Below are positions 1-64,000 of a DNA stretch of 64,000 nucleotides, in pieces. The notes under the pieces are model-generated. The model worked only from the letters and a program-made list of their open reading frames with translations. It was not told the origin of the DNA and did not search any database. Both the position numbers and the translations under genes were made by a program. The stretch is from Nitratiruptor sp. SB155-2 (GTDB lineage Bacteria > Campylobacterota > Campylobacteria > Campylobacterales > Nitratiruptoraceae). Within the stretch, counting starts at the first letter, position 1; every line of letters starts with the position of its first letter. The stretch is taken from contig NC_009662.1 of NCBI RefSeq assembly GCF_000010325.1, positions 124,001-188,000 on the forward strand, given 5' to 3'.

Positions 1-2
1 AC

Positions 3-488
3 AACAATCCAAAAACGATGGGATACGGCATAGGAGGAGGAAAGCTTGTTGCAAGCCCCGGAGATACGTTGATAATTGATCTTATGACAGCCGATGGGAA
101 AGTGATACCTAAAAAGATAACCATCCAAAAACCGGGAGTCGATGGGCTTACCTTTGATTGGAGCCGTATCATCGATGAGAATGCAACGCAGCTTGTAACC
201 GTTGGACATCACTGGAGCCTGTCCAGAGCTCTCAACCAAAAAGAGCTTGACAAGCTCGATCGCAGAGGAGTCTGTATAAGCTGCCACAAAACGATGCCAG
301 ATCGAGACTTGGCAGTCAGTTTAATGGTGCATGTGGCACAAGCGGCAAATGTAAAGATAGATAACGATATGCACAAAACCATTTTGCATAAAAACTTGCT
401 GCTTAGTGCCTGGGTTCAAATCGTTGGGGGAATTTTATTGGTATTGGGAGTATTGTACTGGCTTGTTAGAAGAAACAAAAAATCCTAA
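3..488 (+). CDS. C-terminal part of a membrane-anchored c-type cytochrome (5' end outside window)
   Basis: The frame is open from the first bases of the window, so the gene starts to the left and only about 160 residues are visible. One haem-binding CxxCH motif (CISCH) is present, followed about 35 residues later by a single hydrophobic segment and a short basic tail (RRNKKS). This fits a periplasmic cytochrome anchored by a C-terminal helix. Several His residues (GHHW, MHK, LHK) could be distal haem ligands, as in multihaem cytochromes. The first internal ATG at 18 is not a convincing start. The family cannot be fixed because the N-terminal haem sites are missing. The membrane-bound cytochrome call is fairly secure; the electron-transfer partner is unknown. 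Confidence 0.7.
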   Translation, partial: NNPKTMGYGIGGGKLVASPGDTLIIDLMTADGKVIPKKITIQKPGVDGLTFDWSRIIDENATQLVTVGHHWSLSRALNQKELDKLDRRGVCISCHKTMPDRDLAVSLMVHVAQAANVKIDNDMHKTILHKNLLLSAWVQIVGGILLVLGVLYWLVRRNKKS

Positions 489-501
489 TGATGGTTATGT
501 T

Positions 502-536
502 ACACAGAAAATGCACAAATCTGTGTTATAGTGCAT
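502..536. promoter_or_regulatory. Interleaved inverted repeats upstream of the DUF302 gene
   Basis: ACACAGA (502-508) pairs with TCTGTGT (520-526), and ATGCAC (511-516) pairs with GTGCAT (531-536). The two repeats interlock, so in RNA they would be mutually exclusive hairpins or a pseudoknot. In DNA they could be overlapping operators. They occupy most of the 70-base gap between the cytochrome and the DUF302 gene. Function is not known. Confidence 0.4.
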
Positions 537-558
537 CTAATCAATACAAAGGATCCCT

Positions 559-939
559 ATGATTTATAAAACAACGACAAAAACGCTGATAGATAAGGTA
601 AAAGAAGAGTTGCCAGACAAAGCAAAAACATTTGGATTTGGTATATTGGGTTCGTATGATTTTCAGCAAATATTGAAAAAGAAAGGGTATGACCTAAAAA
701 CCCAAATTACAGTCTACGAGCTATGTAATCCCCCAGCAGCGTTTCAAGCTTTAACGACTATAAATGAAATATCGGTCTTTTTGCCATGCAGACTCTCTAT
801 CTATAAAGAGAATGAAGAGACTGTTTTGGCAACGATAGGAATAGAAAATATACTCGAAGCAGTTCAAGCGGATGAAGTATTGAAAAAGCATATGAATGAA
901 ATTTTTAGCAATTTGCGTAGTTTGATGAGCAGCTTCTAG
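559..939 (+). CDS. DUF302 family protein
   Basis: A 126-residue soluble protein with the DUF302 pattern: an N-terminal lead-in, the central YELCNPPAAFQAL stretch where the family usually has a C/N-P-x-A-x-x-AL motif, and an 'FLPCRLSIYKE' strand. DUF302 proteins are small alpha/beta domains of unknown biochemical role, often found near redox or sulfur genes in Campylobacterota. There is no signal peptide, so it is probably cytoplasmic. The start ATG follows an AAAGGATC Shine-Dalgarno-like sequence. It stands alone between the cytochrome and a GGDEF gene. Family assignment is good; function is unknown. Confidence 0.75.
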   Translation: MIYKTTTKTLIDKVKEELPDKAKTFGFGILGSYDFQQILKKKGYDLKTQITVYELCNPPAAFQALTTINEISVFLPCRLSIYKENEETVLATIGIENILEAVQADEVLKKHMNEIFSNLRSLMSSF

Positions 940-1080
940 AGCAAATAGAAGGCATCATTGAAAGGAAAAGACCTTTTATCCAAGTATTGAGAGATATTAT
1001 GTTCGATAGTCTACTTTAAGAGACTTTTGTATATTTTTTTCCTATACTGATTAGAGATAGCTTAATGAAAAAGATGTTAT

Positions 1081-2949
1081 ATGAGCCGAGGTGCTACGCA
1101 ATGGAAAATTTTCTCTCTTCTACTTCTTTTTGCAACAGTTATTCTGCTCCTTTTTATTGTAGTTGAAAATAGATTTCTTACTAAGAGTGTACAAAAGGCT
1201 GCTTTGGAGAATGCGATACAAAAAGCGAAGGAAAGAGAAGAGGTGTTTCGCACATTTCTCAATCAACAAAAAGATCTGTTACAGGCACTCAGACAATCCC
1301 ATACTGTCATACAAACATGCAATCAAAAAAAGATCAGTCCAAAGTTAGAAGATCTATTTATGACAATGATGCGAGCTAATCCGCAAATATCTCGTATACA
1401 GCTGGAAGTTCCAAAGGCCAATTTTGTCATTGGAGTCAAAAGACAAAAAAATCACTATATCAGTTTTAAAAAAGCATACAAAAAGTTTGTATATCCATCG
1501 AATCGATTGCATGACAAAGTGGTGTTTTCTTCTATCTTTTTAAAAAAAGATGAATCAAACACTACCATACCTTTCATTACAGCTTCACTTCCACTCTATG
1601 AGAAGAGTGTGTTAAAGGGGCTATTGAGTATTGATATCTCGATCGACACTTTTTTGCAACGATTGCTTCATATGCCACTATATGACACAGTACTTTTCGA
1701 TAATGAAGGCTATCCGCTTATTCATTACAATCATGATTACGACTGGGCTAGATACAACAATATAGCCTATACGATTTTTACTCAATATCCAGATTTTTAC
1801 AAAAAAATTTTACAAAATAGAATTTATAAAAGCGATTCTTTTGTTACTGCTAGGTTTGACCTTGATCTGAACGACTCTTTATATATGATGTTCAAGCTCA
1901 ATCGGGACTATTTAACACGACAAAAAGAGCAATTTGTAAAACAGATTTTAATTGTATCGGCCCTAGTCTTTTTTTTCACGATTGCGATTGCTTGGCTGCT
2001 AACAAAAATATTTGACTCACATTTTTCCTCTTTAGAAGAAATAGAGACTCTCCATAAAAAACAGAAGCAGATCAACAAAAAATTGACGATGCAAACAATG
2101 GAGTTTCAAGCGCTTTTTGAATTTGCCCAAGCGGGTTTTGCCATTGTAGATATTTATACTAAAGAGATCATCAAAATCAATAAAAAGATGATGGAAATTT
2201 TAGGTTTTACAAAAGAAGAGATATTGGGAAAAAAATATACTAAATTTGTGACCTCTAGATTTCAGGATCGGATCAAGACGGTTTTAAGGAGTGCGGTAGA
2301 GCAGGGGAAAGTTGAAAATTTTATTGCCGAATTTACGGCTAAGAATGGAAGAATTAAAATTCTCAAAAGTTCCATTATCTTTTTACCGGATCAAGAAAGA
2401 CTCTTGATAACGTGTGAAGATTATACAGCAGTCTATTTACGAGAGCAAAATTTGATAAAAGCTGCACAGACCGATGTACTAACGAATTTACCAAACCGCA
2501 GTGCGTACCAGATGAAGCTTGAAGAACAGATGAGTCTTTTTGAACGATACCAAACCGTTTTCTCGATGCTCTGTATCGACATAGATCATTTTAAAAAAAT
2601 CAATGATACCTATGGGCATAAAGCAGGGGATAAAGTTCTTCAAGAAGTAGCAAAAATCATGCGTAAAACTCTGAGATCCTCCGATACAGTGTTTCGAATC
2701 GGCGGTGAAGAGTTTGTAGCATTGTTACCCGAAACCGATCTCGTTGCAGCGAAGCAAGCAGCTCAAAAACTTCGGACAATGATACAAGATCAAATGAAAC
2801 TTGGTAGTTACAATGTAACAGTGAGTATCGGAGTAACGCAGGTGAATTTCGATGATACGTATGACTCCATTTTTATGCGCTGTGACAAATGTTTGTATCA
2901 TGCCAAACAAAATGGCCGTAATCAAGTAGTATCCAGTGAAAATCTGTAA
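1081..2949 (+). CDS. Membrane-bound PAS-GGDEF diguanylate cyclase
   Basis: A 622-residue sensor enzyme predicted to make cyclic-di-GMP from GTP. Transmembrane helix 1 (about residues 9-28) and helix 2 (about 287-308) enclose a roughly 260-residue extracytoplasmic domain, probably Cache-like. A PAS domain follows (about 345-450: ALFEFAQAGFAIVDIYTKEI) and then a GGDEF domain (about 460-620). The catalytic motif is intact as GGEEF, and an inhibitory I-site RSSD lies just upstream, so an active, product-inhibited cyclase is expected. The start is the first ATG after an in-frame stop at 1066; the Shine-Dalgarno is weak. The gene appears monocistronic and is followed by another cyclic-di-GMP gene on the same strand. 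Confidence 0.88.
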   Translation: MSRGATQWKIFSLLLLFATVILLLFIVVENRFLTKSVQKAALENAIQKAKEREEVFRTFLNQQKDLLQALRQSHTVIQTCNQKKISPKLEDLFMTMMRANPQISRIQLEVPKANFVIGVKRQKNHYISFKKAYKKFVYPSNRLHDKVVFSSIFLKKDESNTTIPFITASLPLYEKSVLKGLLSIDISIDTFLQRLLHMPLYDTVLFDNEGYPLIHYNHDYDWARYNNIAYTIFTQYPDFYKKILQNRIYKSDSFVTARFDLDLNDSLYMMFKLNRDYLTRQKEQFVKQILIVSALVFFFTIAIAWLLTKIFDSHFSSLEEIETLHKKQKQINKKLTMQTMEFQALFEFAQAGFAIVDIYTKEIIKINKKMMEILGFTKEEILGKKYTKFVTSRFQDRIKTVLRSAVEQGKVENFIAEFTAKNGRIKILKSSIIFLPDQERLLITCEDYTAVYLREQNLIKAAQTDVLTNLPNRSAYQMKLEEQMSLFERYQTVFSMLCIDIDHFKKINDTYGHKAGDKVLQEVAKIMRKTLRSSDTVFRIGGEEFVALLPETDLVAAKQAAQKLRTMIQDQMKLGSYNVTVSIGVTQVNFDDTYDSIFMRCDKCLYHAKQNGRNQVVSSENL

Positions 2950-3041
2950 TATTTTTTTATATAGTTTCCTGATAATAACCATTTTTGAATGCTATTCTTT
3001 AAAACCTGTTACAATCTCATGAATATGCAAAAAGGTAGGCA

Positions 3042-6000
3042 ATGCTGAAGTTCGCTGTCTGTCCCCACGATACCGAGACGAAATTAATACGGAAAAGATG
3101 GAAAAAAATAAATGAAAAATTTGCATCCTTTCTTCATCAACCAGTCCAGTTGGTCTATTTTGAAAACTACATAGAAGAGCGACAACGTATCAAAAAAGAG
3201 CGGTTTGATGTCTATTATGCAAATCCAATCATAGCATATAAACTTTATAAGCAAGGATATCGGCCTATTGGGAAACGAAAAGAGGAACAAGATCGTTTTG
3301 TCATCATTGGCAGTAAAAATAGCAAATCAGATGACGAAATCCTTTTGGTTATGGTCTATCTAGAGACTCATATTTTGCCAATTCTCAATTTCGAAGAGAT
3401 AGATCTCCTCAGAGCAAAAATAGTATATGTCCATTCTCAGCGAGAGATCTATGAAAAAGTTAAACGAGGTGAAGCCGATCTAGGGATTATCTATCAAGAT
3501 ATTTATGATTCAATTGAAGATATAAATAAGGTACCGGTTTATCGTTATTGTACTACGAATTTTTCGCATTTTTTCATGGCTTTAGAGGATGTGGCCGATA
3601 TGGTTGCCAATGCATTGGAAAAGATCGAAGATTTAGATTTTCAAAAAGTATCCGATAGTGAATTTCTTGAAAGCTATCGCTCCACCTTTCCAATAAAGCC
3701 TCTATTGCGAATTAGAGAGCTGTTTGATCTTTCCAAAGCTGTTTACAATATCCCTTTTATCGGCGTTATCGTCTATCAAGAGCATATTGTCTATGCAAAC
3801 CGTTATATTCAAAATCTTTTAGGATACTCTTTGGAAGAACTTCAAAAGTACAATATAACCGATTTTGTAGAAGATCAGTATAAGGATGATGTACAAAATA
3901 CAGTGCAAAGACGTCTTAGAGGAGAATATTTTGCACAGAACTATTTGGATCTCAAAATTCAAACCAAATCAGGCTCTTTTCGCTATGTTATCGCTTTTTC
4001 AAATACTATAACCTACCAAGACGAATTTTCAGGAATCATTTTTTTAATCGATGTTACGAAAGAGGTTCACTATCAACAATTATATAAAGCTTTGAGAAAT
4101 ATCAACAGGGCGATCACGAGTGTAATGAGTGAAGAGGAGTTGTTTGAAACAGTATGTCAAACAGTTATTCAAGAACTGGATATTGCCCTCGCATGGATTG
4201 CTATTCCCGATCAAGAAAGCAAGAGTTTCAAAAGAAGATACGCGTGTGGAGATCTCTCCTATCTTGATGAGATTCAAATCTCGTTTGATGAAAAGATCCC
4301 ATTAGGTAAAGGGCCGACTGGAATGGCTTTTAGAAATGCAAAAATACAAATCAATGAAAATACATTACAAAATAGAGTGATGAAACCGTGGCGTGAAAGT
4401 CTGTTAAGACACAATTTCCACTCTTCAGCTGCCATTCCTATCAAAAAGTATGGGAAAATTGTAGCTATTCTCAATCTTTATGCGACACAGCCCTATTTTT
4501 TTAGCGAAGAGCATAAAACACTTCTAGAAGAGCTTGAACATGATCTAGGATTTGCTTTGGAGAAGATCGAGCATATTCAACAAAGCTATATGCTGAGAAA
4601 AGCTCTTGAAAAATCGGATGAGTGGGTCCTCGTTGCTGACGAACAAGGAAAGATCATCTATGTCAATGAGTTTGTTGAAAAAGTATCTGGATATACAAAA
4701 GATGAGATTTTGGGCAAAAATCCTAATCTATTTAAGTCTGGGTATCAACCGGTACATTTTTATAAGAAACTGTGGTCGGAAATCATCGCCGGAAACGAGT
4801 TTGAAGCCATTTTTGTCAATCGGGCAAAAGGGGGAAAACTCTTTTATCTTGATCAAAAAATAGTACCTATTGTACTCCCTGGAGCTTCAAAACGTTTTAT
4901 AGCTCTTGGACGGGATATTACAAAAGAGAAAGAGCTTTCGCAAGAGCTTGAGCATATACGATATCATGATGTTATTACAGATCTATACAATTTTAATGGA
5001 TTCAAATTCAAAGTTGAAGAGCTTTTAGAACAGACTAAACAAGGTGAATATGCTGCTTTGGCAGTTATCGATATCGATAGATTTTCCTATTTTAATAAGA
5101 TATATGGTATCAGCACAGGAGACGAGATCCTAAGGCGAATAGCAACCATGCTGCTTGTCCATTTTGGTAAAGATACTATTATCGCTAAGACGGCAGGAGA
5201 CGAGTTTAGCCTCTTTTTCCCGAACATTCATCAAGAAAAACAACTTTTTGTTATTAAATTTGAACTCGAAAATATTTTTAGGCACTCGTTCCGCGTAGAA
5301 GAGAATGTGATCAAATTGAGCGTTCGAGGAGGGATAGCTCTTTACCCAAGCGATGCAAAAAGCTTTTCGGAGCTTTATGAGAATGCCTTCTTGGCATTAA
5401 AGAAAGCAAAACAGGAAAATCAAAATATCATTTTTTTCAATCCAGATATTGAAAAAGGAGTACGCTACTCGCTCCAAGTGCAACAACTTTTAGCTCAAGC
5501 CATAGAAAACAAAGAGTTTCTTTTCCATTATCAGCCCTATTTTGAAGCAAAAACACAAAAATTGGCAGGATTTGAAGCGCTTGTTCGGATAAAAGATGTG
5601 CATGGTAACATACATTACCCAAACGATTTTATCGACTACCTTGAAGAGTCTACCTACCTTAAAGAGTTTGAATCGTGGGCTTTGCAAGAAGTAGCGGAAA
5701 AAATCAATCAATGGAATCTTCCCATCAGCATCAATATTTCAGCAAGAACATTCCAAAACCCTGAATTTCCCATAAAGATAAAGCAGTATACGAAAATGCT
5801 GAAAAAGCCAATGAAAGTAGAGATAACAGAGCGCCTTTTTATGAAAGATATTCAATTTACCAAAAAACTAATTGAATTATTGAAAATGTCCGATACATTG
5901 GAGATTTGTGTAGACGACTTTGGTACTGGCTATTCATCCCTTTCATACCTTGAAGAGTTGGAAGTTGATGTATTGAAGATCGATATTAGTTTTGTTCGGA

Positions 6001-6206
6001 AAATGGTCCATAGTTCCCGTGCCAAAGCGGTTGTTCAGGGAATTATTTCTATTGCCAAGGCACTTCATATGAAAACGATTGCCGAAGGGGTGGAAACAAA
6101 AGAGCAGTATGAACTTTTACGAGATTTCGGTGTGGATTATATTCAAGGGTTCTATTTCGCAAAACCTATGTGGGAAAATGAGGTGATAGAGAAGTACTTT
6201 ACGTAG
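3042..6206 (+). CDS. PhnD-like-PAS-GAF-PAS-GGDEF-EAL cyclic-di-GMP phosphodiesterase
   Basis: A 1054-residue multidomain protein. The first ~210 residues resemble a PhnD-type substrate-binding domain (FAVCPHDTETKL, RFDVYYANPIIAYKLYKQGY) but lack a signal peptide, so it should be cytoplasmic. Then come PAS (about 235-345), GAF (about 360-505), PAS (about 515-630), GGDEF (about 645-800) and EAL (about 805-1050). The GGDEF motif is AGDEF with no RxxD I-site, suggesting a GTP-sensing or weak domain. The EAL domain keeps [27 protein letters not shown] and EGVET, so cyclic-di-GMP hydrolysis is likely. There is no transmembrane helix. The ligand of the PhnD-like domain is unknown. Confidence 0.88.
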   Translation: MLKFAVCPHDTETKLIRKRWKKINEKFASFLHQPVQLVYFENYIEERQRIKKERFDVYYANPIIAYKLYKQGYRPIGKRKEEQDRFVIIGSKNSKSDDEILLVMVYLETHILPILNFEEIDLLRAKIVYVHSQREIYEKVKRGEADLGIIYQDIYDSIEDINKVPVYRYCTTNFSHFFMALEDVADMVANALEKIEDLDFQKVSDSEFLESYRSTFPIKPLLRIRELFDLSKAVYNIPFIGVIVYQEHIVYANRYIQNLLGYSLEELQKYNITDFVEDQYKDDVQNTVQRRLRGEYFAQNYLDLKIQTKSGSFRYVIAFSNTITYQDEFSGIIFLIDVTKEVHYQQLYKALRNINRAITSVMSEEELFETVCQTVIQELDIALAWIAIPDQESKSFKRRYACGDLSYLDEIQISFDEKIPLGKGPTGMAFRNAKIQINENTLQNRVMKPWRESLLRHNFHSSAAIPIKKYGKIVAILNLYATQPYFFSEEHKTLLEELEHDLGFALEKIEHIQQSYMLRKALEKSDEWVLVADEQGKIIYVNEFVEKVSGYTKDEILGKNPNLFKSGYQPVHFYKKLWSEIIAGNEFEAIFVNRAKGGKLFYLDQKIVPIVLPGASKRFIALGRDITKEKELSQELEHIRYHDVITDLYNFNGFKFKVEELLEQTKQGEYAALAVIDIDRFSYFNKIYGISTGDEILRRIATMLLVHFGKDTIIAKTAGDEFSLFFPNIHQEKQLFVIKFELENIFRHSFRVEENVIKLSVRGGIALYPSDAKSFSELYENAFLALKKAKQENQNIIFFNPDIEKGVRYSLQVQQLLAQAIENKEFLFHYQPYFEAKTQKLAGFEALVRIKDVHGNIHYPNDFIDYLEESTYLKEFESWALQEVAEKINQWNLPISINISARTFQNPEFPIKIKQYTKMLKKPMKVEITERLFMKDIQFTKKLIELLKMSDTLEICVDDFGTGYSSLSYLEELEVDVLKIDISFVRKMVHSSRAKAVVQGIISIAKALHMKTIAEGVETKEQYELLRDFGVDYIQGFYFAKPMWENEVIEKYFT

Positions 6207-6326
6207 TTTCGGCCAAAGTGCCGAAATGTTACAGACGAGATTTGTATCGTCTGAGCATTTTTTTGCGTGCCGCAATCTTCTTTTTTTTCGTCTTTCCGTT
6301 GGCTTTTCTTAAAATCTACGAGTACG
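6207..6326. repeat. Direct repeat, left copy (decayed copy of the rpsU 3' end)
   Basis: This 120-base stretch aligns with 7158-7296 in the same orientation, including the hairpin downstream of rpsU. It differs by an 18-base deletion between two GAGCAT repeats, a one-base deletion in a T run and scattered substitutions. It begins directly after the stop codon of the upstream EAL gene. The two copies bracket yaiI. Confidence 0.85.
6229..6326 (-). pseudogene. Truncated remnant of rpsU (ribosomal protein S21)
   Basis: Read on the minus strand, this matches the C-terminal third of the intact S21 gene at 7180-7392. The copy has no start region. It carries a Tyr-to-stop change, a one-base deletion that shifts frame, and an in-frame loss of six codons near the end, though the last codons and stop are kept. 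It cannot encode S21. The origin is probably a tandem or ectopic duplication followed by decay. Confidence 0.8.
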
Positions 6327-6374
6327 CAAAGACAAGTAGTTGTTTTGCTGAGTAAAGCTTGCTCTTCCTCCCTT

Positions 6375-6599
6375 ATGAGTCACGACTATAAAAATTACTT
6401 TTATCCAAAAGTCAAGAAAGATTTTCGGTTGTCTCAATCTTTTAAGGCTTTTTTCGATAGTCTTGCATACATGATGCAGGCGAGTGTACATATACTCTCG
6501 CCGTATGAGTTTGAAAAAGCATTGGAAAATCAAGATAGTGAAATTACGAAAGCGTTTTTGCAAAGAGTAAAAAGTTCCGGTAGTGTCTTTGTAGTTTAG
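6375..6599 (+). CDS. Unrecognised 74-residue ORF, probably a gene fragment
   Basis: The frame encodes a compact, mainly helical, charged protein ending in a hydrophobic strand (SGSVFVV). I do not recognise it. The ending loosely resembles the C-terminus of small nucleotidyltransferase domains, but no GSx10DxD core is present. There is no clear Shine-Dalgarno before the ATG at 6375. The frame is open further upstream to 6267, but that part overlaps the decayed rpsU copy in antisense. It is most likely the surviving 3' end of a gene cut by the same rearrangement. It could also be a short real gene. Confidence 0.3.
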   Translation: MSHDYKNYFYPKVKKDFRLSQSFKAFFDSLAYMMQASVHILSPYEFEKALENQDSEITKAFLQRVKSSGSVFVV

Positions 6600-6609
6600 T
6601 GAAGAATAG

Positions 6610-6687
6610 ATGGATGGGGTCAATGAGTTTATCGAAAAATTTGACGAAGATGACGATGTGCAAGTAGTATATACCGATAAGGCATAA
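6610..6687 (+). pseudogene. Possible C-terminal fragment of a YebC/PmpR-family regulator
   Basis: A 25-codon frame ending FDEDDDVQVVYTDKA resembles the extreme C-terminus of YebC-family proteins, which usually end in a D/E-rich 'DDVQNVY' sequence. A stop codon (6607-6609) lies immediately upstream in frame and nothing else of YebC is visible. It is therefore read as a remnant left by rearrangement. It ends four bases before yaiI. The match is short, so this is tentative. Confidence 0.35.
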
Positions 6688-6691
6688 GAAA

Positions 6692-7150
6692 ATGACACTT
6701 TTTATTGATGGAGATGCCCTGCCAAATATTTTAAAGCCTATTCTTTTACGATCTGTTGAACGGTTAAAGATCCCCACAAAAGTGATTGCCAATAAAAAAA
6801 TCCACATTGGCGATTCGCCCTGTATCGAAATGATCATAGTATCTCAAGGAGCCGACAGGGCAGATGATATGATAATAGAACTGCTGTCACCTGAAGATTT
6901 GGTCATCACTGCCGATATTCCTTTGGCCGATAGAGTGATAACAGCAGGTGGGCATGCGATAGATCATAGAGGTACCCGATATAGTTCAGACAATATCAAA
7001 CACTACCTTGCGATGCGCAATCTTTTTGAGTCTATTCGAGAAAGCGGAGAGATAACAAATGGTCCAAAACCCTTTACACAAAAAGATGCGCACGCTTTTG
7101 CCAATCAACTGAGCGCTTTTTTGCAACGTTTGGAGAAAAGAAAAAAGTAG
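6692..7150 (+). CDS. yaiI: YaiI/YqxD family protein (DUF188)
   Basis: A 152-residue protein, the usual length for the UPF0178/DUF188 family. It starts with the family's IDGDA-x-P motif (LFIDGDALPN) and contains GADRADDMI, DLVITADIPLA and the GxRYSxDNI-type segment (RGTRYSSDNIKHYL). The fold is PIN-like, with acidic residues suggesting metal-dependent nuclease ancestry, but the biochemical role is not established. It is cytoplasmic. It lies between the two copies of the rpsU repeat and points toward the intact rpsU gene. Family assignment is secure; function is not. Confidence 0.88.
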   Translation: MTLFIDGDALPNILKPILLRSVERLKIPTKVIANKKIHIGDSPCIEMIIVSQGADRADDMIIELLSPEDLVITADIPLADRVITAGGHAIDHRGTRYSSDNIKHYLAMRNLFESIRESGEITNGPKPFTQKDAHAFANQLSAFLQRLEKRKK

Positions 7151-7157
7151 CAGTATA

Positions 7158-7296
7158 TTCCGGCCCAAGGGCCGAAATGTTACAGACGAGATTCGTATCG
7201 TCTGAGCATATAGAGTCGTTTGAGCATTTTTTTGCGTGCCGCAATCTTCTCTTTTTTTCGTCTTTCCGTCGGCTTTTCGTAAAATCTTCGAGCACG
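7158..7296. repeat. Direct repeat, right copy (intact rpsU 3' end)
   Basis: Counterpart of 6207-6326. It holds the last third of functional rpsU plus the hairpin beyond its stop codon. Because rpsU is intact here, this copy is taken as the parent and the left copy as the derivative. Confidence 0.85.
7161..7174 (-). terminator. Possible rpsU terminator hairpin
   Basis: CGGCCC and GGGCCG are separated by AA, just beyond the rpsU stop codon on the minus strand. A T run follows only about a dozen bases later, so it is a weak intrinsic terminator at best. A similar hairpin is present in the decayed copy at 6209-6225. Confidence 0.35.
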
Positions 7297-7392
7297 AGCT
7301 TCTGTGACGATCAAGTTTCTGTCAACTTGTTTTTTGAAAAGGCGGTACGCTTCCTCAAACGACTGGTCAGGTCTCACGAGGATGCCAGGCAT
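7180..7392 (-). CDS. rpsU: 30S ribosomal protein S21
   Basis: A 70-residue, strongly basic protein with the S21 signature: N-terminal [21 protein letters not shown], then [13 protein letters not shown] and a basic C-terminal tail. S21 binds the platform of the small subunit near the 3' end of 16S rRNA and assists initiation. The start ATG has a GGGGGTGAT Shine-Dalgarno. The gene stands alone. Its last third is duplicated about 0.95 kb away as a pseudogene. Confidence 0.96.
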
Positions 7393-7443
7393 ACTGACAT
7401 CACCCCCTTTCGGTTTAAGATTGAACAGAATTATAGCATAAAA

Positions 7444-7827
7444 CTATATCCACTTTTTGAGCTCTAAATTTTTAAGATACAAAAGATAGATCTTTTTAAT
7501 CCTTTCAAATATCTCCTCGCTTCTTTTTTGATCGTAAATGTGTGAGCTAAGATTTCTATCTTCCAACATATCAAGAACTATTTCATCGTCATCAATGATA
7601 TGTGCTTTGTAAGCCTCTTTGATACAGCTTCTTGGTGAAAAACACTCGATACCTTGATATGTAAGAACAGCTTTTAAAGCTTTCCATAGCATCTCTACAG
7701 TAAATTCAAAGCGCTGCAAAACGCCGTCTTTATCCAGTTCATCCTGAGCGATATCGACAGCTTCTTGGAGCCTCTGTCTGGCCATCTCAAAATTTTTAAT
7801 CTTTACAAGAACATCACTCTTTTTCAT
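7444..7827 (-). CDS. HepT-like HEPN toxin (HI0074 family)
   Basis: A 127-residue helical protein of the 'nucleotidyltransferase substrate-binding' family. It contains an RX4HXY motif (R91-NLSS-H96-I-Y98), the HEPN ribonuclease centre of HepT toxins, whose tyrosine is the known target of polyadenylylation by the partner MntA. The features FEFTVEMLWKALK and SPRSCIKEAYK are typical of the family. Its start overlaps the end of the upstream nucleotidyltransferase gene by 14 bases, so the two are co-translated. The toxin role is inferred from the family; a plain accessory subunit is the alternative. Confidence 0.8.
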   Translation of the reverse strand: MKKSDVLVKIKNFEMARQRLQEAVDIAQDELDKDGVLQRFEFTVEMLWKALKAVLTYQGIECFSPRSCIKEAYKAHIIDDDEIVLDMLEDRNLSSHIYDQKRSEEIFERIKKIYLLYLKNLELKKWI

Positions 7828-8113
7828 AAAGAACTTTTCCCTCTTTTTCTATCTGTTTTTTGAAATTTTTATCTGCTTCATTGAAAAAAACAATATCCAC
7901 ACTAAGAAGTCCGCTTAGTCTGTCAACTTCTTCTTTTAGTTTTCTTTTTGATCGAAAATCGAGAGGTATCTCTAGAGCAATATCGATATCAGAATATTTT
8001 GTAGCATATCCTTTTGCATGTGAACCAAAGAGTATGATCTTTTTTGGATTATATGTCTTGAGATAGTTGACAATTTCTTCGATTCTTTTTTGTGGATTTA
8101 TATGCTTTTTCAC
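7814..8113 (-). CDS. MntA-like minimal nucleotidyltransferase (HI0073 family)
   Basis: A 99-residue protein with the complete GSx10DxD motif (GSHAKGYATKYSDID) of minimal DNA polymerase beta-type nucleotidyltransferases, plus a later acidic position (VDIVFF). In MntA/HepT modules it neutralises the HEPN toxin by adding AMP residues to the tyrosine of RX4HXY. It is first in a two-gene operon, overlapping the HepT-like gene by 14 bases. It is cytoplasmic and of full family length. Confidence 0.82.
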   Translation of the reverse strand: MKKHINPQKRIEEIVNYLKTYNPKKIILFGSHAKGYATKYSDIDIALEIPLDFRSKRKLKEEVDRLSGLLSVDIVFFNEADKNFKKQIEKEGKVLYEKE

Positions 8114-8167
8114 TGTTAAAGCCTTTCTTCAAAAAATTATATCATACAGCTTAAAAGGAAAAAAATT

Positions 8168-8190
8168 ATTAATAAAAACTTAATATTAAT
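8168..8190. promoter_or_regulatory. AT-rich inverted repeat upstream of cytochrome c peroxidase
   Basis: ATTAATA and TATTAAT are separated by nine bases, about 40 bases ahead of the peroxidase start. A similar seven-base-arm repeat lies upstream of the SQR gene at 25513. In AT-rich DNA this may be chance, but the shared placement upstream of two exported redox enzymes is suggestive. Confidence 0.25.
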
Positions 8191-8227
8191 AGTGATACAA
8201 TTGTGAAAAATAATTAAAGGAGGTGCT

Positions 8228-9253
8228 ATGAAAATAGCAAAAAGTATCGTTTTGGCTACCGCTTTGATCGGTATGAGTGCATTTGCAAAAGATGCTCTTA
8301 TTGAAAAAGCGAAGCAGGCAGGACTTCAGCCAATTCCACAAGAAGTGAGCAAACTTTATAAACTTATCGACAACCCTAAAAACCCTATCACAAAAGAAAA
8401 AGTTGAGCTTGGTAAAAAGCTCTATTTCGACCCACGCCTTTCTCGAAGTGGTCTTATCAGCTGTAATACATGTCATAATCTTTCCACTGGCGGAGATGAC
8501 AATGTACCGGTAGCGACAGGACATAAATGGCGACACAATCCACATCATCTCAACTCTCCGACAGTCTATAACGCTGTCTTTAACCAAAAGCAGTTTTGGG
8601 ATGGCAGAAGCCCAGATCTAGAGGATCAAGCGACTGGTCCGATTCAAGCGGATGTGGAGATGAATATGCCAAAAGATTTGGCTGTAAAAGTTGTCAAAAG
8701 CATTCCGGAATATAAGAAAGCATTTGAAAAAGTTTATCCTGGAGAAGAGATAACGATCAAAACTATAGGAAAAGCGATCGGTGCATTTGAAAGAACGCTC
8801 GTTACCCCAAGCAGATTCGATGCATATCTTAATGGGGATGAAAAAGCTTTGAGCAAGGCTGAAAAAGAGGGTCTTAAAACATTTATAGAAGTGGGATGTG
8901 CAAGTTGTCACAACGGTGTAGGACTTGGTGGCGGTATGGCACCATTCCCGGCAGTTGGCAAATATAAATATGCAAATATAGGCGATTTCAAAGGTGATAA
9001 GAATGGAATGGTAAAAGTTCCGACCCTTAGAAATATTCTTGAAACCGCTCCATATTTTCATAATGGTACAACTTATGATATAAAAGAAGCGATTGCGATT
9101 ATGGGAGAAACACAACTTGGCAAGAAACTTACTAAAAAACAGATCGATGCAATCGCAACATTTTTCAAATCACTCACCGGTAAAAAACCATACGTTCGCC
9201 TTCCTATGCTTCCACAAAGCAGTGCAACTACACCGAAACCAAATCTTGATTAA
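8228..9253 (+). CDS. ccpA: Di-haem cytochrome c peroxidase (periplasmic)
   Basis: A 341-residue exported protein of the CcpA/MauG family that reduces hydrogen peroxide to water with electrons from cytochrome c. A Sec signal peptide (about residues 1-20, ending SAFA) is followed by two CxxCH haem sites, CNTCH near residue 79 and CASCH near 226. The family sequences KKLYFDPRLS, SPTVYN, FWDGR, KVPTLRN and APYFHNG are present. Length is normal. A strong AAAGGAGG Shine-Dalgarno sets the start. It appears monocistronic, with a hairpin terminator just downstream. It probably detoxifies peroxide made during microaerobic respiration. Confidence 0.93.
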   Translation: MKIAKSIVLATALIGMSAFAKDALIEKAKQAGLQPIPQEVSKLYKLIDNPKNPITKEKVELGKKLYFDPRLSRSGLISCNTCHNLSTGGDDNVPVATGHKWRHNPHHLNSPTVYNAVFNQKQFWDGRSPDLEDQATGPIQADVEMNMPKDLAVKVVKSIPEYKKAFEKVYPGEEITIKTIGKAIGAFERTLVTPSRFDAYLNGDEKALSKAEKEGLKTFIEVGCASCHNGVGLGGGMAPFPAVGKYKYANIGDFKGDKNGMVKVPTLRNILETAPYFHNGTTYDIKEAIAIMGETQLGKKLTKKQIDAIATFFKSLTGKKPYVRLPMLPQSSATTPKPNLD

Positions 9254-9259
9254 CTTCTA

Positions 9260-9281
9260 GGGGCTTTGCCCCGAAACCTTT
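9260..9281 (+). terminator. Intrinsic terminator after cytochrome c peroxidase
   Basis: GGGGC-TTT-GCCCC (9260-9272) forms a tight hairpin six bases after the peroxidase stop codon, followed by a short T run (CCTTTTT). This is a convincing rho-independent terminator. Confidence 0.7.
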
Positions 9282-9309
9282 TTGCTACAATAAAGCAAAA
9301 AGGAACCCC

Positions 9310-10329
9310 ATGGAATACCGATACATTGGACAATCTGGTCTGAGAGTCACCTCTATCTGTCTTGGTACTATGACCTTTGGCTCTACTACGTCCAAAGAGG
9401 AAGCTTTCAAGATTTTAGATAAAGCGTATGATTTTGGTATCAACTTCTATGATACTGCAGAACTCTATCCGGTACCACCTGATAGCAAATGGGCAGGCGA
9501 GACGGAAAAAATCGTAGGAGAGTGGCTGAAAACAAAACCCAGAGACTCCATTATCCTTGCTACAAAAGTGGCAGGGGCTGCCAGTGGTTGGTTTGTACCG
9601 CCTATTCGCCACGGACTAACCGCAATGGATCGATTTCATATAAAAAGGGCAATTGAAGGATCTTTAAAAAGGCTCCGAACCGATTATATCGATCTGTATC
9701 AGATGCACTGGCCAGATACGGTGGTTCCGATAGAAGAGACAATGAAGGCTTTCGATGAACTCGTCAAAGAGGGGAAAGTCCGCTACATTGGAACTTCCAA
9801 TGACACTGCCTACGGCCTTACGAAAGCCAATATGGTGGCAAGGTATGAAGGTCTTGCGCGATTTGAATCGATTCAGAACAATTTTAGCCTTTTGAATCCG
9901 CGATTTTTCGATGAACTGGAAAATGTTTGTAGGCGTGAAAAAGTGAGTCTACTGCCCTATTCACCAATAGGCGGAGGAGTTTTAAGCGGGAAATACAACC
10001 AAAAATTTATCCCAGAAGATGCAAGATTTTCCCTCTACCTCAAGCATCCTGTCAAAAGGGTACGTGAACATGCCAAACGGTTTTTCAATGATAAAACCCT
10101 TGCCTTTACCGCTGAATATCTTGAAATAGCAAAAAAGTATGATATCCACCCCGTTACGTTAGCCGTTGCGTACAGTAAACACTTCGATTTTGTAGCTTCT
10201 ACCATTATAGGGGCCAGAAAACTTGATCAACTCGACGTAAGCCTCGCTGCAATGGATCTAAAACTTCCACGACAAATCCTCAAAGAGCTCACTGCTTTGC
10301 AGAAAAAATACTGCTATCCGATGGGATAG
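9310..10329 (+). CDS. Aldo/keto reductase
   Basis: A 339-residue NADPH-dependent oxidoreductase of the AKR superfamily (Tas/YajO-like). Visible features are the N-terminal YRYIGQSGLRVTSICLGTM, the catalytic DxxxxY region (FYDTAELYP), the active-site Lys in ILATKVAG, the His of YQMHWPD, and the cofactor-binding end (IIGARKLDQL). All four tetrad residues Asp, Tyr, Lys and His are present. It is cytoplasmic and of normal length. The physiological carbonyl substrate cannot be deduced. The gene is flanked by terminators on both sides, so it is its own unit. Confidence 0.9.
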   Translation: MEYRYIGQSGLRVTSICLGTMTFGSTTSKEEAFKILDKAYDFGINFYDTAELYPVPPDSKWAGETEKIVGEWLKTKPRDSIILATKVAGAASGWFVPPIRHGLTAMDRFHIKRAIEGSLKRLRTDYIDLYQMHWPDTVVPIEETMKAFDELVKEGKVRYIGTSNDTAYGLTKANMVARYEGLARFESIQNNFSLLNPRFFDELENVCRREKVSLLPYSPIGGGVLSGKYNQKFIPEDARFSLYLKHPVKRVREHAKRFFNDKTLAFTAEYLEIAKKYDIHPVTLAVAYSKHFDFVASTIIGARKLDQLDVSLAAMDLKLPRQILKELTALQKKYCYPMG

Positions 10330-10332
10330 CAG
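10311..10332 (+). terminator. Hairpin containing the aldo/keto reductase stop codon
   Basis: CTGCTATCC (10311-10319) pairs perfectly with GGATAGCAG (10324-10332) around a GATG loop. The TAG stop codon lies inside the 3' arm. The tract after it is only moderately T-rich. Confidence 0.5.
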
Positions 10333-10429
10333 TAACAACTTCTTATAGTATCAAATGAAAACGTATCTCATGGCAACCATGGTAATCTACATTGAGATAG
10401 TGATTTGACGAAAAAAGTAAGAAAAAACC

Positions 10430-10458
10430 TTGACTTTTACCGCCAATAGTTTTATAAT
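10430..10458 (+). promoter_or_regulatory. Sigma70-type promoter for the resolvase-like gene
   Basis: TTGACT (10430-10435) and TATAAT (10453-10458) are separated by exactly 17 bases, a near-consensus housekeeping promoter about 50 bases ahead of the start codon at 10507. It probably drives the resolvase-like gene and ccoG. Confidence 0.7.
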
Positions 10459-10463
10459 AACCA

Positions 10464-10490
10464 AAATTAATCAAAAATATAAATTAATCA
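10464..10490 (+). promoter_or_regulatory. Direct repeats in the 5' untranslated region, candidate operator
   Basis: AAATTAATCA occurs at 10464-10473 and again at 10481-10490, a 17-base period, immediately downstream of the -10 box. This placement suits a repressor site, possibly for the helix-turn-helix protein encoded next. Confidence 0.5.
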
Positions 10491-10506
10491 ACATGGATAA
10501 ACAGGA

Positions 10507-11130
10507 ATGAATTATCTCTATATGCGTTCTAAAAATGATCGATACTCTGTTGCAATGCAAGAAAAGTCCATTCATGACTATTTGCACACTCACAATATAG
10601 ATGAGTATGCCGAATATATAGAGATCGCACCGGTTTCTCTCAAACTGGATGAGCGTTTGGATCTCAAAGAGTTTATACACTCTTTAAAAAAGGGAGATCA
10701 TATTCTTGTTTATGATCTTCGTGTGATTTCTCAAAGGGTGGGGGAAGTGGTGCAATTTCTCAACTGCATATTTAGTCATGAATTGAAATTGACGGTGACG
10801 AAATATGCTGTCACAATCGATAAAAACACACCAGCTTATGTTGTAGTATCACTTTTAAATCAACTGAGAGAGGAAAACAGAAATGAACCTATTCATAAAG
10901 GTAGGCCAAAAGGAAGTATTTCAAGATCTAAATATGATGTTTATAGAGATGAAATCATTGAGATGTTAAAGGAGGGGAAAAGTGTGAGTTTTATAGCAAA
11001 GAGTTTGGGAGTAAGCCGGAGCTCTATTCGAGACTATATTACAAGCAGAGAGTTGGACAAAGTTGTTTTGGGGAAAAGTCCAAGTCCTACAATTCCAAAA
11101 ACTACATGCAAAATCAATCATAAAGGATAA
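10507..11130 (+). CDS. Resolvase-fold helix-turn-helix protein, probably a regulator
   Basis: A 207-residue protein with an N-terminal serine-recombinase-like domain (about 1-125) and a C-terminal Hin-type helix-turn-helix (about 155-180: KEGKSVSFIAKSLGVSRSSIRDYI) preceded by a GRPKGS hinge. In active resolvases the first motif is Y-A-R-V-S. Here it reads Y-M-R-S-K, so the catalytic serine position is lysine and recombination is unlikely. Nearby arginines of the active site are only partly kept. It is most plausibly a domesticated DNA-binding regulator. It has its own strong promoter and lies four bases ahead of ccoG. Confidence 0.7.
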   Translation: MNYLYMRSKNDRYSVAMQEKSIHDYLHTHNIDEYAEYIEIAPVSLKLDERLDLKEFIHSLKKGDHILVYDLRVISQRVGEVVQFLNCIFSHELKLTVTKYAVTIDKNTPAYVVVSLLNQLREENRNEPIHKGRPKGSISRSKYDVYRDEIIEMLKEGKSVSFIAKSLGVSRSSIRDYITSRELDKVVLGKSPSPTIPKTTCKINHKG

Positions 11131-11133
11131 ATA

Positions 11134-12567
11134 ATGGCAACAGCAACAGCGAAACCCAATCGAGCCAAAGAGTACCTGAAGAACTGGGTACCATACAGGT
11201 ACAAGCGGTACGTGATGTTTGCGATTGTTACGATCGTAAGCTTGGTGCTGCCCTGGATACGAATAAACGGGAACCACTTTTTTCTATTGAACTTCGATCA
11301 TATGCAGCTGCATCTTTTTTTCGTACGGTTCGATATGCAAGAACTGTACCTAATGCCGTTTTTGCTATGGATTCTGTTTTTCGGGATCTTTTTCATCACC
11401 ACCCTTGGTGGTCGGGTATGGTGCGGATGGAGCTGTCCACAGACTATTTTCAGAGTGATCTATAGAGATCTGATCGAAACGAAACTGCTGCACTTGAGAA
11501 AACGGATCAGCAATAAACAGATCGAACCGGATATGAGTAAACCGGAGAATAAAGTCAAAAAAGTGATCGCGATTCTCATCTGGTCCGTTCTCGCATTCAT
11601 CGCGGCGGCAGATTTTCTGTGGTACTTCGTTCCACCGGAAGACTTCATCAGATATATCCAAGATCCGGCCAACCATACGATCTTGATGGGATTTTGGGTA
11701 GGGATCGCTCTATTCTTGATCGCGGACGTGGTGTTCATCAAAGAGAATTTTTGTATCTACATCTGTCCATACGCAAGAGTACAGTCTGTGCTGTACGATG
11801 AAGATACCTTCCAGACAGTGTATGACTATAAACGGGGCGGAAGAATCTACGATGAACATGGTAACCTGATCGTGCACAACAAAAAAGAGCTCAAATCCCA
11901 AAAAGAGGATGCAGAGTGTACCTTGTGTGAATCTTGCGTCAAAGTGTGTCCTACCCATATCGATATCCGAAAAGGGATGCAGCTAGAGTGCATCAACTGC
12001 TTGGAGTGCGCAGACGCCTGTACGAAAGTGATGGGGGCACTTGGAAAAGAGAGCCTGGTACGCTGGACAAGCTACTACGCACTAGAGAGTGGTAAACCAA
12101 CCCGAGTCTTTCGATTTCGAATCATCGCCTACATCGTGATGCTCACCATCGCATTCGTGGCTCTGTTCTGGATGGGAAGCAAAAAAGAGCATATGCTTCT
12201 TAACATCAACAGGACAAGCCAGCTCTATAAAATAGAACCAGACGGCAAAGTGAAAAACACTTACGTCTTCTTGTTCCAAAACACAGAGCGACAAAAACAT
12301 AAATACTACTTCGAAGTAGTCAACAACAAAGATATCAAGATCGAGCGGCCACGAAAACCGTTTACTGTCATTCCTGGCAAAAAAGTGAAAAAGGTTGTGG
12401 TGCTCTATACAGACAAAGTATTGGTGAAAAACAGCAAAAAAGATACACCGATCCCAATCAAGATCAAAGCCTATGCGGTGGATGATCCAAAAAAGATCGC
12501 AGTGTACAGAAACACCATCTTCGTCTTCCCGCGTTGGGATATCTATCAAAAACATCTGAAAAAATAG
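11134..12567 (+). CDS. ccoG: CcoG, cbb3 oxidase copper-maturation ferredoxin-like protein
   Basis: A 477-residue membrane protein of the CcoG/FixG/RdxA family, a cupric reductase involved in assembling CuB of cbb3-type cytochrome oxidase. Five or so transmembrane helices (for example about 30-50, 80-105, 155-175, 190-210, 335-355) surround GGRVWCGWSCPQT. Two 4Fe-4S motifs follow (CTLCESCVKVCP and CINCLECADACT), then a C-terminal immunoglobulin-like periplasmic domain. No cbb3 structural genes are in the window. The start lies three bases after the preceding stop. Codon use is markedly richer in C-ending codons and CTG than in neighbouring genes. Confidence 0.95.
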   Translation: MATATAKPNRAKEYLKNWVPYRYKRYVMFAIVTIVSLVLPWIRINGNHFFLLNFDHMQLHLFFVRFDMQELYLMPFLLWILFFGIFFITTLGGRVWCGWSCPQTIFRVIYRDLIETKLLHLRKRISNKQIEPDMSKPENKVKKVIAILIWSVLAFIAAADFLWYFVPPEDFIRYIQDPANHTILMGFWVGIALFLIADVVFIKENFCIYICPYARVQSVLYDEDTFQTVYDYKRGGRIYDEHGNLIVHNKKELKSQKEDAECTLCESCVKVCPTHIDIRKGMQLECINCLECADACTKVMGALGKESLVRWTSYYALESGKPTRVFRFRIIAYIVMLTIAFVALFWMGSKKEHMLLNINRTSQLYKIEPDGKVKNTYVFLFQNTERQKHKYYFEVVNNKDIKIERPRKPFTVIPGKKVKKVVVLYTDKVLVKNSKKDTPIPIKIKAYAVDDPKKIAVYRNTIFVFPRWDIYQKHLKK

Positions 12568-12606
12568 GGGATGTTCTCCCCTGTTGCTGCTACATAGGAG
12601 GGGTGG

Positions 12607-12960
12607 ATGAAAGTAGCAATACCGGTAAAAATGAATAAAAAAGATTCAGCGATTTCGCCACTGTTTGGCCATGCCAAATGGTTTGCATTTATTGAAAATG
12701 GAAATATCACGATCAAACAGAATCCGCACGATGGAGGAGTACAGGTAGTGGAATGGCTTTTGGATGAAGGGATAGATGTGGTGATCACACAACATATTGG
12801 ACTCAAGCCTTTTACACTGTTACAAAAAATGGATGTAGATGTATATTATCCGGGAGATAGTCGAATTACCATAGATGAAGCGATGCAGTGTTTCAACCAA
12901 AACAGATGTGAAAAGATCACATTTGACTCGATTGAGAAATTTGCACGGCATAAACATTGA
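12607..12960 (+). CDS. NifX/NifB-type dinitrogenase cofactor-family protein
   Basis: A 117-residue cytoplasmic protein of the Nitro_FeMo-Co family: N-terminal MKVAIPV, SPLFGHAKWFAFIE, then GLDVVI-type and G-L-K-P segments. The family includes FeMo-cofactor carriers, but many stand-alone members occur without nitrogenase and have unknown function. No nif genes are in the window. A clear AGGAGG Shine-Dalgarno precedes the start. It heads a tight run of genes leading into an SQR-like flavoprotein and cytochrome bd. A metal or Fe-S handling role in assembling this respiratory module is possible but inferred. Confidence 0.75.
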   Translation: MKVAIPVKMNKKDSAISPLFGHAKWFAFIENGNITIKQNPHDGGVQVVEWLLDEGIDVVITQHIGLKPFTLLQKMDVDVYYPGDSRITIDEAMQCFNQNRCEKITFDSIEKFARHKH

Positions 12961-12969
12961 GGAGGTATG

Positions 12970-13188
12970 ATGGGCAAAGAGGGATTTAATGAGTTTGGTG
13001 AGCCAACACTGCAAAAATTGGATGATTATGGCAAGAAAGCTCCGGAAGAGAAGAGAAAAGCGATACTTTGGGTGATTATCACGGGACTTGTTCTTGGCGT
13101 ATTTTATGCGATGGCGAAGTACTACTTTAAAGATGTCGGTGAAAAAGAGATCAATGTTCCACGGGAGCAGAAAATCATGCACTATTAG
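12970..13188 (+). CDS. Small single-helix membrane protein
   Basis: A 72-residue protein with a charged N-terminal region of about 33 residues, one transmembrane helix (about 36-55: AILWVIITGLVLGVFYAMA) and a short charged tail. Two ATGs are adjacent. The Shine-Dalgarno AGGAGG sits only one base before the ATG at 12967 but four before 12970, so the second is preferred. I do not recognise a family. Its place between the NifX-like gene and the flavoprotein in one operon suggests a membrane tether or accessory subunit for the flavoprotein. Confidence 0.7.
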   Translation: MGKEGFNEFGEPTLQKLDDYGKKAPEEKRKAILWVIITGLVLGVFYAMAKYYFKDVGEKEINVPREQKIMHY

Positions 13189-13197
13189 GAGTGAAAA

Positions 13198-14367
13198 ATG
13201 AAAAAGGTTGTTGTGCTTGGAGGAGGATTTGCTGGAGTCGAGGCGGCAATATTTTTGAGAAAAGAGGGATTTGAAGTTGATCTCATTTCGCCTAGACCTT
13301 ACATGTATATCTATCCAACTTCGATTTGGGTACCTGTGTATGAGGCTGAATTTGCAGATGTATGTATTCCTATGAGTGATTTGAGCAATGTCCATGGTTT
13401 TACATATATTCAAGACACTATAGAAAAAATTGATGCAAAAAACAGAAAAGCCTATGGCAAAAAGGGTGAATATAGCGGCAATTTTTTGGTTATCGCTATG
13501 GGTGCCGGGAAAGTCAAGCATGAAGGAAGTGAACATTATATGAGTATCTGCGGGGAGCCCCAAGATGCAATCCGGATGCGAGACAGACTCGATCTTTTGA
13601 TAACCGAAAAGGGTCATGGAAAAATTGCCATGGGATTTGGAGGCAATCCAAAAGATAGTTCTGCCGTGCGTGGGGGACCAGCATTTGAGATGATCTTCAA
13701 TGTGCATAACTACCTCAAGAAAAAGGGTCTTCGAGACAAGTTTGAGCTCACCTTTTTTGCGACAATGGCAGAACCCGGGAAAAGACTTGGCCCACAAGCA
13801 TTGAAAATGATGGATGTTTTCTTCAATAAACTGGGTATCAAAAAACATTTTGGGAAGAAAATCAAACGGTTCGAGCAAGATGGCATCGTTTTTGAAGATG
13901 ATAGCTTTTTAGAGAGTGACTATACGATGTTCATACCTGCAAATGCCGGTCACCCTGTCTTTCAAGAATCGGATCTGCCTCTTAGTGAAGCCGGTTTTAT
14001 TTTAGTGGATGAGTATTGTGAAGTTAAAGATAAGCCAGGAGTTTACGCCATAGGTGACAGCGCTTATATCCAAGGACCACAGTGGAGAGCAAAGCAGGGA
14101 CATATCGCCGAAGTGATGGCGCGAAATACAGCAAACAATATTGCAATTGATGCAGGTGTGAAAGTTGGGAAAAAGGAGAGCTATATCGAGCATCTCAATA
14201 TCATCTGCGTTATGGACAGTGGCGACGGAGCGGCCTTTGTCTACCGTGATGACAAGAGAGGATTTATGTTGCCTATGCCTGTCGTGGGACACTGGCTCAA
14301 AAAAGGATGGGGATGGTACTGTCGAAACTCTAAACTGGAAAAGATTCCAAGGCTTCCGGGACTTTAA
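13198..14367 (+). CDS. SQR-like FAD-dependent oxidoreductase lacking the central redox cysteine
   Basis: A 389-residue flavoprotein of the sulfide:quinone oxidoreductase/NDH-2 superfamily. It has an N-terminal Rossmann motif (VVLGGGFAGVEAA) and a second FAD-binding motif (GVYAIGDSA, about 281-289). The second conserved region ICVMDSGDG carries Cys337. Where SQRs have a Cys before GGAP, this protein has Arg158 in AVRGGPAFE, so the usual disulfide/trisulfide chemistry is doubtful. There is no signal peptide. The AGGAGTGAAAA ribosome site is strong. It is encoded directly upstream of DUF4492 and cytochrome bd, so it may feed electrons to quinone for this oxidase. The substrate is open: sulfide, polysulfide or NAD(P)H. 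Confidence 0.8.
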   Translation: MKKVVVLGGGFAGVEAAIFLRKEGFEVDLISPRPYMYIYPTSIWVPVYEAEFADVCIPMSDLSNVHGFTYIQDTIEKIDAKNRKAYGKKGEYSGNFLVIAMGAGKVKHEGSEHYMSICGEPQDAIRMRDRLDLLITEKGHGKIAMGFGGNPKDSSAVRGGPAFEMIFNVHNYLKKKGLRDKFELTFFATMAEPGKRLGPQALKMMDVFFNKLGIKKHFGKKIKRFEQDGIVFEDDSFLESDYTMFIPANAGHPVFQESDLPLSEAGFILVDEYCEVKDKPGVYAIGDSAYIQGPQWRAKQGHIAEVMARNTANNIAIDAGVKVGKKESYIEHLNIICVMDSGDGAAFVYRDDKRGFMLPMPVVGHWLKKGWGWYCRNSKLEKIPRLPGL

Positions 14368-14370
14368 GAA

Positions 14371-14592
14371 ATGTTTACAAAACTTTCACCTATAATAAAT
14401 TTTTATATTTACGGCTTTCGAAATATGAGCAAGCTTGGTAGAAAGCTGTGGCTCATTATCGCAATAAAGTTATTTATTTTTTTTGTGGTAATCAAGATGC
14501 TCTTTTTTCCTGATATCCTGCAAGAGAAGTTTCATTCGGATAAGGAAAGAGCAGACTATGTTATGAAAAATCTCTTGGGAGGGGAAAAATGA
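14371..14592 (+). CDS. DUF4492 small membrane protein preceding cytochrome bd
   Basis: A 73-residue protein with one strong transmembrane helix (about 27-47). The segment FYIYGFRNM...GRKLWLIIAIKLFIFF matches the DUF4492 family, found directly upstream of cydA in Campylobacterota and Bacteroidota. The conserved FYxxGFRxM is retained only if the ATG at 14371 is used rather than 14425, so the upstream start is chosen. It ends with ATGA overlap into cydA, implying coupled translation. A role in assembly or stability of the bd oxidase is likely but unproven. Confidence 0.8.
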   Translation: MFTKLSPIINFYIYGFRNMSKLGRKLWLIIAIKLFIFFVVIKMLFFPDILQEKFHSDKERADYVMKNLLGGEK

Positions 14593-16121
14593 TTGATCCA
14601 ACACTCGTTGATTGGAGCAGAGCCCAATTTGCTCTGACTGCAATCTATCACTTTTTGTTTGTTCCGCTGACGTTGGGCCTCTCATTTATCGTAGCGATAA
14701 TGGAGACACTCTACGTCACCACAGGAGATACAAAATGGAAAGAGGCGACACTCTTTTGGATGAAGCTCTTTGGGATAAACTTTGCCATTGGGCTTGCTAC
14801 CGGAATTATTATGGAGTTTGAGTTTGGAACCAACTGGGCAAATTATAGCTGGTTTGTTGGTGATATCTTTGGGGCGCCTTTGGCAATTGAAGGGATAATG
14901 GCTTTCTTCTTGGAATCTACCTTTTTTGCCGTCATGTTTTTTGGTTGGAATCGAGTGAGCAAAAAGTTTCATCTTCTCTCCACTTGGCTTGTAGCCATCG
15001 GATCAAATCTCTCGGCCCTTTGGATTTTGGTGGCCAACGGATGGATGCAACATCCTGTTGGTATGCAGTTTAACCCCGAAACTGCCAGAAGTGAAATGGT
15101 CAACTTTTGGGAAGTGATTTTCAATCCTAACGCATACAATAAATTTTTGCATACAATCAGTGCTGGCTATATCACTTCCGCAATCTTTGTAGTTGCCATA
15201 AGCGCTTGGTTTTTACTAAAAAATGAAAAGATGAAAGATTTTGCAAAACGATCTATTTTGGTGGCTGCCAGTTTTGGTCTGATTACTTCAACTTATAACA
15301 TTTTAACAGGTGACAACTCAGCCTATACGGTTGCTCAAAACCAACCGGTCAAGCTTGCTGCCATGGAAGGGCTTTATCAAGGAAAAAAAGGTGCTGAGAT
15401 TGTCGCTTTCGGTATTTTGAATCCCGATAAAAAACTGGGGGACAATCAAGAGGATTTCTTATTTCAAATCTCCATTCCAAAAGCACTTTCAATTCTTGGA
15501 TACCACAAACTGGATGCCTATGTCGCAGGTATGAATGATCTTGTGTATGGAAACAAAGAGCACGGAATCGAATCGGCTGCAAGCAAGATAGAAAAGGGAA
15601 AAAAAGCGGTCGCTGCTTTGAAATCTTTTGAAGAGGCGAAAAAGCAAGGTGATATCCAAAAAGCTAGTAGTGCATTGGCTCAATTTAGACAATATGAAAA
15701 GTATATGGGGTATGGCTTTTTGGATATGCCTGAGGAAATTGTACCACCGGTGCAGCTTACATTTTACAGTTTTCACACAATGGTCGGGCTTGGCATCTGG
15801 TTTTTTGTTCTTATGATCGTAATGCTCTATAAAGCGATGACAGGTACTTTAACAAAAACCAGAACATGGCTCAAGCTGGCTTTTTACTCCTTGCCTCTTG
15901 GATTTTTGGCGAATGAGCTTGGATGGATAGTGGCAGAAGTCGGAAGGCAGCCTTGGGCCGTACAGGATCTCTTACCAGTGAAGATGGCAACAACCCATAT
16001 CTCTACTGCTTCGGTGATGATAACATTTTGGCTTTTTGCAATTTTGTTTACATTTCTACTTATTGCAGAAGTGAAAATTATGGCTACGCAGATCAGACTC
16101 AAAGGGGGCGAAAATGTTTGA
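14589..16121 (+). CDS. cydA: Cytochrome bd quinol oxidase subunit I
   Basis: A 510-residue, nine-helix integral membrane protein. It opens with the conserved SRAQFALTAIYHFLFVPLTLG, whose His is a haem ligand, and includes GWIVAEVGRQPWAV, a hallmark of CydA. It oxidises quinol and carries haems b558, b595 and d for oxygen reduction to water. The length is slightly under E. coli CydA. It overlaps DUF4492 by four bases and cydB by eight, so the block is one operon. High-affinity, sulfide-tolerant respiration would suit a neighbour of an SQR-like enzyme. Confidence 0.96.
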   Translation: MIDPTLVDWSRAQFALTAIYHFLFVPLTLGLSFIVAIMETLYVTTGDTKWKEATLFWMKLFGINFAIGLATGIIMEFEFGTNWANYSWFVGDIFGAPLAIEGIMAFFLESTFFAVMFFGWNRVSKKFHLLSTWLVAIGSNLSALWILVANGWMQHPVGMQFNPETARSEMVNFWEVIFNPNAYNKFLHTISAGYITSAIFVVAISAWFLLKNEKMKDFAKRSILVAASFGLITSTYNILTGDNSAYTVAQNQPVKLAAMEGLYQGKKGAEIVAFGILNPDKKLGDNQEDFLFQISIPKALSILGYHKLDAYVAGMNDLVYGNKEHGIESAASKIEKGKKAVAALKSFEEAKKQGDIQKASSALAQFRQYEKYMGYGFLDMPEEIVPPVQLTFYSFHTMVGLGIWFFVLMIVMLYKAMTGTLTKTRTWLKLAFYSLPLGFLANELGWIVAEVGRQPWAVQDLLPVKMATTHISTASVMITFWLFAILFTFLLIAEVKIMATQIRLKGGENV

Positions 16122-17232
16122 GAATATGAGTACCTACACCTTGCAAGAGTACTGGTGGTTTATCGTTTCGCTCCTTGGAGGTCTTTTTCTCTTTCTCACT
16201 TTTGTTCAAGGTGGCCAGACAAAGCTTGGTCTTGCTGGCAATGAGGAACAAAAAGATCTAATCGTCAATGCTTTGGGGCGGAAGTGGGAGCTAACCTTTA
16301 CAACATTGGTTCTTTTTGGTGGAGCCTTGTTTGCTGCATTTCCACTCTTTTATGCAGTGAGTTTTGGTGGCGCCTATGGGCTTTGGATGGCGATTTTGTT
16401 CAGTTTTATCATTCAGGCGGTAGCATACGAGTATAGAAAAAAGCCAAACAACTTTTTCGGACAAAAAGTGTACGAGCTCTTTTTATTTCTCAATGGAACA
16501 GTCGGTATATTCTTAATTGGTGTGGCATTGGCATCTTTGTTTACAGGAGCCGCTTTCAAACTGGATGATATGAAACATATGACATGGCTAGGAAGCATGA
16601 GAGGATTGGAGGCTTTGGGAAATCCTTTTAATATCCTCTTTGGACTTATGATGGTTTTCCTTGCCCGTCTCAATGCCAATCTCTATTTCATGTTTATTTT
16701 GGATGATCCTGAACTTGTAGAAAAAGCAAAAAAGGCAATAAAAACAGATTTTGCGATATTTTTGGTTCTGTTTTTAGCGGTAGCCGGATGGATTTTGAGT
16801 ATGAGTGGTGTGGGATACGAACAAAACAAATTTTTTGTAGTAGCACATAAATATCTCAATAACTTTCTTGAGATGCCATTTGTATTGGGCGCTTTTGTGG
16901 TTGGTGTCGGATTGCTCCTGGGAGCAGTCGTGATGGCTTTAAAAGGAGTCAAAAAAGCATTTTGGTTCAGCTCAACTGCCATTACATTAGTAGGACTTTC
17001 ACTTCTCCTTGTTTTAGGATACAACCATACAGCCTACTATCCAAGTATTGCCGATATTGGCAGTTCACTTACCATTGAAAATAGTTCGGGTAGTAGAGTG
17101 ACCCTCATTACGATGAGTTATGTCTCTTTGATGGTGCCATTTGTTGTGGGATATATTGCCTATGTATGGAGACTTATGGATAGTAAGCCGTTAAGCGAAG
17201 ATGAAGTAGAAAATGATGTTATGAGTTATTAA
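16114..17232 (+). CDS. cydB: Cytochrome bd quinol oxidase subunit II
   Basis: A 372-residue protein with about eight or nine transmembrane helices. It has the CydB opening LQEYWWFIVSLLGGLFLFLTFVQGGQ and GRKWELTFTTLVLFGGALFAAFPLFY, and ends with VPFVVGYIAYVWRLM. It pairs with CydA to hold the di-haem oxygen-reducing site. A good Shine-Dalgarno (AAAGGGGGCGAAA) lies within the end of cydA, with an eight-base overlap. It is followed nine bases later by a short CydX-like frame. Confidence 0.96.
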   Translation: MFENMSTYTLQEYWWFIVSLLGGLFLFLTFVQGGQTKLGLAGNEEQKDLIVNALGRKWELTFTTLVLFGGALFAAFPLFYAVSFGGAYGLWMAILFSFIIQAVAYEYRKKPNNFFGQKVYELFLFLNGTVGIFLIGVALASLFTGAAFKLDDMKHMTWLGSMRGLEALGNPFNILFGLMMVFLARLNANLYFMFILDDPELVEKAKKAIKTDFAIFLVLFLAVAGWILSMSGVGYEQNKFFVVAHKYLNNFLEMPFVLGAFVVGVGLLLGAVVMALKGVKKAFWFSSTAITLVGLSLLLVLGYNHTAYYPSIADIGSSLTIENSSGSRVTLITMSYVSLMVPFVVGYIAYVWRLMDSKPLSEDEVENDVMSY

Positions 17233-17241
17233 GGAGAAAAG

Positions 17242-17340
17242 ATGGGTGAAGCTCTATTTTGGTATGCAAGCTGGCCTCTTGTGATTTGGCTGGCATATAA
17301 ATTTGTGCGACTTAATATCGATCATGCTCCAAAAGAGTAA
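17242..17340 (+). CDS. CydX-like 32-residue membrane peptide
   Basis: A short frame beginning nine bases after cydB with a GGAGAAAAG ribosome site. It encodes one transmembrane helix of about 17 residues rich in Trp (EALFWYASWPLVIWLAYKF) and a short polar tail. Size, place, orientation and Trp content match the CydX/CbdX class of cytochrome bd subunits, but the residues are not alignable with E. coli CydX by eye. It probably stabilises the haems of CydAB. It is easily missed by gene callers because of its length. Confidence 0.7.
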   Translation: MGEALFWYASWPLVIWLAYKFVRLNIDHAPKE

Positions 17341-17449
17341 ATAAAAGAGTATCAAAAACATTGTGTATTATCACAACTATCCATTGATATTTTAAATAAT
17401 TTTTAAAATAATCGGTGTAAAATGTAATATGTTTTTGTGAAAGGAAAGA

Positions 17450-19306
17450 ATGGAAAACTTTTTGCAAGAAAATAAAAAGTATTTTCAATGGATTAAAATG
17501 GAACATGAAAATTTTTTAAATGAATTATTATCAACATTAGTAAAAGATACCGTCTCAATAGAAGAAGCAGAAGCTTTAGGTGCCCAAGTTTTTGAAAGAA
17601 GGATTAGTTTTTCTAAACTTGCAATTCTTTTGGATCTTTTCTCTCAAAAATTGAGTGATTCCGAATATGAAAGGTATCTTGTTATCCGGGATATGGTAGC
17701 TAAAGGTTATCTGAAAAAAAGACTTCCACAAGAGATAGAAAGTATAAAACTTGGAATCAATAATAATCCAAACCTCGTCTCTAAGGGGGATTTGGCAATT
17801 GTTACTGAATTACTTAATTGGTTGGAACATTTGATTGATAGTTTTGTCCATGAAACTGAGCCTCCAAAAATCAACGGTAGAATTTCTAAATTTATTAAAT
17901 TTGTGAATGAGAGAAGTGGAATATTTTTTGATAATGAAGTTGTCAAGAAAGACTTTTTAAAAACGAATACAGAATTATACGAATGTGCTCAAGAAGTTGT
18001 CAATTTTTACGAACAAAAACGCTATTTTTATTTTAATCTTACTTATATTGAGCTAATAGCCCTTTTTCTAAAAATGACAACGCTTTTAAGTGGTATGTTT
18101 TTAGAAGAAGAACTTCTTTCTATTTATGTTGATCCAATTACTAAATTGCCTAACAGATTTCAATTATTAAAGGATCTTCAAAAGTTTTCTGATCTTTATC
18201 TCCTAATTTTGAATGTACATTCTTTTTCAAGACTCAATGTTCTATATGGTTATGATTTTGGTGATGGAATTTTGAAAAATATTGCTAATAAACTATTACA
18301 AACATGTGCTGTAAAATGTTACCGTATATATGGAGATGAATTTGCTATTTTATTTGATAAAGAAGAGGATATTTATCAGTTTTTTCAAAAAATCAATGGA
18401 TCAATAGAAATAAAAACAAAAGATGAACCATTTACGATTTATTTTTATGGAGCATTTGATGAATTTGTTCCTCAATCGCTAGAATCATGTGAATTTGCTT
18501 TATTTAGAAGTGAAAAAAGGGAACTTTTAGATTCACGAACAGTAAAAGAGATGATTCATGAAGTTAAAAATGAACTTACTCTGACGCAAAAACTCAAAGA
18601 AATCATGGTAAAAGATAATATTATTTCTTATTACCAACCAATTTACAGTACTGATGAAAATGAAAAAAAAGTTTTGAAATATGAAGTGTTGATGAGATTG
18701 GAATTCGACGGTAAAATATTAGCTCCTGGTGAATTTCTTTCAGTGTTGATTGAAGCTCCATTCTATACCGAATTTACAAAGTCACTACTTATAAAAAGTT
18801 TTCAAACGTTTGCAAACAATAATTTTACTTTTAGTATAAATTTTACACTGAAAGATATTAAAGATAAAAATATTAAAATTTTACTTGATACATTATGTAA
18901 ACAACAGCCAGAAGTTGCGAAACGATTAACAATAGAAATTGTTGAAAGTGAAGCTTTAAAAGAGTTTGAATTATTAAATGAATTTATACAGTTCTTTAAG
19001 CAATATAATGTCTCTTTCGCACTTGATGATTTTGGTAGCGGGTATTCTAATTTTGCTCAGTTTGCAAAACTTGATATTGACTATATAAAGATAGATGGTT
19101 CAATAATACAAAATATTTTGATTGACACAAAAATGCAAAAACTTTTAGACTCAATAATCGCTTTTGCAGATAATTTACAGCTTAAGACAATAGCTGAATT
19201 TGTAGATAAAAAAGAGCTATTTGAAATTTTATCTGATCGTGTTGATATGATTCAAGGATATTATATCGGCAAACCTGAACCACTCCTTATACAAGCGCAA
19301 CTTTAG
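17450..19306 (+). CDS. Degenerate-GGDEF plus EAL cyclic-di-GMP phosphodiesterase, AT-rich
   Basis: A 618-residue soluble protein. The first ~210 residues are helical and unrecognised, possibly a sensory bundle. A GGDEF-like domain (about 225-350) has YGDEF and no I-site, so cyclase activity is unlikely. The EAL domain (about 375-610) keeps EVLMR, NFT, EIVE, DDFGSGYSNF, KID and QGYYIGKP; EGVET is replaced by EFVDK, so activity is likely but not assured. The gene is visibly more AT-rich than both neighbours, with long A/T runs and AT-ending codons, which suggests a foreign origin or relaxed selection. It stands alone after the cyd operon. Confidence 0.85.
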   Translation: MENFLQENKKYFQWIKMEHENFLNELLSTLVKDTVSIEEAEALGAQVFERRISFSKLAILLDLFSQKLSDSEYERYLVIRDMVAKGYLKKRLPQEIESIKLGINNNPNLVSKGDLAIVTELLNWLEHLIDSFVHETEPPKINGRISKFIKFVNERSGIFFDNEVVKKDFLKTNTELYECAQEVVNFYEQKRYFYFNLTYIELIALFLKMTTLLSGMFLEEELLSIYVDPITKLPNRFQLLKDLQKFSDLYLLILNVHSFSRLNVLYGYDFGDGILKNIANKLLQTCAVKCYRIYGDEFAILFDKEEDIYQFFQKINGSIEIKTKDEPFTIYFYGAFDEFVPQSLESCEFALFRSEKRELLDSRTVKEMIHEVKNELTLTQKLKEIMVKDNIISYYQPIYSTDENEKKVLKYEVLMRLEFDGKILAPGEFLSVLIEAPFYTEFTKSLLIKSFQTFANNNFTFSINFTLKDIKDKNIKILLDTLCKQQPEVAKRLTIEIVESEALKEFELLNEFIQFFKQYNVSFALDDFGSGYSNFAQFAKLDIDYIKIDGSIIQNILIDTKMQKLLDSIIAFADNLQLKTIAEFVDKKELFEILSDRVDMIQGYYIGKPEPLLIQAQL

Positions 19307-19365
19307 TAGCAAAAAATTTTCTTCAAAAGCATTATAATTTAAAAAACAGCTAAAAGGAGGCCAAA

Positions 19366-19782
19366 ATGGCTAAACTAACAGAATTCGAACAAACAATAGC
19401 GCAAAGAATTAAAGAGCAGATCGACCTAAACAAAGACAAACCAGAGCTCGGTAATGTGGACATGGAAAAAGCGATGGAGCTATTAAAAGAAGCTGGAGCG
19501 ATTTTACTCGATGTCAGACCGCCTGCAAAAGTAAGCGGTGAAAATGCAGAAGAGGCTGATATCCCAGATAGCTACTATACTCCGTATACTGAATTTACTG
19601 AGTATCTTGACATCTTGCCGGCCGATAAAACGACCCCTATTATCACAGCGTGCTTAAAAGGTTTTTTTGCCAACAGAGTGAAAGGATATCTTGAAATGCT
19701 TGGATATGAAAATGTCTATGCATTCAGCGGAAATATAGAAGACTGGATCGCTGCACATAAAGCACATACGGGTGAGATATAA
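19366..19782 (+). CDS. Rhodanese-domain protein
   Basis: A 138-residue cytoplasmic single-domain rhodanese. The N-terminal AILLDVRPP corresponds to the conserved LIDVR strand. The active-site loop is ACLKGFFANRVKGYL, with the sulfur-accepting cysteine, and GYENVYAFSGNIEDW is the typical C-terminal segment. It would carry persulfide sulfur, which suits an organism with SQR-type enzymes. A strong AAAAGGAGG Shine-Dalgarno fixes the start. It overlaps the next gene, a small lipoprotein, by 11 bases. Confidence 0.9.
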   Translation: MAKLTEFEQTIAQRIKEQIDLNKDKPELGNVDMEKAMELLKEAGAILLDVRPPAKVSGENAEEADIPDSYYTPYTEFTEYLDILPADKTTPIITACLKGFFANRVKGYLEMLGYENVYAFSGNIEDWIAAHKAHTGEI

Positions 19783-20191
19783 ACTGATACTGGGGCTTTT
19801 GCCCCTACTGTTTTTAGGATGTGAATCCAGAGTCTACAAAAAAATCTACGCTATTCCATCTACTCCTGTAACGTGTCTAAAACTTCAAGCTGCAAATCCC
19901 ATCATTGCCTATGCTCTTCAAAAAAGAATCGATTTTCAAAACGATTGCCCTTTTATCCTAAAAACCTCTTCACATTTTATATCTACCTGTACTTCGGTAA
20001 AAGCAAAAGCTCTAGGTAGCGATTTTGATGGTTTTTTACGCTTGGAACTTTTTGAAAATAACAAGCTTTTGTATAGAGACCAAGTCGATTTTAAAGGATG
20101 TGTAACACAAAAAATAGTTGATACTCTGTTACAGTCGCTGCAAAAGGATATGAAACTCTCAATAAAGATACGTTATAATCGAAAAAAATAG
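19772..20191 (+). CDS. Small putative lipoprotein
   Basis: A 139-residue protein starting at GTG. It has a lipoprotein signal peptide with lipobox LFLGC (about residues 13-17), so it should be lipid-anchored after cleavage before Cys17. The mature part carries four further Cys residues and no recognisable domain. Its start overlaps the rhodanese gene by 11 bases. A strong GC-rich hairpin lies within the signal-peptide codons and may limit expression relative to the rhodanese. Function is unknown. Confidence 0.7.
   Translation: MRYKLILGLLPLLFLGCESRVYKKIYAIPSTPVTCLKLQAANPIIAYALQKRIDFQNDCPFILKTSSHFISTCTSVKAKALGSDFDGFLRLELFENNKLLYRDQVDFKGCVTQKIVDTLLQSLQKDMKLSIKIRYNRKK
19792..19815 (+). terminator. 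Terminator-like hairpin inside the lipoprotein signal sequence
   Basis: GGGGC-TTTT-GCCCC (19792-19805) is followed by TACTGTTTTT. It lies just after the rhodanese stop codon but within the first codons of the overlapping lipoprotein gene. It could act as a partial terminator that reduces lipoprotein expression, or simply reflect Leu-Pro-Leu codons. Confidence 0.4.
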
Positions 20192-20205
20192 CGTAAAGGT
20201 CCCAC

Positions 20206-20919
20206 ATGAAACTCGGTTTTAGTCCCTATTTGGAGGTTGGCGGGAAAAAAATGGATATTCATAAAGTGTGTACGCTTTTAGAAGCTTTACAAGAAGAGGG
20301 TTCCCTACTTCGGGCTTCCAAAAAGAGTGGAATGAGTTATAAGGGAGCATGGGATCTTTTGGCTCTTCTCAACAGTGGAAAGAATCAGCTCACATCATCC
20401 AAAATCGGTGGTATACGGGGTGGGGGAAGTGAACTGACACCGTTTGGCAAAATGGTGTTGCAAAAGATGAAGGAGCTTTTAGAAATTGAGCAGAAACTCA
20501 ATGTTTTGATCAAAAACTATGAAGCAATGAATGGACTCAAAGAGTTCAAAAAGATTTTACAAAACTCATTATATAAAAATGTAATATCCGTTGTGATAGA
20601 AGAGGTGAAGCCCAAAGGGAAAGATGTTTTGATTACCGGGTTATGTGGAGGAAACCGCTTAAAAGCGCGATTGTCGAAACCAAAAGAGCAGTTTTTTATA
20701 GGGCAAAAAGTCTTTTTTGTATTTGATCCATCATCCGCAAACCAAAAAGGTGATAATCTTTTAAAAGGAATCTATGCAGGCAAAGAGAATGGAAAAACAA
20801 AACTGATCGTTGATGATCATGAGGTTTTCATTGAAGGAAAGGTTGAGCTTAAAAATGGTTTGGCTTATGTATCGATCAAGCCAAAAAGTATCCAGGTGAT
20901 TCCATGCAGTATCGATTAA
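20206..20919 (+). CDS. modE: ModE-type molybdate-responsive regulator
   Basis: A 237-residue protein with an N-terminal LysR-type winged helix (about 15-105: LLEALQEEGSLLRASKKSGMSYKGAWDLL, then GIRGGGSELTPFGKMVL) that matches ModE, followed by a C-terminal TOBE/Mop-like region (about 125-235) with TGLCGGNRLKARL. ModE binds molybdate or tungstate and controls uptake and molybdoenzyme genes. No mod transport genes are adjacent. It overlaps the following metallopeptidase gene by 16 bases. The opening FSPYLEVGG is less usual for the family. Confidence 0.82.
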   Translation: MKLGFSPYLEVGGKKMDIHKVCTLLEALQEEGSLLRASKKSGMSYKGAWDLLALLNSGKNQLTSSKIGGIRGGGSELTPFGKMVLQKMKELLEIEQKLNVLIKNYEAMNGLKEFKKILQNSLYKNVISVVIEEVKPKGKDVLITGLCGGNRLKARLSKPKEQFFIGQKVFFVFDPSSANQKGDNLLKGIYAGKENGKTKLIVDDHEVFIEGKVELKNGLAYVSIKPKSIQVIPCSID

Positions 20920-21527
20920 AGAGGGAGCGGCGAAAAAGTTTCAAGATAGAAATCCATAATGACGAAGTTGTTGTCAAGGCCCCTTTTTGGGTATCAAAAA
21001 GTAGTATTGAGACTTTCGTACATACCCACAGATCATGGATAGAAGAAGCGATACGAAAAAAGCTTCAAACGAGGAGAAAATTTGAATTTGGTGAAACTTT
21101 TCTACTTTTGGGAGAACGCTATCCTTTATATAAAGGCACTGGTAAGCTTTGCTTTCACGATGGAGTTTTTTGGTCCAAGGAACCCAATAAAGAGGCTTTT
21201 CGAAGCTTTTATAAAGATTTTGCCAAAAAGTATATATACCACAGAACAGAACAACTTGCATCAAAATATAACTGTCTATATAACGGTTTGAAAATTACAA
21301 GTGCTAAGAAGCGATGGGGGAGCTGTACATCAAAGAAAAATCTCAATTTTAGCTACAGAACGGTAATGCTTCCGCCAGAACTCATTGACTATATCATCAT
21401 CCATGAACTTTCACATTTGATGTATATGAACCATTCCAAAGAGTTTTGGAGACTCGTGGAAAAGAGAATGCCAGATTACAAAGAGCGTCATAAGAGACTA
21501 GCCACTTTTTTGGTGGATGATATTTAA
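20904..21527 (+). CDS. YgjP/DUF45-family zinc metallopeptidase
   Basis: A 207-residue cytoplasmic protein of the YgjP-like metallopeptidase family (SprT-related). The zinc motif HELSH (HExxH) lies at about residue 167, followed by the third ligand region NHSKEFWRLVEKRMPDY. The family segment KRWGSCTSKKNLNFSYR is present. The N-terminal RRKSFKIEI is typical. The start overlaps modE by 16 bases. The end overlaps the convergent DUF481 gene by four bases. The physiological substrate is unknown. Confidence 0.87.
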   Translation: MQYRLKRERRKSFKIEIHNDEVVVKAPFWVSKSSIETFVHTHRSWIEEAIRKKLQTRRKFEFGETFLLLGERYPLYKGTGKLCFHDGVFWSKEPNKEAFRSFYKDFAKKYIYHRTEQLASKYNCLYNGLKITSAKKRWGSCTSKKNLNFSYRTVMLPPELIDYIIIHELSHLMYMNHSKEFWRLVEKRMPDYKERHKRLATFLVDDI

Positions 21528-22219
21528 AAGGCGTAGGTTAAAGAGAGTTTTGTCAGTGTGTCTGTCTTTTTCTTACCGGCTGGTGGAAGATTGTCATATT
21601 TGATTTCATAGGAGAACTTCAGTCCTAGTTGGTCAACGATATGGAGATTCAAAGCAGCGTCCAGTTTGCTCTCATAATCTTGGTTCTTTTGCAGATTTTT
21701 GATGGTATAGAAATTTGTTGTCAAACTATTTTTCGTTGTTATATGATAGGTATAGTCGATTTCTGCTTTTATGTAGTGAAAATCCTGTTTTTGGTTCGTT
21801 GTTAGATCATTGTAGCGATATTCGTACCCGCCCAGAACGTTGACTTCATGCTTTTTATTAATTGAGAGCTTGTATCCGATTCCCGGGTTGACGCTGTACT
21901 GGGCATCGTATCCTTCAAATCTGTTGCGCAAGAATCCAAACTTCATAAAAGTGAAAAGGCGTTTGTCGTAATTGAAAAAGAGATCGCTATAGAGTCTATA
22001 GCGCTCATTATCTGTTTCCCCGTCCTTTCTTGAATAGAGCATATCCGCTTTGAGATCAAACTTGATCGACTTTGTCCAGTAGGTTTGAAGAGAGTAGCCA
22101 GCACTTACGGAACTGGAATCGGAGTTCCCTGTCGTAGCGAAATAGCCGAACTCTATTTTTTGATCAGTCTTGGCAAAAAGCGCAATACAGATACAGGGAA
22201 GAATCAAAAACTTTCTCAT
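21524..22219 (-). CDS. DUF481 outer-membrane protein
   Basis: A 231-residue exported protein with a signal peptide (about 1-16, ending LFAK) and strands of alternating hydrophobic residues ending in an aromatic C-terminus (LSLTYAF), typical of an outer-membrane beta-barrel. The pattern [27 protein letters not shown] fits the DUF481 (YdiY-like) family, of unknown role. It converges with and overlaps the metallopeptidase gene by four bases. It is divergent from pyrG. Confidence 0.8.
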
Positions 22220-22305
22220 CTCTTTTCCTTTTTGGAACGAGATTGTACCAAACGAATATTAAGCAATATTTAGATAAAATTTTTCTTAAAAAACGAGGGT
22301 TGGAG

Positions 22306-23928
22306 ATGACCAGATATATATTTGTTACAGGTGGTGTTCTCAGTTCACTTGGAAAAGGAATTTCTAGTGCCAGTATCGGTGCACTTTTAAAAAATAGCGG
22401 TTTGGATGTTTCAATACTCAAAATCGATCCGTATATCAATGTAGACCCGGGAACGATGTCCCCCTTAGAGCATGGCGAGGTTTTTGTAACCGCAGATGGA
22501 GCGGAGACAGACTTGGATCTTGGCCATTATGAGCGTTTTTTGGATGTGAAACTCTCCAAACTGAACAACTTCACGACGGGACAGGTCTATCTTTCGGTGA
22601 TTCAAAGGGAACGCAAGGGAGACTATCTAGGAAAAACGATCCAGGTTGTTCCACATATCGTTGAAGAGATAAAGAGTCGTATCAGAAAAGCCGGAAAAGG
22701 CAAAGATGTTTTGATTGTGGAGCTTGGTGGAACGGTGGGTGATATAGAAGGACTCCCCTTTTTAGAAGCGATTCGAGAATTGACCCACGATTTGGGAGTG
22801 CACAAAGCGTACAATATCCACGTTACCCTTGTCCCATACATTGCTGCAGCTGGTGAGCTAAAAACCAAACCGACCCAACATAGCGTTCAAGAGCTTAGAC
22901 GTATCGGTATCAGTCCAGATATGATCATAGCGCGGTGTGAACGATCCCTTCCAAACGATGTGAGAATGAAGATCGCTAGAAGTTGTGGCATTCCGGAAAA
23001 GAGTGTCATAGAAGCAAAAGATGCAGAAACTATCTACAAAGTGCCCCTCAATTTCCTCAGGCAAAATATTCTTGAACCGATCTCACATCAATTGAAGCTT
23101 GGCCATCTCAAACCCCAGATGGATGAGTGGGATATGATCGTCAAGAAGATCATAGCACCAAAAGATGAGGTAACGATCGCTTTTGTGGGTAAATACCTGG
23201 GGCTCAAAGAGTCCTATAAGTCTTTGACAGAAGCCCTTGTGCATGCCGGAGCGGCGCTTGATACGAAAGTGAATATCAAGTGGGTGGATAGCGAACTTAT
23301 TGAGGCAGAAGGGGTTGAAGAGTTTATGAAAGATGTTCATGGTATTTTGGTTGCCGGCGGCTTCGGTGAGCGGGGCGTTCAAGGCAAAATCGAGGCCATT
23401 CGATACGCAAGAGAGCATAAAATTCCATATCTTGGAATATGTCTTGGAATGCAGCTTAGCATTATAGAGTTTGCAAGAAATGTTTTGGGTATCGAAGATG
23501 CAAACTCTATGGAGTTTGATCCCGATACAAAACATCCTTTTATCTACTTGATAGATGAATTCATCGATACATCGGGCCAAAAACAGATTCGAACCCACAC
23601 CTCTCCTATGGGGGGAACGATGCGACTTGGCGAGTACGCATGCAAAGTGAAAGAGGGAACAAAATTGTGGGAGGCGTATCATCATCAAGATGTGATTTAC
23701 GAGCGCCATCGACACCGATACGAAGCAAATCCTCACTACCGGGATATGTTGGAGTCAAACGGTATGATCGTGAGTGGGGAGAGTGAAGAGGGACTGATAG
23801 AAGCTGTAGAGATTGAAAAACACCCATGGTTTGTAGGTGTTCAATTCCATCCAGAATTTACTTCCCATTTGCAAAAGCCAAATCCTCTCATTACAGCTTT
23901 TATCAAAAACTCTTTAGAGCATAGATGA
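22306..23928 (+). CDS. pyrG: CTP synthase
   Basis: A 540-residue glutamine-hydrolysing CTP synthase that converts UTP to CTP. The start is placed at the ATG beginning [18 protein letters not shown], with a GAGGGTTGGAG ribosome site; the frame is open 21 codons further upstream but the family begins here. The N-terminal synthetase domain (to about 270) shows the P-loop and [14 protein letters not shown]. The C-terminal glutaminase domain has the nucleophile motif GICLGMQ and His-Glu in GVQFHPEF. The gene overlaps recJ by four bases. Confidence 0.98.
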
Positions 23929-25493
23929 GAGTACTGACAAAACAAGATATTTTTACAATACTGCAGGAGCGTTTCAAAGAGGGGTTCGTGAAACTCTCTT
24001 CGCTTCCGCATCCATCCTCCATGAAGGATATGCAAAAAGCCTCTTTGCGTATCGCCGATGCTATCAAAAATGGGGAAAAAATTGCTATTGTAGGCGATTA
24101 TGACGTGGATGGAGTGGTTTCGACCGCTTTGATGAAAGAGTTTTTTAGCTTGATAGACTATCCAATCGAGGCAAAAATCCCCAACCGATTCAGACACGGA
24201 TATGGTTTGAGCCCAAAAATTATCGAAGAGTTGGGTGATGTGGATCTGATTATTACCGTGGATAACGGCATCAGCGCACATGAAGCGGCAACGCTTTGCC
24301 AAGAAAAAGGGATCGATCTCATTATAACCGATCACCACACACCTCCCCAGACCCTGCCACCAGCCTATGCCATCGTCAATCCGAAACAGGAGCAATGTTC
24401 GTTTGCTTACCCAGAAATTTGTGGAGCGCAGGTTGCCTGGTTTTTGATAGGACAGCTCAAGCAGGATTTAGGGCTGGATGTAGATATGAAGCAGTTTCTG
24501 GATATTTTGGCTGTTGCAATTATAGCCGATGTGATGCCCCTTCGACATATCAACCGCTCTTTGGTACAAGCCGGCTTGAAGATGTTTGAACGAAGCGAAA
24601 GACCAGCCATAGCCTATCTTCGTTCAGTTTTGAAAAAACACACCTTTCACTCTGAAGACATAGGATTTACCATCGCTCCCATTATCAACAGTGCCGGACG
24701 AATGGAAGATGCCAATTTGGCGCTACAGTTTTTGAATGCGAAGGATTTTTTTGACGCGAGCGTCTATTATGCAAGACTTCTTTCACTCAATATGCAAAGA
24801 AAAGAGGAAGAGAGGCGGGTGTTACAAGAATCCTTGGAACAAGTAGGAGATGAAAGAGTCATCGTTGTAGCGGGAGAGGATTGGAATGAGGGGGTCGTGG
24901 GTATAGTGGCTTCTCGATTGGTGGATCGGTTTTCCAGACCGGCAATTGTTTTGACAACGGATAAAAATGGGGAATTGAAAGGGAGTGGACGCAGTGTGGG
25001 CGCAGTAGATCTGTATAAGCTGTTAGAAGGATCGAGTCAATATCTCACTCGCTTTGGAGGACATAAAAAGGCTGCGGGACTTGGCTTGAAAAAAGAGCAT
25101 CTACAACCCTTCAAAGACTTTATCAATCTACTCGCCCAAAAAATTCCACAAGAAGATTTCATCGATACATCGACAGTATTGGGAGAGCTTCCTTTTAGTG
25201 AGATAGATTGGGAACTGATCGATATCCTAGAGAGCTTTGCACCCTATGGAGAAAGTAATCCAATGCCGAAATTTTTTGCTTCTCATGTAGAGGTACTGGA
25301 AAAAAGAGGAGTCGGAGAGGATGGGAGACATCTTTTGATGACACTCAGGCAAAATGGCAATATATTCAAGGCTATTCATTTCCATAATGAAACAGATCTG
25401 CAAAATGACAGGATCGATATCGTGTATCAGCCTGTAAAAAATATTTACAACAACTCTATCTACATCCAGTTGCATATCAAGAAAATAGTTTGA
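23925..25493 (+). CDS. recJ: Single-stranded-DNA exonuclease RecJ
   Basis: A 522-residue DHH-family 5'-3' exonuclease. Motifs include [12 protein letters not shown] (motif I), [19 protein letters not shown] (DHH motif) and, in the DHHA1 domain, [11 protein letters not shown]. The C-terminal OB-like region is present. Length is close to other campylobacterotan RecJ proteins. It acts in recombination and mismatch repair. Translation is coupled to pyrG by an ATGA overlap. Confidence 0.95.
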
Positions 25494-25512
25494 TGACAAT
25501 TATCACCAAAAT

Positions 25513-25536
25513 TTAATAATAATTAAAAGTTATTAA
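25513..25536. promoter_or_regulatory. AT-rich inverted repeat upstream of the SQR gene
   Basis: TTAATAA and TTATTAA are separated by ten bases, about 45 bases before the SQR start codon. The arrangement resembles the repeat upstream of cytochrome c peroxidase at 8168. Operator function is speculative given the AT-rich background. Confidence 0.25.
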
Positions 25537-25580
25537 TGTAATAATTGCATCTAATATAAATATTTCATTCAGGAGTGGAT

Positions 25581-27074
25581 ATGTCAGAGAAACAGAAACT
25601 GAAGCAGGCACAAGAAGTGATGGAAGAGCTGTTGAAAAAAGAGGGACTATCGAGACGGGATGCTCTCAAGATAATGGGGCTTGGCTCAGTAGGAGCTTTT
25701 GGACTTGGGGGTTCGACTGCATCTGCGGCCGAAAGTGGAAGCAGTAGTGACAAAAAAGCGACTATCGTCATCGTTGGTGGTGGGGCAGGTGGAATCATGG
25801 CACTTGCCAGACTTCATAGAAGTGCGCCGAATGCAAAAATCATCCTCATCGCTCCAAACGATATTCATCTGTATCAACCGGGCCAAGTATTTATGGCTGC
25901 AGGGCTCTATACGGCCGATGAGATTAAAAAACCAAACAAAAATTTCATTCCAAATGATGTAGAGTGGGTGAAAGAGAGTGTCAAAGAGTTTGATCCGGAC
26001 AATAACCAAGTAATTACTGACTCCAACAAAAAAGTCAAATATGACTTTTTGGTTGTAGCCACGGGTCTAGCCTATGATTATGAGCGAATCGAGGGAATGA
26101 GTAAAGATCTTGTCGGAAAACATGGCATTTCAAGTGTGTATCTCAACGATCCGGTCAAAGGGGATGTGAGTGGTGGATCAAAAACATGGGAGTGGTTCAA
26201 GCAGCTAAGAGCGGCAGCCGAAAAAGCATCCCCGGACAATCCTGTTCAGGCTATCTACACCCAACCGGACACTCCTATAAAATGTGGTGGGGCGCCTCAA
26301 AAGATTTTATACCTCAGTGACGATTTCTTGAGAGGTAACGGGCCTGGAGGTGGAGCCGATGTCCATAAAAATGTAAAAGCATATTTTTGTAAAAAAGGAA
26401 CAAAACTTTTTGGAATCCCTTCTTACAATAAAACCCTTGTCGAAGAAGTAACGCCAATGTATGGCAACATTGAAGATAAGTGGAATCATGTCTTACGAAA
26501 AATCGATCCAGTCAAAAAAATTGCTACATTCGAGCATACCTATAAAGTCAAAGGGGAGTGGGATCCGGACCTAGAAGAGTATGACTGGATTACCAAAAAA
26601 GAGATGGTTGAGATGCCGTATGATTTCATCCATATCGTGCCTCCGATGAAGCCGGTGGATGCTGTGGCGAACTCTCCTCTTGGATGGCAAAAAGGAACGG
26701 CAAAAGGGTGGCTTGAAGTTGACAGATACACATTGCAGCATCGACGATACAAAAATGTTTTTGGTATCGGAGATATTTTAGGTATTCCGCTTGGAAAAAC
26801 AGGAGGAAGTGCAAGACACCATGGACCGGTACTCCAAGAGAACTTGATCGCTGTGATGGAAGGTAAAGAGCCAAAAGCGAAATTTGACGGATACACCGTA
26901 TGTCCTTTAAAAACCCAGTATGGCAAGATAATGCTTGCAGAATTCAACTATGATGGACCGGCACCGACGTTCTCATTTTTGGATCCTTCCAAACCGCGAT
27001 GGATCTGGTGGGCATTTGACTTGTATATGCTAAAACCGATGTATTGGACGTTGATGCTTCGAGGATTGATGTAG
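25581..27074 (+). CDS. Tat-exported sulfide:quinone oxidoreductase-type flavoprotein
   Basis: A 497-residue FAD protein with a twin-arginine signal (SRRDALKIMGLGSVGAFGLGG, about 24-44), so it is exported folded to the periplasm. The Rossmann motif VGGGAGGIMAL follows. The redox-cysteine region IKCGGAPQK is intact, and a second Cys is in TVCPLKT. VFGIGDILGIPLGKTGGSARH is the second FAD-binding region, and a C-terminal amphipathic tail suits membrane attachment. It is expected to oxidise sulfide to polysulfide and reduce quinone. ATG at 25581 has the right spacing from AGGAG; the GTG at 25575 does not. It is followed by a small membrane-protein gene. Confidence 0.85.
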   Translation: MSEKQKLKQAQEVMEELLKKEGLSRRDALKIMGLGSVGAFGLGGSTASAAESGSSSDKKATIVIVGGGAGGIMALARLHRSAPNAKIILIAPNDIHLYQPGQVFMAAGLYTADEIKKPNKNFIPNDVEWVKESVKEFDPDNNQVITDSNKKVKYDFLVVATGLAYDYERIEGMSKDLVGKHGISSVYLNDPVKGDVSGGSKTWEWFKQLRAAAEKASPDNPVQAIYTQPDTPIKCGGAPQKILYLSDDFLRGNGPGGGADVHKNVKAYFCKKGTKLFGIPSYNKTLVEEVTPMYGNIEDKWNHVLRKIDPVKKIATFEHTYKVKGEWDPDLEEYDWITKKEMVEMPYDFIHIVPPMKPVDAVANSPLGWQKGTAKGWLEVDRYTLQHRRYKNVFGIGDILGIPLGKTGGSARHHGPVLQENLIAVMEGKEPKAKFDGYTVCPLKTQYGKIMLAEFNYDGPAPTFSFLDPSKPRWIWWAFDLYMLKPMYWTLMLRGLM

Positions 27075-27082
27075 GAAGAGGC

Positions 27083-27319
27083 ATGGCAATGGGCAAAATA
27101 ATCAAAAGGGAGCTTGGGATCTACCTTTTTTTACTTATATTTTTATGTGTTTGGATGCATTACAAAGAGCTTTTGTCACATCCAATAGAGCATTTCAAAC
27201 ATCTTCCCGAGGCCCCTTTTGGCCTATTGCATCCTCTCCTTTTTACTTTTGCTGTCTATTGTATGATTTTAATTGTACGTGTTTTTATTCACTTCATAAG
27301 ACGACTCAAAAGAGATTAG
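27083..27319 (+). CDS. Small two-helix membrane protein downstream of SQR
   Basis: A 78-residue protein with two hydrophobic segments (about 12-28 and 50-67) and a basic C-terminus. The start at 27083 follows AGGAAGAGG; 27089 is an alternative. It starts nine bases after the SQR stop codon, so it is co-transcribed. It may anchor or receive electrons with the SQR, by analogy with the small membrane protein next to the other flavoprotein at 12970. No family is recognised. It converges with bpt with a four-base overlap. Confidence 0.65.
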   Translation: MAMGKIIKRELGIYLFLLIFLCVWMHYKELLSHPIEHFKHLPEAPFGLLHPLLFTFAVYCMILIVRVFIHFIRRLKRD

Positions 27320-28059
27320 TTCGCTATAGGTTGCCAAAACGGTTCCTCGTCTATTTTTGGAAAACCTTCCAGTATTTCATATGGCTGAAATTTTGTTTTA
27401 TAGGCAAAGGATGCACAGCCCTCCACCCAATAACCAAGATAGATCCAATCAAGTCCCAGATTTCTGGCAAGATTGATCTGTACGAGAAGGGAGTAGATGC
27501 CAAGAGAGAGTTTTTCGTAGTCGGGATCGTAGTAAAAATAGATTGCGCTAATGCCATCATCCAGGATATCTATCAGGTCCACCCCTACCAGTTTGTCGTC
27601 GCGAAAGTAAAGGACCTCTTTTCCAAAGTCGTGTGCTCCTACCACAAACTCTTCGTAGTATGTCTGGACATCCATCTCGATGTACTTCCAGCCGCTCTTT
27701 TTCTCTTTGAACTTGTGGTATTTGTTATAGAGGTCGATATGTTCGTATGTAAGTGATGGTTCGTTGATATAGACTTTTGTATTTCTATTTTTTTTGGCGG
27801 CTCGTCGCTGGCTTTTTGATGGTTTGAAGTTTTTTACATCGATTCTAAGATTTTTGCATTCGCTGCAGCCTTGACAGATAGGATGAAAATAGGAGTGCCC
27901 GAAGCGTCTCCACCCTCTTTTGATCAAGGCACTTGCCAACTCTTTGGTGGCCTTCGGGATGTAGCGATAAAACATTCTCGTTTTTTTATTCGGCAGATAG
28001 GCACACTCATAGTCGAGCGTGCAAAAATCGATGGAATGACACTCTTGCAGTTTATTCAT
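27316..28059 (-). CDS. bpt: Aspartate/glutamate leucyltransferase
   Basis: A 247-residue bacterial member of the Ate1/Bpt family. It would transfer Leu from leucyl-tRNA to N-terminal Asp or Glu, marking proteins for ClpS/ClpAP degradation. Family features are YLPN near the N-terminus, RGWRRFGHSYFHPICQGCSECKNLRI with its Cys pair, SQRRAAKKN, and the acetyltransferase-like core SAIYFYYDPDYEKLSLGIYSLL followed by YLGYWVEGC. Length is normal. It lies 18 bases beyond the NifU-like gene on the same strand, so they are probably co-transcribed. Confidence 0.93.
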   Translation of the reverse strand: MNKLQECHSIDFCTLDYECAYLPNKKTRMFYRYIPKATKELASALIKRGWRRFGHSYFHPICQGCSECKNLRIDVKNFKPSKSQRRAAKKNRNTKVYINEPSLTYEHIDLYNKYHKFKEKKSGWKYIEMDVQTYYEEFVVGAHDFGKEVLYFRDDKLVGVDLIDILDDGISAIYFYYDPDYEKLSLGIYSLLVQINLARNLGLDWIYLGYWVEGCASFAYKTKFQPYEILEGFPKIDEEPFWQPIAN

Positions 28060-28077
28060 ACCAAAATTATAGCGAAG

Positions 28078-28374
28078 TTAGATAGGAAGAACTCTGATGT
28101 TTTGCTCGCCAAGTCTTTCTCGTAACGTGTGTTCTATACCAAATAGGGTTCCCGTTGTCGCACTTGCACAGCCTACACATGCGCCCATATATCGAATATA
28201 GACATCGATGAAGTCTCCATTTTCCTTGATATCTATGATTTCAAGGTTTCCGCCATCCATCACCAAAAACTGTCTGATGCCTTCATCTATCGCTTTTTCG
28301 ATGGCATTCCACTTCTCTTCAAATGGCAACTCTTTAAAACTTGCTGTTTTGTTTTGGGTTGTTTGGTTTTCCAT
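28078..28374 (-). CDS. NifU-like Fe-S scaffold domain protein
   Basis: A 98-residue protein with a C-terminal NifU-type thioredoxin-like domain holding the cluster-binding CVGCAS motif (CxxC) preceded by VYIRYMGA. It would bind a 4Fe-4S cluster and pass it to apoproteins. The ATG at 28374 is chosen because GGAGATTGGCA precedes it; the frame is open 17 codons further upstream but lacks a ribosome site. A 27-base palindrome just upstream is a candidate iron- or Fe-S-responsive operator. Confidence 0.9.
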   Translation of the reverse strand: MENQTTQNKTASFKELPFEEKWNAIEKAIDEGIRQFLVMDGGNLEIIDIKENGDFIDVYIRYMGACVGCASATTGTLFGIEHTLRERLGEQNIRVLPI

Positions 28375-28385
28375 TGCCAATCTCC

Positions 28386-28412
28386 TAATTAAGATAATTT
28401 TTATCCTAATTA
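28386..28412. promoter_or_regulatory. Long palindrome upstream of the NifU-like gene
   Basis: Twelve-base arms (28386-28397 and 28401-28412) with one mismatch surround a TTT centre. It lies 11 bases ahead of the NifU-like start codon on the minus strand. The GATAA/TTATC core recalls Fur-type sites, which would suit an Fe-S gene, but the regulator is not determined. Confidence 0.5.
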
Positions 28413-28499
28413 TACTACTGCACACTTAAATGTAGCGGAATGTGAAAATTTAAATAGAAGTCCTGATTTGTTATACTTTTACCACAAAAGGGAATAGGG

Positions 28500-30767
28500 A
28501 TGCTTGGTCACATTTTCACAGAAAAAATTACAAAAGAGCAACTTGATCAACTCTTTAACAATCTTAAATATTCGTTAAGTTCCACTGTAGTGTTGTCAAC
28601 GCTCATCGGTTTCATGGTATATAGTCATGAAAAGAGTGTAAAGGCGCTTTTTTGGCTTCTTTTCATGCTCTCCTTGTCACTCGTTCGCCTCGTAATCAAG
28701 TGGCGCTATGAAAAGGCACCCTCTCCCGACCTGCAGTACTACTTTTCTCTTTTTGTCATCTTTCTTGTTCTAAGTGGAGTGGGATTTGCCTCTTTGATCT
28801 ATCTCCTGTTTCCAAAAAGTGTTTTCGATCAAATTCTTTTTATTTTCGTTATGGCGGGATTGAGTGCCGGGGCAATCTCATCGCTGCATTATTCCAAAAC
28901 TGCCGTAATACTTTATCAGGTTTCGCTTATATTGCCTGTAGCTTTCCGTCTTTTTTTTGTTCCGGGATCCATTTATCCTGTTATGGGTTTTGTGCTTCTT
29001 TTTTATCTTGTGATGATGATCAATCTGTCGTTGCGGACATATCAAACCTATATAAACACATTGAAACTCAAACTGGCCTATTCGCAAAAACAAAAAGATC
29101 TCAGTATCCAATCTCAGCGGTTTTATTATCTTTTTCACAATATTCCTTTAGGAATATTTTTCTATAACAAAGATTTGCGGATTACCGATTGTAATGATTT
29201 TTTTGCCCATATGCTTGGTGTTTCGAAAGATGAGTTACTGGGTTTTGATATGAATAGATTGCAGGATAAAAGGATTTTGCCTGTATTGAAAGAACCTTTT
29301 TCGAAAAAAAACGGTTGGTATCGGGGATTTTATCACTCTACTCTTTCGCGAAAAGTGTTTTTTGTAGAGCTGTATACCACATATATCCAAATCGATCACC
29401 AGATTATAGAAGGCCTTGGTGTAGTGATCGATCTAACCCGTCTCAAAGAGTATCAAGACAAAATTGAAGAGATGGCTTACTATGACGAACTGACAGGACT
29501 TGCTAAACGAACCGTTCTATTTGAAAGTATCGACCTGGCCATAAAAAAAGTGAAGCGTGATAAAAAATACAGCATTCTGATCTATATGGATTTGGACAAT
29601 TTCAAAGAGATTAATGACACATTGGGACACAATATTGGCGATCTTTTTTTAAAAACAATTGCAAAGAGAATACAAGAATATACAAGAGAAGTCGATATTG
29701 CTGCACGAATGGGTGGAGACGAATTTGCCATACTGCTCCTAGAGATCTCACAAGATAAGAATAGAGCTTTAATCGAAGGGATGGAGGTGGCTAAACGGTT
29801 GGCAAAAGCGATCAGCAAACCGGTTACCATTGAGGATCATACCATTCAAACCACGGTGAGCATAGGTGTCGCTTTAATCGATGAGAAGAGTAAGAATGCC
29901 TTTGAGATGATCAAGTTCGCAGACAGCGCCATGTATAAAATCAAACGCTCCAATAAAAACTCTGTCCAGTTTTTCAATGAGGAGATGAAAGGGGAGATAG
30001 AACACTTGTATAAAGTGAAATATGATCTTGAAAGAGCGCTGCAAAACAAAGAGTTCATTCTCTATCTTCAGCCGCAATTTGATCAAAAGCGAAATATAGT
30101 GGGTGCAGAAGCACTGTTGCGATGGAATCATCCTAAAAGAGGTCTGCTTTATCCCGGGGAATTTCTTTTTGTTGCAGAAGAGTTCGGCATGATGCAGCGT
30201 ATCAGCGATGAGGTGCTTCGACTAGCAAAAAATATTTTAGTGCGTCTTCCCAAAAAGATGAAAATTGCTGTAAATATATCAGGGAGTGATATTTATAGTG
30301 AATATTTTTACAATACTCTTCGATCGCTTTTTGACCATTCTCTTTCCAGATATCTTGATCTTGAAATCACTGAGCAGGTTTTGATTAAAGATGCTTCGAA
30401 AGCTATGGAGATCATTTCCCGAATAAAAAAAGAGCTCAAAGTAGAATTCAGTATCGATGATTTCGGGACGGGATACTCCTCTTTGCAGTATCTCAGACAA
30501 CTCCCGATCGATTTTTTAAAGATTGACAAAAGTTTTATAGATGATATGTTCGTAGACGGTAACGACTATATTATCGTATCTACCATTATCAATATGGCGA
30601 AAAACCTAGGACTTAATACGATTGCCGAAGGTGTGGAGACAAAAGAGCAGTTTGAAGAGCTGAAAGATATGGGAGTCGATTGTTTCCAGGGATACTATCT
30701 TGCTAAACCAATGCCTTATGAGGAGTTTGAAAAACTCCTTAGAACCTCGTCGTTTGCGGAGCATTGA
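28500..30767 (+). CDS. Membrane-bound PAS-GGDEF-EAL protein
   Basis: A 755-residue protein. The first ~185 residues form about six transmembrane helices resembling a MASE-type sensor. A PAS domain follows (about 205-320: [15 protein letters not shown]), then GGDEF (about 325-485) with an intact MGGDEF and an REVD I-site, then EAL (about 495-745) with [30 protein letters not shown] and EGVET. Both halves look catalytically competent, so it could make or break down cyclic-di-GMP according to the membrane signal. Its 3' end overlaps the convergent folE gene by 29 bases. Confidence 0.9.
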
Positions 30768-31317
30768 TAAGGCTGAAAAACTCCTCGCGTGTTTTTTGAT
30801 TGGTTTTAAAGATACCTCGAAGAGCCGAACTGACCGTTGTAGAACATATTTTCTCTACCCCTCGCATCTCCATACACATATGGCGAGCTTGCAAAACCAC
30901 CCCAACCCCTTTTGGTTCAATCGTCTGCATCAAAGCATCGGCGATCTGTTCCGTCATCTGCTCCTGGATCTGCAGGCGTCTTGCAAAAACGTTGACCATC
31001 CTTGGAATTTTGGATAGGCCTACCACTTTTCCATTTGGAATATAGGCAACATGGGCTCGGCCGATAATTGGTAACAGATGGTGTTCACACAAAGAGTAAA
31101 ATTCGATATCCCGTACCAGAACCATCTCGTCATTGCTCGATTCGAAAAGCGCTTCTCCCAATACCTCTTTTGGGTCTTTATGATATCCTTCTGTAAGATG
31201 TAAAAAAGCTTTGTAAACCCGCTGGGGAGTTTTGATCAGACCCTCTCTTTGTGGATCCTCTCCAAGTAGTTGGAGTATCGCTTTGACATGGTTTTCGAAC
31301 TCTTTTTGGCGATCCAT
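30739..31317 (-). CDS. folE: GTP cyclohydrolase I
   Basis: A 192-residue enzyme that opens GTP to 7,8-dihydroneopterin triphosphate, the first step of folate (and possibly queuosine) synthesis. Zinc ligands are in SLCEHHLLP and HMCMEMRGV. The catalytic segments [23 protein letters not shown] and [10 protein letters not shown] are intact. The start at 31317 has GGAG at correct spacing; the longer frame from 31371 lacks family similarity. It overlaps the end of the GGDEF-EAL gene in convergent orientation. Confidence 0.95.
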
Positions 31318-31415
31318 CTGCAGCTCCCAGAAAATTTTGTCAATTGTAGCAAAAAATTTGGTTTGAAGCATTATTTTGATAAAATTAGAGCCAAAAATTT
31401 TTTCAAAGGATATCG

Positions 31416-32729
31416 ATGGAGATCAATGCGCAAAAGCTCAATGAAGCGAACGCTACAGTAGAAGCGAAGATTGCAAAGCAAGATGTAGAGAAAAAAGAGG
31501 AAAAGATAGCGAAAGAGCTGGCAAAAACGATGAATATTCCTGGATTTCGAAAAGGAAAAGTACCACCAGCGGTCATCAAAAAACGATATGGTGACAAACT
31601 GGCACAAGATGCAGAAGCAGAACTTGTCAGAGAAGCCCTAGACCAAGCCCTTGAAGAACTTGGTATCGAAAAAGAGGCAATGCTTGGCGAGCCTAGATTT
31701 GCCAAATATGAAAAAGGCGAAGAAGTAATCGAAATGGTTCTTGAAATCGGTGTTCGGCCAAATATCGACATTACCGGATACGAAGAGGTGATTCCGGAGT
31801 ATGAAGAGCCGCAAGTGAGTGATGAAGAGGTTGAAAAGAGAATCGAAGAGCTTGCCGATGCCATGGCTCAGTTCAAAGAGATCGAAGAGGACAGACCTGC
31901 CAAAGAGGGCGATCTCGTAGTGATCGATTTTAAAGGGACTCTTGAAGACGGCAGTGAGATTGAAGGCGGAAGTGCACAAAATTTTGAACTTCGCCTTGGA
32001 AGTGGCCAGTTTATCCCAGGGTTTGAAGAGCAGGTCGAGGGAATGAAAAAGGGTGAAACGAAAACGATCGAAGTAACGTTTCCTGAAGATTATCCAAACA
32101 AAGAGCTTGCAGGAAAAAAGGCAAATTTTGAAGTGACACTGCATACAATCAAAGAAAAAGAAAAAATTAATATCGATGATGAGCTTGCTAAAAAGATGCT
32201 CCAAAAAGAGGATGCGACATTGGATGAGCTCAAAGAAGAGGTGAGAAAGCAGCTTAAAAGTGAAAAGCTTTCCAAACTCTACAACGAAGAGCTCAAACCA
32301 AAATTAGTGGAAGCTCTTGTTGAGAAGTTCGAGTTTGATTTGCCCAAGAACATCGTAGATCAAGAGATCGATGTACAACTCAACAACAAAGCGGCACAGA
32401 TGAGTGAAGAGGAGATCAAAGAGCTTCGAGAGAACAAAGAAAAGCTTGAAGAACTTCGAAAAGAGATCGAACCTGAAGCCCAAAAGAGTGTCAAAGCTAC
32501 ATTCATCGTCGATGCACTGGCAAAAGCGGAAGGTATCAACGTAGCAGATCAAGAAGTCGTACAAACGATCTATTATGAAGCGCTTCAAATGGGACGAAAT
32601 CCACAAGAGATTTTAAAAGCGTATGAGGAGCAAGGGTTGCTTCCAGCTATCAAAATGGCTATGATCGAAGATAGACTCCTTACGCATCTTTTGAGCAAAA
32701 AAAATGAGAAACAAGAGGAAAATGCATGA
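31416..32729 (+). CDS. tig: Trigger factor
   Basis: A 437-residue ribosome-associated chaperone and prolyl isomerase. The N-terminal ribosome-binding domain carries the signature GFRKGKVP. The FKBP domain (about 155-245) includes [26 protein letters not shown] and FPEDYP. A helical C-terminal domain follows. The protein is rich in Lys and Glu. It heads the tig-clpP-def cluster: its stop overlaps clpP by four bases. It folds nascent chains near the tunnel exit. Confidence 0.97.
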
Positions 32730-33316
32730 GCTACTACATTCCTTACGTCATTGAACGAACGGGAAGGGGAGAGAGAAGCTACGATATATACTCCAGACTC
32801 TTAAAAGATCGCATCATTATGCTCAGTGGCGAGATCAATGATGCGGTTGCCTCTTCCATCGTGGCTCAGTTGCTTTTTTTGGAAGCGGAAGATCCGGATA
32901 AGGATATCTATCTGTATATCAATTCTCCCGGTGGTGTGATCACCAGCGGAATGAGTATCTACGATACCATGAATTACATCAAGCCTGATGTCTCTACTAT
33001 CTGTATCGGACAGGCTGCCAGCATGGGAGCCTTTTTGCTCAGTTCCGGGACAAAAGGAAAGCGATACGCCCTGCCGCATGCTCGTATCATGATCCACCAG
33101 CCTTTAGGCGGTGCTCAAGGGCAGGCAACAGATATAGAGATTCAAGCGAAAGAGATTTTGCGACTCAAAAAGATACTCAATGAGATTTTGGCCGAAAACA
33201 CTGGTCAATCAGTTAAAAAGATAGCCAAAGATACTGAAAGAGACTTTTTCATGAGCTCCGAAGAAGCAAAAGAGTATGGACTCATCGATCAGGTATTGGA
33301 GAAGAGTGCTCGATGA
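32726..33316 (+). CDS. clpP: ATP-dependent Clp protease proteolytic subunit
   Basis: A 196-residue serine protease subunit. The catalytic Ser lies in [11 protein letters not shown], His in [21 protein letters not shown], and Asp in DTERDFFMS. The N-terminal [19 protein letters not shown] is typical. It forms the tetradecameric chamber served by ClpX or ClpA. It overlaps tig and def by four bases each. Confidence 0.98.
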
Positions 33317-33843
33317 TTCGGCAAATCATCACTTATCCTGACAAACGCCTTTTTTTGAGAAGCAAAGAGGTAGAAAACTTCGACGAAGAGCTTCAAACGC
33401 TGCTTGATGACATGTATGAGACGATGGTTGCCAAAAACGGCATTGGATTGGCAGCCATCCAGGTAGCCGTACCTCTTCGTGCTCTCATTATCAATCTTCC
33501 AGATGAAGAGGGGAAACAGCACAAAGAGGATCTCCTTGAGCTGATCAACCCCGTCATTGTCGAGAAGAAAGGAACCCAGGTTTATACAGAAGGGTGTTTG
33601 AGCGTTCCAGACTACTACGATGATGTAGAGCGGGCCGAATGGGTCAAGGTAGAATACCAAGACCGCTACGGAAATAAAAAAACGCTAGAGACAGATGGTC
33701 TACTGGCCGTTGCTGTTCAGCATGAGATGGATCATCTTGATGGTCACCTTTTCATCGAAAAACTTCCCTATATGAAGCGAAAAAAGTTTGAAAAAGAGTG
33801 GAAGAAGAAGCGTAAAACTGCCAAAAGCGGTGTGAAGGTATAA
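33313..33843 (+). CDS. def: Peptide deformylase
   Basis: A 176-residue metalloenzyme that removes the formyl group from nascent proteins. All three motifs are present: GIGLAAIQV (a variant of GxGLAAxQ), EGCLSVP (metal-binding Cys) and QHEMDHLDG (HExxH). Translation is coupled to clpP by an ATGA overlap. The following comM gene starts one base after its stop. Confidence 0.97.
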
Positions 33844-33844
33844 G

Positions 33845-35352
33845 GTGAAAAAGATCTTTTGCGCTACCCTCGATGGAGTAGACGCAAAAGTAGTGGAAGT
33901 GGAAAGCTCTTTTATCCGAGCCCTTCCTGCTCTTTCTATCGTCGGTCTTGCATCGAGCGCTATACAAGAAGCCAAGGATCGGGTCAAATCGGCTCTGTTA
34001 TCCAATAATTTCTCTTTCCCTCCCCAAAAATAACGATCAACCTTGCTCCAAGCGATCTCAAAAAGAATGGAAGCCATTTCGATTTGGCCATTGCCCTTGG
34101 CATTGCATTGCAAAAAGAAGACATTGACTTTGAAGACTATTTCGTTTTTGGAGAGCTGGGACTTGATGGAGTAGTGAAAGATACGGCGATGATCTTTCCC
34201 CTTGTTTTATCTCTTGCCAAAAAGCCTATAAAAGTGGTCGTACCATTGGAGAGCTTGTCAAAAGTGCAAAAGATTCCAAATATCAATATTGTAGCAGTAC
34301 AAACACTTTCTGAAGCGATTACGTTTTTCAAAACAAAAAAGATGCCTTCGCATCAACCGATTCCCTTCTCTTTTCCCTACCTCGAAGCAGATGGTGAAAA
34401 GTACTACTATGATCCTTCCTATCCTCTTGATTTCTCAGAGGTCAAAGGGCAGGAGGTGGCGAAGAGAGCCGCTTTAGTCGCCGCGGCAGGGTGCCACAAT
34501 CTGCTTATGGAAGGGAGCCCAGGATGTGGTAAGAGCATGATAGCAAAGAGACTTCGTTATATCTTGCCGCCGATGAGTATGCAAGAGATTTTGGAAATGG
34601 CCAAAATGGCAGCGTTGGATGGAAAAGAACCGAGTTTTACTCCGCTAAGATCGTACCGGTCGCCGCACCATTCCTCCACAAAAGCCAGTATCTTTGGTGG
34701 AGGAAGCAGTGGGGCAAGGCCCGGAGAAGTCGCTATGGCTCACAAAGGGATACTCTTTTTCGATGAATTGCCACACTTTGCAAAATCTGTCCTTGAGGCG
34801 TTACGTGAACCCTTGCAGGATCACAAAGTGCTGATCTCGAGAGTACACAGCAAGGTAGAGTATGAAACGACTTTTTTATTTGTTGCAGCGCAAAACCCCT
34901 GTCCTTGCGGAAATCTCCTTGATAACGAAAAAGAGTGCAGATGCACGGAACTTGAAATAAAACGCTACAAAAACAGGCTTTCTGAGCCCCTTTTGGATCG
35001 AATTGATCTGTATGTGCAGATGGCGCCGATGCGAGCTGATGATAGCGCTACTTATACTTCGCAGCAGATGCATGAAATGGTTTTGCAAGCATTTTTAATG
35101 CAAAAAGGGAGAAGGCAAAGAAGGTTGAATGGAAAGCTCAAAGAGCAAGAGATTGAGCGTTATTGTATTTTAGATGATGTAGCAGACTCTATTTTGCAAC
35201 AAGCAAGAGACAAATTTTCGCTATCCCATCGATCTTTGGCGAATATCAAAAAGGTTGCAAGGACGATTGCCGATTTAGAGCAAAAAGAGATAATCGAAAA
35301 ACAGCATATTTTAGAGGCTCTCAGTTACAGAAGGCGCACAGTAGCGCCTTGA
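33845..35352 (+). pseudogene. comM: ComM/YifB-family Mg-chelatase-like ATPase, split by a frameshift
   Basis: A GTG start one base after def encodes the family N-terminus (KKIFCATLDGVDAKVVEVE, SIVGLASSAIQEAKDRVKSALL) but stops at TAA at 34031-34033. The remainder, from ITINLAPSDLKK to the C-terminal helical domain, continues in the -1 frame to 35352 without further damage. It includes Walker A GSPGCGKSM, the SIFGGGSSGARPGEVAMAHKG region and CPCG. The break sits at CCCCAAAAATAA: one extra A, or a -1 slip on the A run, restores a complete ~500-residue protein. ComM is a hexameric helicase aiding branch migration during transformation. It may be a recent lesion, a sequencing error or recoding. 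Confidence 0.88.
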
Positions 35353-35356
35353 AAGA

Positions 35357-36412
35357 TTATACTCCAAAAAGAGCGACCGACCACTTGGTTACGAAATAGC
35401 CACCGACCATCAGCCAGATTGCAAGAACAAGTGCCAAAGCGACCGGTTTCGCTCCAGCTTGTTTAAATTTCTCTACGCTCGTTTCCATACCTAAAGCTGT
35501 CATAGCCATCGTCAGCAAGAAAGTATCCAGTTCATTGATGCCATGAAGTACAGGTTGAAGCGGTTCGATACCTACCAAAAAGGAGTTGATACCAGCCATG
35601 ACTATAAACCACACAGCGAACCATGGGATGGAAATTTTGAATTTTTTGCTTTCACCTGTCGTTTCAGTAGAAACACTTTTTGATACCAATATACCAAGAA
35701 TAATAAGGAGAGGTGCGATCATCATAACCCGTGTCATTTTTACAATCACGGCGTTGTTCATCGCTTGTTCACTCACCGCACCACCTGCTGCTACCACTTG
35801 TGCCACTTCATGAACCGTTCCACCTACATAGATGCCATATACGCTTGGGTCCATATGAAGGATTCCAGATTTAAAAAGGGCAGGATAGGTAAACATAGCA
35901 ATCGTCCCAAAAAGAACCACTGTTCCGACGGCGACAGCACTTTTATAAGGTTCTGCTTTTAAAACAGGTTCGGTTGCAAGTACTGCTGCCGCGCCACAAA
36001 CGCTGGAACCTGAGGCGGTGAGTACTGCGGTATCGCGATCGAGTTTAAACACCTTGACACCCAGCCACCATCCAAGGATAAATGTCGTAGCTAGCATGAT
36101 GGTTGAGACAGTGAGTCCAGCAAGACCCACTTCTGCAATTTGCTGGAAGGTGATGCGAAAACCGTATAAAACGATGGCAAATCGCAAAAGCTGTTTTGAG
36201 CTAAACACGATTCCAGGAATCCACTCTTTTGGAATGTGGCTTCGAAGGGTATTTGCATAGAACATCCCGATGACTATACCGATAATCAAAGGGCTGATAG
36301 CGAGCGCTTTGATGAAGCTTACTTGTGAGATTTGGATCGCTGCAATAGTGAATAGTGCAACAAATAGGATACCGTTGAGGGTATATTTGATATTTTCCTT
36401 GCTAAATGCCAT
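35357..36412 (-). CDS. YeiH-family putative anion/sulfate exporter
   Basis: A 351-residue membrane protein of the UPF0324 (YeiH) family with about ten helices. Recognisable segments are VLYGFRITFQQI, ASGSSVCGAAAVLATEPVLKAEPY and VHEVAQVVAAGGAVSEQA, the last two being strongly conserved in the family. Members are annotated as sulfate exporters, with limited experimental support. It is divergently transcribed from a LysR regulator, the same arrangement as yeiH with yeiE in enterobacteria, so that regulator probably controls it. Confidence 0.88.
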   Translation of the reverse strand: MAFSKENIKYTLNGILFVALFTIAAIQISQVSFIKALAISPLIIGIVIGMFYANTLRSHIPKEWIPGIVFSSKQLLRFAIVLYGFRITFQQIAEVGLAGLTVSTIMLATTFILGWWLGVKVFKLDRDTAVLTASGSSVCGAAAVLATEPVLKAEPYKSAVAVGTVVLFGTIAMFTYPALFKSGILHMDPSVYGIYVGGTVHEVAQVVAAGGAVSEQAMNNAVIVKMTRVMMIAPLLIILGILVSKSVSTETTGESKKFKISIPWFAVWFIVMAGINSFLVGIEPLQPVLHGINELDTFLLTMAMTALGMETSVEKFKQAGAKPVALALVLAIWLMVGGYFVTKWSVALFGV

Positions 36413-36435
36413 GTCCTTCCTTTGGATGAAATTTA

Positions 36436-36449
36436 TTTATAATTATAAA
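36436..36449. promoter_or_regulatory. Palindrome in the yeiH/LysR intergenic region
   Basis: A perfect 14-base palindrome, TTTATAATTATAAA, lies 24 bases upstream of the yeiH start and about 70 upstream of the LysR gene. It includes a T-N11-A pattern typical of LysR-type binding sites. It is a candidate operator, with the caveat of an AT-rich background. Confidence 0.45.
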
Positions 36450-36519
36450 CATATTTATTTAATAAGCAAAATAAATAAAACACTATATAATATTAAAAAA
36501 AATTGAAATAGAGGGCATC

Positions 36520-37437
36520 ATGAGAATAACACTACGGCAAATGGAACTCTTTTTGGAAGTTGCCAAAATGGGACATCTCACACAGGTGGCCAAAAAGTAT
36601 GGCCTGAGTCAGTCTGCTGTTTCCATGTCACTCAAAGAGCTAGAGTCCATTTTAGGATGCAAACTTTTTGAACGCGTCCAGAAAAAACTAGTGCTCAATG
36701 AAAAAGGGAGAATCTTTTTTACCGAAATCGAGCCTCTCATCTACAAATTGAGAGATATCGAACGAGAATTCATGACCAGTGAAAACAAAGGACAACTGAT
36801 CGTAGGGGCTAGTACAACGATAGCCGATTATATCTTGCCCAATATTGTTTGTGAATATATGGAGCAGTATCCTGAAGTCAAAATCTCCTTGAAAATAGGA
36901 AATACCGCTGAAATCAGGGAGATGGTTGAAGGAGGCGATATCGATATAGGGTATATCGAAGGGGAGATCATCTGTCCAAACTGCAATACGACGCCTCTTG
37001 GTAAAGATGAACTTGTTGTGGTGACTGGGGACAAAGAACTTGCAGCGAAAAAAGAGCATTTCATCGATACCTTGCTTCAGTATAAATGGGTTCTTCGTGA
37101 AGAGGGGAGTGGAACGAAAAGCGAATTTATCAAAAAAATTGGCAAATTTGCATCGGAACTCAATATCTATCTTGAATTGCGCCATACCGAAGCGATCATC
37201 AATGTTTTAAAAGAGGTACCACAAAGTCTTAGCTGCGTGAGTAAGCTTGCGGTAAAAGATAGACTGGAGTCCGGAGAACTGTATGAGATCAGTATAAAAG
37301 GGTACGATTTTAGCAGGGATTTTTACCAAATTGTCTATAAAAACAAGTATCAAAGCGAACTGTTTAAAAAGTTCTCACTCTATGCAAGAAGCCGATTTGC
37401 AGCGAAACTAGGAGAGAGTTATGAAAAATCTCTATGA
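36520..37437 (+). CDS. LysR-family transcriptional regulator
   Basis: A 305-residue protein with an N-terminal winged helix-turn-helix (about 1-60: RQMELFLEVAKMGHLTQVAKKYGLSQSAVSMSLKELESILGCKLFER) and a two-lobe substrate-binding effector domain (about 90-295) beginning LIVGASTTIADYILPNIV. It is divergent from the yeiH-like exporter and resembles the YeiE/CysB-type subgroup in its context. Its effector may be a sulfur compound, by inference from the neighbour. It overlaps the next gene by 17 bases. Confidence 0.92.
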   Translation: MRITLRQMELFLEVAKMGHLTQVAKKYGLSQSAVSMSLKELESILGCKLFERVQKKLVLNEKGRIFFTEIEPLIYKLRDIEREFMTSENKGQLIVGASTTIADYILPNIVCEYMEQYPEVKISLKIGNTAEIREMVEGGDIDIGYIEGEIICPNCNTTPLGKDELVVVTGDKELAAKKEHFIDTLLQYKWVLREEGSGTKSEFIKKIGKFASELNIYLELRHTEAIINVLKEVPQSLSCVSKLAVKDRLESGELYEISIKGYDFSRDFYQIVYKNKYQSELFKKFSLYARSRFAAKLGESYEKSL

Positions 37438-38815
37438 AAACGTAGGATTTTTGGATCAAAAATGTTACCAGACGTATAACCTTCCCGAAGATATCTTGAT
37501 GGAGCATGCTGCCGCGGCATTGAGTGAAGCGGTGAAAAAAAGAGTGGATGAGGGTGCGAAAATATTGATCGTAGCTGGTCCCGGAAACAACGGTGGAGAT
37601 GGTGTAGCATGTGCCAGGCAACTGTTAGGCGAATATGAAGTAGGGCTTTTGATGCCCTATGGGGCAAAAAGCGAGATGTGCAAAAAGCAGCTGGATCGCT
37701 TCTTGGCCTGTGGGGGAGAAGTAAGTGATGATATAGATGAAGCTGATATCGTTATCGATGCACTTTTTGGAAGTGGGCTTGCCAAGCCACTCAAAGATGA
37801 TGCCGTACATCTCATTCATAGACTCAATCAGACGAATGCATTCAAAATAGCCTGCGATATTCCAAGTGGAATAGACATAAAGGGCAATCCTTTGCCTATA
37901 GCCTTTGAAGCGGATTTGACGATTACGATGGGAGCATTGAAAGCAGCACTTTTTATGGATCATGCAAAAGATTATGTGGGAGAAGTCGAGGTTGCCGATC
38001 TTGGTGTTAGCAAGAAACTCTATGAGAGCGAAAGTCTTTGGAAACTTCTTGAAATGAGTGATCTGCTACCTCCCTATCGAGATCGAAAAGACTCCAATAA
38101 AGGAAACTATGGCCATTTAAGTGTCATTGCCGGTGAGAAAGAGGGAGCGGCGATCATGGCGGCACTCTCAGCTCTTCGATTTGGTACCGGTCTTGTAACA
38201 GTCGTGACGTATGAAAAAATCCATGTTCCTTATGAGTTGATGCACTCCTCCTCACTACCCCCAAAAACCACCGCTTTGGCTGTTGGTATGGGGCTGGGGC
38301 TAGAGTATAGCGATGAGGATTTTGAAAGACTTGTCTTGAATAGAGATCTACCTATCGTGATAGATGCCGATCTTTTCTATAGCCAGAAGATATTGCAACT
38401 TCTGCAAAAACCGAAAATCGTTCTTACCCCACACCCAAAAGAGTTCTCCTCTTTGCTCAAAATGTGTGCCATTGCACAGGTGAGTGTCGATGAGATTCAA
38501 AAAGATCGCATAGGGTTTGTACAAAAATTTTGCGAAGCCTATCCGGAAGCGGTACTTCTTTTAAAAGGAGCAAATCCGATCATTGCCAAAGGGGATCAGC
38601 TCTTTGTAAACCCTCTTGGATCCAATGCGTTGGCAAAAGGGGGAAGTGGTGATGTTCTAACAGGGCTTATAGGTGCACTGCTGGCTCAAGGATATGATCC
38701 ACTGGATGCTGCAATACAAGGAAGCCTTGCGCATGCCGTTGCAAGTCAAAAAGTAGATGTCGCTAATTACGCTTTGCGACCGTCCGATTTGATTGAGGCA
38801 ATAGGAGATCTATGA
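37421..38815 (+). CDS. nnr: Bifunctional NAD(P)H-hydrate epimerase/dehydratase
   Basis: A 464-residue repair enzyme that converts damaged NAD(P)H hydrates back to NAD(P)H. The N-terminal epimerase domain (about 1-205) has GPGNNGGDGVACARQL and ALFGSGLAKPL. The C-terminal ADP-dependent dehydratase domain (about 215-460) has NKGNYGHLSVIAGE, TPHPKEFSSLL and AKGGSGDVLTGLIGALLAQG. Both domains look complete. It overlaps the LysR gene by 17 bases and purN by four, forming an operon. Confidence 0.94.
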   Translation: MKNLYENVGFLDQKCYQTYNLPEDILMEHAAAALSEAVKKRVDEGAKILIVAGPGNNGGDGVACARQLLGEYEVGLLMPYGAKSEMCKKQLDRFLACGGEVSDDIDEADIVIDALFGSGLAKPLKDDAVHLIHRLNQTNAFKIACDIPSGIDIKGNPLPIAFEADLTITMGALKAALFMDHAKDYVGEVEVADLGVSKKLYESESLWKLLEMSDLLPPYRDRKDSNKGNYGHLSVIAGEKEGAAIMAALSALRFGTGLVTVVTYEKIHVPYELMHSSSLPPKTTALAVGMGLGLEYSDEDFERLVLNRDLPIVIDADLFYSQKILQLLQKPKIVLTPHPKEFSSLLKMCAIAQVSVDEIQKDRIGFVQKFCEAYPEAVLLLKGANPIIAKGDQLFVNPLGSNALAKGGSGDVLTGLIGALLAQGYDPLDAAIQGSLAHAVASQKVDVANYALRPSDLIEAIGDL

Positions 38816-39384
38816 AAAGAATCGTTATTCTCTTTAGTGGTACAGGAAGCAATCTTGAAAATATTATCCAGAAGCTGCATAAAAAAACTCTTTTAGTGGT
38901 AAAAGCGATTACCAACAATCCTCATGCTAAAGGAATTGGAAGGGCCAAAAAGTATGGCATCGATGTAGAAGTGATCGATCACAAACTCTTTGGGACACGA
39001 GAAGTATTTGATCAAAAACTGGTAGAAGTTATTGAAGAAGTCGATCCGGATCTTGTCGTATTGGCCGGATTTATGAGAATATTGACCCCTGTTTTTACAA
39101 ACCGTATCAAAAATGCCATCAACATCCATCCCTCTTTGCTTCCCCTTTTTAAAGGAGCAAAAGCGATTGAACAAAGTTATCATTCAGATATGAAGGTAGC
39201 CGGTGTAACGGTACACTGGGTCAGCGAAGAGCTTGATAGTGGGGATATTATCGACCAGGCATGTTTTCATAGAGAGAATGAGAGCTTTGAGGAGTTTGAA
39301 GAAAAAATCCACGCTCTGGAGCATGAACTCTATCCAAAGGTTATAGAAAAAGTTTTAAAAGAAAAATCCCACCAAAAAGTGTAA
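38812..39384 (+). CDS. purN: Phosphoribosylglycinamide formyltransferase
   Basis: A 190-residue enzyme of purine synthesis that transfers a formyl group from 10-formyl-tetrahydrofolate to GAR. Motifs: VILFSGTGSNLENII near the N-terminus, the active-site NIHPSLLPLFKG with its Asn and His, VTVHWVSEELDSGDIIDQ with the catalytic Asp. Length is normal. It is coupled to nnr by an ATGA overlap. Its last 44 bases overlap the convergent DUF4010 gene. Confidence 0.95.
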   Translation: MKRIVILFSGTGSNLENIIQKLHKKTLLVVKAITNNPHAKGIGRAKKYGIDVEVIDHKLFGTREVFDQKLVEVIEEVDPDLVVLAGFMRILTPVFTNRIKNAINIHPSLLPLFKGAKAIEQSYHSDMKVAGVTVHWVSEELDSGDIIDQACFHRENESFEEFEEKIHALEHELYPKVIEKVLKEKSHQKV

Positions 39385-40606
39385 CGGTTATCAATGTGGT
39401 AAATTTTGTTACGCTCCATCCAAGCTCTTTTCCCCCTAGCCAGTATACGATACCAAGCTTTACAAGGGTATTGGTATAACTGGCCAAGACGATGCCCGTT
39501 AATGCCGGAATGAGACCTAGACGACTCTCTTTTGCCATTTCGCTCAACGAAAGGGTGATTGCATCCACATCAGTGATGCCTGAAATTACAGAGACAACAT
39601 AGACGCCTATATCGCCATATCTTGTCTCTACAAAGGCGATAGCACCATAAATGATCCCAAAAAGAAGGCCAAACTTGATTGCTTCAGAGAGTTGCAGAGG
39701 ATTTTTTTCCAGCTCTTCATTATGGAAAGTCAGTTCAGTCGTCGGCGATGTTTTATAAAGATAATAGACATAGATACTGCCGGCAGTGGCAGTGAGGAGA
39801 TAGGGGACTGCAACCAGTTTTGCTATATTCCAGTCGATCAAAAGAGCTTCTACAAAAACCCGTATAAACATGAAGGTCCAAGAGATTGCAATCCCTGCTG
39901 TATAGATTTTGATGAGGTTCTTTTGTTTTGGGAATATTTCAGATAGCGTGACAGAAACTGCGGTGGAGGAGATCAGACCACCTGCGGCACCTGTTATGAG
40001 CACGCCATGTCTTTGTCCCAAAACTTTAATAGCTACATAGCCGACAAAGCTAAGAGCTGATATGATGATGGCCATAACCCAGGTTTTATATGGGTTGAAA
40101 AGTTTGTATGGTCCTATCATTTTATCCGGCAGAATAGGCAATATAATAAAGGTCATGACCAGTAAAAGCACGACTGCATTGATATCTGTTGGTGAGATGT
40201 GGCGTTCGATCTGTTGCAGTTTCGGTTTGATCTCAAGAAGCACTACCGTAATAACGGCCAAAAAAACAGCATAGTTTTCCAGTCTGTACCATACCATCAG
40301 GCCGAAAATGAATGTCAAAATGGCAGCCATTTGTGTGGTGATGCCTATCTTTTTAAAAATCTGGACCTTGAAATAGTAGGTTAGGGCTATAAAAAGACCA
40401 AAGAGGAGAAATGAAAGTAGGATAAATCCATGAACTTTCATCTCTATCCAGCCACTTAAAAACCCTCCAAGAGCTATCAGTGCAAAGGTCCTGGTTCCCA
40501 TAAACACATGATCATTTTTAAGAATGTAGGTGAGGGATCTTTGCAGCCCTATCATAACACCGATGGCCAAAGCTATAGATATCAGTTTCACAAGATCGTA
40601 GTCCAT
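39341..40606 (-). CDS. MgtC/SapB-DUF4010 membrane protein
   Basis: A 421-residue integral membrane protein with about twelve helices. The N-terminal third is an MgtC/SapB domain (IGVMIGLQRSL, TRTFALIALGGFLSGW). The remainder is a DUF4010 region (AAGGLISSTAVSVTLSEI, SGITDVDAITLSLSEMA). The biochemical role is not settled; it is often annotated as a transporter. A perfect 19-base palindrome lies 11 bases before the start codon. The 3' end overlaps purN by 44 bases in convergent orientation. Confidence 0.83.
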   Translation of the reverse strand: MDYDLVKLISIALAIGVMIGLQRSLTYILKNDHVFMGTRTFALIALGGFLSGWIEMKVHGFILLSFLLFGLFIALTYYFKVQIFKKIGITTQMAAILTFIFGLMVWYRLENYAVFLAVITVVLLEIKPKLQQIERHISPTDINAVVLLLVMTFIILPILPDKMIGPYKLFNPYKTWVMAIIISALSFVGYVAIKVLGQRHGVLITGAAGGLISSTAVSVTLSEIFPKQKNLIKIYTAGIAISWTFMFIRVFVEALLIDWNIAKLVAVPYLLTATAGSIYVYYLYKTSPTTELTFHNEELEKNPLQLSEAIKFGLLFGIIYGAIAFVETRYGDIGVYVVSVISGITDVDAITLSLSEMAKESRLGLIPALTGIVLASYTNTLVKLGIVYWLGGKELGWSVTKFTTLITVTLFGGIFLLKLFL

Positions 40607-40617
40607 GGTCTCCTCTT

Positions 40618-40636
40618 TTTAAACCGACGGTTTAAA
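40618..40636. promoter_or_regulatory. Perfect 19-base palindrome upstream of the MgtC/DUF4010 gene
   Basis: TTTAAACCG-A-CGGTTTAAA has nine-base arms with no mismatch and lies immediately ahead of the gene. The GC core makes a chance origin less likely than for the AT-only repeats in this window. It is a candidate operator for a dimeric repressor, for example of the TetR type. The regulator is not adjacent. Confidence 0.6.
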
Positions 40637-40779
40637 CCATTTATACAATTCTACAACAATACAGATCACAATCGCCTTCGTAAAAATAGATTCCTTAGGG
40701 TGATGCGTGTACATTTGTACTCTTTGCTTTTTGATATGGAGCCTTTGCTATTGACAAAGACCGACCTGTTTTTTTGTGC

Positions 40780-42018
40780 CTATGTACCTATGTAGTTGTT
40801 TTTAACCACTCCTGCCAATGCCCCTTTCCATTTCGAAGCCAAAAAGGAGAATATAAGGGGAACGATAAGTGTTGAAATACTGGAAGCGGCTACGAGAGCT
40901 GTAAAAAGATGGGTGTCGATGATCTTCGCATCAAAAAGCAACTTGGCAACAATTATTTCAGTAGTGAGCCTTACATTGAGTCCTATCCCGATAGCTATTG
41001 CTTCTTTGAAGGTAAGTTTTTTCATAAAAGCCATAAGAAGAATGCCTAATAATTTTCCTATAAAAGCGGCCAAAAAAAGTAATATTGCAAGCTGTGGAGC
41101 TTTGATGAGACCTTCTAGATCTACGCTCATCCCTATCCAAAGAAAAAAAAGAATTCCAAAAAAACCGTAACTTACCGCTTTGACAGCTTGTATTGCATTT
41201 TCACCTATATCACCTGCTTTGTTCAATATTGGGCGGATGATGATACCAGCGACAATCGCACCTATGACAAGACCAAGATCGCTATACTCGGCAAAACCAC
41301 CAAATACCAAAAGAGTGAGTATCATTAAAACGATACGGTTGACGACTGTCGTCTGTGTCCATTTTGCCAGAAGCGATAAAATATATTTCCTGGCGATGAA
41401 GGCTGCTGTAATGAAAAGGAGAGCATCGAGCAAAATTTCCATGACCTCTTGCGATTTGTTTTGTGCCATCCCTGTTTCCATTCCGATCAATACAGAGACA
41501 AAGGCGACTAAAAATACCTCTATGACATCATCAAGGACTCCGGCTCCAACGATATAGTTGCCTACTTTTGTTCTGAGAAGGTTGAACTCATCCAAAATAG
41601 GAACTATCACAGCTTCGGCAGTCGGCATGCCTGTAAGACCAATGACAAAAGCGATGAGCCATCCATAGCCTAGATAAAGAATAATCCCCATACCTATCAA
41701 AAAAGGAAAGAGGGTATTGAGTAGGGTTGCGAGAATGATATCGCCGCTTTGACTCTTCATCTCCTTCATATCAATCTGCAACCCTATGAAAAAGAGCAAA
41801 AAAAGTACACCAAAATCTGCAAGAAGCGTTAAAATATAGCCATATAGTCCAGATTGCACTACTGTTCCCATTGGAGTATAATGGATACCCATACCTACGA
41901 AAAGGGCAGCCAAAATCCCTGGAATTTTGAACTTTTCCAAAAAGCCCGATAAAAAATAGGTAAGACCAAACAATAGTGCCAACAAAAGAAGAAATTGGCC
42001 TAAAAACTGTTCGTTCAT
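40780..42018 (-). CDS. CPA2-family cation:proton antiporter
   Basis: A 412-residue membrane protein with about twelve helices of the Kef/NapA-type Na+(K+)/H+ exchanger family. It starts MNEQFLGQFLLLLALLFGL. GLTGMPTAEAVIVPIL carries the conserved motif of the ion-translocation region and VGAGVLDDVIEV the functional Asp pair. The ATG at 42018 is chosen; a frame extension to 42063 would need TTG. It lacks the C-terminal nucleotide-binding domain of KefB/C. It may balance cytoplasmic pH or Na+. Confidence 0.87.
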   Translation of the reverse strand: MNEQFLGQFLLLLALLFGLTYFLSGFLEKFKIPGILAALFVGMGIHYTPMGTVVQSGLYGYILTLLADFGVLFLLFFIGLQIDMKEMKSQSGDIILATLLNTLFPFLIGMGIILYLGYGWLIAFVIGLTGMPTAEAVIVPILDEFNLLRTKVGNYIVGAGVLDDVIEVFLVAFVSVLIGMETGMAQNKSQEVMEILLDALLFITAAFIARKYILSLLAKWTQTTVVNRIVLMILTLLVFGGFAEYSDLGLVIGAIVAGIIIRPILNKAGDIGENAIQAVKAVSYGFFGILFFLWIGMSVDLEGLIKAPQLAILLFLAAFIGKLLGILLMAFMKKLTFKEAIAIGIGLNVRLTTEIIVAKLLFDAKIIDTHLFTALVAASSISTLIVPLIFSFLASKWKGALAGVVKNNYIGT

Positions 42019-42115
42019 ACAATGATTGTAACTTTTTATAGATAAATGAAAGCTTTTTGACAATCATGTCAGTTTGAAGTAGAATAAGACAAAATCTATC
42101 CTATTAGGAGTGCAA

Positions 42116-42895
42116 ATGGCTGATATCTTGAAAATTGGAAAGTATGAGTTCACCAGTAGACTGATCGTAGGAAGCGGAAAATATCCAGATTTCAAAACAA
42201 CGTACGATGCCACTATTGCCAGTGGAGCTCAGATGATCACTGTTGCGGTAAGACGAGTCAATATCACCGATCCAAATAAAGAGAATTTGATGGACTATTT
42301 CAAAGATAGTGACGTGCAGCTTTTGCCAAACAGTGCAGGGTGTACGACAGCCGAAGAAGCGATTACGCTATTTCGAATGGTTCGTGAAGCAACGGGCATC
42401 GATATCATTAAACTGGAGATCATAGGCGATACCGAAAAAACACTCTATCCCGATGTGATTGAAACCATCAAAGCGTGTGAAGTACTAGCCAATGATGGAT
42501 TTACTGTCATGGCGTATACCAATGACGATCCGATCACGGCGAAAAAACTTGAAAATGCCGGAGCTGCAGCAGTTATGCCACTGGCAGCTCCTATTGGAAG
42601 TGGACTTGGTATCCAAAATAGATACAATGTGGTTTTTGTCAAAGAGGCTGTCAATGTCCCGGTAATTGTTGATGCAGGAGTAGGGTGCGCTAGTGATGCG
42701 GCGATCGCGATGGAATTAGGAGCTGATGGAGTTCTGACAAACACGGCAATCGCTCAGGCAAAAAATCCGATTCAAATGGCTGAAGCGATGAAGTATGCGG
42801 TGATAGCGGGTCGCATGAGCTATCTAGCGGGAAGAATTCCAAAAAAACCGTATGCAACAGCTTCCAGTCCGAGTGAGGGGATGATACAATTTTAA
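42116..42895 (+). CDS. thiG: Thiazole synthase
   Basis: A 259-residue TIM-barrel enzyme that makes the thiazole phosphate of thiamine from deoxyxylulose phosphate, dehydroglycine and ThiS thiocarboxylate. Signatures: [22 protein letters not shown] with the Schiff-base Lys region [50 protein letters not shown]. The ATG at 42116 is five bases after AGGAG; GTG at 42110 lies within that site. No other thi genes are in the window. Confidence 0.97.
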
Positions 42896-42923
42896 ATTAT
42901 ACTTGATCTATTAAGGCTTCGTA

Positions 42924-43970
42924 ATGGATGGATGGCGTTATGTAATAGAAGATATTCTAGTCTTTTTGAAAAAAGAGATGAACGCCATCCTTATGCTTCT
43001 TTTTGTCTTTGTTGTAGGGACTATAGGATATGGTAAGATTGATGGATGGCAACATAGCCCTATAGATTACCTTTATATGACTTTTATAACGGTATCTACT
43101 ATAGGCTATGGCGAAATCGTTCATATAGATACCGTTGAAGGCCGCATTTTTACTATTGTCATATCGATATTGGGAATCGGTCTTTTTGGATATATTTTCT
43201 CCAAATTGACCGCATATCTTTTTGATAGAGAGTTGCATGAAAAGTGGAAAAGAAGAAAAATGATAGAAAATATTAAAAATCTCAAAGATCACGCGATAGT
43301 TTGCGAAGGTTTTCAAGGCTATACCCCTTATGTCATTGATGAGCTACGTAAGAGTAAAATTCCTTTCGTTGTAATCGGGGAAAATGAAAAGGCGGTAGAA
43401 AAATTTATCTCTCGATTTGGAGAGATGTATCATTTAGTAGATTCTTGTATCGAAGATGAGGCTCTTTTGAGAGCTAACATAAGAAAAGCGAAGTATCTTT
43501 TTGCGCTTTCTCATGATGACAATATCAATCTTCTTGCTTCTGTCTCCGCTAAATTTTTAAAACCTGAAATTAAAATAGTTGCAAGATGCAAAAATCATGA
43601 ATTTATCCGAAAATGCAAACATATTGGAGTCGATTTTGCAATTTCACCAGAGTATCTTGGTGGCAAATTATTGGCTTATGAGGCGATACGGCCAACAGTC
43701 GCTCACTTCTTGGAAGATATGTTTGAAAAAAAGATCATTCATGAAGGGATCGGTTTTGATGAGGTGATCGTTACTTCCAAATGGCATGGAAAACGTCTTT
43801 TAGATCTCCCTTTGCGAAATCTATCACAAGTTCTTATTATTGCATTGAAAAGAAAAAAGGAGACGCTGTACAATCCTAAACGAGAAATGAAAATGCAAGA
43901 AAATGATATATTGATCGTTTCTGGCTCTTTAGAAGAGATCAGGAAATTGAAAGAACTTATGACTTCTTAA
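42924..43970 (+). CDS. Potassium channel with RCK/TrkA domain
   Basis: A 348-residue two-transmembrane channel subunit. Helix 1 (about 17-37), pore loop with the selectivity filter TIGYGE (about 58-64) and helix 2 (about 73-93) precede a cytoplasmic RCK_N domain (about 115-230; KDHAIVCEGFQGYTPYVIDEL) and a TrkA-C domain (about 260-345). The Rossmann region lacks the classical GxGxxG, having EGFQGY instead, so nucleotide binding is uncertain. It would form tetrameric K+ channels gated by cytoplasmic ligand. It starts 28 bases after thiG. Confidence 0.9.
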   Translation: MDGWRYVIEDILVFLKKEMNAILMLLFVFVVGTIGYGKIDGWQHSPIDYLYMTFITVSTIGYGEIVHIDTVEGRIFTIVISILGIGLFGYIFSKLTAYLFDRELHEKWKRRKMIENIKNLKDHAIVCEGFQGYTPYVIDELRKSKIPFVVIGENEKAVEKFISRFGEMYHLVDSCIEDEALLRANIRKAKYLFALSHDDNINLLASVSAKFLKPEIKIVARCKNHEFIRKCKHIGVDFAISPEYLGGKLLAYEAIRPTVAHFLEDMFEKKIIHEGIGFDEVIVTSKWHGKRLLDLPLRNLSQVLIIALKRKKETLYNPKREMKMQENDILIVSGSLEEIRKLKELMTS

Positions 43971-44065
43971 ATCCACCTAGTTAATTTTAAATAACGGCAT
44001 CTATTTCAATATAAGCATAATTATTATATAATTATAGTTTATTTCATATGTAAAGGAACACTACT

Positions 44066-44434
44066 ATGGCCTTGGAAAATTTGACATCCCAAAACTTCAA
44101 CGAAAAGGTTGCATCACATGATATTGTGATTCTTGACTTTTGGGCACCTTGGTGTGGTCCCTGTAAAGAGTTTGGTCCAATTTTCGAAAAAGTCTCCCAA
44201 AAACATCCGGAAATACTTTTTGGAAAGATCAACACGGAAGAAGAAAGAGATTTGGCAGCTCATTTCAACATCACTTCCATTCCAACCGTTGCTATCATTA
44301 GAGAAGGTATCGTACTGTTTATGCAGCCAGGACTCTTACCCGAAGAGGCTTTGGAAGATCTTATCCGTCAAGTTAAAGAGCTTGATATGGATAAGGTACG
44401 AGAAGAGATTGCACAGCAAGAGCAAAATGGATAA
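44066..44434 (+). CDS. trx: Thioredoxin-family protein
   Basis: A 122-residue cytoplasmic thioredoxin. The active site is FWAPWCGPCKEFGP (CGPC), followed by the cis-Pro region ITSIPTVAI. It is slightly longer than classical thioredoxin because of a C-terminal acidic helix (KVREEIAQQEQNG). It would reduce disulfides. It is monocistronic with a strong hairpin across its stop codon. A second thioredoxin in the genome may serve as the main one; this cannot be judged here. Confidence 0.93.
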   Translation: MALENLTSQNFNEKVASHDIVILDFWAPWCGPCKEFGPIFEKVSQKHPEILFGKINTEEERDLAAHFNITSIPTVAIIREGIVLFMQPGLLPEEALEDLIRQVKELDMDKVREEIAQQEQNG

Positions 44435-44464
44435 GGCAACGCCTTATCCCAATGATCATATTTT
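44429..44464. terminator. Bidirectional terminator between trx and the sodium symporter
   Basis: GGATAAGGC (44429-44437) pairs perfectly with GCCTTATCC (44441-44449) across an AAC loop. The trx stop codon lies within the first arm. A TATTTTT run follows on the plus strand, and ATTTTGC on the minus strand. It sits between two convergent genes. Confidence 0.65.
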
Positions 44465-45811
44465 TACAATGCCCAAGAGATTGAGCATCATAAAAACAAG
44501 GGCGACCGGAGCGATGTAGCGGATACTGAATAACCAAACAGAGTAGAGTTTTCCAGTGAGTTCTCCCGGTTTTTGTAGATGAGTCTGTACTTGCGTTTTG
44601 GGAAGGACATATCCAACAAAGATAACGATTGCAAATCCACCGAGCGGCAGAAGTATCGAGTCTGTTGTAAACTCTAAAATGTCAAAAAGCGGTTTGCCCC
44701 CAATACTAAAAACTTTTCCCCAACTGTTTGTAAATGAAAGAAGTGCCGCTATCCCGATGAGCCAATAGATAATACTCGTAATCACGACAGCTTTTGTTCG
44801 TGTCACATTAAATCTATCGATGAGATACTGCACCACTGGTTCTACAAGGCTCACTGCTGATGTTAGGCCCGCAAAAGCCAAGGCAAGAAAGAAGAGAAGG
44901 GCGAAAAATATACCCAAAGTTCCAAAGTTGTTCAAAATTGTTGGTAAAGATATGAAAACAAGGCCAGGTCCCTGTCCAGGTTTGGCGCCAAATTGAAACA
45001 AAAAGCTAAAAATTACAAGTCCTGCCACGAGTGCAATGAGCGTATCCATAAATGTAACGATAAATGCCGTTTTTGTAATGTTCGCATCTTTTGGCAAAGA
45101 GGCAGCATAGGTCATGATAGCACCCATACCGAGAGAAAGAGTGAAAAAAGAGTGTCCAATGGCACGGATAAAAGCTTCAGAGTTCAACTTGTCCCATTTT
45201 GGTTCGAACATAAAGGCCAAAGCCTTGGAAAAACCTTCCAACGAAGAAGCATAGGCTAAAAGACCAAAAAGTATGATCATGAGTGCGGGCATCAAGATGA
45301 GGTTGACTTTTTCGATGCCGCCTTTTATTCCTCTATGGACCACATATCCGACGATAATAACAGAGACGGTATGGAAAAATATTTGCGCCAAGATCTCATT
45401 CCCTACTAAATCGGAAAAGATATTTTTTGCAGTCTGAGTATCGGATGGCAGACCTTGCAGAAGTACATAGAAAAGATAATAGAGAATCCAACCTATAACG
45501 ACTGAGTAGAATGTCATGATGATAACACCGTTAAAACCCATGAAGCCGGCATATTTCCACCATTTTTTATTAGGTGGCGCCAACTCTTCAAAAGAGCTGA
45601 CCGTATCTTTTTTTCCAAGTGCACCTATGAGCATCTCGGCAATCATGACAGAAAATCCTATGAAAGCGATCGTTACGAGATAGACAAGGACAAACGCACC
45701 TCCACCATATTCACCCGTCATATAGGGGAATTTCCATATATTACCTAGGCCCACAGCACTTCCCGCCGCAGCCATAATAAACCCGATCTTGCTAAATTTT
45801 TGTATTTTCAA
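44456..45811 (-). CDS. Sodium:neurotransmitter symporter (SNF) family transporter
   Basis: A 451-residue, roughly eleven-helix Na+-coupled amino-acid-type transporter. It has the NSS hallmark AAAGSAVGLGNIWKFPYMTGEYGGGAFVLVYL in helix 1, and later SLGMGAIMTYAASLP. A TTG start at 45811 is chosen because AGGAGA lies at correct spacing and the family begins here (KIQKFSKIGFIM). The frame is open further upstream into the next gene but that extension is spurious. The substrate is not predictable. It lies at the 3' side of the polysaccharide locus on the same strand, separated by 58 bases. Confidence 0.9.
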   Translation of the reverse strand: MKIQKFSKIGFIMAAAGSAVGLGNIWKFPYMTGEYGGGAFVLVYLVTIAFIGFSVMIAEMLIGALGKKDTVSSFEELAPPNKKWWKYAGFMGFNGVIIMTFYSVVIGWILYYLFYVLLQGLPSDTQTAKNIFSDLVGNEILAQIFFHTVSVIIVGYVVHRGIKGGIEKVNLILMPALMIILFGLLAYASSLEGFSKALAFMFEPKWDKLNSEAFIRAIGHSFFTLSLGMGAIMTYAASLPKDANITKTAFIVTFMDTLIALVAGLVIFSFLFQFGAKPGQGPGLVFISLPTILNNFGTLGIFFALLFFLALAFAGLTSAVSLVEPVVQYLIDRFNVTRTKAVVITSIIYWLIGIAALLSFTNSWGKVFSIGGKPLFDILEFTTDSILLPLGGFAIVIFVGYVLPKTQVQTHLQKPGELTGKLYSVWLFSIRYIAPVALVFMMLNLLGIVKI

Positions 45812-45869
45812 GATCTCTCCTGTAATTTTGTTTTCGATATTATAGCAATCATTATAAAGAGTGGGGCAC

Positions 45870-46835
45870 CTATTTTTTGAGATCGAATGACTGCAAGATA
45901 AAAAAGGATGGTTTTTTTTCCCCATCTGCTTCAATGACACCCCAATGTTTTTCTGCTTCACCAAAGTAACCTGTATGGGTTGGAACGTCCACAAGATTGA
46001 ACCAGCCAAATCCTAAAAAGTGTTGCATTGTTGGAAAAATATGACGCCATTTTCTTAAAACATCACTTTGTAGCTTGCTATCATGATAACTTGATATTGC
46101 CAGATAGGCCAAAAGGGTTGGTTTGTGATATTTTTGGTATAAAAAGCTGGCAAAGGCTTTGATCCGTTGAGGTGTTAGCAAAATCTCTTTTTTGCTATTT
46201 CGTGTCAGTGCTCGCATCTCTTGAAAAGCGATGAAATCTGCCACTTTTGCACTAAAGTGTAAAGAGTTTTCAAAAGTGTTCCAGTTTTGTAGGTCTTTGA
46301 TTGTTTTATAGTCACCGAAATCTCCAACACATGGCCCTACAAGAGCATCTTTGACATGTTGCTTTATTTTGATGATGGAAATGGTGTTTAATAGATCAAA
46401 ATCTGTATTGTTGCTCATTCCGTTTTCGTTGTATTCTGGATTGAGGACAACAATTTTTTTCCCTTTGATTTTTTGAAGGTAGCGAATAAAACGCTGGAGA
46501 GTATAAAGGTATCGTTTTTGATGTTTTTTCACATAGTCGGGACTGATTAAATCTCCAAAATAGTAAAAGATAAAAAGTGGCACATACCCTTTTTTTATCA
46601 TTTTTGTAACCGTTTTTGCCGGATACCAATCCTCTTGCCAATCGTGAGTAATCCAAAGCGTAACACTATTGACATTTGGCATCTGCTTTTGTAAAAAAGT
46701 GCTCACTTCTTTTGGATGTTTGCAAGAGGCTTTATAAGCAATTGTATTTTTTTTATAACATACTTCGAACTCTCCTACGCTTATAATCGATGCGTAAGCC
46801 ATCAATGAACTTATCAAGAGTAAAACGAGTTTCAT
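45870..46835 (-). CDS. Exported glycosidase-like protein of the polysaccharide locus
   Basis: A 321-residue protein with a Sec signal peptide (about 1-15). The alternation of strands and helices suggests a TIM barrel: SVTLWITHD, VPLFIFYYFGD, KKIVVLNPEYNENG (a Glu placed like a glycosidase acid/base), FIAFQEM, TLLAYLAISSYHD, FLGFGWFNL and a closing HWGVIEADGEKKPSFF typical of glycoside-hydrolase-like barrels. No exact family is recognised. It is the last gene of the exopolysaccharide cluster, overlapping the HupE-like gene by four bases. Polymer trimming during secretion is inferred, as for the hydrolase domains in Pel and PNAG systems. Confidence 0.55.
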   Translation of the reverse strand: MKLVLLLISSLMAYASIISVGEFEVCYKKNTIAYKASCKHPKEVSTFLQKQMPNVNSVTLWITHDWQEDWYPAKTVTKMIKKGYVPLFIFYYFGDLISPDYVKKHQKRYLYTLQRFIRYLQKIKGKKIVVLNPEYNENGMSNNTDFDLLNTISIIKIKQHVKDALVGPCVGDFGDYKTIKDLQNWNTFENSLHFSAKVADFIAFQEMRALTRNSKKEILLTPQRIKAFASFLYQKYHKPTLLAYLAISSYHDSKLQSDVLRKWRHIFPTMQHFLGFGWFNLVDVPTHTGYFGEAEKHWGVIEADGEKKPSFFILQSFDLKK

Positions 46836-47797
46836 AGACTATCTCCCAGCGAACGTTGTACGATCCAGTAACACGCTATGATCATAGCACTCAATGAAAT
46901 AAAACGAAATAGGACTTTGTGTGATCGAATCAACCACAGGAAAGGTAATAGGGCCAAAATGACAAGGAATTGACCGATTTCGATGCCAATATTAAAACTC
47001 GCTACACTCATTATAAAATTTTTCATACTCAGATGAAGGTCTTGCATAGCGCCTGCAAAACCAAAACCGTGGATCAAGCCAAATCCAAATGCCAGCAATC
47101 CCTCTCGTTGCACAAGAGGATATAAATTGTTGAGTGCCGTTAAGAGGATGGTTATGGCGATAAGGACTTCTATAAGACGAGGAGGTGGAGTGAGAATATG
47201 CAAAGCGTTCAGGAATAGCGTGATTGAATGGGCGATACTAAAAAGAGTGGCAATGGCAAAAATTTTCAGGAAAGCTTTGAAGAAGGAGCGTTCTTTGAAA
47301 ATGATAGGGATGATCAACAAGAGTAGAAAAAGAAGATGATCGGTCCCTTGAAAAATATGACGGATCCCCTCTTTCAAAAAGGTTGCAAAATGGGTCTGCG
47401 GAGTAAATGTTTGAATAGTATATGTTCTCTTTTTTGGTGAAAAGATAAGCAGATCGATTTTGTTATGGTCAGTGATTTTGCACACACCCTGTTGTGTAGG
47501 ATCTTGATCAAAAAAGAGATCGAAAGTAATTTTGCGCTTATGGAGTGGTTTACAAAGGAGTTTATAGTAGGCATTGATGACCACTTCGTTATGAATCTCT
47601 ACTTTTTGAGGGATCAGGGTACATCCTTGAATGTGCAAATGGTTTGCAACGGCACTGTGGGTTTTGTCAATATTGTGGATATTGAAAATGACAAAGCGTA
47701 GATGTGCTCTGTTTTGATCAAAATCGAGCCATATTTTCGTGATATTGAGCGGATGGGCCAAGAGCCACATAGGAAGAAGAAGCAGTAGTACTCTCAT
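46832..47797 (-). CDS. HupE/UreJ-family membrane protein
   Basis: A 321-residue protein with a signal peptide (about 1-15), a ~120-residue extracytoplasmic beta-rich domain, and six or so C-terminal transmembrane helices. The segment HIFQGTDHLLFLLLLI with the later IAHSITLFL and GLIHGFGFAGA is the HupE/UreJ_2 signature, whose His/Asp residues suggest divalent-metal handling. It overlaps both neighbours by four bases, so it is a true member of the polysaccharide operon. Its role there is unknown; metal supply for the deacetylase or lyase is speculative. Confidence 0.8.
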   Translation of the reverse strand: MRVLLLLLPMWLLAHPLNITKIWLDFDQNRAHLRFVIFNIHNIDKTHSAVANHLHIQGCTLIPQKVEIHNEVVINAYYKLLCKPLHKRKITFDLFFDQDPTQQGVCKITDHNKIDLLIFSPKKRTYTIQTFTPQTHFATFLKEGIRHIFQGTDHLLFLLLLIIPIIFKERSFFKAFLKIFAIATLFSIAHSITLFLNALHILTPPPRLIEVLIAITILLTALNNLYPLVQREGLLAFGFGLIHGFGFAGAMQDLHLSMKNFIMSVASFNIGIEIGQFLVILALLPFLWLIRSHKVLFRFISLSAMIIACYWIVQRSLGDSL

Positions 47798-49611
47798 TGG
47801 TAATCAAAGATAATATTGAGTGTTGATTTTGGCATCAGTTTAGAAACCTCAATATCCATATATTTTTCTTTTTTGTTGTTGGAGACTGTTTTGGTTCGAA
47901 TACCTATAATTTCAGCTGTCGGATGGGAAAGGAGAGTGATATTGGGATAGTAGATACGAAAGCGAAAATGGTGAACTTGTTTATCATTTTTATTAGTGAT
48001 TTGAACAAAGATCTTATTGACCGAGTAGTTTGTTGTGATTTGAATGTTTTTTAGCTCTTTTGCAGTGAGGGCAATCTCTTTTCCCATTAGCGGAGTAATA
48101 TCTGGGTGTTGATTGAGATAATCAAAATATTTTGAAAGTATCTCAATATTGCTGCCGTAAGTCAGCAGATGGGTATGTACACTGAGTGTATAGAGAATAT
48201 TCAATCTTGTTAAAAACTCCGTCTCTTTGATAATTTGTTCTAAAATTTTCTCTTTGTTCCAGTCAAGATTGATAATGTATTCATAATCATCCGTTCCATG
48301 TCGGGGAAGAGTAATGAGGCCTGGATACTCCTGTTGTGGATAGATGTATGTTTTGTGTTTTTCCATCGTATAAATATATCCAGAATTTATAAGAATCTTG
48401 GTCATATTGTCGTCGATCTCTTCTCTAGGAGGCCTGAAACCGACCACTTTGGTATTCGTGATTTTTTCTAATAGCAGTTTTGATCCCAAAATCTCTCGCT
48501 CCATATTTTTGAGCGGTGTGCCTATGATTTTTGTATGGGAATAGCTGTGCGAACCTATTTCAAGATAGGGGTTTTGTGCCGCATCGGCTGTGATTTTGGG
48601 ATATTTCTCAGCAAGATATCCGACACAAAAGGCGGTGACATGAATCTTTTTTTGATTGGCAAGTTGAGAAAAGTGTTCAAGATTTTGGTATTGGTATTCT
48701 GTATCTTCTGAAATAAAGACAACTTTTTGCTTGTCAAGATATGGATAAGGAGTGACTGTTACAGGTTCTTTCAAAAAATGCAAAGCGTTTTTGACAAAAT
48801 AGGAAAACATGTTGAAACTATTATCAGTAAGCGTATAGGAAGGAAAAGAGAAATAGATCCATGTTCCTTTTTTGTAAGTGCCGTGCCACTCGACTCCTGC
48901 ATCAAAAAAATCGAGCTGTTTTCCTTCCAAAACTGGAGTGGAGTTTGCATTCCAATTGGACATAACGGCGTCGGGAATCTGATTGGAATGAAAGAGAGGG
49001 ACATTATCATATAAAATATAATCGAAGGTTTTTGCTTTTTGGAAATCACCAGCTACCGGACTAAGGAGTTTTGGCGTGATAAACAGATCTGTTTTATGCT
49101 TCACTTCCATCAAAGCTCGAAGGCCGGTAATAGTATGTATGAGATGATCCCCTTGATATTTACCATCTTGAAAATAGCCAAAATGGTAGTTAAAAAGAAG
49201 TCTTCCCCCTTGTTCCAAAAAGGATAGAAGCTCTTTTTTCGTTTTGGAAGCGAGGTTGATAGTATCAAGAGCAATGAGTACATCTCCTCGATGTAAAGAC
49301 GGGATTTTGGTTTCATTGATTACTTGATAAGAGATGCCTGCATCTGTGAGGTATTTTTGGACGAGTTTCATTCTCTCTATATAGGTTTGACTATCGAATC
49401 CTCGTCTATTTAAAAAATCGATCGTTTTGTCGGATATTAAAAAATAGACTTTTGCATTTTTGGGTAGAGTGGAGAGATACCGATTGAATAGATGTGAATA
49501 GTTTGGAACGAGCGAATGAAAGAGTACAGCGATAAAAAAAAGAAAAAGAGCAACAGCAAAAATCAGATCGAGAGGATATCTATTCGAAAAAGATATATGT
49601 GCTTTGTTCAT
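47794..49611 (-). CDS. Membrane-anchored polysaccharide deacetylase with N-terminal extension
   Basis: A 605-residue protein anchored by one N-terminal helix (about 15-35), so the catalytic part is periplasmic. Residues ~45-270 form an alpha/beta domain resembling glutamine-amidotransferase-like folds. A NodB/CE4 domain (about 305-480) follows with SEDTEY, the metal motif GSHSYSHT (HxxxH) and GFRPPREE. A beta-rich C-terminal domain ends the protein. The first Asp of motif 1 is present but the usual DD is D-T. It would remove acetyl groups from the polymer, like PgaB. It overlaps both neighbours. Confidence 0.82.
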   Translation of the reverse strand: MNKAHISFSNRYPLDLIFAVALFLFFIAVLFHSLVPNYSHLFNRYLSTLPKNAKVYFLISDKTIDFLNRRGFDSQTYIERMKLVQKYLTDAGISYQVINETKIPSLHRGDVLIALDTINLASKTKKELLSFLEQGGRLLFNYHFGYFQDGKYQGDHLIHTITGLRALMEVKHKTDLFITPKLLSPVAGDFQKAKTFDYILYDNVPLFHSNQIPDAVMSNWNANSTPVLEGKQLDFFDAGVEWHGTYKKGTWIYFSFPSYTLTDNSFNMFSYFVKNALHFLKEPVTVTPYPYLDKQKVVFISEDTEYQYQNLEHFSQLANQKKIHVTAFCVGYLAEKYPKITADAAQNPYLEIGSHSYSHTKIIGTPLKNMEREILGSKLLLEKITNTKVVGFRPPREEIDDNMTKILINSGYIYTMEKHKTYIYPQQEYPGLITLPRHGTDDYEYIINLDWNKEKILEQIIKETEFLTRLNILYTLSVHTHLLTYGSNIEILSKYFDYLNQHPDITPLMGKEIALTAKELKNIQITTNYSVNKIFVQITNKNDKQVHHFRFRIYYPNITLLSHPTAEIIGIRTKTVSNNKKEKYMDIEVSKLMPKSTLNIIFDYQ

Positions 49612-49762
49612 TATTCAATACCTCATCGTATGTCAGTCTCTTTTGTGCCAAATTGCGTTTTTTCTCTCTAGCTTTATATAGAAAGTAGGCGATGATACCA
49701 AATGATATCGTAATAATACTGATGATGAGGATAAGCATCGACAAAAAACCGACAAGATTCAT
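49580..49762 (-). CDS. Small single-helix protein, PgaD-like by position
   Basis: A 60-residue protein with one transmembrane helix (about 2-26) and a positively charged tail (YKAREKKRNLAQKR). The ATG at 49762 overlaps the glycosyltransferase stop by four bases and has AAGGGG upstream. The longer frame to 49792 is not needed. In PNAG systems a small membrane protein, PgaD, follows and activates the synthase PgaC. Position and size match, but sequence does not prove homology. Its 3' end overlaps the deacetylase start by 32 bases. Confidence 0.65.
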   Translation of the reverse strand: MNLVGFLSMLILIISIITISFGIIAYFLYKAREKKRNLAQKRLTYDEVLNNEQSTYIFFE

Positions 49763-51075
49763 AAATGCCCCTTTCTTTCCAATTTGCCCCAACTCATTTG
49801 AATACCCATAAACTCTTCTATACTAGCAAATATTTTAGCCAAATTGATCGTTTCGATAAAAAAGATACGATAATAGACCGCATAAAAGACAAGTCCAAGT
49901 TTTTCTCCTGTTAGGAGTATACAGTAGAGCGCTCCTGCAACGTCTAGTATGGTAAAAATACTCCACCAGTAAAAAATAAAAATACTCATACCAGAAGTGA
50001 CTGCCCAGTAAAGTACGAAAATATTGACCCATATATCGGCAAAAGGCCAGAAGAGAGATTCGAACAGCATATACCACATGACCATGCTTGCGGTGGTGTT
50101 TTCTTTGAAATTCCATAAAAGATTGCGGTGTTTTCGAATAGCCTGTAAAATTCCCCTTGTCCATCGGTAGCGCTGTTTGATGAGATCCAAAAGATTTTCC
50201 GGTGCTTCTGTGTATGCTACGGCTTCAGGCTCAAAATCGATCTTATAGCCTTTTGCTATTAGTTTCAAGGTTACATCGCAATCTTCAGCAAAAGTGTCAT
50301 GATCATACAGTCCCACATTATATAGAGCATTTTTTCGAAACATTCCGACGGGTCCCGGGATGATATTGACAGCTTTTAAAAAAGCCTGGCCGTTACGAAC
50401 CATATTGAGTCCTTCAATATACTCAAGCGCTTGCAGTTTGGTGATAAGATTGACTTGATTACTTACATATACACTCCCCGCGACAGCTGCGATATCAGGA
50501 TCTTCAAAATGACGTGCTAAAAGGAGTATGGCGTTTTGCGATATTTTTGAATCTGCATCCATAACAAATATAAGCTCGCCGGTTGAGCGCTCTATTCCAT
50601 AATTGATCGCTTTGGATTTTCCTTCATTTTTTTTACGAAATACCCGAATCTCTTTGCAAAATTCATTGTGTTCAAACTGTTTTGCTTTAAAATAGGTCTC
50701 GTCACTGCTGCCATCATCCACAACTATTATCTCCAAATTGGGATAGTTTTGTGTCAACAAAGAGGAGATGGAAGTGGCGATTGTTTTTGCTTCGTTATAG
50801 GCAGGCACGATAACACTGACCTTAGGATACCGCTGTTTTGGATCGATTTGATAGGTCTCTTCGGCACTTCTTTGGATTGTACGGAAAATGGAGAAAAAGA
50901 GCAGCAGCATATAGCGAAAAATGACAAGAGAAGTAAATCCAAGAATGATGCCATAGCCGATTTTTATAAACATAGAGTTAAAGAGTATGTAATATTGATA
51001 AAACGAATATAAGATGATGCCCAGTGTAACAATCAAAAAAAGGCTCAATAAAATAATAAATACGGTTTTTACCAT
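49759..51075 (-). CDS. Processive family-2 glycosyltransferase (polysaccharide synthase)
   Basis: A 438-residue inner-membrane synthase. Two N-terminal helices (about 4-25 and 39-64) precede a cytoplasmic GT-A domain. Motifs: VSVIVPAYNE, VVDDGSSD, DAD (173-175), TFAEDCD (261-267) and QRYRW (301-305), the D,D,D,Q-x-x-R-W set of processive beta-glycosyltransferases. Three or so C-terminal helices follow. It resembles PgaC/IcaA and hyaluronan synthases more than BcsA; there is no PilZ domain. The start is the ATG at 51075 after GGGGG. The donor sugar cannot be read from the sequence; UDP-GlcNAc or GDP-mannuronate are candidates. Confidence 0.87.
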   Translation of the reverse strand: MVKTVFIILLSLFLIVTLGIILYSFYQYYILFNSMFIKIGYGIILGFTSLVIFRYMLLLFFSIFRTIQRSAEETYQIDPKQRYPKVSVIVPAYNEAKTIATSISSLLTQNYPNLEIIVVDDGSSDETYFKAKQFEHNEFCKEIRVFRKKNEGKSKAINYGIERSTGELIFVMDADSKISQNAILLLARHFEDPDIAAVAGSVYVSNQVNLITKLQALEYIEGLNMVRNGQAFLKAVNIIPGPVGMFRKNALYNVGLYDHDTFAEDCDVTLKLIAKGYKIDFEPEAVAYTEAPENLLDLIKQRYRWTRGILQAIRKHRNLLWNFKENTTASMVMWYMLFESLFWPFADIWVNIFVLYWAVTSGMSIFIFYWWSIFTILDVAGALYCILLTGEKLGLVFYAVYYRIFFIETINLAKIFASIEEFMGIQMSWGKLERKGHL

Positions 51076-51953
51076 GATACCCCCATCTCTAAACGGCACT
51101 CGATACTTTTGTAGTTACTGCCTTGATTGTTAGATGAAGCGTTACTCCAGTTGCATCGTGCATTCATATTTTTGTAGCGATATTCCAAAAGATAACTGTA
51201 TAAAGAGTTTTTTTCCCAAAAACTGTATCCTTTGGCAATTTCTATGCGTATTTGAGATTGTTTAGGCAGTTGCACATAGGAGCGCAGCGCCAAAAGAGTG
51301 CTGTCTGTTTTTTGGGGAGAGTAGTAGCACTTGTTTGGCGTAGTGTTGAACTGATACCATCCATTCATATCCAGAACAAAAAGAATATTTTTGTATTTTC
51401 TAGCATAATACTCCCAATCGAACTGCGGTGTAAAAGCGCTGTTTTTTTTCATCTTTTCATAAGCTAGCGAATACCATAAACCTCTAAAAGGCGAAAGTTG
51501 GAGATAGTGTGATAGCGCAATACGGTTATTCATCTCTTTTGCCGAACATTTTGTCTGTTTTGAATAAATAAGATTTTTTCTTTGCAAAGAGAGAGTGAAA
51601 TTATCATATTGGTACTCAAAATCAAATCCAATACTTTTTTCCTTTTGATCATATAAGAGTAAGCCTTTGATGTTGTTGTACCATAGTCTTAATCCACCAT
51701 AGGAAGTTTCGAGTTCCTTGTTGAGATATGCCTGGCTGAATATTGTCCATAATCTTTCTTTTTTTAGTATAAGCGTACTGGTTGTAAAATGGGTGCCTTG
51801 ATTGTCATTGAGCATATAAAAACGATATTGCAATGCATTGTTTTTTGGTATTTTGTTATCTGCTTGCCGCTTCTGTTTGTCCTGTTGAAGAAGTATGGAA
51901 ACTTTCTTTGCTTTTTGCAGATAGGTTGTATTGAGTACCTCTACCTCTTTCAT
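51069..51953 (-). CDS. Beta-barrel module, probably the C-terminal half of the upstream TPR protein
   Basis: A 294-residue frame of alternating-pattern strands (STLILKKERLWTIF, IGFDFEYQYDNFTLSLQR, RIEIAKGYSFWE, SYLLEYRYKN) ending in EMGVSW, typical of an outer-membrane barrel. It has no signal peptide. The frame is open upstream of its ATG, through ALKKVP-like linker codons, back to the A10 tract at 51994-52003. It is in the -1 frame relative to the TPR gene. One added A, or a -1 slip, would fuse them. The size equals the porin domain of PgaA. Overlaps the glycosyltransferase start by seven bases. Confidence 0.7.
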   Translation of the reverse strand: MKEVEVLNTTYLQKAKKVSILLQQDKQKRQADNKIPKNNALQYRFYMLNDNQGTHFTTSTLILKKERLWTIFSQAYLNKELETSYGGLRLWYNNIKGLLLYDQKEKSIGFDFEYQYDNFTLSLQRKNLIYSKQTKCSAKEMNNRIALSHYLQLSPFRGLWYSLAYEKMKKNSAFTPQFDWEYYARKYKNILFVLDMNGWYQFNTTPNKCYYSPQKTDSTLLALRSYVQLPKQSQIRIEIAKGYSFWEKNSLYSYLLEYRYKNMNARCNWSNASSNNQGSNYKSIECRLEMGVSW

Positions 51954-51976
51954 CGGTACCTTTTTAAGGCCTGGCG

Positions 51977-54220
51977 CTATCTGAGGTTGAGCGTTTTTTT
52001 TTTATAGGTTTGGATAAGTTGATCAAGGTCTGTTTCTCTGTTCTGTAGCTGCTTATTGAGAATATTTAGATTTTGTTTGACAAAAAAGAGAAGCGAAGAG
52101 GGCTCCTTTTGTGGTGTATATGTTCCTTTTTCCCATTTTTCGGCAACGATGAGGCATTGTTTATTTTTGCATCGAAGGGTGAGTGTTTTATATCCTTTAT
52201 CCTCTTTATTGGATGAGGTATACTCTTGAAAAAACCGAATGGTGTAGAGGTTGCCTTTATGGCTTACCAAGCGGGGCTCATAGAGGTGTACCTGTATAAA
52301 CTTAGCCTGTTGGAAAATGTGCCGTTTTTTTGCAAGCCATTGAGAAGAAAAAGAGTGTGGGTCATAAAACGTTTTATATTTTTTTATATCCCTGTTTTCC
52401 CATGCTTTTTTCCATTCTTGGATAAATTGCTTTATGAAATCGGGCACCTCTCGGAAAGATCGCAATAGGCTTTCATACTCTTTTTTTGCCTTTTTCAGTT
52501 TCCCCATTTTTTGTAAATTAAAAGCGTAATGGTAATGAACAAGAGGATCTTTTTTATGAAGAAGATGAAAAAATTCGCCGGCCGCTTTGGCATACTCTTT
52601 GGCATACTCCAAGGCAAAAGCGTATCGCTCTCTTGCGTTGTCATCTTTTGGCATTAAAAAAAGATATGCTTTATAGTAGTCGATGGCATCCTGATAGAGT
52701 CCATTGAAATATGCTCTATCAGCATACACCAACAGTGTCTGTGCTCTGCTTTTTGTTTGATCTAAAATAAGATAACGAGGGTTGATTTTTAAAATTTGGG
52801 CTTTAAGCGCCAAAGCTTTTTGAAAACGGGGCTCTTGCTGTAAAATCTCTTGCAAAACGTTGAGCGCTTCTTGGTTGAACCCAAAATAGAAATAGTTCTT
52901 TGCCAAAAGCAGTTTGGCTTGAGGTGTATTTTTCTTGTTTGCCCAGTACTCCAGCAGACTAAATCCTTTATAAAACTCTTTTTGCTCTAGATAGAGTCTT
53001 GCAAGAAGAGGATAAAGTTCGAGTGCATCGGGGTGTTTTTCTATATATGTTTGCAAAAGCTTTATCGATTTTTGGGGATTTTTCTTGGCATACAGCGTTG
53101 CTAGTTTTCCTACAGAGACGCTATCTTGTTTGGTAGCAAAATTCTTTTGGTACGATGCAAGAAGGGTATCGATATTACCTGTGAGGATATTATACTCTTT
53201 TTGAATAGTTGTATTGTTTGGGTATTGTTTGAGTAGTTTTTTATATATTTTGCGCGCCCTCTCTTTTTGATTGTTTTGTGCGTAGAGTTTTGCCAATAGG
53301 TGATCTCTTTGGAAAGAGGAGGGGGAGTTTTGTAAAAGAGATATCGCTTTTTGAGGCTCTCCTTGCCAGCTATAGACGTTTGCTAACAGTTCTAAAGCTT
53401 TCTGGTCGCTTCGGTATTTTTTGAGATGGATTTGTAAAAGATGGATAGCTTTATCGATTTTTCCGTTATCATAGAGCGTCCAAAAGAGTGGAGAGAGGCT
53501 ATCCCAGGAGGGATGGAGCTGGTATTGTTTTTGCAAATAACTGATACTTTCTTGCAACAGTTTTTGATATGTGGCCCGCTCTTTGGATGTGGCTTCGCCT
53601 CTTTTTTCTAAACTGTCCAAAACTTTTTTATATCCGCTCACATCACCTGTTTTTTCATAAAGCGCAAGGAGTTTTTGTGCATCGATTTTGTCTGTTTGGT
53701 AGAGCCTTTCATAGATTGCAAGTGCTTTTTTGTACTCCTTCATTCCTTCATAAAGATGTGCCAGCAGAAGCTCTTTTTGTGGTGAATTTGGAAGTGTGTT
53801 GAGGAGTTGCAGCGCTTGTTTATAATGATGCGTTGCCACTAAAGCTTTGGCAAGTTTGCGTTTTGCTTGTAATGAAAGCTGTTTTTGCATAAAGGGATAA
53901 ATTTTGATCAAAACATTATTGTCCTCAACATGAGTAACAATGGCTTCATCGCTGCCATATTTTGTATGGAGTTGACGGTATAGCTCTTGTGCCGCAATTT
54001 TTTTAAGATACGATTGTGCTATGCTGTTTTGCTTTATGGATTGAAAGATCTCTTTTGCTTTATGAAGCTTGTCATGTGCAAAATAGTATTTTCCAAGTAA
54101 AATTTTGAGATTTTGATCCTCAGGATGTTTTGTTATTTCGGCCTCTAACGCTTTTGAATCTATAGTGATGGAGGAAGCGAACAGATAGAGCGGCACTATA
54201 ACAAGCAAGAATTTAAGCAC
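51977..54220 (-). CDS. Periplasmic TPR protein with NTF2-like domain, PgaA-like when fused to the barrel
   Basis: A 747-residue protein with a signal peptide (about 1-16, ending LFAS) and around fifteen TPR-like helix pairs (for example LLGKYYFAHDKLHKAKEIF and LLANVYSWQGEPQKAISLL). Near the C-terminus (about 605-700) is an NTF2-like domain (FIQEWKKAWENRDIKKYKTFY to CLIVAEKW). It stops shortly after an A10 tract. Fusion with the next frame would give a ~1060-residue TPR-plus-porin protein like PgaA. TPR domains of such exporters bind the polymer or modifying enzymes in the periplasm. Overlaps the BcsE-like gene by eight bases. Confidence 0.8.
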   Translation of the reverse strand: MLKFLLVIVPLYLFASSITIDSKALEAEITKHPEDQNLKILLGKYYFAHDKLHKAKEIFQSIKQNSIAQSYLKKIAAQELYRQLHTKYGSDEAIVTHVEDNNVLIKIYPFMQKQLSLQAKRKLAKALVATHHYKQALQLLNTLPNSPQKELLLAHLYEGMKEYKKALAIYERLYQTDKIDAQKLLALYEKTGDVSGYKKVLDSLEKRGEATSKERATYQKLLQESISYLQKQYQLHPSWDSLSPLFWTLYDNGKIDKAIHLLQIHLKKYRSDQKALELLANVYSWQGEPQKAISLLQNSPSSFQRDHLLAKLYAQNNQKERARKIYKKLLKQYPNNTTIQKEYNILTGNIDTLLASYQKNFATKQDSVSVGKLATLYAKKNPQKSIKLLQTYIEKHPDALELYPLLARLYLEQKEFYKGFSLLEYWANKKNTPQAKLLLAKNYFYFGFNQEALNVLQEILQQEPRFQKALALKAQILKINPRYLILDQTKSRAQTLLVYADRAYFNGLYQDAIDYYKAYLFLMPKDDNARERYAFALEYAKEYAKAAGEFFHLLHKKDPLVHYHYAFNLQKMGKLKKAKKEYESLLRSFREVPDFIKQFIQEWKKAWENRDIKKYKTFYDPHSFSSQWLAKKRHIFQQAKFIQVHLYEPRLVSHKGNLYTIRFFQEYTSSNKEDKGYKTLTLRCKNKQCLIVAEKWEKGTYTPQKEPSSLLFFVKQNLNILNKQLQNRETDLDQLIQTYKKKTLNLR
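51994..52003. repeat. A10 homopolymer at the TPR/beta-barrel frame junction
   Basis: Ten consecutive T on the plus strand (A in the coding strand) lie between a TAA in the barrel frame just upstream and the TAG of the TPR frame 15 codon-bases downstream. Only a change of frame within this tract joins the two frames. It could vary by replication slippage or be read through by polymerase slippage. Confidence 0.75.
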
Positions 54221-55550
54221 GGATATCCTTTACATCCAGTTCATACGCTTCTTTTATGAAAACTATTTCAAAATTATCAAATTTTTTGAGCACATTGTCA
54301 ATGTGTATTTTTCGTATATGCAAAAACGCTATATACAGGTTTTGATTGTCTTGGAAAAAAATATCGTTGTTTCGAATTTTTGCACTGATTGCTTGAGGAC
54401 TTTTGGTTTTCATATGAACAAGAGTAAAAAATATGCCCTGTTTTTGATAGGAGGTGAGTACATTTTGAAATTTTTTATACTCATATACCTCTTTGGCATT
54501 AGGCAGCTGTTCGATCAATGTTGAATAAAAATAGTTTCCAAGAGCCTGCTCCATTGCCATAATATACTCTTTAAAAATAAAGTTCTTGGGCAAGATTTCG
54601 TAGCATCCCTCTTTTTTGGCGATCATGCGATCTTCATAGCGGACAAAATTTTTGTTGAGAATGAAGATTAGGTTTGAAGCAAGGTGGTGTTTGCGAATGG
54701 TTTGACAAATATTTGTATCGAATGTCTCCTCTTTTGGATTGTAGATTAAAAGGGCCGGGTTGTCTAAAATCTTTTCTAACAGATAGGTTACTGAGTCGGT
54801 TACAAAAAGTTTATAAGAAGAGGAATGAAAAAGATATCGATGCAACATTTCAATCTCTTTGTTGCTGGTAATGAGCACAATTTCATTGGAAGTGGCTGCG
54901 GTAGTGGCAATATGTGGCGTCTTTTCACGAAACGGGAGAAGACGCAATGTCTCTTTTTCTAAAATGAAGCGATACTTTCTGGTATTGCTTGGAAGAAGGG
55001 AGTTTTTGATTGTAACGATTCTGTTGTTTTCTGTTGCTTCTATGAAAAAAGTGATATCGGAGAAGTTTTCGATGCTATCGCTTATCTCTTTGGCGCTGCT
55101 ATCGTATGTATATAGAACTTTTTTGTTCTCTTTTTGGAAAAAGGATGCTATCTCTTCTATAAACAGTTTGATGTCCTCTTTGCTAAAATGTTCCAGTAAA
55201 AGTTCGGTTTTGTGAAGAATGATGAGGGAGGCATCGCTTTGTTGGCAGGCGCGTTTGATATCTTCGATAAAAAAGTCGATTCCATATTTAAATTTGAAAA
55301 GATTGATATCTTTTTTGGCATGCAGTGTCTGCATGTGCGAAAAAGCTTTGTCCAATACCGGAAGATGCAATGACTTCAAAATGGTCGCTCTTTTTTGAAA
55401 AAGAGATTTTTCAAGCGCACTGATGAGTAAAATATTGGATGATGGCAGGATCTCTTGCGTTAAAAAGAGTGCAAAAGTAAGTTTGCCTATTTTCTTTTTT
55501 CCCTCTATGGCGATGATATTTGATTGAGATAAAATTTCGTGCAATTGCAT
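54213..55550 (-). CDS. BcsE-like RecA/REC/degenerate-GGDEF protein, candidate cyclic-di-GMP receptor
   Basis: A 445-residue cytoplasmic protein with three visible parts. Residues 1-205: a RecA/KaiC-like fold with a decayed P-loop (EGKKKIGKLT, the usual T/S missing) and strand SLIILHKTE. Residues ~222-340: a receiver-like domain without phosphorylation Asp. Residues ~355-440: a GGDEF-like domain whose active site is replaced (DNQNLYIAFL) but which keeps an RxxD I-site, R393-NN-D396. This order matches BcsE, which binds cyclic-di-GMP through a degenerate GGDEF-derived (GIL) domain in cellulose synthesis. Sequence identity to BcsE is not obvious by eye; the architecture is the evidence. Confidence 0.6.
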   Translation of the reverse strand: MQLHEILSQSNIIAIEGKKKIGKLTFALFLTQEILPSSNILLISALEKSLFQKRATILKSLHLPVLDKAFSHMQTLHAKKDINLFKFKYGIDFFIEDIKRACQQSDASLIILHKTELLLEHFSKEDIKLFIEEIASFFQKENKKVLYTYDSSAKEISDSIENFSDITFFIEATENNRIVTIKNSLLPSNTRKYRFILEKETLRLLPFREKTPHIATTAATSNEIVLITSNKEIEMLHRYLFHSSSYKLFVTDSVTYLLEKILDNPALLIYNPKEETFDTNICQTIRKHHLASNLIFILNKNFVRYEDRMIAKKEGCYEILPKNFIFKEYIMAMEQALGNYFYSTLIEQLPNAKEVYEYKKFQNVLTSYQKQGIFFTLVHMKTKSPQAISAKIRNNDIFFQDNQNLYIAFLHIRKIHIDNVLKKFDNFEIVFIKEAYELDVKDIRA

Positions 55551-55559
55551 AAAGTTCCT

Positions 55560-56291
55560 CTATTTCATTGTTAATGAATCAAACAAAACTTTTGCGCATC
55601 CGTCTCCTTGCAGATAGACACCTGCTTTGAAGTAGTTCCAAAAACCGTTCCAGTAGCTTACATCTTTGTCGATTTTGAGCATGTGGTTTATGTAGATTTT
55701 CATACGAGATCGCTTCACCTCTATAGAAACATCGAAAAAACTGTTTGGTCTCTTTCCGAGATCGATCTTTTCATATCGCTGTTTGTCAGGATCTGCACTG
55801 AGTCGGATCACTGCCCAAAGATGATCATGTTTGTTATGTTGTTCTTTCCACCATGTCAGTCTCAAAAGAGGCTTATTAATAATTTTCCCATTGTCTCCTG
55901 CTCTATGGGAGTCTGCATGTATTTGTAAAAATGTAAACTCCTTTTTTTGATCAAGAGGAAAAAGATAGACTCTTGCACGGATTATTTTAGGAACTTTCGT
56001 CTCTACTCTCCACTCCTCTTTGAATCTTAGTTCGCTGCGATGTTTTTTCCCGCACATGAAAAAGGTCATAAATCTCGCATCTTGGAGATAAAAGTAGCGA
56101 TTTGCAAAATACTGAAACTGCCCATATGGAACACTCCATCTTGGGTCAAAATGGCTTTTAGGAGCTTGCAGTTTTGCATGGTTTAAAACATGCCTAAATT
56201 TTTGTATAGCGTAGGGCGCATCGTGGGCAAAAAGGGATATGCAGACAGCTGATAATATCCAAAGTGCTCGCAAAACTTTTAGTTGGTGCAT
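55560..56291 (-). CDS. PL7-family alginate lyase
   Basis: A 243-residue exported protein with a signal peptide (about 1-22, ending LFAH). It carries all three signature motifs of polysaccharide lyase family 7: RSELR (85-89), QIH (123-125) and YFKAGVYLQ (220-228). These line the substrate groove and hold the catalytic Gln, His and Tyr. It would cleave uronate chains in the periplasm by beta-elimination. Canonical alginate operons use AlgL (PL5) for this, so it appears to fill the same post. It overlaps the AlgK-like gene by 13 bases and is ten bases ahead of the BcsE-like gene. Confidence 0.88.
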   Translation of the reverse strand: MHQLKVLRALWILSAVCISLFAHDAPYAIQKFRHVLNHAKLQAPKSHFDPRWSVPYGQFQYFANRYFYLQDARFMTFFMCGKKHRSELRFKEEWRVETKVPKIIRARVYLFPLDQKKEFTFLQIHADSHRAGDNGKIINKPLLRLTWWKEQHNKHDHLWAVIRLSADPDKQRYEKIDLGKRPNSFFDVSIEVKRSRMKIYINHMLKIDKDVSYWNGFWNYFKAGVYLQGDGCAKVLFDSLTMK

Positions 56292-58567
56292 CGAGGATAC
56301 CTTTTTGCTTTTTCGTAGATTCGCTTGATTGTTTTGGAATCGTTGATAAAACGCATCAGATCATATGTCAGTTTTCCGCTGGAAGGCGTATTGCACAGAT
56401 GTGCTCTAAAAGCATACAAAAGAGCCTTTTTACGAGACTTTTTGGCAATGGATGCGGCGTATTGCAACAGGAGTCTACCATTGTCGGTTAGTGGTCCTTG
56501 ATGCAAATAGTAGTTTTTCCCTGTAATTTTATAAAGAAGCACTTTTGCCTTTGGATTGCGCAGATCGCTCAAGAGAAGCTCTTTGGCTTTCTTGATTGCT
56601 CCTTTTTTGACAAGAAACTGCGCGTACAGTACTTTTGCATTTTTGGCATGTGCAGAGATCGCTTTGAGATACATATTTTCTATAATATTGTCGTATCTAT
56701 GATCGATATTGATTTTTTCGTAAAGGGAGGCTATGTTTATATATCCGTTGCCATCTCCATTTTTAATAGCCAAAGTGTAGTAGTAAATGGCCGCTTTTGG
56801 ATTGAAATCTACCCCTTTTCCCTCTGCATAGGCATCGCCGAGGATGTTAGCTGAAAGGATGTCACCCTCTTGGGCGTACGTATCCAACATATGTACGGTT
56901 TCTTGGATATTTCCGTCGATAAATCCATCAAACACCAAAGAGGCATACTCGATTTGTGCACGCCTGTTGTTGTGCATTTTTGCTTTTTCGAGCCAGTATG
57001 TTTGCAGGTTTACTTTGCAAAGATTTTTATAGATTTGAGCAAGATGGAATTGGGCTTTGTCATTATTGTGCTGTGCGTAGTACTGAAAAATGGTCGCACT
57101 TTGAGTCAGTTTGTTGTTTTTCAGATAATACGCTGCAAATTGCAAATCAATCGATGAATTCAAAGGATCGGTTTCGCATGCTTTTTCTAAGAGTTCAAAG
57201 ATCGGAACATCTTTAATAATTCCTTTTGATTGAAGGGTATAAAGATAGCTGATTGCATTCACATCTCCTTTTTGCGCCGCATCAAGAAGGATTTTGTATG
57301 AATGCCTTTTTTCTTTGTTTGCAAGAAGATTTTGGTAAGCCCATGTGATAAGAGCCGGTTTGAAACCTCTTTGGACAAGGTCTTGCAGATAGGTTTGTGC
57401 GCGATAGTTTTTTGTACCTTTGATACGGTAGAGCTGATAGAGCTTCCACTCTGCATCTGTGAGATTTTGATCCATATAGTCTATGTAGATTGATTCAGCC
57501 AGTTCTGTTTTTCCTAACGTTGGATAAGCGGTATAGAGGCGAGCTAAAAGCAGTTTTGGTTTTGGGCTGCTGTCTGGATAGGAGAGTAGAAAATCTTCCG
57601 CCTCTTGAGGGGTCATTTTGGAGTAGCTGTTTGGGGTTCCAAGCCGTTTTTGATCAATATCGAAAGCGATGAGTCGAAGCATGGCTGCCTTGTATCCCAT
57701 ATCATAAGCTTTTTGATACCAAACAGCGACTCCTTTTTGCATATAGAGTTCTTGGAGTTTGAACAGGGTTGTTTTCTTGACATAAAATTGATCTGGTTTT
57801 TGAAAATGTGTGGTGATGCATGGATGATTGTAGCTTTGTAAGCTTTTTTGCATCTTTTGGTAAAAGATATTGCCTATCTCATAAGCTGCCCGCGCGTTTT
57901 TCTGCGCAACCAGTTCTCCTAAAATTTTGAGTGCTTGTGCCTCATCGTGATATTGATATGCGTATAACCGTGCCAGTCCCAAACCGGCATCTATGTTTCC
58001 ACTTGCATAGGCGATTTTGTAAAAATAGAGTGCTCTTTTTGGAGCATAAAAGGGGTTGGTGGGGTCATTATAGAATTTTGCCAAAGCGTATGCTGCCAAG
58101 GGATTGTTTTGAGCTATCTTTTCGAAAGTTTCCAAAAAATATTTTTGATCAGAAAATGAGGTGAGGAAGTGGCGAACGAGATAGAGATGGTTTTGAAAAT
58201 CTCGCTGGCTCGAGAGAGTTAAGTCCCCTTTTTGCATCCAGTAAAAGGCTTTTTGCAGATTTCCTTGTTTAATGTAGATATCTTCAAGTAAAAAAGCTGC
58301 TTTTTTATTGCCTTGATTGTAAGCCTGCTGAGCAAGACGGATAAATGATGCGTAATCTCGGATTTTTCCTGTTTTATACAAAATATTGGCTAGATGGATG
58401 CTGGCATCGAGATACCCTGCATCCGCTCTTCGTTTCCAGATAGCAAAAGCTGTTTCATAGTCACCATTGCGGTACGCTTTTTGTGCCACATCTTTGTTGG
58501 CACATCCTGCAAACAGCAGCAGTAAAAGAAAGCTGCTACCAAAGATATTTAAAATAGATTTGTGCAT
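56279..58567 (-). CDS. AlgK-like Sel1-repeat lipoprotein
   Basis: A 762-residue protein with a lipoprotein signal (lipobox LFAGC, Cys22) and many Sel1/TPR-like repeats through its length, for example YRNGDYETAFAIWKRRADAGYLDA, LGLARLYAYQYHDEAQALKIL and ANILGDAYAEGKGVDFNPKAAIYYY. AlgK of Pseudomonas is a lipid-anchored Sel1 protein that localises the AlgE porin and links it to inner-membrane parts. This protein is about 300 residues longer. It overlaps the AlgE-like gene by 32 bases and the lyase gene by 13. Confidence 0.82.
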   Translation of the reverse strand: MHKSILNIFGSSFLLLLLFAGCANKDVAQKAYRNGDYETAFAIWKRRADAGYLDASIHLANILYKTGKIRDYASFIRLAQQAYNQGNKKAAFLLEDIYIKQGNLQKAFYWMQKGDLTLSSQRDFQNHLYLVRHFLTSFSDQKYFLETFEKIAQNNPLAAYALAKFYNDPTNPFYAPKRALYFYKIAYASGNIDAGLGLARLYAYQYHDEAQALKILGELVAQKNARAAYEIGNIFYQKMQKSLQSYNHPCITTHFQKPDQFYVKKTTLFKLQELYMQKGVAVWYQKAYDMGYKAAMLRLIAFDIDQKRLGTPNSYSKMTPQEAEDFLLSYPDSSPKPKLLLARLYTAYPTLGKTELAESIYIDYMDQNLTDAEWKLYQLYRIKGTKNYRAQTYLQDLVQRGFKPALITWAYQNLLANKEKRHSYKILLDAAQKGDVNAISYLYTLQSKGIIKDVPIFELLEKACETDPLNSSIDLQFAAYYLKNNKLTQSATIFQYYAQHNNDKAQFHLAQIYKNLCKVNLQTYWLEKAKMHNNRRAQIEYASLVFDGFIDGNIQETVHMLDTYAQEGDILSANILGDAYAEGKGVDFNPKAAIYYYTLAIKNGDGNGYINIASLYEKINIDHRYDNIIENMYLKAISAHAKNAKVLYAQFLVKKGAIKKAKELLLSDLRNPKAKVLLYKITGKNYYLHQGPLTDNGRLLLQYAASIAKKSRKKALLYAFRAHLCNTPSSGKLTYDLMRFINDSKTIKRIYEKAKRYPRCTN

Positions 58568-60806
58568 TCAAACCATCCTTTTTTGATGCTTTGTTGTTAA
58601 AGGCTTCTCCACCAAAAAAGTAGCCCAAGACAAAGCGCCAGTATGTATCGTCAAACAGATCGTAGTGGAGAATCAGATCGATTTCACTCCCTAAATTTTT
58701 CTTTTTCCCGTTTGGCGCATAGGTATAAGGGGATGCAAAATATTGTGTTGAGGATGCTTTATCTTGCATGTAATTGTGCAGTGCTGCAATAGCTGTTTTG
58801 TTTTGATCCCCCCACAGATGGTGGACAAAGTAGACTGAACTGATCCACATGTTGGAGAGCTCTGGATTGAAAAAAGAGCCGTAACGTCTAAATGAGATAT
58901 CTTTGCTTAAGTAGTTGGATCTGTTGTTGGTTAGTGAGGGTTGCCTATAGAGATTGCCGCCACCAGAACCATATGCTACAGATGCTGCGATTGCGCTGTT
59001 GTATCGCGTAAAGGTGTATTTGCCTCCGATATCAAATCCAAGACCTTGTATCTTTTTGTTTTCTTGGATAGTGATGGGTGGAAAAGTGGTGATAGTGCGC
59101 AATCTTTTGTAGGAGCCATTGGCGTGTGCTACATCTGCCCAATAGGAAATTTTGTCCTGATTGAAGCGCTCTATCTTTCCTTGCATACGAATACCGACCC
59201 AATCTGCATTTTTGAGGTTGCCATCTTCGTGAATGTAAAAGCCTTCAATAGTATTGTCTTTGAGGTATTCGTAGCTGAGATGTCCAATGAGAAATTTTGT
59301 ATCTTTGAGATTGACTAATGACTCATCTTCTCCAGTATTGAAAACGATACTGTCAGTAAGTCGTGTACCGCCATAGAGTTCATACAGCAAAAGATCATGT
59401 TTGTTAAATATCCCGACACTGTCGAGGGAGGTTTTGTAATACCATGCTCGTTTGTCTTTGAGATATTTTCTTCCGATCAGAAAATTGGCCTGATTGTCAA
59501 AGAGTCCATCGCTACTGATGTAAAGCTCTTTGACATCAAATTTTGTTTCCGCTTTGCTTTTTGAAAGATATAGAAGTGCTCTATCGTCTGTAAAAAAGTA
59601 CCACAAAGGGAGAAAGTAGTATTTGTATTTCAGCCCTGCAGTAACTGTTAATGATTGATTATCGAGTCTGGTTCCGTTGGTGTCTGTTTGACCATAGTTG
59701 ATGTTGAGAGAAGCTGTAGTGTAGAAATTGAGTTTTTCTTGTGGTGTAGGATACGTGGTATTTTCTTCATTGCCAATTAAGATATGAGAAAGAGATCTGG
59801 TCGAAGATTTTGGGATAGTGAGTTTTGGAATTCTTTGTTCTACCAATGCATTTACATAACTTTCTACTGCATCAAGATCGATGTTTTCCCACGGGTAGTT
59901 CTTTTTGTTTTCGATGCATTTATCTCTGCATGCAACGATGTTCTTCTCTGTTTCAGAAGAACAGTTGCTTTGTTTGGTATGAGCTGTAGGGACTTTTTTA
60001 TAAAAGGATGGTTTGGGAAGGGAGCTTTTTGGTTTTTGTTGCAATGGTGATAGAGTGTGAATGGTTTGGAATCGTTTATGAATTGGACCAAGTTTTTCAG
60101 TTGTTTCTTCCACGATCTCTTGTGTAGTTGGGATGATGATAGCTTCAGGAAACTCCTTTTTGAGTCGTTGCCAGGTTGGTTTTGCTTGGGTGACAGTATC
60201 AAAACAGCCATATTGGGCAATATACATTCCATATTTTTGGATAATCTTTGTCCCTAAAGGAAGATTGGCATTATCGATGGGGTTTTGACTCTCAATCAAA
60301 TCAATAGTAAAGCAGCTTTTTTTCCTCACTTTTTGAATAGATTGTTTTGGTGCACTCACTTGAGGCGTTGCATCTTGTGTAACGATTGTTTTGATAGGTG
60401 GACTTGGTATGATCTCTTCCTCAATGTTCGATTCTTCTTTTTGTAGGCTGGATGGGTGCTTTTTTTTTGTATTGGCAGGCTGGAAGTACAAATCTTTTTT
60501 AAAGGTTTGAAGGGATTTTGTATGTGAATTACCATCTTTGAATCGGTATCGGTATGTGGAGACAATATAAGCTTGTGGGAACTGCCGTTTTAAACGTCTT
60601 AGAGCCGGTTTTGCATCCCTAACCTGATCAAAGCAGCCATAGCGCAATGTGTAGGTTCTGTTGATATGCATGATTTTTGCCCCTTGGGGAAAAGAGCTTT
60701 TGTAGTTAAAAGGTTTGTTGCTGCTTAGAAGCTGAACAGAGTAACAGGTATCATTTCCATACAGCAGCGATGCCGCAAAAAAAGAGAGAAGGATTTTATT
60801 TCTCAT
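58536..60806 (-). CDS. AlgE-like outer-membrane polysaccharide exporter with two SPOR-like modules
   Basis: A 756-residue exported protein (signal about 1-18). Two copies of a ~65-residue SPOR-like module lie at about 20-90 and 165-230 (LRYGCFDQVRDAKPALRRLKRQFP; IAQYGCFDTVTQAKPTWQRLKKEFP). After a Lys/Ser/Pro-rich linker, the last ~420 residues form an alginate-export type barrel: LNFYTTASLNINYG, ANFLIGRKYLKDKRAWYY, GFYIHEDGNLKNADWVGIRM, YWRFVLGYFFGG, final YLW. The ATG at 60806 has better spacing than 60812. It overlaps the epimerase gene. An A9 tract (60460-60468) in the linker is a possible slippage site. Confidence 0.82.
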   Translation of the reverse strand: MRNKILLSFFAASLLYGNDTCYSVQLLSSNKPFNYKSSFPQGAKIMHINRTYTLRYGCFDQVRDAKPALRRLKRQFPQAYIVSTYRYRFKDGNSHTKSLQTFKKDLYFQPANTKKKHPSSLQKEESNIEEEIIPSPPIKTIVTQDATPQVSAPKQSIQKVRKKSCFTIDLIESQNPIDNANLPLGTKIIQKYGMYIAQYGCFDTVTQAKPTWQRLKKEFPEAIIIPTTQEIVEETTEKLGPIHKRFQTIHTLSPLQQKPKSSLPKPSFYKKVPTAHTKQSNCSSETEKNIVACRDKCIENKKNYPWENIDLDAVESYVNALVEQRIPKLTIPKSSTRSLSHILIGNEENTTYPTPQEKLNFYTTASLNINYGQTDTNGTRLDNQSLTVTAGLKYKYYFLPLWYFFTDDRALLYLSKSKAETKFDVKELYISSDGLFDNQANFLIGRKYLKDKRAWYYKTSLDSVGIFNKHDLLLYELYGGTRLTDSIVFNTGEDESLVNLKDTKFLIGHLSYEYLKDNTIEGFYIHEDGNLKNADWVGIRMQGKIERFNQDKISYWADVAHANGSYKRLRTITTFPPITIQENKKIQGLGFDIGGKYTFTRYNSAIAASVAYGSGGGNLYRQPSLTNNRSNYLSKDISFRRYGSFFNPELSNMWISSVYFVHHLWGDQNKTAIAALHNYMQDKASSTQYFASPYTYAPNGKKKNLGSEIDLILHYDLFDDTYWRFVLGYFFGGEAFNNKASKKDGLNAQIYFKYLW

Positions 60807-63456
60807 AATCATGCCCTAATGTGAGTTTTTTAACCACTGTATCATATGCAATTTTTCTTAAACGATATCGGTTAATCTCTTGCAGATATTTTCTCATTTT
60901 CGGTTCAACCAATTGCAAAATCCTTTTCTTTTTCATTCGAATAAATGAGAGCCCCTGAATTTTCGCTCTTTGTTGGTTTTTGAGATAGTTTTTACAAAGT
61001 TTATATTTTCTTGCAAGTTTGTAGACTCTGCTGTAGTAAAGATTGAAACTTTCTTTGATTGCATTCTCTTCTTTGATCAACTTTTTAAAATAGATAGTGA
61101 CAGGTGTTGTGAAGATGGTAAACTCTTTGGCGAAAGTTTTGCAGTATGCCAAAAATGTTGGAGCGTTGGACATCTGAAATTTGTATCGAAACAGTTTCCA
61201 TGCTGCCAGGATTTTTCTTTTTTTATAAAGAGAGTTTTTGCATATAGGACACCGCTCATACGCACTTTCATTAAACAACCGACCCTGACGCATTCGATCA
61301 ATTGCCCGTTGAAATGCCTCTGCTATCAAGTCAGCGCCATTTGGTATGAAAAAGCGTAGATATTCGAGTCTATGAAAGTTAAGAACATTATCACTTAAAA
61401 TCGCATCTTCTATAATGTAGCTGAGTCCTTCGATACTCTTTTCTTTATCAGAAAATCCCGTCTGTCTGCTTTGTGTCAGGTAAAAGAAGCCCAGAAATGT
61501 CAAGGCGCCTTTAGAGAGGATGGAGCTAGCTCTACGCAGTTCTAAATCTGTCCACTCTTTTGCTTCTCGGTTAATATACAGTCCAGCAAGATGGGTTCCA
61601 AAGTAGTCGTTTGGAGTATTGGCAATGTCGATATAGATTTTTTTGGCGACTTTATATGCAAAAGGATTGAGCTCTAACAGATCGCTGCTACGGGCGTGGA
61701 ATGGAAAACCGAGTCCATAAAGGGTGAAAGAGCCTCTATGTTGGATGATACGATCATAAAAGAAGTTCAGATCGCCTCCTATGCCAAGATAGTTTGGAAT
61801 ATTGTTTTTATACATTTTGACAGCAGCACCGTTTTTGACCATGATGTTTGCATTGTAATTGGACCTAATATCATTATGCGAAATAACAGCAGAAGATGCC
61901 TTGAAATAGGGGTCTCTACGAAAATCTCTGCCAGGAATATCATCGATATTTTTCTCCAAAACTTCTACACCATTTTTTCCGTTGTAACGGATGGTATTGT
62001 GATGTATTCCCACCTGGAGTGAATTTCTTATTATGATACCGTCGATGTTATTGCCAATGACAGTATTGTGGGCAATCAAGATATTTTTGCTTTCTTGGGA
62101 TGATATGCCCATAAAACCATTTGCTATGGAGAGATTGTTGTAGATGATGTTGTTGTTGGAGAGCCTGTCGACCATCAAGCCGTTGGAGTGATTGTTGAGT
62201 GCAATATTGTCGACCATATAGGAGTGCTCTACGCCACGAGAAACGATGATACCGTGTGCAATTTTTGCATTCATTACCAGATTTTTGGCAATGACGAGAT
62301 TTTGGGAATAGTCATGGGGGTCAAAGTTGTAGATGGTATTGTTGTATGTAAAATTGCCCAAATAGATAGCATTTTTGGCTCCATTGGTATAAAAACCCAT
62401 AGTAGAGTTGGAAATATCGTTCCCGATATAGGCGCCAGTAGGTGCATTTGCATGACTTAAGAAGTAATACATCGCCTGGGAGTAGGGAATATAATCGTGT
62501 CTTTTGGGTGAGAGCAGGCCGATTCCGAATGTAGCGGAGGTGCTATGGAAACCAAGGCCATTGAATATATTGTTGACAAAATAGCTTTTTGAACCAGGAA
62601 GCCCCAGAAAATAGGGTCTTGGTTTTTCATAGTTGATATACAGTATTTTCCTTTTTGGAATATATTCTCTTGGACAATAACGATTTTTTCTCATGTCCCA
62701 TGTGATAAATCTGCTATTGGCTAAATAGAGGTTGCCATAGTAGATGATAAAGATCGGTTTTGGAAGGGTTTGCAATCTGACTGTTTTATTTTTGATAACA
62801 AGTTTTGCTGTGGATGAAACAAAAATGGGGATATTGATTTCATATGTTTTGCTATCGACTTTTTTGATCAATCGAGGATTTTGGAGTTTGTTGTAAAGAT
62901 ACTCCAAACTGTATACCCCATCATAAAGAACTAAGATTTTTCTGTTGCCTCGATTATGGAATGCATAAAAAGAGTAAAGGTTAATGGATGGGATGAAATC
63001 AGCTTTATCCAGATCGTACAATTCAATACCGTTTCCATAGAATCGGTTCGGAAATTTCCGTAAAACATTGTAGGGCGTGTATCTTCTGTAGATATTTTGA
63101 AGGTAGTGTTTTGCTTTTGTTAAAGAGAGATAGGAGTTTTGGGGAAAGATGACATATGGAATGCCATCATACACTTTATGATAGACAATTTTGGGATCTT
63201 TGAAGTTAAAATGGAGTGTCTCTAGCGCTTTTTGTGCGCGCTCCTTTTTTTTGTAACAGCCTACATAGGCTAAATTGGCTTTACGGAAAAGAGGAGGTTT
63301 TAAAAAAAGATTACACCGTTTTTGAGGCGGAGCGTATGGATTGTAAAAGTAGTTTTCACTCACTGGAGTAGAGCTGTCCACTTTGGTCAAGATGGAGTAG
63401 CAATATCCCGCAACTAGATCCAAAGCGATGAGCAGCAGTACTATAACTTTCATCAT
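60796..63456 (-). CDS. algG: AlgG-type poly-mannuronate C5-epimerase with extra N- and C-terminal domains
   Basis: An 886-residue exported protein. After the signal peptide (about 1-17) there is a SPOR-like module (about 60-120: LAYVGCYKKKERAQKALETLHF). A right-handed beta-helix (about 225-580) carries the AlgG catalytic motif DPHD (389-392) in YNFDPHDYSQNLVIAKN and the preceding GFHSTSATFGI, then Asn-rich turns. AlgG converts mannuronate to guluronate in the periplasm and protects the chain. AlgG is usually about 540 residues; the extra ~290-residue C-terminal helical region with CPIC is unrecognised. It starts five bases after the Alg44-like gene. Confidence 0.87.
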   Translation of the reverse strand: MMKVIVLLLIALDLVAGYCYSILTKVDSSTPVSENYFYNPYAPPQKRCNLFLKPPLFRKANLAYVGCYKKKERAQKALETLHFNFKDPKIVYHKVYDGIPYVIFPQNSYLSLTKAKHYLQNIYRRYTPYNVLRKFPNRFYGNGIELYDLDKADFIPSINLYSFYAFHNRGNRKILVLYDGVYSLEYLYNKLQNPRLIKKVDSKTYEINIPIFVSSTAKLVIKNKTVRLQTLPKPIFIIYYGNLYLANSRFITWDMRKNRYCPREYIPKRKILYINYEKPRPYFLGLPGSKSYFVNNIFNGLGFHSTSATFGIGLLSPKRHDYIPYSQAMYYFLSHANAPTGAYIGNDISNSTMGFYTNGAKNAIYLGNFTYNNTIYNFDPHDYSQNLVIAKNLVMNAKIAHGIIVSRGVEHSYMVDNIALNNHSNGLMVDRLSNNNIIYNNLSIANGFMGISSQESKNILIAHNTVIGNNIDGIIIRNSLQVGIHHNTIRYNGKNGVEVLEKNIDDIPGRDFRRDPYFKASSAVISHNDIRSNYNANIMVKNGAAVKMYKNNIPNYLGIGGDLNFFYDRIIQHRGSFTLYGLGFPFHARSSDLLELNPFAYKVAKKIYIDIANTPNDYFGTHLAGLYINREAKEWTDLELRRASSILSKGALTFLGFFYLTQSRQTGFSDKEKSIEGLSYIIEDAILSDNVLNFHRLEYLRFFIPNGADLIAEAFQRAIDRMRQGRLFNESAYERCPICKNSLYKKRKILAAWKLFRYKFQMSNAPTFLAYCKTFAKEFTIFTTPVTIYFKKLIKEENAIKESFNLYYSRVYKLARKYKLCKNYLKNQQRAKIQGLSFIRMKKKRILQLVEPKMRKYLQEINRYRLRKIAYDTVVKKLTLGHDYEK

Positions 63457-63461
63457 CTATC

Positions 63462-64000
63462 CTATTGCCAAAAAGTATCTATCGTCACATAGACCGTTGT
63501 GTTAATTAGTGAAATATCAATCGGCTCGGTTGGTTCTAAATAGAGCGTGTCGTAATCTCTTGGGCGATTATAGATATTGGCCAATATTTTTGCTTTTTCC
63601 AAATCGACAGGTTGGGCAGGCTCAATTTTTACTACTTTTGCTTCAAATATTTGGTCATCTTGTGTACGTACTTTAGCGATATAACCAACTTTTACCTTTT
63701 TAAAGAATTTGTGATCCATTTTTGCGATGATATAAGGTGCTGTATCTTTTTGCAATACTGTGACCACAGGTTCTGCTGTATTTCTAAATTCGTTCTCCAA
63801 AACATTGACTTTCAGGACAGTTCCATTCAAAGGGGAAATGATTGGTTGCATTTCCCCATCGATAAAGCGCGCGATAGCGATCGTTTGATTGATTTCGATG
63901 TTATCGCCTCTATGTAGAGTCTTTGTGAAATGGATGTAGGAAAGAAATGGTGCGCGGATGACGGTAATGTTACCGTCTACATAGGCGTTCGCAGTCTGTA
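63462..64000 (-). CDS. Alg44/HlyD-like periplasmic adaptor, C-terminal part (5' end outside window)
   Basis: The frame is open to the right edge, so only the last ~179 residues are seen. They show the membrane-fusion-protein pattern: NAYVDGNITVIRAPFLSYI, a lipoyl-like half (GDNIEINQTIAIARF, ISPLNGTVLKVNVLENEF) and a beta-barrel domain (IIAKMDHKFFKKVKVGYIAKVR). Placed directly ahead of algG, this fits Alg44, the co-polymerase whose N-terminal PilZ domain binds cyclic-di-GMP; that domain, if present, lies outside the window. Another HlyD-family adaptor is possible. It is the most upstream visible gene of the operon. Confidence 0.72.
   Translation of the reverse strand, partial: QTANAYVDGNITVIRAPFLSYIHFTKTLHRGDNIEINQTIAIARFIDGEMQPIISPLNGTVLKVNVLENEFRNTAEPVVTVLQKDTAPYIIAKMDHKFFKKVKVGYIAKVRTQDDQIFEAKVVKIEPAQPVDLEKAKILANIYNRPRDYDTLYLEPTEPIDISLINTTVYVTIDTFWQ

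Follow-up and report, generated by a model that had tools for sequence, protein, structure and literature searches.

A 445-aa protein encoded at the joint of two exopolysaccharide (EPS) systems in the vent-type bacterium Nitratiruptor sp. SB155-2 is likely to be a catalytically dead, cytosolic, putative c-di-GMP receptor of BcsE-like build that switches on a PgaC-like GT2 synthase. This reading draws on the domain architecture of the protein, on two RxxD motifs and their invariance, on the predicted fold of residues 215 to 445, and on the linkage of the gene to a PNAG-like block in the window, by which we mean the whole 64,000-nucleotide stretch of DNA that was analyzed, and in relatives. In the papers found, BcsE is described in cellulose systems only, and PNAG systems sense c-di-GMP via PgaC/PgaD (PMC8461298). 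A literature search conducted largely outside subscription journals returned no paper pairing BcsE with Epsilonproteobacteria, no use of the term BcsE-like, and no paper that combined Campylobacterota, exopolysaccharide, and c-di-GMP. Our results suggest that an on-switch of the BcsE type is in use more widely than thought.

Domain organization and the two RxxD motifs

The gene and its parts are as follows (window coordinates):

54213..55550, minus strand: ORF of the BcsE-like gene (445 aa)
54936..55550, minus strand: N-terminal decayed RecA/KaiC-like P-loop domain, approximately residues 1-205, with Walker A GKKKIGKL and KaiC-family matches in homologues
54531..54890, minus strand: receiver-like (REC*) domain, approximately residues 221-340, with the phospho-Asp replaced by Asn271
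54243..54521, minus strand: degenerate GGDEF-like (GGDEF*) domain, approximately residues 344-436, from the AF2 model and Foldseek
54630..54641, minus strand: first RxxD motif of the receiver domain, R304-Y-E-D307, aligned with R306ATD of E. coli BcsE
54363..54374, minus strand: second RxxD (R393-N-N-D396), at the I-site position, in register with R415TGD of E. coli BcsE

A first-pass annotation of this DNA had proposed the three-part order of BcsE, and domain evidence, the structure model, and Foldseek all bear it out. The N-terminal domain, claimed there as a decayed RecA-like one, resembles the degenerate RecA-like NTPase domain of BcsE, with KaiC/RecA family matches in some homologues (E=2.4e-5 for the L018 protein and 6.4e-5 for that of L043) and degraded Walker A and B motifs. 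Walker A reads GxxxxGKL in place of GKS/T in the window protein and in most EPS-linked members of the family; two members retain an intact motif (GKST, GKTT), and a group linked to glyS has lost it altogether. At Walker B, nearly all EPS-linked homologues carry His instead of Asp. The receiver-like domain without its Asp also holds, as the family profile matches receiver domains in the PDB (1mvo, E=6e-6) and the phospho-Asp position is occupied by Asn (N271 here; N in 30 of 45 aligned rows). One further protein (L168, E=8e-10) was left out of the family as a different receiver protein lacking R304.

The C-terminal domain carries no GGDEF motif, and its identification comes from structure prediction. 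An AF2 model limited to residues 215-445 and built from a four-sequence alignment (mean pLDDT 86.1, pTM 0.83) shows a REC fold and, after it, an alpha/beta core that is GGDEF-like, the element whose absence the first-pass annotation would have counted against its own reading; a single-sequence model of the protein (pLDDT 37) was of no use. In a Foldseek search of the PDB with residues 215-445, BcsE entries were among the top matches (6ybb, 1.6e-7; 6tj0, 2.1e-7; 9fo7, 4e-7; probability 1.00), consistent with the receiver*-GGDEF* tandem fold of BcsE, and the active REC-GGDEF cyclase DgcR ranked as high (9.1e-8, probability 1.00). PleD and WspR were also matched. All of these alignments span ~250 columns, with probability 1.00 and E-values between 1e-7 and 1e-5, and a search against viral proteins returned generic receivers only. 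Whole-model TM-scores are low (0.33-0.42) because the two domains are arranged differently, and receiver domains aligned alone give target-normalized values of ~0.7-0.8.

The GGDEF-like domain had been described as having lost its active site while keeping R393-NN-D396, and this motif proves invariant. The case for BcsE is stronger than that annotation knew because a second motif, R304-YE-D307, is also present in the receiver domain. All four residues (R304, D307, R393, and D396) are invariant in every row that covers them among 44 homologues, with F341 and Y342 almost as constant, and Arg at the position of R304 occurs in none of 17 ordinary receivers of the same genome. Alignment with hhalign, against E. 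coli BcsE and against ten BcsE proteins, is collinear over ~330 columns and places R304xxD307 on R306ATD and R393xxD396 on R415TGD, and a conserved Gly follows the receiver Arg by 11 residues in both families. When the four RxxD residues are masked, the same 329-column path is kept (93-434 versus 110-471) and the score falls from 24.7 to 17.9. Judged by sequence, the protein therefore has the dual I-site of BcsE, with one RxxD in GGDEF* and one in REC*. The R306ATD-R415TGD pair of E. coli BcsE binds a c-di-GMP dimer in a composite pocket, and with this dual I-site, affinity for c-di-GMP rises from ~2.5 uM to ~140 nM (PMC11470070). R304xxD307 completes a putative, composite, two-motif c-di-GMP pocket of this same type.

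Sequence similarity to BcsE is weak. The profile-profile score (E=0.047) is only modestly above the controls: the mean for 60 block-shuffled alignments was 15.2 and the highest 23.9, with ~13 for reversed ones. When the homologues were mixed with 443 decoys and searched with a BcsE profile HMM, their scores were borderline (best E of 0.02, with the C-terminal region). We therefore did not base kinship on sequence score by itself, which is no proof of it; register, predicted fold, and invariance together make the case for a BcsE-like protein. The BcsE identity put forward earlier thus stands for architecture and both motifs and does not for family by sequence, as the window protein has no match in Pfam or NCBIfam (hmmscan), its family being unnamed in both, and the BcsE family PF10995 has no match anywhere in its own genome.

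The loss of both the receiver and the GGDEF active sites, together with the equal Foldseek ranking of REC-GGDEF cyclases and BcsE, could also describe an adaptor for protein interactions that arose from a REC-GGDEF cyclase and has lost c-di-GMP binding. This is very unlikely in our estimation, as the invariance of four ligand-site residues in so divergent a family would hardly be expected had binding been lost, and with the phospho-Asp gone there is no phosphorelay either.

Linkage to a PNAG-like block

In the window, the BcsE-like gene stands between an alginate operon upstream and a PNAG-like block downstream, starting 9 bp past an alginate-lyase-like gene and overlapping the TPR gene by 8 bp:

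45870..46835, minus strand: conserved secreted protein belonging to the block, which reads as glycosidase-like
46832-47797 (window): HupE/UreJ-like membrane protein gene
47794..49611, minus strand: membrane-anchored polysaccharide deacetylase
49580..49762, minus strand: one-TM membrane protein of ~60 aa that resembles BcsF in its size and topology and ends in the conserved tail YEEIL...xYIYFE
49759..51099, minus strand: GT2 synthase, best NCBIfam match PgaC_IcaA
51069..51953, minus strand: C-terminal barrel-like part of the export porin, in a frame other than that of the TPR part
51977..54220, minus strand: TPR protein carrying a Cds6_C domain, which forms the N-terminal portion of the export porin, in a role like that of PgaA/BcsC
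55560..63456, minus strand: alginate half, with PL7 alginate lyase, AlgK-like, AlgE-like, and AlgG-like genes
63462..64000, minus strand: Alg44-like gene running out of the window, with a weak N-terminal PilZ

The GT2 synthase matches PgaC_IcaA at E=1.1e-60 with 205.7 bits, against an equivalog cut-off of 422.3, and both the polysaccharide deacetylase and the TPR porin of a PNAG synthase block are present. PgaD was not found in the block, and its place holds only a one-TM protein of 57-72 aa. The secreted protein at 45870..46835 has no family match. The porin, which in many relatives is a single ORF of 1120-1150 aa, is split in the window into TPR and barrel parts in different frames, with a run of 10 A (51994-52003) at their overlap that may be a slippage (phase-variable) site, the mark of a disrupted gene, or a sequencing error. 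Porin genes are also split in two other relatives (L095 and L097), and a HupE/UreJ-like gene is again located within or next to the PNAG-like block of distant relatives (L153-L159, L161).

The first-pass annotation had placed the gene inside an alginate-like operon, in an alginate/PNAG-like locus, and saw in it a direct c-di-GMP input besides any PilZ domain on Alg44. Alginate genes upstream and PNAG-like genes downstream are indeed there, and the gene sits where these two systems meet. A role in serving the operon's own alginate synthase (Alg8/Alg44), providing a c-di-GMP input in addition to PilZ, would fit the 9-bp spacing from the lyase gene and the shared direction of the BcsE-like and alginate genes. 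The Alg8-like, AlgD, and AlgA-like genes of this operon follow past the window end. However, Alg44 already bears a PilZ-like domain (E=0.0023, below cut-off), and at the other loci examined, no alginate genes were recognized next to a homologue, the window alone having the alginate operon. Instead, the homologues accompany the porin-GT2-deacetylase block, and in one locus (L091) the second system consists of bcsA (with PilZ), bcsB, and bcsC, on the other side of the BcsE-like gene. We therefore consider the alginate synthase an unlikely partner, and the relatives tie the gene to the block of PgaC-like synthase and deacetylase. The L091 arrangement, in which bcsA-bcsB-bcsC (L091:4545-13038) stand directly ahead of the BcsE-like gene and PNAG-like block, amounts to two EPS systems in tandem, like the window with its alginate genes.

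This linkage is tight. The BcsE-like gene adjoins the porin or the GT2 gene in all 27 complete PNAG-like loci, in two gene orders: 15 loci, including the window, have gene-porin-GT2-small TM-deacetylase, and 12 have porin-gene-GT2-small TM-deacetylase. The small one-TM protein is present in every complete locus. Counted by genome, and with the caveat that shared ancestry makes such counts not independent, 31 of 34 deacetylase-bearing genomes have the BcsE-like gene versus 41 of 399 overall; among the three exceptions, the contig ends inside the block in two, and the third has a different locus. An OmpR-type regulator and a histidine kinase are encoded upstream of the BcsE-like gene in many relatives (L013-L016, L086-L090, L092), and the kinase of L014 is oddly built, its ATPase domain being followed by FecR and TPR domains.

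A proposed c-di-GMP switch for the PgaC-like synthase

We infer from sequence, the model, and analogy that the protein would bind c-di-GMP, act on the GT2 synthase, and be anchored by the small membrane protein. The degenerate receiver and GGDEF domains would each supply one RxxD to a composite c-di-GMP dimer pocket, and rising c-di-GMP would cause the two domains to close on the ligand, giving a form that may help to assemble or activate the neighboring PgaC-like GT2 synthase, whose predicted product is a deacetylated, PNAG-like exopolysaccharide. The decayed P-loop domain would probably mediate dimerization and dock the protein at the membrane; the conserved 60-aa one-TM protein may be the docking site, just as BcsF is for the BcsE N-domain. 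E. coli BcsF is itself a one-TM protein of 63 aa, and its tail pairs by beta strand with the BcsE N-domain (PMC11470070). The size, single TM helix, and conserved aromatic tail of the small protein make it a candidate anchor by analogy, and no sequence kinship to BcsF is claimed.

The genome, searched as one contig of 1,877,931 bases, encodes 35 GGDEF domains and has three PilZ matches above cut-off, none of them at the BcsE-like locus. It contains no BcsB and no cellulose synthase partner, and for BcsQ there are only generic ParA-type matches, none near the locus. From the bcs cellulose operon set of BcsR, BcsQ, and BcsF, only an analogue of BcsF in topology was found.

Several known systems can be set beside this arrangement. 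With BcsE (PF10995) of E. coli type II cellulose secretion, the window protein shares the domain order (P-loop-like N-domain, then receiver*, then GGDEF*), the aligned positions of both c-di-GMP RxxD motifs, the C-terminal tandem fold, and a location near a ~60-aa one-TM protein and a synthase-dependent exopolysaccharide machine; it differs in lacking a significant PF10995 match, in its linkage to a PgaC-like synthase and a deacetylase, in its occurrence in Campylobacterales, and in the want of BcsB, a cellulose synthase, or a nearby BcsQ-like gene. PelD of the Pel system likewise controls an exopolysaccharide synthase through a dead GGDEF domain with an I-site RxxD (PMC8461298), but in PelD this domain is accompanied by four TM helices and a GAF domain, whereas the window protein has receiver and P-loop domains, and the extra ligand contact in PelD is a GAF Arg rather than a second RxxD. 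The block shares its PgaC-like GT2, deacetylase, and TPR porin with PgaC/PgaD systems, but in E. coli, PgaC and PgaD themselves bind c-di-GMP (PMC8461298), whereas here there is a separate receptor gene and no PgaD was found. DgcR, PleD, and WspR share the REC-GGDEF fold, but they are phosphorylated, active cyclases, whereas the window protein lacks both active sites and has an RxxD in its receiver.

If a family with the same composite pocket does accompany PgaC-like synthases across the order, the BcsE design would be polymer-independent. It would also provide a receptor that can be tested directly in bacteria encoding tens of GGDEF proteins, and a simpler system, without BcsR or BcsQ, for learning how BcsE-type binding turns a synthase on. 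More tentatively, a BcsE-type receptor and a 60-aa anchor could constitute a portable c-di-GMP switch that replaces PgaD in a whole class of PgaC-like exopolysaccharide systems of Campylobacterales, with enterobacterial BcsE/BcsF as one branch of an older, polymer-independent module, an extension that we regard as possible rather than probable.

Spread of the family and further observations

The BcsE-like family is not confined to the Nitratiruptor genome. Of 399 genomes of the order, a profile search recovered it from 73 at E<=1e-3 and from 41 at E<=1e-20, and it is spread over the order, with some copies lacking EPS linkage. Full-length homologues found in a search of 60 relatives are ~29-34% identical to the window protein, and full-length family members overall are 19-34% identical. 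None of 15 other genomes of the same genus has the gene. Protein searches of plasmids and viral contigs gave no relatives, and in genome contigs a single-protein scan gave none while an alignment scan gave three. Those three were enough for the model of residues 215-445, which did not include the loci recovered by the genome searches. The relatives that carry names are MAGs of Nautiliaceae and other Campylobacterales.

Some family members lie apart from the block. In one family (f22), the BcsE-like gene is unlinked from it. A second group, monophyletic (99/99) and belonging to one family of the order (L009, L010, L042, L045-L052, L170), sits between a metallophosphoesterase gene and glyS without EPS genes, and its members are often shortened to the receiver-GGDEF part with both RxxD motifs kept. 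Another unlinked copy stands beside a PLP enzyme gene. The glyS-linked homologues, being away from EPS genes, imply that the role of the family is not always in EPS, and the unlinked copies would suit a c-di-GMP-binding protein whose target is something other than the GT2 synthase, for example, porin assembly, gene expression, or motility. For the window protein, such action elsewhere seems improbable given the adjacency to the synthase block in every complete locus and in both gene orders, and the PgaC-like synthase remains the preferred target.

The alginate half of the locus holds a separate feature of its own. Past the right end of the window, between the AlgA-like and AlgD genes (L085:4435-9977), are genes for a PP2C phosphatase, an AAA protein, and a 1020-aa protein with a Ser/Thr kinase, WD40 repeats, and, by reading, an FHA-like N-terminus. 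These genes form a eukaryote-like phosphosignaling set within an EPS (alginate) operon.
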